Of a DNA stretch of 64,000 bases, positions 1 through 64,000 are shown piece by piece. The notes under the pieces were generated by a model, which was not told the DNA's origin, did not search any database, and saw only the letters and a list, made by a program, of their open reading frames with translations. Every line of letters starts with the position of its first letter. Position 1 is the stretch's first letter. Where the stretch lies: assembly GCF_008831285.2 (NCBI RefSeq), contig NC_045145.1, forward strand, positions 17,748,040 through 17,812,039, in the 5' to 3' direction. The DNA comes from Nymphaea colorata. Taxonomy: Eukaryota > Streptophyta > Magnoliopsida > Nymphaeales > Nymphaeaceae. Position numbers and translations under genes: made by a program.

Positions 1-1599
1 AAGTACTTGATGCTCTTTATTTTGACTATTTTTACATGATTTCATTTTTACTAAAACAAGTATGTTCTTTAATATTTTTTTTTACTGATATTCAAATAGT
101 TGAAACTACTCTTATGAATTCAGTACTAAGTGGAGCCCATCCGTATCCGTATTGTCTTCCACAGAGGTCCAATTTCCAGCACCGACGCAAGCACTTAAGG
201 ATCGATTGTCCGTCGCAAAAGAGACACCAAATACGTTATAAATCAGGTGAAAATCAGATACGTTTGCAACCTTTTACACTGGGACACACAGTCATTGTCT
301 CTAAATCACCATTGGGAGGCTTTGAAAGTAGAGAGAAACATAAGCACATTATCAAAATTCTTTCTTGTATATATAGGGGCTTAAACCAAAGTTTTTTTTT
401 TGTTATAAAAATTAACTAGAATCGATTAATTCAAATTGAATAATGTATATATATTTTAAGAAGAAACTGTTTTGAACATAAAAACTTCAAAGTAATATCC
501 TTATGTTTCCAAGGTTCTACCTTGTTTCGAACTTATAGTATATTATTCAACTCAGCATAGAAGAATAACACATTAAATCTTAATAGTGACCATGAGATTC
601 GAACTTCCAACCTTGCTACTTTATTGCACCATAGCCTTTGAGGCTAATTGAAATTGAATATTTTGAAAACCGGTGATCTATTTCTTTTTATTTGCTTTAC
701 ATGTATATATAATTTTGGTTATCATAATAATAATAAAATTTTTTTGGCCGATGTAAGCCACTTGGACCCAACCTCCAAGGCGCGAAGTTCTCTCATTCAA
801 ACTGTTTGAGCGGCTGTCTCAGTTACCCGAGCCGACCGATACGGAGATTTAAAATATGCACTTTTTAGTTTTATTAAATAATTATTTTACTGAATCTTAA
901 TAAAATGTAAACTGCCGAGCCGATACGAAAACCGGCGCCGGCCGGCCAGTTTGATTTTTGAACGAAACGCGGCGGCAATCTCTTCTAATCAACTGTTTAA
1001 GTGGCGACAAAGGAAGTGAAATTGAAAAAACCGAAGGATTCAATCATTATAAAAAGCTACAAAAAAATAAAAATAAAAGCAGATGATGAGGAGTCAAGTT
1101 ATTATGTTCTAGAATTAAAAAAAAAAAAAATCGCCGTCTTTTTCTATTACAAAGAAGGTGTTAAATTGTTAGTTTAAAACTAACTTAATTTTTAAAATTG
1201 AGTTGGAAAATAAAACGGTGAAGATGAGCGACTGCTTGCAGGAATAATGAGGGAAAGGTGGGATTCTAAATAAAAATAATGGGGAATTTAAATTGGAGAA
1301 AATGGGAAGGGGGGACAGCCATCGTTATTTTTGTTCACTGGGACTGACTGACTGACTGTCACCAGCAGAAGCGAGAGAGAGAGAGAGTCGCAGAAAAGAA
1401 AAAGAAAAAGGAGGTGGTGGAGTGAGGCAGAAGCGAGCGAGAGAGAGAGAGAGAGGGGGGCTAAGAAGGCCCTTCCCGTCATTTTTTCCCAGAAGGAAAG
1501 AGGAGAGAGGAGGACGAGCACTGACCTCCACCACTCTTTCCTTTCCTGGAGATACCTGCTGGTCGTTCTGTACACGCATACGAGGAGGAGAGAGAGGGA
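1..1599. other. Upstream region of the DUF4057 gene, with GA-rich 5' leader
   Basis: No coding gene is visible from 1 to about 1350; the DNA is AT-rich with short poly-A and poly-T runs. From about 1373 to 1460 there are GA-rich runs typical of plant 5' leaders and of GAGA-type (BPC) binding sites, leading directly to the start codon at 1600. The leader is therefore probably about 200-250 nt long. Open frames on the opposite strand here are low-complexity shadows of the GA/CT tract. A motif at about 592-603 resembling the T-arm of a tRNA is isolated. Confidence 0.5.
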
Positions 1600-4500
1600 A
1601 TGGAGAGGAGCACCCCAGTGAGGAAGCCCCACACATCGACGGCCGATCTGCTCACCTGGTCCGAGACGCCATTGCCGGATCCGGCCGCCGGGAACGCCGG
1701 GACGCCTGCTTCTCGCTCTGCAGCTCGTCCCCATCAGGTCCGTTTATCCTTTGTTCTCCGTCTCGTTTTTCGCTTTTGATGTCTTTTCTACACGAGCTGC
1801 GGTGCTTATAAGAGTGTTTTTGTTGTTGGGATTTTTTTCTTTTATCTTTACTTCAGCCATCTGGAGGGGTCGGGGCGGTGCTGTTCGGTGGGCAGGTGAC
1901 TCCTGAAGAGGCGGAGAGCCTGTTGAAAACGTCAGATCTGTGGATCTCTTCTCCCTTTTTCCACTTTAGTTTCTGTTTTTCGCATTTTCTTTCCTCCCCA
2001 GTATTTGATTTGGTGATCTCCGAGTTGGCTTGAAGAAGCTGAGCTGCATTCTTATTTGTTACACCTTGTCCAGTTTTTTTCTTTGATTATGGAGCTATTA
2101 CTTGCTGACTGGTTTTCTATCTGCGGCGTTTTTTCTTTCACGAGAAGTGATATGTCTACTTCATGATTTTGATTGCCCGATTCACAATGTACGGTAACTT
2201 TTAGCTTAATCAGGGTGTTTAGATGGTGCATTTCCTGAAAAATAAAGAAATTGAAGCAGCACTCTATGTTTCTACTATTTTACTCTAATGTTGGAAGGCT
2301 TTTGTTCTTGCTTTACTTTTTTGTTGCTTGGTCTAAATGGTTCTTAGGTGGCTATTTGTTGCTGTTAATATATGATGAGTTAACCTGGTAGCAAACCATC
2401 TCGATCTGAAGCGGATGCACTTATGGTAAATGGGATACGTGTCTTGATCTGATCCTACAGTAGTGCGAGTGCTGCAATAGCAGGCGCCCATGCTTACTCG
2501 TGGATACCCAATGATCTGACGTTAGCATTAGCAAAACACTCCTTAAAGATTGATCTGAGCATGTTTTGCAACTTGTAAGGTAAGGGAACTGTGTTAATAG
2601 TGCCACTGTTATTGACTAAGGCGAACGGAGAAGCATCCTTAAGGAATATTGAACTTATAATATGGAAGGCCTGGTGGTTCTCACCAGGTTAGGGGGCTAG
2701 ATGAATCAGATGATCACCCATCTTTCTTGCAAGTTTTTTGGATTTAGTTCATTTTGGTTTTGAGGTTGCTTTCTAGATTTTTGTTCCATACAAGAATATA
2801 CGCTTGTAGATGCACTGCAGCACTAGCTCCTTCAACATATTTTTGTTGGGTGATACATCAATGCTGCAAGTCTTGAAATATAATCCGTATTGAAAATACA
2901 AGTAATTGAAATGTAGGTCAAAACAGAACACCTTCTTCAAGAAAGACATGGCAAGACGGGAAAAATGGAAAGTTTCTGCATCGACTTTTTCTGGTTTACC
3001 TCTAGTCATTGTAGCCTTGGACATGTCCCACCAGGCCCAACACTCGTATCAAACAATCACCTTCTTCTTGTCTCCTTCTCCTTCTTGCTTCCAGCTTTGT
3101 TTGGTTGGCTCCTTGATCCTTAATGTGCAATCTCATGAAGGTTATGATCATGGCTTTTGTGATGACAACCTCATGAAGGCATGGTGGAAGTCAGTGTATA
3201 AGGTGGAATCATGGAAGCCAGACCCTTTTATTTTTCCAGTATTTCTCAATGCAGGCTCCTGAACACTGGAGAACATCAGCGATTTTGCAAATCCTTTCCA
3301 AATTTGCTCCCTAATCCAGATAATAATTGTAGCTGAAACCTGATCTACTCTTTTCAGTTTGACGTCAATATCTTTTCTTGCATGTGTTTTCTCTCGGTTA
3401 GTATAAACATTGCATACCTGACCTGTTATACTTAAGAATTTGAAAGTTGTAGATGTGTTTCTTCAATATCTGTTTGTCTTAGAAAAGATTGACATGGCAA
3501 TGGCTTTAAATCCCTTGTCGTAATTCTTTATCAAGCTCAATGCTAGGCAGCAAATTGTGGTTGTAATTGTCTTGTACTTACTTTTCAATAATAGTCACAA
3601 ATATTGATTTCTAATATATCTCAATAAGATCTGTCTCATAAATATATAGGTTTTTTTAAATCTTGGGCATGTCTGGGGATTGCCAGGCAAAATGGAAAAT
3701 TACAGAAATGCTTAAAATAAGGAAAAACCTGTCTACTCAAAGTCTCCAAGTGATTGACCTGTATTTACAAGTCTTCTTATCAAGACCCCATTTTTTAGCA
3801 CTAAATGTATCTGATACTTCTTAACTTCACATGCAGACATGGATGTTTCTGTGCCTTCTGCATGTTTCTGCATATTGGGTTGTGTTATCTTCTTTAATGA
3901 TAAATTGATAATTGTCCTTTTGGGAATACAAAGTCACCATTTTACCATGCATCTGGCTGTTACATTTATAGTGATACATTTGTTGATATGGATGCAAGGA
4001 TCATTATCATGTACTGGTAAATTTGGCTGCATAGTTGCAGCAGGGCTTCTGAAAAATGTAATTTTTCAACCACACGTAAATACTAAAGGCAGTGCTGCAG
4101 TGATCTTTTGATTAGTATCACGTCACTAATTGTACTGCAAATGGCTTTGCATCAGTGGCTGTATTAATTATTAAGTGTGAACATTTTAATAATCCTAGGG
4201 TTTGCTTTCTGGTGCTCAGGAAACCATGTTCAGAATCAAAGCTGAAAGAGATGACTGGCAGTGGAATATTTGTCGGTGAAGAAGATCCAGAATCAGGCAG
4301 CAACTTGTCAAATCCTACCAACAAAACTGGTTTACGGCTTTACCAGGTGTGTTCTACTTTCCCAAATATGAATGCAAGACCGTGTCAATAGCAATAACTG
4401 TTTGAAAACCGAAAATTAGGAAATAGATATCCAGGTATATGGTACTTTTTTAAAATGAGTGAAAAGTAAATAAGTTGTATAGGAAATGTGATGCTGATTA

Positions 4501-5440
4501 TCGTTTGTAACTTTATGAAATACATTTAAATTTAAATTATATAACTTCTTTATTTGTGGAGTACATCTTGCCATCTTCCTGATGCTAATTTCTTTGGTAC
4601 CAATTTACGAGCTCTTTCTAACATTTATGTTATCTTAGTAACTGGCTAACTGCACTTTCTTGTACATGTGAAATGTATATTGCAAAGTCTGAAGCTACGG
4701 ATGATTCTGGTCATGAACAATCAGTTCAAGCCAGATTTGTCAGTCACACATAAAATACAGAAAATTAAGATGAACTTCCTTCATTTGATCATATTTTGGC
4801 ACTCTGTTTGTGTGAGGATGGAATTATTCTTGCTTTGAATACCCGTGCTATGCTAGAGATCAAGAAGATTGTTAGAAATTTCAGCTAGCCCTAAGGAACT
4901 CTTCATGTGATCCTACAGCATGGTCATGTGCGGCATGGAAACTTTTGTGGTTGAAGCTTGTACAGAGGCTTGAGTATGCTTCCCTGTTCATCCAATTTTC
5001 TGACAGGACTTTGAATTTGTAGCGTGCATACAGATATAAGCACATGAAACTGTAAGGGTACATTTTACTTTCATGAATGGACACACTTTAGGTTCGTAAT
5101 TAAAGGTTTCAATCTAAGAAACTGAATTGAACTTGAAATGCAATGTAATAATTGATGACAAATTTTGAATAGAAAAGGCATAAGGTGAATAAAAATGAAG
5201 GACTGACCATAAAATGAATGTATAGAATTTGACACTGTTGAGTGCTGATTGTGTTGGGCATCAGTTTTTCCAGTCTACAAATGTTTTGGAGTGCCTGTAT
5301 TTATTAACATGTACACATGATATAGGCATGCAAAGAAAGTATGTCTTCTTTTTTAACACATATATCTTAAACATTTTCAAAATATCACAATAACATTCCC
5401 AAGAGCAAGATAAATAAAAAATAGAAATATGTATGTGTAT

Positions 5441-5491
<51 letters not shown>

Positions 5492-6755
5492 TCTCGCCAC
5501 ACCCGCACCCAAATTTTTTTTGGAACTTGCTGCATCCCGCACCGGCACCGTGCCCCCATGTGACATAGTTCATATGCAGCACCTGATTCTAAGACTGTGT
5601 AGTGCTGTTAAGTTCTTATATGGCAGTTTTCCCCTCTAGTCCTCTTGTATTTCTTTTGAATACATCCATTTGTTGATATATTTCTATTCAACCTTTTTTT
5701 GCTTTAGCGTGAAATAGCTTTGGAATTATAGTTTCCCAGATTAAAAATATTATGTTGTCGAAGCTAAGATGCTATTTTTCTGTTGAGGATGTGATCCATG
5801 CTGCTAAAGCATGGCAGGTTGGAAAGTAAGTTGGCTGAGCTATTCTGATCTGAGTCATATGTACTTTTTCAGCAAGCTATTAATTCGATCAGCCAGATCT
5901 CATTTAGTGCTGATGGGAGTGTATCTCCAAAGAAGCCAACAACTTTGACTGAGGTGGCAAAACAGAAGGAGCTTAGTGGGTCTTTAGAGAATGAGTCTGA
6001 TGCAAAGATCAAGAAACAACTATCTGATGCTAAATCCAGAGAGCTAAGTGGGCATGATATTTTTGGTGGTCCTGCAGAAATCCCTCCTAAATCTTCTGCT
6101 GCACATTCTTTAGACCCAAAAGAAATAAAAGGTGTAGCTGATTCTACTCCAAGACATCTTCAAACTTCTATCAAAATATCGAGCGTGAGTATATTTTCTC
6201 CTTGGGTTGTTGTGATTAAAATGATCACTTTTTGTTGTGTGTGTTAGTTTCGTGTCTCCTCTGTTCACTATGCTTTATGCATTGTTGCTGAAAAAACACG
6301 CATACAATCCCAAAGCTTCACAATACCGAAAATTTTGTTTCATCTGAAGGGTTTGGTATTTTTCTCTATCCATTTTTTAGTGTGGTATTACAGTATTATA
6401 AGTTGGTGCATACAAATTTTTCTGCTATTCTAGTTGGTTCTCATTGACTCAATTATTATTACTATTGTTGTTATTACTATTATTATTTCAGGTTGGAGCA
6501 GATCAATCTGTTACTGAAGAGAATGTAGGGAAAACTGCAAAGAAGATTTACAATCAGAAAATGGCAGAGTTGACAGGTAATGACATTTTCAAAGAGGAAG
6601 CAGTGCCATCATCTGCTGAGAAGTCACTGAGTGTGGCAAAGCTGAGGGAGATGAGTGGTAGTGACATATTTGCTGATGGAAAAGCATCTTCACGAGATTA
6701 CCTTGGTGGAGTTCGCAAGCCTCCAGGTGGTGAAAGCAGCATCGCTTTGGTTTGA
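1600..6755 (+). CDS. DUF4057 family protein, five coding exons, 304 aa
   Basis: Coding exons: 1600-1737, 1857-1930, 4220-4346, 5873-6184 and 6492-6755. Every junction is GT-AG and the phase carries through to a TGA at 6753-6755. The N-terminus (MERSTPVRKPHTSTADLLTW) is the signature start of the plant-specific DUF4057 family, and about 300 aa is the usual family length. The protein is hydrophilic, has no signal peptide or membrane segment, and repeats a short motif of the form E-(L/M)-(T/S)-G-x-(D/G)-I-F near residues 81-88, 170-177, 243-250 and 270-277, with a weaker copy near 146-151. The molecular function is unknown; some homologues carry the label hematological/neurological-expressed-like, which says little. 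Introns 2 (2.3 kb) and 3 (1.5 kb) are long, and intron 3 carries a (TA)n tract. The start is chosen because it is the first ATG after the GA-rich leader and gives the family N-terminus. Confidence 0.93.
5440..5488. repeat. (TA)n microsatellite in intron 3 of the DUF4057 gene
   Basis: Nearly pure alternating TA of about 45 bp, interrupted once by AATA. Open frames across it encode only Tyr-Ile repeats and are not genes. Confidence 0.9.
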
Positions 6756-9700
6756 TTCCTAACCAGATCAGTTTTCTCCTTGTGCCTGCTCTTGGTGCAA
6801 CTGGTCAGGCATACATTAACTGGTCATAGATACTCTACTTGTTGGTTTGGGGGAGATCATGTGGGAGTCTTGGTAGGGTGGCTGCCAACAAGGCTGGAAG
6901 CTAGGGCTTAAACATCGTTCGGAAATTGTTGTGTCCTGTTCTCGTGTGTCTCTAGTTAGATACTGGTCGCAATTTTATGGGTCTCGTGTTTGTAAAAGAG
7001 TGGTACGTGTTCTGATTGTTGTTGGACTGTTATGGATACTGTATTAATTTGAAAGGGTGAGATTTTTCATTTGAAAGAGAACCATTTTTTGCTGAAATGG
7101 CTGACAATGGAACAAATGCAGGCCTCAAAATTGAGTCCCTTGTTTCCGAAGGGACATGTTTTCCATGCCGGCTGCAAGTGCTCTTCAAAATTGAACAGTA
7201 CATGTGGGCTGAACAGTACATGTCCCTTCGACTGCCTTAAAAGCGTCACAAGAGCACAGCACGACATCGATTTCAACCTAGCACTTGCAGCCCTTGCAAG
7301 GGTTCTATCATTCAGGATTTGTGGGCAGTAGCAGAGCTAAAAATTTCTGACTAAGCACTAATATTGTAAATCTTCAAGAAGCACCTATGTATTAAAAAAA
7401 TAAAAGAATAATGAGGCAACAATGTGTAAGTATAGTATTTTTCAGGGGCTGGTGTGAGTAAAATGTGGGCAATTGCCCACACCAGCCTATATGTGCCTTG
7501 ATCGTACCAGCAGGGACTGCATGAGGTGGCCAATAATATTATTAGCCACGTCCGTTGTCCTTGCTAATGATACGTTTTCAGCTAGGCCAAGGCCACTTGT
7601 GGCCATTTGACAGAGTTTAGTCATAACTAATAATTCAGCAATGTCTTCCACGTCGGCCACAGTTTCAGCTGTAGCAAGCAAAACGTTTCTTGGTGTATTG
7701 AATTTCAGTTGTTCAATCCACCATTTTGACATGTGGACACCATAAGTTTATTAATATGTATACTAAAAAATTATGAGGACTAGATACCGGCGCTTGACCC
7801 GGTTTAAGTTGAAACCATGTTGAAAATTATAGTGATAAAATTAACCGACATTGAATCATATTAGCACAAAAATGGATTGAATCAATAACTCAATGATCTA
7901 GATATTGTTTCTAAAGAACTCGTTCTATATGCGTCAGACATTGAATTAAGACCCAGTACTTAATCGACAATCCGAGACGACTTGGTCTCCTCATCAGATT
8001 TGCCAGCCATCGTTAGATCAGATTTTTTAAGCTGGTCTTGATCATGTGAATGATGTCTTCTATCATACATGTGGTGATGATAAAGAGACCATAGGAGAGA
8101 AGCTGATCATCGTTACAACCGTTACTGCTTACCATTTGATGGCCTCTTCCTTATTTCTCCCATAGCTTTAGCACCAGCAATCATTCTGCACTGTTTCTCC
8201 CCATCCTTGAAAAGGTCTCTCTCTGTCTCTCTTCCTCTCTCCCTTATCAATTATTTTCTAAATCATCATACGTTCTTTTCGGGTGGTTCTTGTGATGAAG
8301 TATGTGATGACTTCTGTTACGAAATCGTTCTTTTGAGTGTTTTAACTTTCACCTTTCTTCTGTTATGAAGATTTTCGTAAGAAATGTGATTGTAAAGGTG
8401 CCAAATCTTACTGTACTGCACAATTGTGGCTTCTAAGGTTATTGTTGGTTCGCGTTTTCTGTATTTCATTCCGAAGTTGATGGACTGTTCCTTATATCTC
8501 CTGTAGCCTGCCACCAGCAATCATCCTGCACTGTTTTTCCTATCCTAGAAAAAGCTCTCTCTGCCTCTCTCTCCCTTATCCATTATTCTCTAGAGCATCT
8601 TACATTATTTTCGAGTGGCTCTTATGATGAAGTGTGTGAAGAGTTCTGTTATGAAATTGTTCCTTGAGTGTTTTAACTTTCATCTTTCTCCTGTTATGAA
8701 GATTTTTCCTAAGAAATGTGATTGTAAAGGTGCGAAATTTAGTGCACTGCACAATGGTTGCTTCTAAGATTGTTGTGGGCTCGCGTTTTCTGTATTTCAT
8801 ATGCGTTTGCTGTATTTATTAGGCGTTTTCCAGCTAGAGCGCATATGCTTCATCAAGTGACCTAACGGACAACGTTGCTCTGCCTTTTTAACTCTATGGT
8901 GCTGTTCTCTGCTTCATGTCGTGAATGTTAACTGTGATAGAAGTAGGCGGCCTTCCCCAGCCTTCCTCTGAGAAATGGCCACTGCCCATCTGGGTTCTTG
9001 TATGCCTTCCATGCTTTTTCTTGTTCACTATTTCTTCTCCCCATTGAACTTCGCCAGCGAAGGCAAAATCATCGCGATAATTTTCAGGCGGCCAATCTCT
9101 AAACCAGGCACCATCACACCAAATACGCCAGTCCCCAGTTTCAGGACCATGTTCTCCATGAAAATCATTACAAACTTGTTAGCAATTCTTCTTTCATCAT
9201 TTGTTTTTATAGATGGCCATTTTGAGGCAACTCTCCCACAGTGACAGGTTGCAACGAGTTCTTCTCCCTTGTATCTAGACATGTGTTTCGAATGTGGTTC
9301 ATCTTGGACACAATGATCCCACAGGATAGAGCCGTTAGATGGTGATACTCGGCGGTCCTTAATGCTACTGTAGCTAGAAATGTGAGCAGAACCATTTGGG
9401 CTTTGGAATGCTCGTAAAGCAGCTCATGTACTCTCTCTACACAAATTTTGGATAATGTTTTCCTACACTTAAAGAATTTAGGGGAAACCTTCGTGGTGGG
9501 AGGAATAAACCTCCCCACATATTTAAACACCAGCAGGGATGCCCTGACTCAATTAATTAACTTCATCTCTCTTGTGCGTTGACACAATGAAGGAAATGAA
9601 GATAAAGCTGACAATAATCCCAATTTATTATGTCAGCCTTTTAATGGCTTCATAAGAAAATGCCAGAATCGCAAGAGGATTCCGACCACAGGTTCACCTA

Positions 9701-12185
9701 GACGAACAATAGGGAAAGGGTGGCTCAGATATGCTGTTGGTTAGACTGATGCTTAGTAAATGTTAGGTAGCAGGATAGATGGGGGAGTGGTAGCTATTGG
9801 ATTATGGAGCCTGATCGATACTTGATAGTTTTTTTAATTTTCGCGGTAACTCTCGACGTGATTTTTTTGTAAGAACATTTACGTCATTTTTCTGCTTTAC
9901 AGGTTTTATCCTAATCTCATGTTTATGAAGGCACCGTTTTGCTTGTACTTTGTATTCTATTATGATAGTAAAAACTACTTTGTGTGGTGGCTAGACATAG
10001 GAAAATGTTGTCCATGTAAATATTTGTGTGTTACTTTTCTCTCTTCTTCTAGTTTCTTTTGGTGCGTTCAGAGAATGTGAGAGAACCTTATTTCTAACAA
10101 TAGCCCGTGCTACCCACTTTCACGATTTTATGAAAATTTTAGACATCCATTTTTTTCAACTATCTAGACAATTATTTTGACTTGGGAACGGTTTTTGTAT
10201 AATTTCAAAAATTTCCGCCACAAAGGTCACATCCATATGGTTAGATTTTCTGAAGGTGAGGTAACTCGGATGGAAAAACAACCTATTGAGACTTGTAAAA
10301 AGAGGCCACAGTTTGGAAAGGTAAATTTCAAAGAGCGAACCTGAGAAATAGCTAACAAGATGGTGACTACTGTCATGAAAAATTTCGTAGAATAAAATTC
10401 ACAAACAACAGCTGATGATAGAGGAGAGACAGTGCTCATTTGGAGTAAGTGAATGATTGTCCTGATGGTATATAGATGATAGAGACAGAGAAATGCCATC
10501 TTCTCTTCCTTGTAAACAATCTCATCAATTCAAGCAATGTATCTAACAGACAGCTCGCAACGCTTGTTTGGATGACATGCTGTTACACTTGGTTTAAAAA
10601 TTAAAACAACCTGGGTTTAATTTGCACATAAACCAGGTTTTGAAGCCAAAAACCTGTGGTTAACTTTGGATGTGCAAAAAAAAACTAGAGACTGGTAAAA
10701 AACCTGCGTTTCGTGATGAATTTTGAAGCATCGCGTCACTAATAAAAGTATGTGACGCAGGTCTGGCTTGACTAATTAATTATTAATGATACCGACCAAA
10801 CATACATATCATCCATCACACCCACATGTGGATCCCTAGTGGGTATGATGAATGAACATAGACTGTCTACTTACCCATCATCCTCCTTAACCGGAGCTCG
10901 CAGGCGATCTTTCCTTGTGGAAGCATCTGCAGCAGCTGCGTGTGGCCATGGCCGAAGCCATCCAGAACGACAGCCTCATCCCATCTTGTCTCAAAGGAGG
11001 AAGCGGACCCTTTCTTTTCGAGTTTCGCAGAATGGTCGCCGTCTCTTCGAGAAGACGGAGAATAGAGGTAGTATCTCAAAAAGAGTCTGCCTACCCATAA
11101 CAGTGCACCAACGTTTCTTGCCATTGAGATCTTCAAGCTCAAATCCGACTGCAGTTACATAAATCCAAAGCTTTCCGGGTTAACAAAGTTCTCCTGATCA
11201 ACCAGCAAAAATCATACTAAATGGGATATAGATTATCCATTGTTTGTCAAGGTTGATGCCAAGGGAGACGTTAAAGCTTAAAGGTCTTGCATCGCCCCCT
11301 TTTTGTCGTGTGAAAGGAAAGAATCTTTTTCAACATTCTACAAAAACAACGGACTCGTCAGAGAGAATGAGTTGATTCCGCTCCAACATCGACTCGCCAG
11401 AATTGCAGAAATGCCTTTGACTCCCCCCTCGTATAATTCCCTTCACAAGTGCCTTCTTGAGAGGATGTCCGCGTTTACCCAAAAAAAAAAAAAGGTTGAC
11501 TTATTGCATGAAAGGTTTTTGTGGTTCAAATTTATTCTAAAACCACTCGACGGAGAGAAACTACGCAAGGAAGAATGAGAATGTTCAAGGTGAACTCAAA
11601 CGCAAAAGAAGGAAAAAGAAAAAGCAAAAACAGAAAAAGTATTACTAGAATATTCAGCCTGGTAGAAGCTAGTAAACCAAGTACTCCATCACATTAAGAT
11701 GAAGTGCAAGTACGAGATCCACTGCTGACCAGCTCAATGTACAACGAATTGTGCTAACCAAAGATCAACCAAGGTATAGAATCTTTCAATTTTAGTATGT
11801 CACCTTATCTCATTAAGCCCTGTTCCACCCCCAACCACGAAGCGCTGAACTCAACCACTCGACTGGATTTCGAGATTATAGAAACCACAAATAAGAGAGA
11901 AGTAAAAGGAGAAAGGGTGATACAATTGACTGAATTCCTTAGACGAAATCTGGTTCTCTTTGTTGAGCCAGTCCTCTTTCACCAATACAAGTTCAAAATG
12001 GCATTTGAGCCACAAGAAGACTTATAACAATTGCTAGCCAAACATTAATTCGTAGGCAGCCTCATGTAAGGGCACAATAGGTGGAAAGAGACATTACACA
12101 ACACAAACCTATCTGAATACTTTAAGGCTAGAACGTGGAGTCTATGTTCATCAAACATGGCTATGGAGATCCATACTGCATATGA
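6756..12185. other. 3' UTR of the DUF4057 gene followed by intergenic DNA
   Basis: The first 250-300 bases are presumably 3' UTR. After that I see no gene with a supported exon chain. Contents: a TE-like stretch near 7340-7560 with the palindrome-like words tgggcaattgccca and ggctggtgtg; a ~340 bp tandem duplication at 8135-8810; scattered minus-strand open frames at 9028-9530, 10227-10499 and 10867-11142 that I cannot tie to a family; and AT-rich sequence from 11.6 to 12.1 kb. Confidence 0.5.
8135..8810. repeat. Tandem duplication, two diverged copies of about 340 bp
   Basis: The block from about 8150 to 8480 is repeated from about 8490 to 8810. Shared landmarks in order: caccagcaatcat-tctgcactg, a CT-rich run, a 'gaagt(a)tgtga' box, 'gagtgttttaactttca', 'ctgttatgaagatttt', 'aagaaatgtgattgtaaagg', and 'tcgcgttttctgtatttcat'. 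Divergence is moderate with several small indels, so the event is not recent. No coding capacity is seen. Confidence 0.8.
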
Positions 12186-15100
12186 CTATTTTTCTTCTTC
12201 TGCAACATGCACCTTGTATCCAAGCCTCAAGTCTGCTCCATTCAGAGGAAAAAAGGGACAGACAAACACAGAATCAGACTAAGTTATCAGTGACTTTACA
12301 ACTTCAATAATGGAACTTTTCCAAGACAATGAAGCTTCTTATCACCTTCTATGAATCAGATCTTAACTTCAAGAATATAACAAGGTTTAACGAAAACTTG
12401 CTGTTATGCAGAATCAGATTTTGTCCACAACTTTTCAATTCAGACTTGGACTGAATCTTCTTTTCCAAATTAATAAAGCTTACACTTGGAAGCATCCAGA
12501 TCATTGTGATTTATTCTGTTAATTTAATAATAAAACCCCACCAATGACTATCTATAGCAGACATGTTATTGCAAAAATAGACATTTCAGTTACTCTTTAT
12601 GTTTAATTATTGCAGCAGTTTCATGCATTGTTTTTGGTTCATCACCATAGTGTTACACCCAGATGCATTTAGTAGACCACGGCACAATGATGTGCGTCAT
12701 GTATAAACCAATCCCGCACAACGTTTCCAAAAATCCCATGTTACTTTTAGTATGCTTGGACCTTTTACTTGCATGTACTTGTGATAAGGCACCAGTAACA
12801 GCATAATTAAATATAACTCCTGCAGTATACACATTTCTTCATCTGCATGTCCCTATGAGCCTTGCAGCCAAACAATCCCAGGGCTTAATTACATAACTTT
12901 ATAAGTGTACACTAAAAATTTTGAAACCATGACTTCCTGAAAGATTTTCATACTTGTTAGGGTTACAAAATTTTCAATGTTTTCTACTAACAGATTTTTT
13001 CCGAGTTCATAAGTGCTTATGTCACCAATGAAAATTAATTAGCCTGAAAATTCCATATATGCAATCTGCATGATAGTTGTCAACTTAAAGGCTCTAACCA
13101 GTTCACATAAAGTCGCTGATGATATCCACGGTTGGTTCTACAGAGAGAAATCACCTACCACCAGATCTCAACAAGTCCATGTTCAGAAAACAGACGTTTA
13201 GGAAGATTTATTACTACGTAAACTAAGTTCAAGCCCAAATTGTTTATGGCAATTCTAGATGGCACCTCTTCACAAGCTCCAACTTGGGTGCAAGACCAAA
13301 TAGATAGGTGTTTTTCTGTTAAAAGCAAGGTTAGATGTGTTAGAAGCTTCTTTCCTGATATCCACCAGCAGTCATTTGACAATCTCAGATCTTAAACCAA
13401 AAGATCTTATGTGTTACTGATATGCTTAATGGCAGGATGCCCATACCAGAATTCAACGTCTAATGGTTTGCAAAGGATCTCAAGTTAGACCAAGAGTCTG
13501 ACTTATGGCCCACCCTTTCCAACTTATTGTTGGTAAAAGGTCTCTTTTTGGTGGCAGTGGTGGTGGTAGTTGAATTATCAACTACCAGAATTTCATTACT
13601 AAAAGAAAGACTTAATTGCAGTTCTTTTGGGAAAAAGAGAAGGATAGTTAGTGTATACTACCTTCTTTGGAAGATTTCTCATGTTCAGCTTTCTCCTGTT
13701 CATCATTTTGCCAACTGCCATTATTGCCGGCCTCTCCTCCAACAGCATTCTCAATGTCGCTTTCACTTGCAGTCTCCCATTCAGAATCATCTCCTTCCTC
13801 ACCATAAATATCACCAATGTCACCATGATGATTCGTACTGCCATGCTTTATCGCAGCTTCTCTAAACAACCAAGATGCCCGCATCTGCTTTTTGACTAAA
13901 CGCTCCGCATAATCAGGGACTTTATTCTTCCAAAGTGAGAGGTCTGGATCAGTCGATTGAGAGCATTCATTGATGAAAAGAATGGCATCAAGCAAACTTT
14001 CTTTAGCCAATCCCAACATATCATATGCCTGGGCTCTTCTCCACAGACTTTTGGCATGGCGATTGATAGGACTATGCAGACAGAGCGCACGTGTAGCATC
14101 ACTTATGGCAGCCAAAGGCTGCTGCATGAGAAGGTGGCATTGAGCCCGATTGCTAAAGAGCACAAGCCTCTCTTTCCTGGACTTCATAGGACATGAAGCT
14201 AATGCCTCTGTGTATTTGGCTGCTGCACCTGCAATATCACCTGAAGAGAAGAGAGAATTGCCTTCGAGTTTTACAACTAACGCTGCAGCCTGTTTGATAT
14301 GAAGATCCTCTTTTGGCATATTCTTCTCCCATTTCGTTCTCCTCCTTGAGTTTGCAAGCTCATCAAGTTGCTCCTTTGTGTGGCTGCTGATAGAGCTCCT
14401 TACCATGACATGTGATTGGATGCATTCCTGAAGAACTTCAGCAATAGATTCCCCAAGCCTTTTGTGGTCCCCCAGAGAAGACACTTCCGCCAAGTCTACA
14501 AGAACAGGAGCGGCTGCATCAATTACCTGCATGAAACAAAATGGACAATGACCCAAACAGGCACTTACAACAGCAACATAGGAGTTTCAGAATTCATCAA
14601 CCTGGAAAACATAACATTGATCTTCAAGTCATAAAACAAAATTCCGATTTTATAGTGGGCACATCTGCTTTCACAAATATATGATATTCTTTTCTATTCT
14701 TACTACAGGTAATTTTTTTGTTATGGCTCAAAAGTAAAACTTGAATTTGGCGTTTTGACTTGATGATAGTGATACAGTTCACAACTTGTCAGTCTGTAAT
14801 ATGTAAGTACAATTTCATAATGACAATGTTTGGGCAGATTATATGTCACTACAGCATTAGCAATTTAAGATAGGCTGAGAATCATCAACAGAGACAAGTT
14901 GATGAAATTGAAGAGTTATTTCCATCTTAGTAAGACAGCAACACACGTTAATGACAAGCTTGTTCACAATATGCTATTACCAGTCTTATCCATTTTGACC
15001 TGTTATTTGACTTTTTTAGACAACAATTCTCGAAACTTACAAGTTATAATTCCACAAAGAATTGCTATATAAACTTGAACTGTTGATTAGCTGTTCTCAG

Positions 15101-16569
15101 CAGATCGGTATATCCAAGTTAATAAACTGCAACGTCACCACAAAAAAAGAACTGTCAATTAACAGTTCTCAACCATTGCATTGTCAATACGTAATCAGAG
15201 TTAATAAATTGCACGACCACCACAGAAAGAACTAGTGCAACAGAGTGACGGAGTCCAAAAAGAGAGCTAGTTTTCCTCTCACAAGAACAGAGAAACACCA
15301 ATATCATGTTCCAACGTAGATGAACAATTAAAAGGTGAGGATTGATTATGCTGAGAACCTTCTACTTTGATTTGATGTATAAAGTATAAACCCAAGAACC
15401 TGATTCCAAATCTATGAAAAGCAAGAAACAATAAGAGACAACACCACCACAAGTGAAGTGGCTTCAACCAAAGTTCATTGAGAAGATGTAGAGCATTCTT
15501 GCTGAGATGAATTTGTCAACTTCATTTAAAAGCAAAATATGGTCCCTGCAACTACTTTACCAAAAATATGTATGTTAAACACTATGATTATGTTACATAC
15601 TTTATGAGAAGTATTTTGATCTTTAAGCAACCACAGAAGGCAATCGATAGCCATGTATTGCCAATCATCCGAAGAGCGAGCAATGTTGCAAAGAGCCTCG
15701 ATAATTCCTGGAAGACTAGCCACTTGTAACCTGCCATGCTTGTGGTGACATATTGTTCTTAATAAACCAATACCAGCCGGTGAATTTTCATTTACTAGTC
15801 CTCCCCACATGCCTGGGAGCTTGACAAGAAATTCAGGTTTGCAAACGAAAGGGATAAACTCTGCCTTGAAGGCAAAGCAATTAATGAGCTGAAGAGACCA
15901 ACACTGCAATTGACTAGCCCATTCTTCAGCTTTCCTAGACTCCATTTCAACTCCACCCATTCCACGTGTCAGCAAATCACAGTGATAACTAAGCCGTCTG
16001 TCCACAAATTGATAGAAATGAGAATAAACAATTTCAAGTGAACCCATTGCCAGCTGAATGGAGAGCTCAAGAACTTCACTATGGTTGGCAACAGCAGGAA
16101 AAGTAGAGGCATATGTGGCCAAATGTCCGAGAGCTCTAACCGCCACCCTTTGCTCCACCCAAGTCAATCGACCTCTTAAAAGCTCCACAAGAGGTGGGAT
16201 AACCCCTGAACGGACCGCACGTTCTGCAAATTCCTCCATATTCATTGTGTATGATCCGATGATATGTGCTGCATAATAGGGTATATAGATATTCTGGTCA
16301 TGGGAAAGCCAGCGCCTATTCTTCAAGCCCTTCCATATAAGAGAAGACATGCATTCAAATATTCCCAACTCAATGAACTCAGGATCATTGGGGTGTGCCA
16401 TGGCAGTATTCCAGAGACCACTGATTGGGAGAACCTGGCCATCATCATCTTGAGTAGGAAGTTCTCTGAAGAACTTCAATACACTTGATCTACGTTTACT
16501 AGGATTTCCTTCTTTCATAACGCAGAAGAAGCATCCAGGATATGGGCAATCAGGAGGAACTGTACCCAT
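12186..16569 (-). CDS. ARM-repeat/TPR (UNC45-like) protein, three coding exons, 626 aa
   Basis: Exons in transcription order: 16569-15601, 14526-13662 and a predicted 47 nt last exon 12232-12186. The N-terminus MGTVPPDCPYPGCFFCVM is that of a conserved plant ARM/TPR protein. Residues about 60-370 form armadillo-like helices; residues about 408-513 hold TPR units (EGNSLFSSGDI, SNRAQCHLLMQQ, WRRAQAYDMLG). An acidic Asp/Glu-rich tail follows. The combination suggests a chaperone-associated or scaffold role in the cytosol, but no biochemical function is established that I can cite. The main exon could read on to a TAA at 13648-13650, but AAG|GTAGTA at 13662/13661 is a good donor and the distant exon adds, in phase, an ending DLRLGYKVHVAEEEK that resembles the C-terminal tail I recall for homologues. 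A 5' UTR intron (donor 17269, acceptor before 16621) is also likely. Confidence 0.88.
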
Positions 16570-16596
16570 TGCTGACTGTCCAAAACAGGAATTGCT

Positions 16597-16621
16597 ACGA
16601 AATTGGTTCTTCAAGAATCAT
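16597..16621 (-). promoter_or_regulatory. Eight-codon upstream ORF in the ARM/TPR 5' leader
   Basis: Immediately after the predicted 5' UTR splice acceptor (CTTGTTCAG|ATG) there is an ATG at 16621-16619 opening a frame MILEEPIS followed by TAG, ending before the main start at 16569. It could modestly reduce translation of the main frame. Its use depends on the 5' UTR intron being spliced as predicted. Confidence 0.45.
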
Positions 16622-17268
16622 CTGAACAAGAAAAACTGATGTCATAGAGTGCCGTCTTCATGATAACTAAAACAATTTAGACGAATCAAGGGAACAAAAA
16701 TAATTGGCATAAACTAGAATCAACAAAACCTAACAACTAAATTAACAGTTTTTCCTATAAACAGTCAGCATCTGGATAATAAACCATCCTGCTTGCAAAT
16801 AAAACCATCGGACCAGAGCTTTTATATTTGACAATTGCTATTATTACTGAGTTTACCAAGCCAAGCCACATTCGGTGATCCATGGTCAGCTGATGCAAAG
16901 TGCAACCATATCAAACTCCCGTCTTTGGACAGGCTAAATACACAGGCTCAGGCCGTGCTGGGAAAAACGCATTGGAAACGCATCAACAAGGCCGGAGACA
17001 TGAGCATGTTGTGTTATGTCATAAGACGAGGGAAAAGTAGCCCATTAACAAATTACTAGAAGTACAATATGCAAAACGCGCAAAAAGGAACGCTCACGAC
17101 AGGATGCAATGGAAAAGGAATTAATCAGTTATCCGAACACCAGAGAGACCTAAACAATGGAACTCGTTAAAGAACGGGGCAATTGCAGGGAGAGAGAGAG
17201 AGAGTACAGGGTGATCTGGTAGTTAACGGCTGAAGTGACAGCGGATGCGCAGAGAGATAGTAGCTTAC

Positions 17269-17420
17269 CGAAGGATCGCGATGAGGGCGCCGTTATTCGG
17301 GCGACAAAAGGTGAAAACCGGACCGTCCTGAGGTTGTTTATTCCGAACACTTCCCCGTTCTCCTAAATTTACTCTAACCAAAGATCCTTAAATCCTTTAC
17401 CTTGTCTCTTCAAAATGTCT
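17269..17420 (-). promoter_or_regulatory. Probable first non-coding exon and promoter side of the ARM/TPR gene
   Basis: On the minus strand CCTTCG|GTAAGC gives a strong donor at 17269/17268, which pairs with the acceptor at 16622 to make a ~650 nt 5' UTR intron. The exon upstream of it (about 17269-17400) carries CT-rich leader-like sequence. The exact transcription start is not visible. Confidence 0.5.
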
Positions 17421-17489
17421 CCCCCTTCCCGTCTATTACAGCATACCAGTATGCAAGGGCAACGCAACCACGAAGAAACCATCCAAACC

Positions 17490-17733
17490 TGTTGGAACGT
17501 ATTGTGCGCGTCTCTGAAAGAGTCTAAACCTTGGAGTGGCTGAGAGCGTTATATAGCTGTAAATGTATACGTATTTATAACTGTATAAATACTGCTCCTG
17601 AAAAAGAAATAACAGAGAATCCTATCGAGTTCTGCTCCTCAACAGAACTTTCCCCTTTTCTGTTCTTCCTCCAGTACTCTGTTCTTGCAGATCCGTGAGT
17701 TGCAGGAAGTAGCAGGTGGATTTAACACCAACA
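17490..17733. mobile_element. Possible short solo LTR
   Basis: A 244 bp segment starts TGTTGG and ends CCAACA, the inverted TG...CA termini typical of LTRs. It contains a TATA-like tataaata near 17574-17581 and a pyrimidine-rich stretch further in. The flanking 5 bp (AAACC and CTCCG) do not match, so there is no target-site duplication, and no internal retroelement sequence follows. It lies just upstream of the ARM/TPR leader. Confidence 0.4.
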
Positions 17734-19924
17734 CTCCGACCCGAGAAAGGAAGAATGCTTGAACGCCTGCCCAGCAAGACAAGATGGGCGGGGGTTCTTC
17801 ACTTCACTCCAGTAGTGACGACGCAAAAGGAAGGAAGAAGATAGAGGAAAAGAGGGAGGGGAAGCCGAATATAGTAGTGGAGGCACAATATCAAGGGATC
17901 TCGCCGTCAAAATCCAAGTTTTGCTGGTGAATGGAACTCAGAATGAAAGATTTCCATCTTTAAGGAAAGAGAAGGTGGGCAGTGGATGAAGAGAAAAAGG
18001 GAGGGGCAACATTTGCCAGCCCGGCTTCAGGCCTACACTGGGCCACCGCAGCGTTCAGTTTCAGACCCCACCACCCTCTCTCCTTCTCTCTCTGTTTCTA
18101 CCCTTTTCATCTGCAGGAGACCATGCAGGGAACGCTGTGACAAAAGGAAATTTGAAACGGCAAAATAATGGTACCTTTTTTTCTGCAAAGAAACCGAAAT
18201 CTTGATTACTTCTTTTTCTGCAGCCCCATCAGAGTCTTGATATGAACAATCCCCTAAAGTCTGAGAATCAACATATAATAATTTTTTTGAAGATTCTATC
18301 ATTAGTTTGTATAAGAAAATTGCTGAATATGTATAGTAATGCTATTTTGTACCGGGAGTACTTGTACCTATATTGCCATGAATACTTTATAGCACTTCTT
18401 ATCATACCTTTATACTATGAAGGACAGAGCTATTTCAATTGCATTGGCGGCAATTTGATTTGAATTGCAATCGATTCAAAACTGTCACTTGGTTATGCTT
18501 GAATCTTTGTAATATCCAAAAATCTTCTATTTTTATTAGTACATTATTTTGTTTATGTATAAAACCTTTTTTTTTTACGTTTTTTAATAATGCACGAATC
18601 GATTAAAAGTCGATGTGAATGGCCTCACTGATTTGATTCATCATGGAACGATTTTTAGCAACATCCATCAAAATTACAGGTACAGGCTATGAGTTCCAAA
18701 GTAAAGTGAACAATCCAGTTTCAATGTAAGTAGCTTCTTCTTCTTCATCTTCTTTCTTTTTTTTTTTTTTAAGAAGGTGAAAGAAAAAGGGAAAAAGAAA
18801 GGAATAGAAAGTTGGACCACTGGATTCGATCACCATGATGAAGCGGACAGTCTGACAGGCTTGCCCAGGTCCCATCCCCCTTCTTCCACTCCATGATGAA
18901 CTCTTTTATTATTGGGATATGAAACATCACGAATTTATCTGGAATTCGGTAGGTTAACAGGCGAGAATTGTCAATTCATGAACACAATCCTATAAAAATA
19001 TGTTACTATATTCTCAAATTGTCCTCTGTATTTTATTTTATAGTTAGTCCACAATAAATTGTCTTAGCTTACAATTCCGGGCTCGCTTGTGGGGTAGATT
19101 GTTGTTCAATATTTCTAAAGTCTCTTGACCTATAAATATTTTCTGCAAGTAAAATTCCAAAAGGAAAACCTTTCAACCTTTTCTTGATAAAGTGGTAGAT
19201 ACAAGTATGGAAGCTCTCCACTTGGGATGTGAAGTTGTTCAACATTTTCTTCTTGTTACTTTTTCAAATAATGTTACTCGGTGCATTATGTAAGTGACAT
19301 AACTACTAAACAATGGAAGTATTTGGAAAGTTCAATGACAGCAGTGGCTTAATGGCAAGTCCCCACCACCAATTATGATACACGAACTGATGGATACTAA
19401 CGAACAAACCCCTTAAAGACGCTTTCATTTTCAAGGTTTTGATCGGTTGTGATAAGGATGCCACTCTCCTCCGAGGACTTCACTCAGATAATCTTACAAC
19501 ACTTGATTCAAAGACTATATTAAACAGTAGCAGAAGAATTCCAAAAAAAACTGTAGGTGACTGTGGAAAGACTTCTCGACCAAGTTTTTGTGGGGAAATC
19601 AGACTCAACAGAGCGCAGCCAAGAAACGTAGATCCTCAAATCTCGCGGTCTCCATTGTTTGAGGAGAGGCTTTCAGTGTTTGGGTATCTCGACCCATTCC
19701 ATTGAGAACTGTCGCCGTCTTGATCGAGATTAGCATCGACTTAACGAGGGGTTTTGTTTTCACTCATTTGTTTGGACGTACAGTAGAGGATTCTACTCTG
19801 CTGACTGGTCTAAGGTTGGAGACTGGATCTGGATTCGGACCTTGAGATGCAGTCCAGTGAACTACTTTGATGTTCATCCTCCTCATCGTCCACATACTGA
19901 TCAAGCGATTGACCTTTTGCTCCA

Positions 19925-20330
19925 TTACTTTTTAACTGAGGGTTAATATATTTGATTTGGATTGCATATTCGACCGGATTGTTTAAAAAAAAAGCATCGG
20001 ATATAAAAATAATATTAATATCCAATTAAGAAATCAGACATATTTGGACTTAAGAAATGATATCTGATGGTTTTCAGATTTGAATTTGGATATACATAAA
20101 TAGCCCATCTGATTCGGTTATGGATTCAGACCGTGTTTATTTTTAAATAAATATCCTACATCCAATGCTCTTACATTTTAAAAATCAGCAAAGACTTGAT
20201 TGAAAAATTGGATTCAGATATGGATGTAAAAATTGGATTCAGATTTCAGATTCAGATACAACTTTTCTGAATCCAAATTTGAATACGAATATATGAATAC
20301 CCGAAGAGGATGATATATCTAATTTGAACC
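19925..20330 (+). repeat. AT-rich dispersed repeat, copy 1
   Basis: About 400 bp built from words such as ggattcagat, gatttgaat, aatatcctacatcc and gctcttacatttt. The same order of words recurs at 22465-22865 on this strand and at 50995-51360 on the opposite strand. No coding capacity is seen; it is probably a non-autonomous transposon or a degenerate element. Confidence 0.65.
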
Positions 20331-21075
20331 TCAACCTTTCACATCTCTACTTTTAACATGTCATCTCTACTTTTAACATGTCTGGGTTCTCACCAGACTT
20401 ATGCATCTATACATTGGTTATCTTCTTTAGCAGCGGAGCCAGCAAGTTTTCTTTGAGAGGCCAAACAGTTCAAAGCATCAATCAAATAAATATTTTTTTT
20501 TCTAAAATTTTTACGGGGGCCAACTATGCTGCGAGCAGGTTTTGGAGAGCATGGGAGAAATTAGTAGAGTTTGTATACTTATGAACTATGCCTATTTTCC
20601 CTCACCCTTAGTGCTGAACATACAAAAAGAATGAAGTGAACAAGGCATGTTCAAGCTCTTTACACAGTAGCTAAAACTGGATTCATCATCTTCAAGAGGT
20701 GAGCCTCAATCATTTGTTAACAGATATGACTTGTTGGAGCCTCTCATGAAATCTTCAATTTATAGGACAATCCAAGCTTGAGCTCCATGCATGCAGGTTT
20801 TGTAAGTGCATATAACAGGCTCAGTTAAGCTTGAAATTTTAAGGGCATAAATTGAAAAATTCATGTGAATAAGATATATAAACTGACTCCATAAGACCCA
20901 ACTAGCTACTCGAAAACCCTTGGAGCTAACAACCTACACAAGGTTGCCCAGGCCACTTTCACCTTGTGATCCTTGTAGACAGATGAATGGACATATAACA
21001 ACCCGACCCACTCCCGCGCTCAAGCCTCTGGTTCGGCGGACCCCAACCCGCCTCCTAACAATTTCGGCTCCAGCC

Positions 21076-21245
21076 TAAAAAAGACTAGGAACCAGGACAA
21101 TCATCTCATTAACGACCCTTTTTATAAACCCTTGAAGATTCATCACAATCTTCGATACCCCCAAAAAGACTATGAACCATGATAATCATCTCATTAATGA
21201 CTCCCTTTATAAAGCCCTGAAGATTCATCACAATCTTCAATACGA
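21076..21245. repeat. 85 bp tandem duplication
   Basis: Two adjacent copies with landmarks 'aaaaagacta', 'gaacca', 'ataatcatctcattaa', 'tttataaa' and 'gaagattcatcacaatcttc'. Offset between copies is 85 bp. Each copy contains the near-palindrome gaagattcatcacaatcttc. Confidence 0.8.
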
Positions 21246-22464
21246 AACTAAACATTTGAGACATTACGAGGGAGTTCCATGGCTGCAATGTATGAAAACT
21301 GGCAAGTTCTCAGAAACTCTGAACCTCGACTTCCAATAACAATGGTGGATTTACAGGAGTCCTTAAGCCTTATCAGTTCTCGCACATGGAACCTTTCTTG
21401 TACAAAGGAACGCAGGCTGAGGTGTGAAGAACGTGGTTGGTTTGAACATCTTTGCTGAGTGAGTATCGAAATCCTACATGTAAAGTGGATCAGATCACAC
21501 AGTACGTAGCCAAATATGCTAGTGACGATTTTTGAGCAACTTAAACAACTCGGTAGATCCAAATATAAAATCGCTCTATAAGCAGCATTCTATGCAGACA
21601 ATAAAGTCGTGAGTGGCTTGAGACTTTGGTTTCTTAGACTAAGTAGATAGAGGGTTCAGAATTGTGGCCCATCTGGGCAAATATGATCATCGATGCAGTT
21701 GGCGGATCAAATATCAATGACTAATGCATGGTTTGGAGTTTGGATGCATAAAGTAATCCAAGTCTCATCTTCTTTTTGGTTGGTTTCGGAGTTCTAAGAT
21801 TGATCTGGTTTCAAGGCTGTGACCGATAAATCAGTCAACTAGAGTGCCGTCTGTCCACCTTTTGCAATTCATAAAAGAAGTACCCATCAGAATCAAATTG
21901 ACAAACTGACTTTTACCATTCTCCTATCCCAACCAACTATGTTATGCCCCTAACTATTAATCGCTAAAACCAATGGTTGTCAAATTGAACAGGGTCATGC
22001 ACTAATCGATTTGGTGAATCAACCAATTCGATGATCTATGGAAATGGTTGTGAATCAGCAAAATTGAACAAATGAAATTTCTAAAGAAAATATTAGTATA
22101 ATAAAAAATTCATAATTCTTTAAAAATTAATAATTTGAAAAATATATGATACTCTGGAATGGGCTTGAATTGGAGTATTCAGCTGGCCGCCTAAGGAAGC
22201 CCTTCATATGCAGGTCCACACCCAGACCAGCTAAGTAGCACTGCCGCATGGATCGGGCTCGACACAATGATCAGTATTCAGGTCATCGGCGCCGAGATCG
22301 ATTTGAAATCGGAAGAGAATCTCAGACTCAAGCATATCAAACTTTGCATTTATCATACTTACCACACCAGAATATTCCCCAAGTACATAATTGCAATCTT
22401 CCATATCGGAAACAGCATGTACAATATAAGCCACCATGCTCATGCATGTGTATTTAGAAATGTC

Positions 22465-22865
22465 AATATATCTAAATGTTCCAAATATATATATATATAT
22501 ATATATATACGATTAAGAAATCGAGTTGAATTCAGATTTAGGAAATGACATTGAATTGGATTCGAGTTCAGGTGTACATAAACATCCGATGAAATTCAAT
22601 TAGAATCTGATTTAGTTTCAAACAAATATCCTATACCTAATGACCTCACATTTTGAAAATTATCCAGATTTGGTTCAAAATTTTGATTTGGATGTGAAAG
22701 TAAAAAACAGATGTGGATCATATTCAGATTGTGAAATCGGATTTTGGATTTCGATTCATATATAAATTTCTTGATTCATATTTGAATGTAAATTCAAATC
22801 CGAACATGTGAACATCCGAAACAATAGATATGATTTAGAGTATATACAATTTGGGTCTGATACAT
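22465..22865 (+). repeat. AT-rich dispersed repeat, copy 2
   Basis: Same family and orientation as 19925-20330, sharing 'acataaa', 'aaatatcctatacctaatg', 'ctcacattttgaaaa', 'gattttgatttggatgtg' and 'gaatccga'-type words. A (TA)n tract sits at its left edge. Confidence 0.65.
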
Positions 22866-25563
22866 TAACATCCCTTTCTGTTTTGACAGAAAAGTGCACT
22901 GATCAGTAGAAGTGCGATACTTACAACACTAATCAACGTTCAAGTATTTCCACTCTATTTCAGGGGTAGAGATCGGACTACAGTTGTTGAATCCTGAACC
23001 GAGCTCGGCTCAAGCTATGTTTAGTGGGCTAGGACACCTGAGGTTCCAACATCTGAACCCAATTCTAGCAACAGCTATACCAGTCGGTAACCTGGTTAGA
23101 GCTAAAGGCTAATGTTCCAAACTTTGGACGGTTGTTAGAGATCCCCCCCTAAGTCCACTGAAACCCAAGTTATAAAGGTATCTGGAGCTCAAGTAGAAAA
23201 CTCAAGTTATCTAAGCAACCTCTCAGAAAAAAGCGCCTTTTGGAAGTTCACGTCTTCCTCGCCTTTTTATTTTCAAATACTTTTTTGACGAACAAAAAAG
23301 ACCGTCACCCAATAAAGAGCCAATAGTTTCTACCTAACCTTTTGTCCCATAGGTACAAGGCCTGGCCTCAGGGTGTTACCCATGCTCTACTTCAACTTAT
23401 ATATTAGTGGCCCGACCTTTTTGCAGTACAAGAAGTTGATGCTCTGATAATCGAAATAGAGACTGCCCCCACCTCAAGCCATTGCATCAACCACAGCTTT
23501 TGGTTTCTAAGTGAAGTTGTGCTGCTGGGAAACTGCATCTCGGCATTAACCAACGCTGAATCCTCAGCTTGCCTATCATATATATATATCTTTTCTTTTC
23601 TTCATATATATATATATATGAAGAAAAGAAAATGCAAAAGAAAGAAGGAGATTCCGTGGCCCTAGGGCAATACAGCTTGGATCTGGAACCAGCACGGATC
23701 GAATCGGCCCATTTGTTACCTCTATTAGGAGGGAGGGAATCTGATTTATGGCCACCGATCCCAAAGTTAGTGCATGTGGGTGAGTTGTCATGGCCCATAC
23801 GCCCTACCATCATCCCATGCAGATCTGCACTCGTTGACTCTTTACTCCCGATTAAGTCCAAACCATGTATCATGATTGATGCCCCCACATGAACGTCAGG
23901 TTGGAGTAGATCTCACGGATCCCGTTCCCATAATGGATCTGGATTTTGAAGCACAGTCTCAAAAGCTGACGTATGAATCCGGTGAAACGGATGTGGAGGC
24001 TTCAATGTGATGGCTTCTTCACAAAACAAAAGTGGACTCTAGAATCGCACCGTTATTTTGCATAATAAAGTATCGTATCAGTAACGGGCCAATATAACAT
24101 GGAGCGTTCCGTTTAGGAAATCGAGGAGCGGGATCTGGGCCGATGACGTAATACATGGAGTCAGATCCAATGCAGCCGAAGATGGCAAAGACCCTTGGTA
24201 CCCAGATCCGACCCGTTTCCACCTTCAGCACATCGTCGGAGATTTTGTTTTTGTTTAATATATATATATATATATATATTAAACTTCAACTGAATGGCTC
24301 CCTAACAAAACCATGGGATTTGAGATGGAAGGAGATCGTGTTATTTTTCTGTGGAGATGGTGACGTATCACGACGTATGTCCTATCTCATATATGGAGCC
24401 ATCCATTAACATAGGCCCTCTTGATGGCACATTCTTTGGACTCTCCTGCAGACAGAACAACTCCTTTGTCATACTTCCTAGAACGAATTCTATAATCAAG
24501 ATTTTTCTTCTCGACTCGGATCTTTCTAACCCTCCGATCATGAAACAAAGCCAATGGACTTTGATCTCAGCAACATTTGAAGCCATCACCATTGAAAGGA
24601 ATCATAACCTTCCAAGCAGCCGAGCCTGTAAAAGTTTTCTGTATCTGAGTGATCTCAACTTGCTTCGTGAAAAGCAGAAAACTTTGTTTTGTTTTGATTT
24701 TTAAATCGCCTATGACTCTCGTCGGTTTCGACCTCGAGATCTTCCTGCTATGATAATGCAACCCGCGTGGGTCACCACCTCAATTTAGATTTACCTCATT
24801 CTATCCTGCCTTTTGAAACCAGATGATGCGTCGTCGTCATTATTACCAATTCAAAAACTTTCCTGTCATCAATATATGCGATTCAAATGGATTCTATGGA
24901 AGAACCATCTTTTTGTTTGGCCTTCGCTGACAGGTATGTAAAGGGCACGCTGACTCCTACTGGAAGCAAAGCTCGTTTCCCCGACAGCAGTAATTTCACT
25001 GCGAACCACTGACAGCTCCACCTTTGAATGAGACCGAGGAAGGAGCATCCTAAGGTTGATCTTCTTTCAAGTACAGACGAAGAAAAAGATTTGCGCCTCT
25101 TAATTGATGAGAAGGGAAAAAAAAAGATAGCAAAGTAACTATGAATGGCCTAAGTTAGTCATGTATAATAAGTAGACAATAGTTGTACTTATCCTCTTGT
25201 TTATTATTATTAGATGCAGAAAAAGTAACGTGTACAGTGTCTTCTTAGTCGTGGCTTTGAATGTGGGTGATTTATGGTGTGAAGGTTGAGCTACGAAGTG
25301 AATTTTAGTACGCGGCTCCATTTGTATCATGTAGCAATGGAAAGGAGTTGCAGGAGTAGGCTCCGAGGTGAGAGTAGCAGCAAAGGCGTTGGATGCCCGA
25401 AGAAAGCAGAAATGACCGGACCAGAGGAAACCGCGTCGGTCCACAAGAAGCTCCACGCCGGCGCACCTCTTGTCGGCTCCTGCCACGTGAGCCTCATTCT
25501 CTTCTCGCTCCTCCCTGTGCTGTGCTGTGCTTTACTCTCTCTCTCTTGAGATCGTCCGTTTCG

Positions 25564-25570
25564 TATAAAA
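25564..25570 (+). promoter_or_regulatory. TATA box of the membrane-protein gene
   Basis: TATAAAA at 25564-25570, just after a CT-rich stretch and about 206 nt before the start codon. Transcription would begin near 25595-25605, giving a leader of about 175 nt. Confidence 0.6.
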
Positions 25571-25775
25571 CCGAGTTCCTGCGTTCACTCTGCTAGACAT
25601 CTTTTCAGGGAAAGGCAGAAGCAGGATTCTCATCTCCAGCTTAGTTTCACACTGCATCCTTTATTGGGGTACAAGTAGAAGTTGAAGGCACCCATCCTTT
25701 CGTCTTCGAATCATTTTTGTTCTTCTTTCTTTGAGATCCGAGGCTGAGAAGATTGAAACAGATTCTCAACCTAAG

Positions 25776-27308
25776 ATGGGTGTTGTGCGCTTCTTCCATT
25801 TCATATTCTTCTTTGCCCTCCTCTTGCTGCCTTCAGAGTCCAGTGCTCAGACCATACGTGGTAGCACAAATGGGGTTGTTGTGATGGGCGGTCGTCGGAT
25901 CTTGGGCTTCGAAGAAGTTCCTGATTCGGAGGGTAAGCAGGACGAAGCCGAAGCGTCAGATTCGATCTCTCTTCCAGTGAAGAAGAAGAAGCAGGACAAA
26001 GAGGTGTCTGATTCTAGCTCTGTGTTGGAGAAGAAGAAGAAGAAGGAGAAAGAAGCACCTGATTCTAGCTTCCTTTTGGAGAAGAAGGCGCCCAAAGAGG
26101 CCCTTGGTTCTGGCTCTGTTTTAAAGAAGAAGACCAAGGAGGCGCTTGATTCTGACTCTGTTTCGGAGAAGAAGGTGAAGCTAGAGCAGCCCATCATCAA
26201 ACAAGTGGTGAAAGTGAAGAAACCCACAAATGGTTCCACTACCACATCAGCTGCAGCAACGCTCCTGAAGAAGAAGACTCCTTTGAACCACACGAATGCT
26301 CAGTCGAAACCGGTGCCTCCTACCGGCCTGAAACCCATCAAGAAGCAAGCAGATCTACTGAAAACAGTGGAGTCCAAGAACAAGACGAAAGTAGAAAAGA
26401 AAACTCTCGGCGCTGCATCTGACGCCGGCGACTTCCAAATAATAAAGAAGAAGCCTGACGCCTCCATCTCCACCTCAACTTCCTCTGCAACTCCCACCAA
26501 GAAAAAAGCCCCAGCCACACCGGAGAAGAAGAAGGACCCAAAGGAGAAAGAGACGCAGATTAAGCTGAAGAAGACGAAGGAAGTGTATAGCGATGACGAG
26601 GACGATCTGATACAGGATTTCCGGGGCCTCCCCTACAAATTGCAGGAGACTTTCATCCCGGACCTCGAGAGGATCTCCACGACCTCCAAGGCCTATCTAA
26701 ACAGAGCCAACCGTGAAATGGTGGAGGGGTTTAAGCCGCTGGTAGGCCACAGATACGCTCCAGTCGTCGCCACCGTGACTTCCTATATCTTCCTCCTCCT
26801 CCCACTCCTTCTGGTGTCGCTTCTCTTCCACCAGATCCGCGAGTACCTCTCCCTTCAGAGGCTGCTCTTCTTCATTCATGGCTACCTCGGCGCCTACTTC
26901 ACCGTCCTCACCCTGACCTTCGCCTTCACTAGAGTTGAACCGCTTCGCTTCTTCTACCAATATTCGATGACGAGCTACATAAACATGCAGGTGATGCAGA
27001 CTCTGTTCTATGTGATGTATCTGCTGATGCTGGTACTGTACATGGTGGTTCAGTTCTCCACTGCCACAGGGCTGTGGGTTCGGGTCTCGGCGCTGGTGCA
27101 GACGATGGTAGGGGCGGTGGTCGGTCTCCATTACTACTCGGCCGTCTTCCACAACGCCCTCGCTCACAAGCCACCCAGGGCGAGCTGGAGGAGCCACGCC
27201 GTCTACGCCTTCTGCTTCCTTATGCTCAGTCTTCTGGCGAAGCGGGTGATTGACAGGAGCAAGAAGGCATACCACCATGAATCAGGAGAAGGGGACAAGC
27301 AAAATTGA
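25776..27308 (+). CDS. Plant multipass membrane protein with Lys-rich repeats, intronless, 510 aa
   Basis: A single exon from ATG 25776 to TGA 27308. Residues 1-25 look like a cleavable signal peptide with a phenylalanine/leucine-rich core ending near SSA-Q. Residues about 50-270 are low complexity, with repeated units of Ser/Asp followed by Lys runs (forms such as DSSSVLEKKKKKEKE). An acidic patch (SDDEDD, about residues 268-274) precedes a conserved-looking block (DFRGLPYKLQETFIPDLERI). Hydrophobic segments sit at about 329-352, 362-385, 402-426, 432-458 and 473-492, followed by a short basic tail. It resembles uncharacterised plant membrane proteins; I do not recognise a named family and assign no function. 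Location is probably the ER or another secretory membrane. The upstream in-frame extension lacks an ATG, so this start is preferred. Confidence 0.85.
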   Translation: MGVVRFFHFIFFFALLLLPSESSAQTIRGSTNGVVVMGGRRILGFEEVPDSEGKQDEAEASDSISLPVKKKKQDKEVSDSSSVLEKKKKKEKEAPDSSFLLEKKAPKEALGSGSVLKKKTKEALDSDSVSEKKVKLEQPIIKQVVKVKKPTNGSTTTSAAATLLKKKTPLNHTNAQSKPVPPTGLKPIKKQADLLKTVESKNKTKVEKKTLGAASDAGDFQIIKKKPDASISTSTSSATPTKKKAPATPEKKKDPKEKETQIKLKKTKEVYSDDEDDLIQDFRGLPYKLQETFIPDLERISTTSKAYLNRANREMVEGFKPLVGHRYAPVVATVTSYIFLLLPLLLVSLLFHQIREYLSLQRLLFFIHGYLGAYFTVLTLTFAFTRVEPLRFFYQYSMTSYINMQVMQTLFYVMYLLMLVLYMVVQFSTATGLWVRVSALVQTMVGAVVGLHYYSAVFHNALAHKPPRASWRSHAVYAFCFLMLSLLAKRVIDRSKKAYHHESGEGDKQN

Positions 27309-29072
27309 TGCCCCTGGCTACCTGCAGCAGCAGCACCACCACCGCCATCTACTCTGTTTTTTTTGCCTTAATTGATTTTTATTTATTTTTCTCTGCAACC
27401 ATGGCTATAGAGATCGATGGTTGATTGAAGCTGAAAAGGTAAGCTGTATTTTTCTTGAATCTTTGTTCTTTTGGGGGATAATTTAGTATACAGGAATAAA
27501 GAGGGTGCGTCGGTGATGTATTTTGAGCTTTCGCTTTCTACTCTGTGATCCCAGAGGTGCAGATTTATAAAGAACAGAAGAGAGAGAATGGTTATCAGGG
27601 AAAGCTATTTAATGTACTTTGCAAGGAAAGTTGGTGAGAAAGAAAAAAATGAAGAAGAAAACCAATGTTTGTTGCTCTGTTATATCTTCTCTCTCTTGAC
27701 AAAAAGAAAAAAGAAACATGTAATCGATTCAGGAAGCATCAAAGATTTTCATGGCAACGGCGACGTGATTACAGACAGATGGTAGTCTTGCTTGTGGCTC
27801 GTCCAAGTTGCTGACCCTCTCTCCTTGAATCGTGCCTGATGGTCAGGCCCATTGACCAGGAACCTCATGGAGCTGACTGCCGACATTAGTCGGTCCATTT
27901 TCCGCCACCGCAGGGTCGTACACTCCACATTCATATTAATTGCACTCAACCAAGCAGGCGTTGCGCATGTGATTATCTCGGTTTTTCCTTTTATTTGTCT
28001 TTTAACTTTTTCATAAATCCAACTCTATAGATGTGATGTATGAATATTTTTGAATCATTGGAGCCCATATGCATTAAGTTCGTAGGCTAAAAAGCAAACG
28101 TGCCTTTTCAGAAGACAGATGGACATGGTTGATTTATAGCGCATTCATCGAATTGGATTATAACAATTTAGATTCTGATACCAACTTTATAATTATACAT
28201 ATATAAACTATCATCTGTAAAGCATATAACTTGTTTTTTGTAATGTAATGAAACAAACTACTGTCGATATTTCGCAAGAAAAATTTCTTTTCTCAGTGAC
28301 AGTAAGCACCAGTCGTCAAGCCTTTCCATGACAAATGCATGATAAGGCTCAGACAATAGAATGACACGATTAGAGCTTCATTCTTAGTTCGATGGAATTG
28401 TAGGGTTTCCTGTTTCAAAAGCATCACATTTGATTTGTAACTATAAATTCTGGGTGCAAACTGGCCGTTAATTGCAGGTTCGGAAAAAGCCAACACTTTC
28501 ATTCAATCTTGTCTGTTTTGGGTGTTTTGAGGTGCCGCCTTAGTTGCACTTTAATTTGTGTATCGGTAACTCCTTTTTGTAGCATAAAAGGTTAACACCA
28601 ATACCACTCAAAATAAGAATGGATTACCGACCAACCTTCATCAGAAGCCGTTGTGTTAATCTCAATAGAAACACAAATTGACTGTTAATTAAGATCAGCT
28701 GTTGTGCCAAACCCATTAAGAATACAAAAATGGCCGTTAATTAAGATCAGCTATATACAATGGAGGTGGGATTCAGTACATAAAGATCAATGGTGGAGCT
28801 GGAAAGCGATTAATGTTGGGCAATGGCGAGCCTGTGCTGCCTGGTTCATCCGTGGCCCGCCATTTCTGAGTCAACGAGAACTGCAACTGCTGCTGGGAAG
28901 ATAAAAGGAGGAACTTGATGATGAGGAATCGGGCAGCCCAATTTTTGTGTTTTCTGGTCGCTTTCCGCATGCCGGAGAGGAGTGGAAACCGGCCCCCCTT
29001 TTGGTGACTTGGGCGGACCTTGACCGGACTTACTGAAACCAAAACCAAGGTCACCCGACTGCCTTCTCCCAA

Positions 29073-29240
29073 CACGCTCTTGCTTTGATAGACATACATA
29101 CACACATATATATAAATATACACGCTCTTGTTTTGATAGACATACATACACACATATATATAAATATACATGCTCTTGTTTTGGTAGTACAAAAATACAA
29201 TATATATATATATATATATAAAGAGAGAGAGAGAAAGAGA
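29073..29240. repeat. 48 bp tandem repeat plus (TA)n/(GA)n tract
   Basis: The unit 'cacgctcttg(c/t)tttgatagacatacatac...ataaatata' occurs at 29073 and 29121 and begins again at 29169, an exact 48 bp period. A (TA)n then (GA)n tract follows to about 29240. Confidence 0.85.
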
Positions 29241-31199
29241 TAGAAGCCGTGAAATGGACGTGGGGTTGAGACTTAGGATGAGGCTGAGCGAAAGTAGGGA
29301 GAGGTGATGGTGGCGTCGGTGCTGAAGTCAAAAGCTGTTGGTTTGGCGTCATTCTTTGTTATGGTCGGCCTGGTTAGGCTTGTGTAGACCGATATATTGG
29401 CTTCTCCCCAAACAACAATAAAAGAAGAGGAGATATGATGGGGGTTTGGTTGAGCCGCTCATGGGCAGACACTCAAGGCTATGAACTCTTTGTGCTACAA
29501 AAGGGTGTCACTAGTATGCGAATTGAAAAAGAATGACATATGATCGGTAGAGTAAATGAGATTCAAATGACATATGATCGGTAGAGTCGTTCTTAAATAA
29601 ACATATGATTGGATTCTATTCAGTTTTTTCAGTTTGCAATATTATAATAAAGCGGTTCTGACCCAGTTGCGTATTTAAAAGTTGGACTTGGATTCGGTTG
29701 TGAAATTAAAAGTTGAGAGATTCAAATCGAATTCGAGTCGACCATGCTCATAAAATTGCCAACTCTTTGGAAAATGATAAATTTGAAAGCATCAGGAAAA
29801 CGTTGGAGTTTGGTATGCCATTAACGCAGGGCCCGGCAACCGGAGGCCTGTGATCTGTCCCGACCTGTCCCGTCATAAAGAGGCCAAAAGGGAGCATTTT
29901 CAATGGCGATTGGTTCTCTGAACTACTGCGACCTGCGATTGTCCAGGACTTGTACTCTGCTGAGAGCACCATGGTTCCTAGAAGAAATAGATGAGTTTCT
30001 AGTACATGGATGTCCCACTCTCACCGCAAAAGACGCCAGAAATTTTGTCACCAAAGTGCTGTGGAATGTGAAGAGATGGCCCCTTCTGCTTTGTGCGTAT
30101 AAGATCTCAATCGTACCAAAGCCAAAAAGATATTGCACCACCACATGATAAGCCTCGTCCGCCCACAATTGACAAGAACAGCAGATAGCTGCGCATTGAT
30201 GGACTCGTACCTACTCTAAACTTTAGGTGAGACCAAATTCATATCATACATTAAATGCCCATGTTGTAAAATGAAGGGAAAGAACATAAGCAGATGTGAA
30301 ATTGATTCCTATGAAAGTCGAGCCCGAGATTAGTCGTTTGGGAGGAAAGAAATCACAATAACAGGAAATGGTGAGATTACAAAGGTATTCAGGGATCAAG
30401 TAACTTCATACTTTCAACTCCCATCTGAATGAATTACAGTCACGGTCGGATCCGGCGACTCAAGATGCCACCGATTCGTTTTGGTGTTCCGGTTCACCGC
30501 CTTCGACGATGCTTATCTCCATGATTAGGGATGTAAATGGATTGGATTCAAAACAGGTAAACACGTGGGAATCGAGAATCCCATGCGCATTAAGGGAAAA
30601 AAAATTGCAAAGCCCTTCATCCTAGATCTGATATACTTTGTCGGCAGCTTCTTGAGCCAATAAACTGTTTTTCAACCAGCATGAACAATCATAGACAAAT
30701 GAATGGCATGATCTTTCATCCTTGTCAATTTGACATGTTTGGCTTGGAGTCACCTACCTCTTTAATGGTTGTTTCTTCATCATCTCATCCGTAACTGTCA
30801 CAGTTAGTACCACATTCATTTTGGAGGAATCATTTTTTAATCCAACCTTGATATCGAGCCTTTCTCTCTATTCAATTATGATTGGCCCACTCGGTTGGTG
30901 CATTTAGCTCCTTTATGTTCTTTCACATTCTTTTCCAAATCAAAAACTGCATTTTGTGTCAAAAAATGTACAGACATAACAAAATTTTCTATCTGCATGT
31001 AAATGGGTAAGTGAGCTTCAATTAAATGGCATGTGCTGGTAGGGGTCATTAGATCATCAAATTTATGGTGATGGTTATACTTCTAAGCAGATCAAACATC
31101 AGTTGCTTTCAGAATGAATTTGAGAGTGTAAGAGTTTCTTTGTTTTTTCAAACCTTACATATTAGCCTCTAGGTGGAGGGGTTTTGGTAGAGCTGAGAA

Positions 31200-31440
31200 C
31201 CATTGTGGGCAAACTCACTGGACTGGCTCAGGAATCAAGTCAAGGTTGGCCTGACACACCGACCCCTGACTCAGCCCAACTCGGCCCGACTCACCCGATT
31301 TAACTGCAATGATTTACATTATGGTTATTTTAAAACTCGACCAAATCGAGTCAATTTGCTGAGTCAAAGAGTCAACTCGGTGCCATCTGCCGATTTGAGT
31401 CAGAGTTTGCCAACTATGCTGAGTACATGGTCCACCTGCT
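31200..31440. repeat. Degenerate actcg/gagtc-rich repeat
   Basis: Dense recurrence of 'gactca', 'actcgg' and 'gagtcaa' words without a fixed period. It is similar in character to the longer tract at 43000-43530 and the one at 59100-59430. No coding potential is seen. Confidence 0.45.
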
Positions 31441-31852
31441 AAGCCATTAATTCACCACTGTGAGGAAGTTGATAACCGACACTATTTGTGGCGTACATGA
31501 ACCGCCATGACCACCTATTCTCTACTTCGTGGTATTGCCTTCTATGTTAATTCTTCATGGCAAGTGAGCACACGTTCTCGATCTATGGAATTGGTATCTT
31601 TTAACTGCAATCTCCCGGATTAAGTTTGAATTTGCGGGTGGATGAGCAGATTCATGATCAGCTGGATCACTTTTAGAAAGAGATCGATTTACGATCTCCA
31701 CCAAACAAGTTTTACGCGAGAGGTACCACCATGGGCGTGGCACTCTGCATTAGAAATAGTTGGAAGATGCTACAGCACAACTTACAGATCTCCAATATTA
31801 CTTGTATATTATTCATGGTTCACTTATTTGCAATATCCAAGTGGCCTACCAT

Positions 31853-32035
31853 GACCATTTCAGGAAGCAGCGGCAGAGATACATAGAGGCTGGTATGGGC
31901 GGTTGACCATTTCAGGAAGCAGCGGCAGAGATACATAGAGGCTGGTATGGGCGGTTGACCATTTCAGGAAGCAGCGGCAGAGATACATAGAGGCAGGCAG
32001 AGATACATAGAGGCTGGTATGATCTACCGCCCATA
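31853..32035. repeat. 52 bp tandem repeat, about 2.8 copies
   Basis: The unit 'gaccatttcaggaagcagcg...gtatgggcggtt' begins at 31853, 31905 and 31957 with almost no divergence between the first two copies. The third copy has a partial internal duplication of 'ggcagagatacatagag' and ends in 'taccgccca', the reverse complement of tgggcggta. Confidence 0.9.
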
Positions 32036-32874
32036 GCTGCCCAAGATAAATTTCACTGGACTAGCTGATAATCACATTGTGATGACTCAAAATAAAGAAG
32101 CCCACACTAGGTATGAGCTTGTGACTCTCCGCCAAAAGAATCGTAGCTCCGCCACCACCACAAGGCATGACGGGCCACATAAAAGCAGACTGGTCCTCAA
32201 AGCAGGAGTGACTAAAGGCAGATAGCTTAGCATGACAAATGTCAAGAAATGAAGGGGCCCACATTTCACATCCGATCCTTAGAATCACAAATGCATCGCC
32301 AAACTTGTTTATAAGCAGCTGTAAGAACCGATTGCACAGTCATTCCGCGCAAATCGCTGTCAGAACCAAGTAGAAAATTCATTTCCTGGTGTACGATTTA
32401 AGGAGAAAAGCACCAATTTAAAGTGCAACAGAAATTTTAATTTCTTTGGCTTCCAGTATACTTTATTATGATAATAGGGTGCCGTAGACATCCATATTAA
32501 GAGTACCGATATAGGCAATCAGACGGTTCAAATGAAGCAGCTTTCCACGTGTAGAAAGTGCTCTGAATGACAAGGGCCTTCATGCACCATGTACACAGAA
32601 ACATGATCATGCAAACACATAAATAGGCATACACACATTTCTGTAACTTGACGTGACAATGGGTGATTATTTGGTATGTATTGGATAGGGAAGGTTGGCA
32701 GCATATTGTAGGAATCATCAAACTTCCCAGTCAAGAAGGTCGCCAGGAATAGACCACCTCACCTTGAAGTAGCCGATTGTGCATTGCACACTTGCGTAAA
32801 AAGGAAAGAAAAACCAATACTTCCAGCATCGCCAAGAATAGGAAGCACCCTGCAAAATCAGAGGAATACAAGCA

Positions 32875-32984
32875 GCACACTCCCTACGCAGGTGTTACCC
32901 TGTTCAGGTTCAAAGGGACTTTCTCAGCCTGAACCAGTCATTACTCCCATGGGTAGGGAAAGACAGTCCAAGCACCCCTGGTGC
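32875..32984 (-). ncRNA. TPP riboswitch aptamer, distal copy, in the THIC 3' UTR
   Basis: Read on the minus strand this segment has every conserved THI-box element in order: GCACC-AGGGGUGC, an extended P3 arm, CUGAGA, CCCUUUGAACCUGA, and CCUGCGUAGGGAGUGUGC. P3 closes as GCUUGGAC/GUUCAGGC (8 bp including G-U pairs), with an inner UCCC/GGGA hairpin of the kind seen in plant THIC aptamers. It differs from the proximal copy by two bases in about 56 on the 3' side, both flanking the UAA of loop L5. It lies about 1.29 kb past the THIC stop and about 320 nt past the proximal aptamer. It probably binds thiamine pyrophosphate, but its role is inferred. Confidence 0.9.
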
Positions 32985-33306
32985 CTGCTCATATAAGCAA
33001 TTTGCAATGAAGCAACTAAACAACAATACAACACCTCCTGATGAAGCAAGCACAGCATTTATGTCACTGCAAGAAGCAAAATTCTTGCATTGACATCTAT
33101 TGTAGCAGGAGGCACCGCAATAGATTCTTAGAATTCAACAAGAAAAGGGAAAGAGAAAAAAAAAGGAGATAAAGTAGGGAGCTAGGGCCAGGAAATGATC
33201 TCCCTTTTCAGGCTTATCATTCTGAGATTGATCCACATATCCTTTAGCAAAATCTTGCTCGAAACCACCAGAACATACAGCACGATCCTGTGACAGAACG
33301 AAAAAT

Positions 33307-33413
33307 GCACACTCCCTACGCAGGTATTATCCTGTTCAGGTTCAAAGGGACTTTCTCAGCCTGCACTCCCAACCAACAGGATGGGAAAGCGCAGATGCAG
33401 GCACCCCTGGTGC
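33307..33413 (-). ncRNA. TPP riboswitch aptamer, proximal copy, in the THIC 3' UTR
   Basis: On the minus strand: GCACC-AGGGGUGC, P3 (GCCUGCA/UGCAGGC, 7 perfect pairs) with an inner UCCCA/UGGGA hairpin, then CUGAGA, CCCUUUGAACCUGA, L5 AUAAUA and CCUGCGUAGGGAGUGUGC. This matches the eukaryotic TPP aptamer. In plants the element sits in the THIC 3' UTR and controls alternative splicing and 3' end formation, so that high TPP gives longer, less stable transcripts. It lies about 860 nt downstream of the coding stop and 217 nt downstream of the candidate regulated 5' splice site at 33630. Confidence 0.96.
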
Positions 33414-33620
33414 ATTTAGTATTTAGCAAACTGAAGTGGATAGCAAGAAGATTATTTTATTCCACAAGGATAACGACTCTACTATCTGAACAACTCTACT
33501 ATCTGAACAAAGACAACAGATGGATTGATTTTATTTTCCACATTGTAACTTACCCACAACCAGATAAGAACAAAAGGGACCATTCAGACATGGAACTCAA
33601 TCCGATCCTTCAAGATTACG

Positions 33621-33640
33621 AATAGTTACCTGCAAGGGCA
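33621..33640 (-). promoter_or_regulatory. Candidate TPP-regulated 5' splice site in the THIC 3' UTR
   Basis: Minus-strand sequence CCCTTGCAG|GTAACTATT has a good donor with the junction at 33630/33629. Its GCAGGUA is exactly complementary to UACCUGC in the proximal aptamer (P5 region), the kind of pairing reported for plant THIC where the unliganded aptamer masks the donor. The pyrimidine-rich stretch before CAG means the same site could instead act as the acceptor of a preceding 3' UTR intron. Confidence 0.6.
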
Positions 33641-33764
33641 ATGCAACAAAATGATCATATAACAAAATAATGATATATTTAATGGAGGAAACAAGAGAAT
33701 TTCATTTTCATTCCCATTGCTTAATTTTAACCATGAACAACAGAGCAGATAAATAATTTTAAGA

Positions 33765-34040
33765 GACTCAAATTCTAGCAGGTTTACTAGATCACTTCTG
33801 GCCTTAATAATAAATTATGAACATCTTGCAGCAAAGCTGAAGCTTAGAACAGAAGCCCAGAATCACCTAGTTAAATGATGGCAATTCAAACTCAGATGTT
33901 AGCAGGTTTACTAACACTTCTGGCCCTAATAGTTATGCAGCACCTTGCAGTTGCAGCACAGCTGAAGCTCAGCTTCAGTTTTGAGAAGGAGCTTCATGGG
34001 AACAGAAGTCCAGAATGGCGACTCAAACTCAGACTGTTTC
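33765..34040. repeat. Tandem duplication of about 120 bp in the THIC 3' UTR
   Basis: Copy 1 at about 33765-33880 and copy 2 at about 33885-34010, sharing 'tagcaggtttacta', 'cacttctggcc', 'cttgcag', 'agctgaagct' and 'aacagaag(c/t)ccagaat'; a partial third start ('actcaaactcaga') follows. It lies between the THIC stop and the candidate regulated splice donor. Confidence 0.75.
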
Positions 34041-34272
34041 AAGCATGTGTCAACGGAAGGCAAATGAAAATCAAGTCCCTAATTTTAAATGCACGTGTTT
34101 TTTCTTGATATTTTGCATTATGGCAATGTAATTGTACCATTATTGCAAATATCATGGTACTTCATTAATAGTCTGAATATATCAAGATAATTTAGCTTAA
34201 ATTGGATAGTTTATGGTGTTTTCTTCAAGAGAAAAAATATTTTTGATATCTATTGTGTAGATACACCAACCT

Positions 34273-37253
<2,981 letters not shown>

Positions 37254-40200
37254 TCATATAACTGTTAGCTGCTACTCTTAATGAAACGATGACAGTTATC
37301 ACTATCAATGATCAATCTAAGCACTAAAATGAAATACAATAAGAATTCGATTTAGCTACTATAGCTGGATACTAAATTGCAGCCTTGCAACAAGAACTTT
37401 TTATAGAAAATGTTGGTCCTAACTCCAGGCCTCACGTTAGGCCCCAGGTCCTTTTATACAAGTGCTACGACAGGCATATAAACAAAACAGGAAAATTGGT
37501 GTTTTTATTTCAATCTTGCAGATGTGTTCATCATATCTTATTTAGTAAAAAACATGCACTAGATTACTTAATTTTGACACCCAAACTGACTTTACAAAGA
37601 GGCCTAAAATCAACGGCCTATTGTTTGTTGTCATCTTTTATCGTTAAACAGTACATAATAGAATCCTCAACTTAGGGGTTGTTTAATATTTCAGTTCATA
37701 ATCATTTTCACAGTGGAACCGCAACACTTACAACAGAGACCTCAGATACTTGTCATCAGAACTAAATTTCACGTCTCTGAGTTAGGAAGGGTCCATCGAT
37801 AAGCAACCACCATTCCCCAACTTTCTTAAACACTCAACCAAGATGGAGCGAGACCATGAAAAAGAACATCTAAAACTGCAAAACAGTCCACCACGTACTC
37901 CTATAACAATCGAAAGAAACTAAATGAAGAAGGCAATCATAGCAGCCCAGAAAGGCAGCGACGCCGAAGTTCACTGAACAGTCCTTGACACGACAAGAAC
38001 TAGTAAGATGGATGGAAGAGTACCAGAAGACGCCGGTAGCGGATGCGAAACTTCTTAACTCTCAAATTCCCTCAAGACAGACGAAGGCGGACTCTGTGCC
38101 TCCCTCCACTTCTTCGTGCTCTGCCCTCTTGGACTCACGCTGGGCTATGGAGTTACAATCGAAGAGACGCCCCTCGATTCGGATCAGGTGATAGCACGAG
38201 AAAGAGTAAACACCCAGCGCGCCAATTTAAGAAGACCATGTGAGGCTCGCGAGTCGTCAAGTGGAACCCCCAAGTTGGCGCCACAAAAATATCAAACGGT
38301 TGGACAAAAGGATCCAACCAAATCCTGTAAGGAGACAGATGAAAAGCCAAAGCCTAAGCCTAGGAAGAGGAAAAAGTAAAGAGAGGTTGCAGCAAAGATG
38401 GAAAAGAGAATCACGCCTTTCCATGAACGGCGTAAATGCTGCAACAGGTGTCATGTATCTTCAGTTTTTTCTTTTGTGCTGTAATGGTTTTCTTCCTTTG
38501 TCTTTTTAACTCGCGGACTTTTGGGGCCTTGGTAGCTCGAGTTTAGCTGAAGAACATTGCTTGTCTAAAGTCCTCTACCTAACCATTACATTGTATTGGG
38601 ATTAAACTAGCTAGTGTTCCACAGGACATGCACTAGGGATTGTAGATGATCTCCTTGGCAATGGTGTATAGCAACTTCGTGTATTCTCACTATACTTTGT
38701 ATTGAGAAAGTGCACCATCAAATGACTTTATGTATATTTTTATTTTGATTCTTATAGGAAGTGAATTTAAAACCAACTTAAGTTTATTGTTCTCTCTCTT
38801 TGTATATGTGTGTGTAGAGAGAAAGAGAGAGAGAGAGAGAGAGAAGTAAAAGTGATATCCAGTTATTCTACTTAAAACCCATAACAGCCCGAGTGTTACT
38901 ATTGATTTTCTTCAACTTAAGGGCGTTGTTGAAGTTTCAACCTGCTACCCAAATAAATACAAGTTTACAATCTTCTTTAAGGCCTATATGAACAAGAAAC
39001 TAGATAATAAACGTAAATGACCATAGATGAAACGTTGGTAAGTACTTTTCATCAAACTATCTAATCCTGCTGTGATACTCCATTGGTTACATTCTGGGTG
39101 ACGGTTAATCACATGGACTAAAATAAAACTATATCATCTCTTAATTATAAACGGCAGATCCTGCGATACTAGCAAACATTGCCAAAATTCAATTTTAAGA
39201 GATGAACCTCGTTCAAGGATAAGAATCAAGTTATGGCGATCAAATTAGAAAACTATTGCATTCATTAAAAAATTGGCTTTTATCTTTTCAGAAAGTTTTT
39301 TGTCTTTTAGGATGTCTAACAAGAAAGGCGAGGGAGGACCTTATCGATGGAAACGTCATGGGGCCTTCTAGGCATTCTTGAAGTGCGATATTTTTGCTTC
39401 GTTCTGGCCCGCACCTCCTCCTTTATGTTACATCATATCCTTCAACCTTTGTCCATTTTCTCAAAATATCAACGACGATGAGAGGGAGACTCGTAAGTAG
39501 GGTTGCAAGTGGTCTAAATTTGGTTTCAAGTTCTTATCAGTGTTTAATATATCAGTCTTATTTTAATCCAATTTTGTTGTAATTTTTTGTCTTCAGATCC
39601 GATCCATAACTGCATGTTAAAATCTTTTCTATTTTAATTAATTTTTTCATTTTTTTTGGCAATTTGCAATTCATTCAGACAATTTGGTGAATTGAACAGT
39701 TTGTCCGTTGTCCATTCTCAGCCCTTGATCACCATGAAATCATGATCGTGGGACAGTATCGGAACAGGAAATAATATGTAAATAAAATAAATTATGTGGG
39801 CCCGTGTTGGCAACTGCCCACACAATTAGTCCACAACTAGGTCCCACACTGCCCATCATCCTCCTCCGAAAATATCAAGTCTCCAAACTGATTGCAACAC
39901 CTCATGTGACAGCAGACAAATAAATATCGAGTTTAAATTTACTGAAATCTAAACAAGTATACATCGATCGTGACTTGAATGGATCTTTGAAAGTATGGAG
40001 CTCATCTTGCATCATGGCTTAGGCTCTTAGCGATCCAGTGGCGGAGGCACATGTGGGTTTGTGTGGGCAATCACCTGTACATAATTGCTTAATAACTAGT
40101 ACCCCATAGTTAAAAAATTTTTGGCTCTGCCCCTGCACATCGAGCTCATCTGACCTCAATTTGGCTCATCAGTCCTTTGCTCAATAAGCTAACTGACCAA

Positions 40201-42110
40201 TTAATCAATAAGCAGCAAATGTAAGGATGATGAATTATCATGCTTTGAAGGTCAGGTGGGGAGAGTAAGCGAGTAGTCCTAGAACCATGTTTCTTGTCCA
40301 CTTTCAATTGATGACTACCTAATGCATGTAATTGTTCCCCTAAACCCCATTGAGCCGGGGTTCGGTTCTAGGCAGCCAGTGGTGGAGTCAGAAATTTAAG
40401 CAGCTACGCGAGGCTAAGAATATCCCGATATGATTTTGGTTATGGAAGTATATATGAAAGACATGATTATAGTTGGAAGGAGAAAGAAAAAAAAAAGACA
40501 AGAAAAGAGAATATTCAGAAAAAAGATGGAGTTTGTTTTCACACATTGATAAGGGATGTATGGATTACCGAGAAGAGAGAAGCCGTAAAGAATATAAAGT
40601 CTCCTTTTATATGGAAATAGAAGAAAGGATGTTTTTTGTTTTAAGAGATACTTTCTACCATAGTTTTTTTTACAGACTCTCTTTCGATAATAGTCGAAAC
40701 AGTTGTCTCAAGGAACATGGTGTAGCTGGTCAGGTCGGTGGACCAGTGAGGATCCGATCTCAGTTTAATTCTCATCGGTGCTACTCCTCTAAACCACAAA
40801 AGTAACAAATGCTACCTCTCATTGAAGAGGGTAAGTTTACTCAAGTGCCCATGCAACTCTCGGCTCACAGACATAAAAAGAAAAGAGGGTTGGGGATGGT
40901 GGGTGTGGTGGAGGAAAAGAGGGGAAGGAAAGGGGGTTCGTTTTCCCACTCAGTTTGGACAATAATTTCAAAGAAAATTTTCTAATTCAGTTCCAAATAT
41001 TGTTGGCAACTCTGGGCCCCAAGTTTAAGTACACCAATCTACTCAATATTTATGTTTCCTTTTCAAAGATCTAGCGAAAATGGAAGAAGATTTCACTGAT
41101 GTTACATTAACATGACTAGAAATTTTCAACTCAAAAGACAATGGGAAATGTAAATGCTTATTTGACCGTTGTCAGTAAAATTTGCGGTTAAGAAAGATAT
41201 CTAAAAAGCATATGATTCCATTTCTTTTATTATATCCAAAATGAACCTTAAAACAACATTTCTCAAAAGTAAAGATAAATTGACTTGTTGAACTGTCATA
41301 TCCTTTTCTTATTATATTGTGGAGATAGATACGATCGCACAATTATATTTCATTTAATGAGTTTACCTTTTGATTACATATATATAAAGATTCAATAGCA
41401 CAAATGGATCCGATCCAGTCTTATTACCAAGACTTGTACATGTGTAAGTAGTTTAGCGTATCCTTAGTTGCCCTTTCTTCTTTTTTAATTTAAATATGAA
41501 TCCAGTAAATGCTTTCGGGTTGGGGATCAACTTGCCTCGTTAAACTCCGTTTGGATCCGATTAGCATCCTCACCACTGCCAGACCAACCGCCCAACTGAA
41601 AAGAAGAAACGAAGACTACAGTTCCCAACAAAGGGCACATTCACGAAATCTCAAATCTCGAAACTCGAAAGAATCGAGACTTTTTTTCACAGCATTTTCA
41701 AAACCCCGTGTGAGAATATATCTGACACTTTCTTGATAGTCACAGTTTGGAATAAATTATGTGTTTTCTAGAAGGCAAAAGTTTGGTGCTTCAGCGATGA
41801 TATTCTTGAACCTGTAAAAATTTTCACAACTTGACAGTTTATGCCAAATATATAAGCATATTCTATTTTAGCCGTAACAATAATTCGGGTAAGCGGGAGG
41901 GAATTCCATGGCTCCAGTGAACGGCCAAAGTATCTAATTATTTTCCCTTTACTTTGGGTTGTGTTGCGATCGAATGAATTTATGGTTACTCAATCTAACT
42001 TGAGAATAACATCCGCCACCTTTCGTAATATAGAGAAGTAGCACTCACAAGAATTGAATTGATGACTGAACTCTCACCAGTCCACCAGCTCAACTAGTTA
42101 CACTACACTT

Positions 42111-42210
42111 CGTGGAGATTAATCATCATAATAATGTTCGCAAATGCGTGGAGATTAATCATCATAATAATGTTCGCAAATGCCTCGATAATAATGTTCT
42201 CAAATGCCTG
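42111..42210. repeat. 36 bp tandem repeat
   Basis: 'cgtggagattaatcatcata' plus 16 further bases is repeated exactly at 42111 and 42147; a partial third copy ('ataataatgttctcaaatgc') follows. Confidence 0.85.
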
Positions 42211-42914
42211 GAGAGAATTGAATGTGATTTTTCTCGTTCTTACGGGATAACTTTTCGTGTGACAAAAGGAGATTCTCCAAATAATGTTTGGGCCTCAACA
42301 TTCATCACAATGCCAATTACAGAGAAGCTCCAATATAACTCTAACTATATACAGAGAGAACCCTTAGTATTCATTAATTATTTACAAAATTCCAGAAAAA
42401 AAAGAGAGAAAAGTCTAACTCCCACCTAGTGATATAGCGCAAACTTGGTCAAGTTTGAAAGTTCTTTTTATTGATCTAGATTTTGCGTGGCCGTTGATTT
42501 TCAAGTGGCCGGATTTTTTTTTTTTAGTTGGAATTTGCCAATCTTAATGAATGATTCTCATGATCAAGCCAATCATATTCGATCAGATCATCGACATAAT
42601 TATCAGATTTGATCAAAACAAGTTTTGAACCACATATTTTAAGTAGTATGCGGTTGCGAAGGTTACTGCGCATACTTTTCGCTGGATCTTAATGAGTGGC
42701 CAGGCCTTTTGCTACGTTGCAAGGACTCAGCGAGTTTAATTTAGTCGATGCATTGCGCAATTACGGAAGAGATTAGAATATGCGTGCATGTAAAGTATTA
42801 TACTGCAAGGCCCGCACTGATGTGCAGAAATATTAACATAGTCCTCAAGTAGCTAAAACTTGAGGACCCATGTTTTTGTCATCAGCTTAATATTTTTGTT
42901 AAAAATGCATCGTG

Positions 42915-42915
<1 letters not shown>

Positions 42916-42979
<64 letters not shown>

Positions 42980-43530
42980 GGGGTGAACACAAGCGAGTCG
43001 AGTCCAAGTTCAGTTAGCTCAAGCTCAGCGCGACTAATGAAACCTCAAACTCGAGAATAATTCGACGGAAGCAACTCGAGCTCGACTCGACAGTTACGTG
43101 TTAAGCTCGAGCTCGAGCTCAACTCGATTAAGACTTGACAAACTCGTTTGAATAGATTTGACATTCATCGTTACGTGTTGAGCTCGAGCTTGACTCAATG
43201 AAGACTCGACAACTCGTTTGAATGGAATTGATATTCATCGTTACGTGTATGTGTTGAGCTCGAGCTCGAGCTCGACTCGATTAAGGATCGACAAACTCGT
43301 AAACTTGTTTGAATATATCAACTTGATTAAGGCTTGACAAACTCGATTAAGGCTCGAGCTCGACTCAGCAGTTGCGTGTTGAGCTCAAACTCAACTTGAT
43401 CATTTGAACGAGTCGACTCATGAACTCGAACTCGACTTGTCAAGAAAATAACTCGGCTTGAAAGCCTCGAACTCGTTCACTAGCTGAGTTTTAATGACTC
43501 GAGTAGCTCGACTCATTGTTAACCCTTGCA
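42916..43530. repeat. (TA)n tract followed by a degenerate tcgag/gctcga-rich repeat
   Basis: A 60 bp TA tract, then about 500 bp dominated by gagctcgagctcga, actcga and 'acaaactcg' words in irregular multiples, with 'gttacgtgttgagctcgagc' recurring several times. Such tcgag-rich arrays occur in many plant genomes, usually as parts of non-autonomous elements. No coding capacity is seen. Confidence 0.75.
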
Positions 43531-45558
43531 TGTATAGGTATATATTGAATTCAATTCAAAAAATATCGGTAAAAAACCATTTACAGAAGCATTAGTAACA
43601 ATTTATGGTGTAGTACAGTTTATGATATTTTTAATGAAGTTCATGGTGTTTTTAACAATTTAAAATATTTAACCGTCTCAGACAACATCGGGATCGAGCT
43701 GATACATATTTACATACATAACTGGTAGATCATAGATATTTAGATTAAAGAGTTAAGAAATAATGACAGTTCTTGTTCTTCATTTATAAATTGGTGGGTA
43801 AAAAAAAAAAAAAACAAAGAGAAGAAGATGATAGAGCGTTTTTGTCATTTAGTATTAGTTCAAACTTATTTCTCTTTGTTTTTCTTTCAACCACCAATAT
43901 GTAACAAATCAAGTGCTGAGATCGTTTTTTATGTATACATACTCACGGATACTTTAAGTACATTGGTGGCATTGGCAATCCAAATTGGATATATATTTAG
44001 CAGGTCAGTTAAGCATTTTAATTGTTGTTTAGGTCATCAAAATCCAAACTTTAGATAGCTTCATTTATGGGTCTAGGTTTCTACTTTTTTTTAAAAAAGA
44101 TGGCCAATATAAACAGTAACCATCCATCCTTCTTTCTCTCTCATTTTTTTTATAAAAGTGGAAACAAAAATCCGGTCCCTTAATTGTGAATCAAAATTCA
44201 GTTGGAAGTAGATGATCCTTTTGGTCATAATCCTCAACCTTTTCTACCTTTATGGTGGGTGCTATATATATATATATATATATGTTCTGAGCTAGTTTTG
44301 AGAAAAAAATATGGAAAAGAGAGAACAAGCAATTGAGAGAGGGAAAAAAGGATTTTGAAAAACCTGTCCGATTTTAGGAATGTATATAAAATTACATCCT
44401 TCTCTTGAAAATATGATAATCCTAAGATTCTCTCCCTCTCCTTGCCAAGGCTTTAATGTTCCAATAGTGACCTTAAATTATGCATATACGTTATCCAGTT
44501 TTTCCAGCATTTCTAAAAGTTTTTATGAGTCCGATTGTATGAATGACTTACACATATCAATAACCGGATACAAGCGAAGGGAAATTCATCATATTTTATA
44601 AACGCTTTGAAGTTCACATATTAAACTTTTTTTTTTTGCTAAAAAAATGTTTGATACACATTATCATGATTTTGTTTATGTATACATTTTTGGACCTTCT
44701 TATAGAGAGCAGGCAGCACAATACATTTGTAAATAACATAATATTAAAATCTTTCATACAGGAGGGTTGAGGGGGACAGAATCTACGCAAAGTCGGGCAC
44801 TACACGTTCCAAATAGAAATTCGCGATATACCGAGAGGATGAAGGAACATTATCCTTGTGCTTGCCTCCTTCAACTACTCTTTTATTGCAGTACATAATT
44901 TTTTTTATATCTTTTTCGGGGATCGTCTTGGTCTGCCCAACGCTCCTGAAGTATTAAATCCAACGAACTCTTGGCCTTCTTTATAATGCAGCGTCCATGG
45001 TGGTGCAGATTTTGGAAGAGCAGTTGAGTCGAGAGAGAGAGAGGTGTGGTTCTCGGGGGACGGAGAGTTTGACGTGGTCGTTGAAGTTGCGGAAGGCGAG
45101 GCACGAAAGGCGGGGGCTGCACCCGTGCATGAGGGAAGGAGGAAGAGGAGAGCGCTTAGGGAGAGAGACTCTGTTGTTGCCGGGAAGATGAAACCAACAA
45201 AATAATAAAACGGAACGCAGAAATAGGAGGTGGGTTTTCTTCGGGAGTTTCAGAATTTCTCCTCTCTCTCTCTCCCCCCTCCTCTCTCTGCGAAGGAAGC
45301 TTCGGTTCTCCCCCGCAATAACGCCGTGTTGTGTCCGGCTTCTGCTGCTGCTAGATTCTACCATCCCTCACAATCTCCACTTGCACATGTCGGGTGATTG
45401 GCAGTTGCAGGAGATTAAGAAGACGGAGTCCTCGATCCCTCTCTTTCCTGTAGATCGTCTCCGTCTCCCAGTCTTAATTAGCTCCTCCCGTCCACTACGG
45501 ATGAGAACCAAATGAATGAGCGCTACCGTTCGTGCGTCTTAGACTTCGTTTTGCCAGA

Positions 45559-48500
45559 ATGACGAAGTCAAGTAATGGCTCGGATTCGTCTGTGAAGGGT
45601 GATAAGCAGAAGAAGAAGGTACGATTCTTTTCTTTCTCCATTTCTGTAGTCCTGTTATATGCTTTTGCATGGTACAAAGAAACGGAGGAACTATAAAAAT
45701 GGTGGTGAGAAATGCTACTTCTGAACCCTTGTACAGTCCTTCATTCCGAAGATCTTCGCTATGAAATGGCGGAACGGGAGAAAATCCGACGAAGATGTTT
45801 TCGCAAGAAGGGAGGCAGCCAGAGGTATTGGTCAAAATTTCTCTACTCTCTCTCTCTCTCTCCTTCTCTCTTGATCGAAAACAAGTTTGATGATGGGGAT
45901 TCGTTTATTTATTAGAAATATCTTTTTTTCTACAGATATAGAAATAAGGTTGGCAGCAACCAGGAGAAGCATGCTGGACGCGTCTCCCGTGATCAGAAAA
46001 AGCTTTTCCGGTAATCTCGAACGCCAAATTCATTGTGGTATATGCTAGAAGTTGTCACTAAGAACTCGCCATTGTTAACCATTCTGAACTTGAACATCAC
46101 GAAATCTTCTTGGTGGTATAGATCCATTGAGGGCATCAAGATTAAAACAAGGGGAAGGAAACCGAGAAGAACTCTCTTCCTTTCCTTCAACCACCGACCA
46201 GCATCCGTTTTTGCGTTAAAAATCTTATGTGGAAACTCCCGGACAATGGTGAATCAACTGAAACTGCCATCACCATAATGCGCCATAATAACATTCAAAT
46301 GCCAATCGAGGCCAAAAAGTCTAAAGTTTCTTTCTTCTTCTTCTCTCTCTCTCTTTTCCCTTTGTCCGGGCTTTCAGTTACATCACATGCCGCACTTTTC
46401 AACCTTTGAAATGAAGAGGAATCGACATTGTTCAACTTCCTTACGTTAACCTTCCAGATTCCTCCATCATGATGCATGGCTCTTGGGTTTTGCTTTCCTT
46501 CCTCGAGATTCAACAGCATATTTAAATTTTAAGCGAGACAGTCTTGGTTTGGTGGTGCAGAAAGGCACACGAATCCGAGAATCGAAGGGCTAAATTTGAG
46601 CAACTACGTCCCCCCGGCCTCCCAGTTGGTCGACATTCAGGAATTCAGGTAAACATCCCTTCATCCATAAGAAAAACCTCTCTTCCTTCACGCACATATA
46701 GAATAGCACCACTTGGAGAAGACCCACATTCCCACTAAGTCCATATGCAGAAAAAAGAGAGAGAGAGAGAAAGTCTAGGCCGGTTTACCTAGAATACATG
46801 GTAGTGGCTTTATTTTTTTCCTTTTTCTTCTTCTTGTAATTGAAGGGGAGTTGGGCAGATACCTAAAAACCCTTATAATTTTCTTGCCTTCAGTTTTCAG
46901 CATCATCCTATGTTTCTATGTATGTCAAAAAGGGTACATTATCTTTTGGCCGACCTGAGTTTCTGTTGCCCAAGAAAAGTGGAAAAATGAATTCAGAAAA
47001 CATGAAAAATGAAAATATGAAGTGCGAATACAGCTGATAGCTTGCGGACAAATGAAAAGAATCTCTTGCCTGAAACATGGCCTACCCATTAGGTCCGCTC
47101 AGTGCGAAGCAAAGTGCACTTTTGGTCGAGCACAAAGAATCCCCTCGTACCTCTATTTTCTACTTCTTACCATTAATCACATTAATTATATTTGCTTATT
47201 ATTAGTCTATGACATCTACAATAATGTTCTTCCAAGTAAGGAGTTGGGGGAAAGGGGATAAAGATAGAAAGGGAAGAAGCCCCTAGAGTTTGCAAGGTTA
47301 CATGCTCAAAAGGGTAGGAATAGAATACTAGATATTACTAGAAAACTTAGAAGCTTGGGCCAATTTTTACTCTAGGATTAAAGAGCTCTAGTTCAAGAAA
47401 AATAGTTTCATTAGGTTTAGGTCACTTGCTATCGGTTTTGGTTAATTAATGTCCATTTTTGTTGGCACTTTTCACTCTCTCTATGAGTCTCCTTATGCTT
47501 TTCTCCTGAATAAATGGACAGGATATTCGTGGCAACGTGGAACGTAGGAGGGAAATCTCCACACAACGGTCTGAACCTTGAAGATTTCCTCCAGGTGGAA
47601 GGCTCCTCTGATATCTACGTCTTAGGGTAAATTTTTTACTTTCTAATTCCATGATTTTGTGAAGATGTGGACGAGAGTACTGGTGCAGAAATGCTGCTCT
47701 TGTGAAGTCATGTTAGTTCATAAAAGGTTTAGGAACTTGGTTGTGGTGGTGTTTGTCCAGGTTTCAGGAAATAGTCCCTCTAAATGCAGGAAACGTGCTG
47801 GTCATCGAGGACAACGAGCCCGCTGCGAAGTGGCTTTCTCTCATCGGCCAGGCGCTCAACAAGAGCGCGTTTGTAAGGCAAAGGCCAGCCGAGGACGACT
47901 GCAGCCAGCGCTCGCGGCACCACTCTCAGGAACAATGGAGCTTTGCTTCTTCTGCTGCCTCCACGCCCGCACCAGCTGAGCCAAACCACGAAGGCAGCTG
48001 CTGCAACGGCTCCGCCCATGGTCCGGCCAACCCCAAGAACGCGAACCCCAAAGAGTTTTCCAAGACCCCGAGCGGCGGGCTGCCCTTCTTCCAGAAGCCT
48101 TCCCTCAAGGTGTTGTCAAAGTACTTCAGGGTGGTGGACGGCGCGCAGCTCAAGGCCTGCAACTGCCCGCCCTCTGCGTCGTCGGATAAGAGGACGTCGG
48201 AGATCGGCGATCTGATCCAGAAGGTGGAGTCGTGCTCCGTCTGTTATGGCGACCACAACTCCAGGGACCATGACGACGACGACTGCCACTCGCAGTTGGC
48301 CGGCGACATGCCCGCCGGTCCCAATCAGCTGAGCTATTACCTGATCGCCAGCAAGCAGATGGTGGGCATATTTCTGTCTGTCTGGGTGAGAAGCGAGCTG
48401 GTGCCGCACATTGGTCACCTCCGCCTGTCTTGCGTTGGTCGCGGGATCATGGGATGCCTGGGTAATAAGGTAACTAGCTGATTCGCCCTTTCATTATATG

Positions 48501-48818
48501 AAGCCAGAGTATTGGAGCCAGCATCCTGTCATTAAGGCTTATGATCCTTGTTAACAAGCCCTTTCTAAACATTTTTTAGGTGACAACTTTTCTATGTTTA
48601 CATTCAAACAGGCTTACAATTAGTATGAGTAGCTATTTAGAGTAGAATTACTTTGAGAACCCACTTTTAAAGTAGCTGACATGATTGCAGTAATTTAACC
48701 TTCTTGGCTGCTCACTGTATGAGAATGTTAATGGTTGGATGCTTAGCGTATTTTACACTTTAATTCAAATGCATAATTTTCAATATATTTGGAGTCTAAC
48801 AATTGAACATCAGAAATT

Positions 48819-48857
<39 letters not shown>

Positions 48858-49866
48858 GCACTTATACGCTTTTGGCCATGCATAGTGATAATATTTTATG
48901 ATAAATGGCATGCAGGGATGCATATCATTAAGCATGTCACTGCACCAGACGAGCTTCTGCTTCATTTGCAGCCATTTGGCTTCTGGAGAGAAGGAAGGGG
49001 ATGAAATCCGAAGGAACGTTGATGTCCTCGAGATTTTGAAGAACACCCAGTTCCCAAAAGTGTGCAAGTCTCCCGGAAGAAGATTACCCGAGAGAATTCT
49101 TGAACATGAGTATGTGTTTTTCTCCTTTTCTTTTGGAGGATTTCATCCTCCCAACGTCTACTTTTTGATGAGGCAATGCAATCATTCTCTTTGTTTTCTT
49201 ACGAACGAACAAACAGCCGGGTGATATGGCTTGGGGATCTAAACTACCGGATCGCTCTTAGCTATTCAGAGACGAGGAAATTGTTGGAGGAGAATGACTG
49301 GGATTCTCTTCTGGAGAAAGATCAGGTTAATTCCTTACCATTTCTTCTAGAAATTCTTACTTGAAGATGGTTTTCTGAAGTTTCTTCCCATACCAAGTTT
49401 CATTTTTAACAACTCAACACATTTGCAAGCACAGCTAAAGATTGAGAGAGAAGCAGGAAGAGTGTTTAAGGGGTGGAAAGAGGGCAAGATCTACTTTGCT
49501 CCCACCTACAAATACTCAAACAACTCCGATGCCTACATGGGAGAGACTGTGAAATCCAAGAAGAAAAGGAGAACACCAGCATGGTTAGCATATTTACGGT
49601 TTAAAAAATCGTACCGCCTTTTTAATTTCTCTTCCATTTGAGGTTAACCAAAAGAATTCCAAAACTTCAGGTGCGACCGCATTCTGTGGAGAGGAGACGG
49701 TATCGAACAGCTATCGTATATACGGGGAGAGTCAAGGTTTTCCGATCACCGGCCGGTTTGTGCTGTTTTTGTAGCGGAAGTTGAGATACTAAACAGTAGC
49801 AAACTTGGTGATGATGTTGATGTCGAAGATTACTTGCAGCGAAGGCACAGTTTCTATGAATATTGA
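45559..49866 (+). CDS. Type I inositol polyphosphate 5-phosphatase, ten exons, 590 aa
   Basis: Exons: 45559-45618, 45737-45824, 45936-46010, 46561-46648, 47522-47626, 47761-48469, 48916-49109, 49217-49325, 49435-49583 and 49671-49866. All junctions are GT-AG and phases agree. The catalytic domain begins at residue ~105 ([10 protein letters not shown]) and includes [13 protein letters not shown], the active-site motifs WLGDLNYR (444-451) and PAWCDRILW (525-532), and SDHRPV (550-555). These belong to the Mg-dependent 5-phosphatase family that removes the 5-phosphate from inositol phosphates and phosphoinositides. A plant-typical, poorly conserved insertion of roughly 150 residues lies between FQEIVP and [13 protein letters not shown]. 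There is no signal peptide or WD40 domain, so it fits the shorter plant 5PTase subgroup (5PTase4-8-like); the exact paralogue and substrate preference cannot be read from sequence. The Lys-rich N-terminus may aid membrane contact. Confidence 0.95.
48820..48854. repeat. (CT)n microsatellite in intron 6 of the 5-phosphatase gene
   Basis: About 17 CT units, ending about 60 bp before the exon 7 acceptor. Confidence 0.9.
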
Positions 49867-52518
49867 GGGCTAGCGGAACCTTTCTCCCCTGTCTATTGAT
49901 CTTCGGCGCATCACTCTTCGTCGGAAATCAAAAAATTGTGCATTATCCTACAGCCCATAGTAAAATATGCTAACAAATTACTGAACCACATCATCTAACT
50001 TTTTTTGTTAATTTATGACAAAAAAGGATTTTCGACCTCTCCGACTTGAATGGGATCACATTTTTTGTGCTTTCTGGTGAAAATCGAATTTCTGTACTCA
50101 CCTTTAGCTTGTACATGGAGAAGTTTCTTGAAAATGGAGTGGAAACTGCCCCACTACAGTAACTCTGAGTTTTGTTTTGTTCGTCACTTAGTCGACCTGG
50201 GAAGTTTCTGGTCTTGTTGGTACCTCAGACGAATGACTTGCCAAAGGACGAGCGACAGAACTTGGTTCACACCGGATGGATTGTAGTTGCACAAGCAGCT
50301 TGTAAAACCTAATAACATATCTTTCAGATTTCATATCTCGGATGTAATCATCATGATCCGCAATCTAGAAAAGTACCTTGGAACATTTTATTTGGATATC
50401 TCTACAGAAGATATCAGATTTTAATGCCTAGAACCATTTCGTTCTAGATCCACATAGAATTTTATTCATTATAAACATATAAATTGATTCAAGAGCCGGC
50501 TTCTCCCACTTCTGGGCATGAGATAGCATTTTGCTAGGTTAAAATTTCCCAAAGGTAAAAATGGGTTTTTGAGATGAAATTTTCTGTATTTCACCTGACG
50601 TGGGTCAAACGATGGACACGTATGTGAAATCAATTTGCTAAATAAATGAATGCCTCTCTTTCGACATTTCAACTGACACAAGCGTTTCTTTGTGTAAAGT
50701 TTCATCTTATGTTTGTATACCATCGAAGAAGTGCTTCCTAATTAAGCATGAACAAGATAAGAATGGTTCTCTGCAAATCCATACTCATCTGCCACAAAGT
50801 AGATTAAGAATCTATCTGAACAATGCCCTACTTATGTATCATTAATCGTCAAATAATTCTCCGCAAATTACAGCATCGGGCCATCTTATGACCTTCAAAT
50901 TAGACGCATACTTGACTAGTTTGGTATAGCTCACGAGAGAAAGAGAGGGAGAGAATCTTACCAGGTTAAATGGTTGGCTTCTTTTGAATTCAATTCAAGG
51001 ATGTCAATGGATCGGACTCCAATAGGATATGTCCTTAACCGTATCTCCCTTTTCAGATATTCACATATATTCGATCAAAGAAAAGTCATATCTGAATCTG
51101 AAATCCAATTTCACAATCTAAATATGACATATATACGATTTTACATTCATATTTGAATCCACATCCGAATATTGAATGGAATCTGGCCGACTTTCAAAAT
51201 GTAAGAGCTTGGATATTGGATAGTTACTTAAAACTAAAGCAGATCGGATATTTATGTATATAACTGGATTGTTTTTTTTTTTGCATATCCGATTTTTTCA
51301 GAATGGTTTGATCGGATATCCGATCCAAATCAAATATATTGAAATCCTTGTTTGGATCCCTGCCAGTTTGCTTAGACTTTAAATGTTTCTTTGAAATCCC
51401 TTTAAAGAATCCATTACTCTTTAGTTTCGACACCAGAATGCTGATCCGTTGTGCAGGTGAGGATGCCGTTTATCTGCCGACATGACCTTCTTGTTCCACC
51501 TTCACTTGCACCAACTTCAAATTACCTCCATGCTGTTTAAAGGAAGATCTGATCTCCATAAAAATTTTTTTTTATCCCAGATTTGAACTTTTCCATAACT
51601 TCATAAGCCTGTACAGCGAGGCACGAGAAAGACAGCCACGTGATCAACCTTCTTCCCTTCTTTTTTTTTCTCTTCTACAGCTAAACCGTATATTTTAAGA
51701 AGTAGATAGCCCCGACACCCGACACAGCTCATTTGCTAGAAACTTTCAAGATCAAGGCAATCAAACAGTCTCTAAAAACACTTTTTTTTTCCCACCGAAT
51801 GAGTGACCGAGACTTGTTCAGATTAGGCGGTTCTGGTAGTTGTGTTATATCAGGACAATAGCATCTAAGATATGCTTACATTCGCTCTCCGTAGTCTGCT
51901 CCATAGAACTCTGCTCCTGAGTTCAACGACTCGTACAACTTAAGCGACAAGATTGAAGGAGAGGACTCGGAATAAAGGGTTATGCTTAAGCGACAATCGG
52001 CTGATCTCTTTGCAATTGAAGAGCTGGTTCTGTTATGCATTCTGTTGCTCCTACACTGCACGGATAAAGGTTGTCCCATTCGCATTTTATAGTGCCCACT
52101 TTTGGCATCTCCCACTCGTACAAGTATCCTCATCGTTTAGTGATGACTATTATTAGCAGACTAAGAGGAATTTTTCACCATCAAGACGACATTTCCAAGC
52201 AAATGAACGAGAACAAGTGACAAACTGAAAGGTAACTATATTAATCGCCTAGGAATAACTCAAAACTAAACAAAGAATAATCTGTTGTACACAGCAGAAA
52301 ACAGTGTATCACAGAGAAGAAAAAGAAAATAGAAAATAGGAAAGACCCACATTTAGGGGTATAATAGAATCGCTAAAATAGGGGCTTCATAGTTCTTTTG
52401 ACAAAACCCCCGTTTAACACGTACATACAATAGTAATGCCCCACAATACAAAATAACAGGAGCTAGGAGGGGCTGCTTTAGAGGATGACGACCTTCAAAA
52501 GACGGTACCGCTGTTGTA
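49867..52518. other. 3' UTR of the 5-phosphatase gene and intergenic DNA between convergent genes
   Basis: The 5-phosphatase (plus) and phosphoglycerate mutase (minus) converge here. No further gene is seen. The region holds the third, inverted copy of the AT-rich dispersed repeat (50995-51360); the remainder is AT-rich DNA. The last 300-400 bp before 52519 are probably the mutase 3' UTR. Confidence 0.55.
50995..51360 (-). repeat. AT-rich dispersed repeat, copy 3 (inverted)
   Basis: On the minus strand it reads 'tatttgatttggat', 'gctcttacattttgaaa', 'ggatgtggattcaaatatg', 'gattgtgaaattggattt', 'gattcagatatgacttttct', in the same order as 19925-20330 and 22465-22865. Its outer edge carries 'ggatgtcaatggatcgga' on the plus strand. 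Confidence 0.65.
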
Positions 52519-55500
52519 TCAGTTTAACATTTCGTCTAGCTTTTGCCTGTAGAGAGCCAAGTTCTGCACAAAAGGAGAAGATGAAAGAAGAAATGTACAG
52601 TGAGTGGACTGCTGGAAATTTATAGCAAAAAACAGGGAAAGAGAAAGAAATGTGGGTACGATTGTATTCTATATGACACAGCTGCAACAAGAAGCTCATA
52701 TACATATGCCGTACATTTTTAATAAATCTAAGTTAACAGTTCAATCATGTCACATCACACATTATATTCTAATATGAAAAATCATTAGTCTTGAGAAAAG
52801 TATTCCAGTGCTTGAAGCAAGATAACACCGGTAGGTGAAACAAAAACAGCTGTTCCTGAACTGCATTAACTTGGCTAGCTTAAAGGTGGAAATTTTGGGG
52901 CTGTTGGAAAGCTATCAAAGTTCTAGTTAATTTTGTTTACTATAATATCATAGACCAGCCATAGATAATGTTATACCTAAAGTCAATTGGTTTATGAACA
53001 AGCGAAAATAGATTTATGCTTTCTTACAAATTTAGAGAAACAGTTATTATAAGCAAAATCATGGACATCTAGACAACGAAAAATATTTGTATATCAAAGT
53101 TCTAGTTAATTTTGTTTACTATAATATCATAGACCAGCCATAGATAATGTTATACCCAAAGTCAATTGGTTTATGAACAAGGGTAAATAGATTTATGCTT
53201 TCTTACAAATTTAGAGAAACAGTTATTATGAGCAAAATCATGGGCATCTGGACAATGAAATATTTGTATACAAATGCTGCTTGGGCTGGTGAGTTAGGGG
53301 ATAGAATGTCGAGTGGACATTTTTTAGGCCATTATCAAACTCAGAAGTATGAAGTGTTGTATATGATATGTGTGGCTTATTGCATGCACCGGCTGCAACA
53401 TCCCAGGACAGGCATGGCATGCTGTTAAACAAGTTTTTGCAACACAAGGATCTATAGATAATATTCAGCATAGTTATAAACATGCCATATAAAATGACTC
53501 CAGAGATTAATTTGTCCATGTAAATATGAAAGAAAGCAAAAATTAATATGATGGCCTTGAAGCATTATTGGAAGTGATGACATGGTCTCATGCTAAACAG
53601 TGACATATGATTCGACAAACAATGAAATGAAAACCTTGAACTAATTTTTCTGTGTGTTTCCATTCTAATGATCTATCTGAGGGTTAGCAGTAGTTGTCAA
53701 ATCTGTTCTACACAAAGGAAGTAATGTTTTATAAGCAACGTTAAATTATTCTACACTACCATTTAGGTCCCTAGGCCCATCTTTTACCTTAAGTAAGCTT
53801 AGGACCTTAGACAACGCTCAAAGCACCATACAAAGATATCATGATAAAAAAACAGTATAGCAAATTATAGAATGATTTACAATGTTCAAGTGGGCTTTGT
53901 ATTTCTGTAGCATGCCACTTAGCCAGCTGGATTTTTATTTTGAAAAGCATGATTAACTTGCTATGATGAGCATCTGCAATTTGATGTGATGTTGTCACTT
54001 CTTGCTAGACTTAACCTTCACTCCTAGCTTGTTTGGTTAACTTCTTCCACATCACATTATCGATATACTATATTACAGATAGCATGGAGCCTTCTCTTTT
54101 GACATATTAATTTTCAAATTATGGTACATTCCTACCTTACCATTTTCTCAATAGTTACAACATAATATGATGCAACAGCAGTTGTAGTTATGGGATACCT
54201 AGCAATCTCTATCATGCTAGCTCATATAAGCTTGTAAAGTGTTCCCATTGTGAAGACTGATGCTCGTTCATCTATCTGCTTTCACCAGATGTAATGTGCC
54301 ACCAAATAAACCAAAAAAAAAAAATCTTTCCAAATGAATACAATAAATCATATTTGATGGATTTAAATCCCCATGATTAACAGTAGGATTTAAGATTGGA
54401 GATAGTAGGTTACCAGTTAAGACATTTGGAAAAAGAAGGGAAAAATTATGAATAGGAGCTGAGTTAAATAAACAAGAGAATGACAAAAGGGACGAATTTA
54501 GATAGCACACAAAATAAATGTAAAATAAGAATGGAGTTCAAAGTGAAATGAATGTAAGACAGAAGACTTTAGCTACAGCACCTTAGTGTAAGCATAAACA
54601 CCAGCTTCAGATGGTGCCACTGGGGACCCCCTTCGGATGAATCTTCCTTCTTTAAATATGTATAACATGGGAATACCAGTTGAAAGCTCCAAGCTTATCA
54701 CCTGCAATAGGAAGACGTATACTTCGGAAAGCCTGATAATAAAGACTAGATAATAAAGGCTATGTCCTGTATATGCATAAATCTGTAATAAAGGTGTCGT
54801 TACCTCTTGAGAAGTTAATTTGTCCAGATACATAATTATTGATCTTAAAGAGTTTCCATGAGCTGCAATCATGACATGCTTTCCAGCCTGTAATTGGGGT
54901 TCAATCTGCAAAAAAGATCCCATTTAGATGCCCGAACCTTGGAACTTAAGAACAAGTTTCTAAAGACAGCTTTACACAAACAGTGCTGACATGAATCTAG
55001 AGAAGTAATTTACTAATGCAGATCGATGATAAAAATGTAATGACCTTCAGAATCTTAAGATATTAAAAAGTGGGAAAAGGTTACTGGTGATATTAATGTT
55101 TTGCGTTCTGTTAATGCGACAATTCCTCTTGACCGGAACGAATTATAAAAGCAGATTAATGCTTACGTTTTCTCTGAAATATGCAACTGCCCTTTCAGCA
55201 CACATTTCCAGACTCTCTCCATTAGGGGGAGGGATGTCATAACTACGACGCCATTCATGTACTTGCTCCTTGCCAAACCGGTCAGCAGTTTCCTGCTTGT
55301 TGAGACCCTGTAGTTCTCCATACCTGAAAAACAGAAAAAGAGTAGCAACTAGCGTCAACTTTGCTGCATTTAGCATTACTAATTATAGGGCCAAGAGAAA
55401 GAAGGAACAAATGACGCAATCAATACAAAATCACAACAGGATATTCTATTACATTCGTTCATTTAACTGCCAAGCAGCTACCACGGGAATGGATTGTTTC

Positions 55501-56872
55501 TTGGTTTCTTCACTGAATATCTGACTCCATGCTTTAGCCTGCTCACTCTCATTGTGCAAGATAATAGGAACCTGTAGAATCGGGATAGTTCCAAATAAGC
55601 ACTTGCAAAAGAGATTCTAAAAATTATGAAGAAATTACACTGACATGGTCGAGCAATTTTGTCATCCCTTTGCAACAATACAGCATGTGGACTTACTAAA
55701 AGGACATGGGTAAAACAGAAGTTAGAAGGGAAAAAAGGAAACCTTCTTGCGACGATGCTGGGTCATGGCAAGCATCGCAGTCATTTGAGCACGGATCAAC
55801 GAAGATGTAAAGATCATGTCAACCGGGATATTGCTAATTCTTTTCCCAGCTTCAATCGCCTCTTCAACTCCCTTCTGAGTAAGTGGAACATCGACACAGC
55901 CAGTAAAAAGATTTTTCTCATTCCACAATGACTCTCCATGACGAATCAAAATCAGCGCAGTTTCATCTGAAAAATGATCAAAAGCCAAGAAGATTTCTCA
56001 GTCAAGACCGCGGTAACGTTGTGTTAGCTTTGAGATAATCTAAAGACTATGACTGTCAGATTAAAAGAACCAAACCGCAGGCTTGACCTATTGTGAAAGT
56101 GAAATATGACCAACAGGAAAGCTAAAATATTCTGCGACTTTCACTTATAGTAAAATCATGACTACATACAAAGTAGTACTGGAAGCTCAATCTAGCGTGA
56201 GATCGTAATTAAGGAAGCGAGCTGCTACTTGTTCTGCTGCTAAATCAGATTAAAGTTTTAAGGGACAGATTAAAGTTTTGAGGGAGGCGATCACAGTTTT
56301 GAAGGAGGTCCAAGCAAATATGAAAAGGAATCGGTTAACCACATTTCTCCTACTCAAGCAGGCGTTCCACACGTTTCGCGTTATAGAGTTACAATACTCC
56401 AATTACCCATTTAAGCTAGTCCTACAAATCAATTAAGCAGGTTCCGTGTTGATCTTTTAGCGAAGCATTCGCATCCAAGAATCAGATAAAAAGAACAAAT
56501 CGGTACCACCATGTAAAATATATACATTGAAGCAAAAACCAAAGTCACAGTAAGCACTAAAGCGAGGTGGCCAATGATCATAAAAGGCATACTTGATTTC
56601 TTCCTCTGATCATTGGGATTCTTCGAAGGAACCGAAACCGGACTGGCGACCGGCGTTTGAGGATTCATTGCACGAACCGCCCCAAATTTCCTTCCTCGGA
56701 AAGCAACGGAGTCGCTTACTTCCATCAGCAAGCCACTTTCGCCGACGAAGCCTTTCGAAACTAATCGACCAGAGAAGCTCACGGAGAGCGATTTTGCTGC
56801 GGAGCCACCACCGTCGTATCGCTGACAACAATGGATGGCACCAACCGCGTTTTGGAACGTCGCAACAGCCAT
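52519..56872 (-). CDS. 2,3-bisphosphoglycerate-dependent phosphoglycerate mutase, plastid-type, seven exons, 348 aa
   Basis: Exons in transcription order: 56872-56593, 55966-55743, 55571-55453, 55323-55167, 54905-54804, 54701-54582 and 52563-52519. All are GT-AG with consistent phase. The enzyme interconverts 3- and 2-phosphoglycerate through a phosphohistidine. The histidine phosphatase core starts near residue 94 with [15 protein letters not shown]; the catalytic His is residue 103, the second His is 276 (AAHGNSLR), and the acid/base Glu is 206 (NERMYGELQG). All key residues are present. The ~90 residue N-terminal extension, rich in Ser, Val and Arg, is consistent with a chloroplast transit peptide. 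Most plant cytosolic mutases are the unrelated cofactor-independent type, so this is the bacterial-like dPGM homologue. The last exon adds 14 codons after a 2.0 kb intron; a 5' UTR acceptor (TTGTAG) lies three bases before the ATG. Confidence 0.95.
52913..53270. repeat. 179 bp tandem duplication in intron 6 of the mutase gene
   Basis: Copies at about 52913-53091 and 53092-53270 are nearly identical ('tatcaaagttctagttaatt' through 'atatttgtata'), with about ten differences. The high identity indicates a fairly recent duplication. Confidence 0.92.
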
Positions 56873-57939
56873 CTTCTACAATCAAAAAGAAGAAAGCAGA
56901 GAACCGGGGTCAATACTCAAGCCAGAGGCCACACCAAAAAGAACAAAAATGATTCATATAAAACGAAGCAGTTCTGCCCCTAACTGGATTACAACACATA
57001 AGGAGCACGCTCCAAAGAAACCAATATAGATGACGGACAAAGACAAGGAAAAGGGTGAATCCATCAACGTACATACACAAACAAGAGGAAGCAGCAACAA
57101 CTCGACTAACAATGGCAGAAGAGAAGAGGGGATTATCTGCCTTCAAACTTTTTCCCGTCTAAGGCGGACCAAACGAGGAGAACAAGCCACCTGCCTCACG
57201 GAAGCATTGACTCGAGAGTCACGGACAAGGGGAGCCGACGAGCTTCCTTCCCTCGTGAGATCGCCGGCGTCGTCAAGGTTATATTAGGAGAATTCGAGAA
57301 GAGAGGACGGAGGAGGGAACAGAGGGCGCGTATTTGTCAGCAAAGAATCGATGGATTTTAAAAGTGGAGATCTAGGAGGGCCGGGAGGACGGTTGGGGGA
57401 GGTTGGCATGGCACTTGGAACTTGGAAGGTGCGGTGGCGTTCCTCACATGGGGGTTGGAAGATCCAACAGCGAGTCTAAAGGGGTGCGGTCGGTCCCCCC
57501 TTCTCCTCCTGTTTTGGCTGCTGCTTTGTGCCTGAGTTTGACCGTGACCATGTTCAACCTTTCGCACCAACTCACCTAAAAGCAGCAGCCATGGATGAGT
57601 ATTTACAGCGACGATCGTCTACGGTTTTCCACTTTTCTGTGACGAGTCATCGACTAATTGACGCTTAGAAACTACGGAATCCCAAGTTTTTGAGCAAGAT
57701 AAAATCTAGAGATGGCTACCAAGAAAGAGTTGAGCAGGGGCTAGAGCTCTAAAATTCTAAACCAAAGTCGACTAGTTACCAGTCAAGATGGGTCCTTGCT
57801 CAATTTCATCGGATGCTCAGCGAGACAATTTTACAAGAAAATTTTCTCAGTTCTCTTTGTTTGTCGTTCATATTCATGGGAGCAGAGCAATCAGTGAATC
57901 CAGTGGCCCGTGGCTCAACAGGGTCATCTGGCAAGGACT

Positions 57940-58180
57940 GGAACATACAGTCATCAATTTTTGCACCCGTGGTTTTGAGGGGTACGACACCTTCCCCTCA
58001 GATCTCAAATCCATTTTTGGATTCTTCAGCGGATCTCAAATCCACATTTTTTATACCATAGCGCGGATTTGAGATTCACATTGGATGTAGATGATGAAAT
58101 AAAACTGTGGATTTCAACTATCGTGGATTTCAAATCCCCTCCAATCTAAGTTCTGTAGAGAATCAAATGCAACCTAAAGC
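57940..58180. mobile_element. Possible small inverted-repeat (MITE-like) element
   Basis: The words 'gatctcaaatcca' (two copies, near 58001 and 58033) and their reverse complements 'ggatttgagat' and 'tggatttc' occur within 150 bp, and the sequence ends 'gagaatcaaatgcaaccta', a kind of end often seen on plant non-autonomous DNA elements. I could not define matching terminal repeats or a target-site duplication. Confidence 0.3.
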
Positions 58181-59099
58181 TATCAACATGCTAGTATTTG
58201 GCTAGTGAGATTGAATCTTGTTGAATTTGTGATCTGAACCAGTTCTAATGTTAGTGAATGAACAAGAAAACATGTCTGATTCATTGGGCTCTTCTACCAA
58301 TATTCCTTCCCCACAAGATGGGAGCCGAGACAAGTTGGTGATTTGGAAAATAACAAGCAATTTTGGTTTTCTTTGAAAGGTTGGTGAGTCGGTGACTTGG
58401 TGCGTGGGAAAGGGAGCTAATAAGAACATGTTCATATTTAATCAAACGTGACTGTGATGGTAGCCGTTTCCGAACAGAAGATGGCACACAAAAATTGGCG
58501 AAGTCGATGGTCGCTCCTGTTGGCACGGTACTTTTTTGCATTTCTTTCTTCAACTGCATCACTTATAATTTTATTTGTCATCTTCCGAAACAGGCACCAG
58601 ATTCTGGAGTTTGTTGGCGACTTTGCTCTTTATTTCATTAGTCACCTACCCCTTCTGTTCATGTAAAGACCAAGAGAAGATAATTTGACCATCCTATTGT
58701 ATTAACTTTCAGAAATCGTAAGCTAAGAGGATTCCATTTAAGTACAAAAATCTAAGAAGAAATTGAATGCTGTAAGGTCAAAGCTAGAAGTCCAGGACGT
58801 CGCAGTGATTTTCCTTGTCTGAGGACAGAGAATATTTTGCACTTCCTTTTGTCCTGATAGATCTAATAAGGAACACGCTTTTGTACATTTTAGAAAAAAA
58901 ATTGTTGTAGCCTTTTTTCTTGCGTCTCTTGCCACGCCTCAATAGCCACGGCAACCAAACGCTCACATCGCCGCCGCGGAAATCAAAGCGTGTGACCACA
59001 CAGTTCTTGTATGAAGAAATGTTCAATACGTATTGTGGTTAAATCAAGTGCCGCTAATGCATGATTTGTTTATAAGAAATCAGCAGACCATCATTTGCT

Positions 59100-59430
59100 T
59101 GGCTGCAATCCGTGCAACAAGCCGAGCCAATTGTAACTGAGCTCATCCGTGCAAACAGTTTGAGTTAAAACTCGAGTTGTAAACAAGCGGGTTCTAGTTA
59201 CACGAGCTCGACTTGTTTAAACTCAATTTAGCTCATTTCTTTATCCTGTTTGTTAATCTTTAACGGTATGTTGTGAATTTTTTTGATGAATTTTCACCCC
59301 CTTTATAGTTTTCGTTTACATTTAACAAAGAAAAATATATGGATCAAGCGAACGAGCTTTAATTGAGTCGACCTCAACATCGGACTTGGTTTACCGAGTT
59401 GAGTTCGAGCTGACCTTATAAAGCTATACT
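59100..59430. repeat. Degenerate gagct/actcg-rich repeat
   Basis: Repeated 'gagctc', 'actcgag', 'cgagctcgac' and 'gagttgagttcgagct' words, similar in type to 43000-43530 and interrupted by unrelated AT-rich sequence. Confidence 0.5.
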
Positions 59431-61412
59431 GGAGCACCACTCTAAGAATATGTGGCCGAGCTTGAACTCACCTTGCTTCTTGTACATTTCTACAAGCATG
59501 CATGTAACTGCATGTTATCAACCACAGAAAACTGAACCGAAAGAAGCAACAGGCAACGCATAATTCCTCACCTAACTACCACTCTTCGAGAGCAACCTGA
59601 AGGTTCCATTCTCCTTCCCCTCAATGCACCAACTCGCAAATAGGGAACTCACATGATCATGCATTAATGTGGACGTGTACCTATTATTGTTTCATTATAA
59701 GAAAGGAATATTCGCATCTTCGTTCATCACGATGCTCTCTCTCTCTAGATTCTAGATCTCCTCTGTCTTGGTAGGTAGGTTATGCACCTGGCCAGCCTGA
59801 CGTATTGATGTGCAAAGCTTTCATGTTTGTGAGCCATTATGGTGCCTTCTTTGTGGTTCCCCATGAACATGGCTTTGCTATTTTGGCATTAATGGAGGAA
59901 GTTGCTTTTTATTTGCTTTTTCTTTGTTATTTCCGCCAGTCAATAGAAATATAGAGCTTTTGGTCCAATGAGGCAACACGGCAAAGTGGCAACTACCATT
60001 GGCTGGATTTGAACTGAGGCTGCCACCAACTTTCCATGCAACTCATTTTCTAGGTATAATGCAACTGCTGGTGAAATGATCTCAGAGTTCTATTTTTCTA
60101 ACAATCTTAGTTCATAGGTCAACATGGACAATTTTAAAGCGAACAAAATTTACTTCTGAGTGAAACACATACTGAAATAAGTTTCTCCAGATTCTGCAAA
60201 CATGCAAATGAAATTCCACATTTCACCACTGCACCAACTAAAACGAATCGATCTGCTGCGGAAATCTTGGATCACCATTGCACCACGTAATATATATATA
60301 TATATATATTGGAATGCATAAATAACGCAAATGATTTCTTCAGACAATATTCTGAAAGTCAAATTCTATTGTGTCCGCTCAAAGTTTAGATCGTATATAG
60401 ATGTGGTCAACATGGTCTAAAGTAAACTCAACAGTATGTATTGAAATTAGATAAATACAAAAAACAAATGGAGTTGTTTAGACTATTAATGGAATTGCCA
60501 AGATTTAATCATATTTTTCGTTCTTTCATAAATTCAAACCTACAAACGCAATTTATAATGTCAGGTTTTAGTGAACATTGGTTTTTGAAGGACGACATGT
60601 TTGAACTCGGAGCGATATTAAGAACAGGCGAACCTGGTTATGTGCACAAATTTTTCATGCTCAGGGGTATGTGACGACCAAAATGCTGTTCTGTTATTAA
60701 AATGCAGCTTTTTTATAAAAAAATTAAGAAAAAGTCTAAAATGTTCCCTACTTTATAAAAATTTCAAAAATTCCCCATCTGCAGTCACGCAACTCAATCT
60801 CTTTGAATTGGAGACTGTAGATCGAGTTTTACAGCTGCCACTCTGCTGCATCCTGAGCTTTCTCATGCTGTGGTCTTTATAAATGATGGGAATTGGTTGG
60901 AAGGTCTCACTCAATTTTTACAGCGCACGAATATACGAGTGCTATCATGATCATTGTTGGCTTTGACATGAGCGAATCATGTGCATATCGTTTTTGTCTT
61001 CCAACTTGGACCGCTCACGAAGCGTTTGGAAAGTAAATCGAGAAAATTAACTGCGAGGACCTTGGATAAATGCAGTGATTTCAATCCCGATGGACAAGAA
61101 ATGGAAAATCTAACCCAAAACTCATACGCATGCTTCCATTTGGGCACTGCCAGGTTTGGTTAAAAAAATTTTACCATATATGAATCTGATTACTGATAAG
61201 ATTAATGTTTTCCTTCTCCGCGAATCAGAGCTTGATTTCAGCCGGTTTCTAGTAAATTTAGATTTGAGTGGTTCTCTAATAGATAGATTCCTAACACCCA
61301 ATCTAAATTTTATGCTGCACATGCAAAGATAGTGCACATCTTTTCCTTTTCCAGGGAGGCTTAATCCGGACTTTGTAAATTAAGCAAGATGGATTCAAAA
61401 CATCCCCCATGT

Positions 61413-61900
61413 TGGCTTGTTCCTATTCAGTCTACAGTCTGGTTTCTGTGGAAATCGAGGAATGAAATCAACTTTCCAGTTACGGAGTGGAGGCGAAATC
61501 AATTAATAATGAAAGAGATCTACAAACTCTGCCAACAGATTATAATACTCAGACTTCAGAAATGAGCTTGGGAGTTGCAGAAAAGGGAACTTGCTCAGTG
61601 GCAAGGTCGGGTGAATATGAAACCTGTTCTGGAGTTTCTTAGACCAAGTGAACCATCAGAGACTTTATTTAGCAGATTTCTATCTCATGCAATCAACGGC
61701 CGGCGGCCCCGAGAAATCTCATTGATAAGCTTCTCACTTTTGATCCCGTGTCACCAATCAGGTCCATAGATCATGTTTTTTACAGCAGCCGAATTAGCTT
61801 GTGATGTCCATAATATTACCGATCACCTGTGTTCGATTAATGAAGAGACTCCAGACTGGATATCCCCCACGAAGGTTAAATTTTTTGTACAGTATTTGCC
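61413..61900 (+). pseudogene. Possible decayed LINE fragment
   Basis: One frame from about 61413 to the TGA at 61563 reads STVWFLWKSRNEINF, which resembles the W-x-x-W-K-x-R-N-x-x-x-F block found after the reverse transcriptase in plant LINEs. The same frame continues past the stop to about 61769. A nearby frame (about 61855-61900) reads ISPTKVKFF, like the KVKFFxW start of the LINE zinc-binding region. The two blocks are in the reverse of the usual order and stops interrupt the frames, so this is at best a rearranged remnant. Confidence 0.3.
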
Positions 61901-63687
61901 ATCGTCCTACTGCACTCAATGTTGAACACCAAGGCGAAGAGGCCATGGATCAAACTAGCGTGCCTCTGCACAGCACAAAGACCTTGATTGTGGTACTGTT
62001 CCACGGAACTCAAACACGCCATGACCATTGACCAAGATTGCATCTGAGGCACCAAATTTCGCCCTCCTGCCGGTATCTAAGACGCCGACTGGATGGTATC
62101 ACGGCCGCCGGCGGTGAAGTACTTGTAGAGTCTTGGTCCGCGTAACTCGAGGTGCCACCAATCTCATTCTCGGCAGAAAAAGGTTCCCAGATTGAAAAAT
62201 CTCATCCACTAACCAAATCACGGAAAAAATTTATATGCATATCTTTGCTGTAAAACTTTGGTTTTAAAACATTAGAATGGAATCATTTGGTTCAGGTTGG
62301 GAACGTACGATACCGTTAAACTGATAAAACTATCCTCTTGGCCTACCATATTATCGATATACTATCAAGCGTGCTACCGAACGTGTGGACTCTAGTGAAT
62401 ATTATTTGAGAGTGGAAAATGAAGCACTCAAAGCACCGTTGAAGCAAAACAGGGAGCTGAAATATAGGATAAGACAAAAACGCATATAAAACTTGTGTTT
62501 TCGCTGAGGTGGAGACTTAAATATATCGGTTACATAATCTTATAAACGGAAAAAGCAGATTAGAAGATTTATAACTATCTATAAAAAGTGAAATTTCAGC
62601 GACAAGAAGAAAATTTCATTTGTTAGTTAAGAAACCTTAGTCTATTCATGTGGGCAAATTTAAAACGTCAGCTAAACTGTGATTTATAAGCGAAAAGTGT
62701 TGGAGACTATCTCCTAACATTTTGTAAAAGAACCGATGGTTCCATTTGTCCGGTTTCATGAGAGTTGTTCAACTATACTTTAAAAAATAATATTCTCATG
62801 CATGGATTTCTTTTTTACCAAATTTCAAATATACAAACGTGGCCCTTGGTTGGAAGTCCAATATTACTCTCCTATAATCAATTTATTTGGCATCTTATAG
62901 GATTCATGCACTAAAAATTTAACGACCAAAATCTTGAAAAGTTCTACAGAATTTCTCCCTCTCACGTGCGCGTGTATATATATATATATAGACCATGCGC
63001 CTCTTTTGCCTCTTACCGGTTTTCACATAATCCAACTAAACAAATGGATGCACCTACCTTGGCACCAAAACTATACAATTAAATGCTAAATATCTAAAAC
63101 AATATATTAGAAAAAATCACGAAGATTCACGCGTAGATCAGATTTTCAGTGGAAGAAAACGCTTGCCGTCCATGAGAGACGGTTGGCAAACATATTAATC
63201 TGGTAAACCATCGTCACCCACATTGCACAGTGGCTTCCTGTTGGTAAAATGGGATAAAGGGCTAAAAAAATCAAAAGTTTCAGATAACTTGCAAGCGAAC
63301 AGATTTAAATGCGAACACAGTGATTAAGCTTAGTATATCAGGATATCAACATGGATTTCTTCGCTGGCCTTGTTCGGATGTCAGCCAATTTGCTGAAAAG
63401 AAGTCAAATCCAACCGGTTTGGTGCCCATATAATAAGTATCACATTGTGATCGGATTCCACAATATCAAAATTCAGTAATAGGTGGGGGTGGGGTTGGTT
63501 TGTCTAGCATACTTCTGCAAATGGGCACGTTTCAATGCATATGCCAACATATTTTGCACCAGCAACACATTCAGCATACATGCCATTTATTTTGTGAGGT
63601 TGGCTATTTTCAATCGCTGTCCTCTGATTTGAGTGGCTGCTGCAGGATCTGGTTGTGGGCGTCCAGGCTCTCAGGATCCGGTGGCAA

Positions 63688-63999
63688 CTAAGATGTGTTA
63701 CCATTACCGCTCTTTGGCTGTTGCTCTGCATCACTGCAGCTGTTATTTACATCATTAACCAGCAAGCTATTTTCCGATGACTGAGTTGCTGAAGTAATGC
63801 CATGGGATGAATTCTCTGAAATCTCGCCACATTCATCAGATGAATCTGACTGGGAGTTGTCTATAAGCAGATTTGAGATGCCTTCTGCAGAGGATGCAAC
63901 AGATGAATTGTTCTCCACATTCCACAAAAGCAGCCGCTTCTTGTCGTCGTCCCTCATCCTCTCACCATACTGGGTGATGTTGAAACCTGCCTCATTTTG
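63688..63999 (-). CDS. C-terminal end of an unrecognised gene, truncated by the window edge
   Basis: A frame open at the right edge runs to a TAG at 63688-63690, giving 103 residues. It begins QNEAGFNITQYGERMRDDDKKR, a charged segment that looks conserved, followed by a tail rich in Ser, Asn, Asp and Glu of the kind found in nuclear or regulatory proteins. I do not recognise the family from this part. The frame keeps plausible codon use to the edge and needs no splice, which supports a real last exon. No membrane segment is seen. Confidence 0.6.
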   Translation of the reverse strand, partial: QNEAGFNITQYGERMRDDDKKRLLLWNVENNSSVASSAEGISNLLIDNSQSDSSDECGEISENSSHGITSATQSSENSLLVNDVNNSCSDAEQQPKSGNGNTS

Positions 64000-64000
64000 C

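Follow-up and report, generated by a model that had tools for sequence, protein, structure and literature searches.

Plant THIC is usually described with one TPP aptamer, and the locus considered here raises the question of whether feedback on this gene may involve two sensors. TPP is the only ligand with known eukaryotic riboswitches according to PMC12371167, and a natural pair of aptamers maintained by selection would provide a ready-made experiment on how aptamers are combined in the control of splicing in eukaryotes. Such a pair also bears on the question of evolutionary tuning of the level at which vitamin B1 feedback sets in.

The plant THIC riboswitch has been described in Arabidopsis, tomato and cassava (Wachter 2007 and Bocobza 2007, as cited in PMC10226581, PMC9264592 and PMC5853225). 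According to PMC2258182, part of P4-P5 of the aptamer pairs with a 5' splice site; the accounts given in PMC10226581 and PMC9264592 state that TPP frees this site, and that splicing then leads to a long, unstable mRNA. In the design set out in PMC9264592 a processing site lies between the 5' splice site and the aptamer, and PMC5853225 reports that in most plants an intron follows immediately after the THIC stop codon.

Two complete TPP aptamers behind an intact THIC gene

The window, that is the whole stretch of 64,000 nt analysed here (C8:17748040-17812039 of the 408-Mb assembly), was scanned with cmscan against 4227 Rfam families. Two matches to the TPP family RF00059 exceeded its gathering threshold of 54.3 bits, and no other match to any of the 4227 families reached a gathering score in the window. 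Aptamer 1, which is proximal to THIC, lies at 33418-33295 on the minus strand (72.5 bits, E = 2.4e-12), and the distal aptamer 2 lies at 32989-32863 on the same strand (64.2 bits, E = 2.7e-10). Both matches are full length (model positions 1-105) and contain the conserved blocks of the RF00059 model, and both are located on the THIC coding strand, 3' of the THIC stop codon. Two complete TPP aptamers are therefore present in one THIC 3' region, as the original prediction had claimed from the letters of the DNA; the covariance search of the window returned two segments over threshold, not one, and the predicted spacing of 432 nt was recovered exactly when measured from landmark to landmark. A permissive scan of positions 27000-47000 listed no third TPP aptamer. 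The two aptamers are presumably co-transcribed and so carried on the same transcript.

The gene upstream of the aptamers is intact. The THIC coding region (37202-34273, minus strand) consists of four exons, placed by eye at GT-AG sites (37202-36889, 36674-36547, 35908-35082 and 34956-34273), which encode 650 amino acids and end in a TGA stop codon; when joined and translated the exons contain no internal stop. The predicted protein carries the Pfam domain PF01964 (ThiC_Rad_SAM), and its best PDB match is the plant phosphomethylpyrimidine synthase 4s25 (E = 0), with 4n7q matching as well. A genome search showed this locus to be the sole full-length THIC. A remnant of a second THIC was observed at C9:21039715-21039996; it corresponds to residues 1-94, encoded by exon 1, at 66% identity and contains two stop codons. 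Elsewhere in the window, minus-strand ORFs at 13651-16617 gave a TPR (BSK1-like) match under the cut-off and a weak armadillo-repeat match, and a plus-strand ORF at 47717-48478 gave a weak match to Exo_endo_phos2, likewise under the cut-off. Across the 408-Mb genome, no other TPP match over the cut-off was found among the 49 of 11825 first-look candidates that were scored.

Comparison of the two aptamers with one another revealed a 57-nt block (CAGG...GTGC, 33363-33307 in aptamer 1 and 32931-32875 in aptamer 2) with only 2 differences, or 3 if the block is shifted by one base, and a 60-nt repeat spanning the aptamer cores has 95% identity. In contrast, the alignment of the flanks on either side is not clearly above that of shuffled sequences (in the lowest count, 48 of 500 dinucleotide shuffles reach the score). 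The striking feature originally noted at this locus, diverged flanks around a near-identical core, is thus borne out. Similarity between the P3 arms is weak and test-dependent: 15 of 500 base shuffles reach it, and with dinucleotide shuffles the counts are 42 and 122 of 500. As for the P3 hairpins themselves, shuffles were at least equally stable in 18 of 500 cases for aptamer 1 and in 91 of 500 for aptamer 2, a count that lends no support to the stability of the latter hairpin.

Flank homology was considered as a means of delimiting the duplicated unit and was rejected: a loose alignment does cross the flanks, with a score that is not clearly above shuffles. The idea that the spacer is a transposon was likewise set aside, as a 1361-nt query matched only C8 and C6 (in a search that skips very common words).

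A decayed copy of the tandem and the case for constraint

When the 60-nt core was used as a query, a third place in the genome was found at C6:17723814-17723862, with 80% identity. This match belongs to a disrupted copy of the 3' end of THIC (L005 4876-6027, corresponding to C6 about 17723375-17724526), which comprises some 120 nt of the last THIC exon, with small deletions, followed by 3'UTR sequence, and which is 86% identical to the THIC locus over about 1 kb. The C6 copy contains predicted-intron sequence, and was therefore copied as DNA. Both aptamers are present there in tandem, each in degenerate form (31.2 and 29.6 bits, below the 54.3 cut-off): 11 nt of P5/P4 are deleted from C6 aptamer 1, and conserved letters have gone from several blocks of C6 aptamer 2. 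The copy thereby offers a picture of the tandem RNA after selection has been lost.

Since both aptamers stand in tandem on C6, the arrangement is, on this comparison, older than the C6 copy and not a duplication made in assembly. Indeed, the unalignable flanks and the same tandem order at C6 led to the rejection of an assembly or recent duplication, and an assembly error is very unlikely to be the source of the tandem. At the level of sequence, then, the locus holds two complete aptamers and an intact THIC, and has a decayed relative with the same tandem. Moreover, C6 aptamer 2 has both of the letters that distinguish the two THIC cores, and C6 aptamer 1 retains its own letter at the single distinguishing site left undeleted. 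As these copy-specific letters have been kept on C6, conversion has not wiped out the older differences between the aptamers.

The C6 copy also allowed changes in the cores to be assigned to branches. For this purpose 70 core columns per aptamer were compared, with the other aptamer used for polarising and with no outgroup, and the upstream 3'UTR plus the spacer served as comparator (102 of 806 sites differ between THIC and C6, or 12.7%). In the aptamer 1 core, for which 59 columns are testable (11 being lost to the deletion), there are 0 changes on the THIC branch, and 3 substitutions plus the 11-nt deletion on the C6 branch. In the aptamer 2 core, a conservative cut of 59 columns that ends before the C6 breakpoint gives 0 changes on the THIC branch and 8 on the C6 branch, and all 70 columns give 0 and 17, respectively. 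Summed over the two cores, the C6 branch has accumulated 11 substitutions plus an 11-nt deletion, and the THIC branch 0 changes. If the comparator divergence is split half per branch, an unchanged core on the THIC side has a probability of 0.021 for each aptamer and of 0.00045 for the two jointly, values that assume equal branch rates and a comparator without an outgroup, and from which gene conversion is not formally excluded.

The aptamer 1 57-nt block in the C6 copy displays only 1 substitution at 46 alignable sites, which is below the comparator level, and because of this some period of constraint on the C6 copy, too, may have to be allowed for. Together, the branch contrast with C6 and the contrast between core and flanks support selection on both aptamers, as had been proposed when the tandem was noted, with aptamer 2 providing the clearer case of the two. 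The pair is probably functional in both of its copies.

Predicted folds and candidate splice sites

The two aptamers are closed by different P1 helices. Aptamer 2 has 13-14 P1 pairs in letters of its own, a long extension, and the resulting duplex is predicted at -15.1 kcal/mol as against -8.8 and -7.6 kcal/mol when the arms are swapped with those of aptamer 1. The P1 of aptamer 1 has 8 pairs (-9.4 kcal/mol) and is marginally better than the swapped arms. With native flanks the P1-P5 arrangement is predicted for both THIC aptamers and for neither C6 copy. When aptamer 2 was folded in a slightly shorter cut the minimum-energy structure was not the TPP fold, and its stability was about that of shuffles (z = -0.04). 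As the shorter cut prefers another fold, the long P1 may be needed for aptamer 2 to adopt its structure.

Splice sites in the 3'UTR were scored with a generic matrix built on approximate plant frequencies; on this scale the three assumed coding-intron 5' sites and the one after the stop codon score 7.0-9.5. A first 3'UTR intron is predicted at 34270..33630 (minus strand), beginning at AAG|GTTGGT 2 nt after the TGA with a 5' score of 7.7, and its candidate 3' ends are the AG at 33630 (score 8.1) and the AG at 34173 (score 7.9). Within this predicted intron, at 33766-33972, repeats with a spacing of 124-125 nt represent another local tandem duplication.

The best candidate for a regulated 5' splice site is GCAG|GTAACT (33624..33629, minus strand), which lies 216 nt from aptamer 1 and, with a score of 9.6, is the best of the 96 GU sites of the 3'UTR. 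Sequence complementary to P4/P5 is found on both sides of its GU. When the 96 GU sites (34273-32420, aptamers excluded) were ranked by duplex energy only, 33629 was 1st against the P4/P5 strand of aptamer 1 (-22.1 kcal/mol, 17 pairs) and 3rd against that of aptamer 2 (-20.0 kcal/mol). Among the 1201 scored GT sites of the window its pairing with aptamer 1 is 8th, four of the sites above it being antisense to the aptamers themselves, and the window holds other GCAG|GT sites whose pairing with the P4/P5 strand is equally good. In an ensemble fold of 801 nt, the expected number of pairs formed by 33629 was 0.23 with aptamer 1 and 1.82 with aptamer 2, so that this fold did not favour 33629 as the partner of aptamer 1. 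If the AG at 33630 is taken as the end of the first 3'UTR intron, then 33629 would define a zero-length exon. The junction TTGCAG|GTAACT (33629-33630) combines the region's best 5' splice site with a good 3' splice site, and so has the layout of a recursive splice point with a zero-length exon.

An alternative regulated 5' splice site is GG|GTAAGT (33548..33553, minus strand; score 7.3), with predicted duplexes of -12.4 kcal/mol with aptamer 1 and -18.5 kcal/mol with aptamer 2; it paired with neither aptamer in the 801-nt ensemble fold. Between the candidate 5' sites and aptamer 1, string matching located the poly(A)-signal-like hexamers AAATAA (33536) and AATAAA (33461) on the minus strand (33456..33536). 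A 17-nt unit is present 2.3 times at 33472-33510, and one copy is absent in C6.

Just 3' of aptamer 1 there is a candidate 3' splice site, CTGTCACAG|GATCG (33288..33290, minus strand; score 7.1). Both aptamers also carry an AG at their 5' edge (CACCAG|GGG), which is outside the 22 best-scored AG sites. In Arabidopsis, THIC splices at the AG on the 5' edge of the aptamer.

A probable tandem form of the plant THIC riboswitch and its alternatives

The locus resembles the plant THIC riboswitch, as described in the reports cited above, in its gene, its strand, its place in the 3'UTR and its predicted intron start 2 nt past the stop codon, and also in the 5' site complementary to P4/P5, the intervening poly(A)-like signals and the AG at the 5' edge of the aptamer. 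It differs in that the riboswitch of those accounts has one aptamer, whereas here two complete aptamers lie 432 nt apart, the second with its own long P1 and with a high-scoring 3' splice site just 3' of it. The tandem is most likely a duplicated form of this known splicing riboswitch.

More than one TPP aptamer has been described in other settings. Two are predicted in 5'UTR introns of Saprolegnia NMT1, where duplication is considered plausible and where the authors state that they could not infer the mechanism (PMC5882874). This is likewise a eukaryotic gene with two TPP aptamers; however, it is a different gene, the aptamers are in the 5'UTR and the organism is an oomycete. Tandem TPP riboswitches are found in thiamine operons of Bacillota (PMC12452182), and bacterial tandems are put at <1% of the UTRs regulated by these classes (PMC2258182). 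They too place two aptamers in series on thiamine genes but, in the systems treated there, they act in 5' leaders on transcription or translation platforms, with no splicing. Cassava also has more than one THIC riboswitch per genome, but in the account of PMC5853225 this reflects gene duplication, with two THIC genes carrying one riboswitch each, whereas here a single full gene has both aptamers. In diatoms, predicted TPP aptamers conferred no thiamine regulation according to PMC9544697. A search limited to the open-access literature turned up no description of a plant THIC gene with aptamers in tandem, and to that extent the arrangement is, as originally supposed, unreported.

A mechanism for the pair may be proposed on the pattern of the single-aptamer switch. 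When TPP is scarce, either aptamer would use its P4/P5 strand to pair with the upstream 5' splice site, for which 33629 is the best candidate; with this site masked, a poly(A) site within the intron would be used, giving a short, stable mRNA. Binding of TPP would free the 5' site, and the intron would then be spliced to leave a long, unstable mRNA. Since the P4/P5 strand is near-identical in the two aptamers, one unoccupied aptamer could be enough to mask the site, which would be released only once both had bound TPP. Such a requirement would raise the TPP threshold and sharpen the response slightly. In a model of two independent aptamers of equal Kd, the midpoint is 2.41 Kd and the apparent Hill coefficient is 1.19, so that under these assumptions the tandem would serve more to set a threshold than to make the switch steep. 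The original prediction had allowed for a change in the steepness of feedback; this part of it is weakened to a small gain, and the main modelled effect is the shift in threshold. Taken as a whole, the proposal that an ancestral single switch in the THIC 3'UTR was duplicated long ago, that purifying selection has kept both aptamers, and that they jointly mask one 5' site is judged to be probable, if only just.

The same elements could instead form two independent switches in series, in which aptamer 1 would act on 33629, aptamer 2 would act on an intron of its own running from 33034 to 32850, and transcripts that escape the first switch would meet the second. This reading is considered unlikely. 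It gains from a candidate second 5' splice site, AGGAG|GTGTTG (33029..33034, minus strand), which sits 50 nt upstream of the aptamer-2 block GCACCAGGGG and whose pairing ranks 2nd of the 96 GU sites with aptamer 1 (-20.2 kcal/mol) and 4th with aptamer 2 (-20.0 kcal/mol), and from the candidate 3' splice site GATTTTGCAG|GGTGC (32850..32852, minus strand), directly 3' of aptamer 2, which at 11.1 tops all AG sites scored in 34290-32300. Neither of these sites survives in the decayed C6 copy, where the GT of 33034 has become AT and where the splice-like sites 33629 and 32985 are missing as well. However, 33034 has a weak 5' splice-site score of 4.5, and its pairing, which is 17th (aptamer 1) and 31st (aptamer 2) among the 1201 GT sites of the window, could be due to chance. 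Aptamer 2 has its strongest GU partner at 32791, on its own 3' side (-21.6 kcal/mol), and in the 801-nt ensemble fold the expected number of pairs formed by 33034 is 2.16 with aptamer 1 but 0.00 with aptamer 2. Moreover, the unequal spacing from site to aptamer, 50 nt for 33034 as against 216 nt for 33629, indicates that the platform was not simply duplicated. A further version, in which each aptamer would run its own 3'UTR intron, the second would act on already-spliced transcripts to yield at least three graded mRNA 3' ends, and the whole would be ancient and order-wide, is quite doubtful.

The evidence for constraint bears on two further readings. If only one aptamer regulates THIC, then the other would be a relic, its core likeness arising from gene conversion or chance. 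Tandem copies can convert one another, the score of aptamer 2 is the lower of the two, its predicted fold varies with flank length, and the constraint signal of aptamer 1 alone is small. Against this, the unalignable flanks argue that the time since duplication has not been short, the aptamer-specific letters retained on C6 indicate that conversion has not erased older differences, neither THIC core has changed on its branch while the C6 pair decayed, and aptamer 2 is closed by complementary P1 arms in letters of its own; a relic is accordingly held to be improbable. Far less probable is it that the second core was kept for some other role, such as one in splicing or RNA stability that involves no sensing of TPP. 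Splice-like signals do occur in and around both cores, but the conserved blocks of the TPP model are kept in both aptamers, and a splicing role would need neither a whole TPP core nor the new, matching P1 of aptamer 2. Joint masking of one 5' site by two maintained aptamers is the reading that is preferred here.

At the distal end of the region an AATAAA (32462..32467, minus strand; string match only) could end long transcripts. Just past the THIC 3' end, at 31852-31994, a 52-nt unit is present in 2.8 identical head-to-tail copies.
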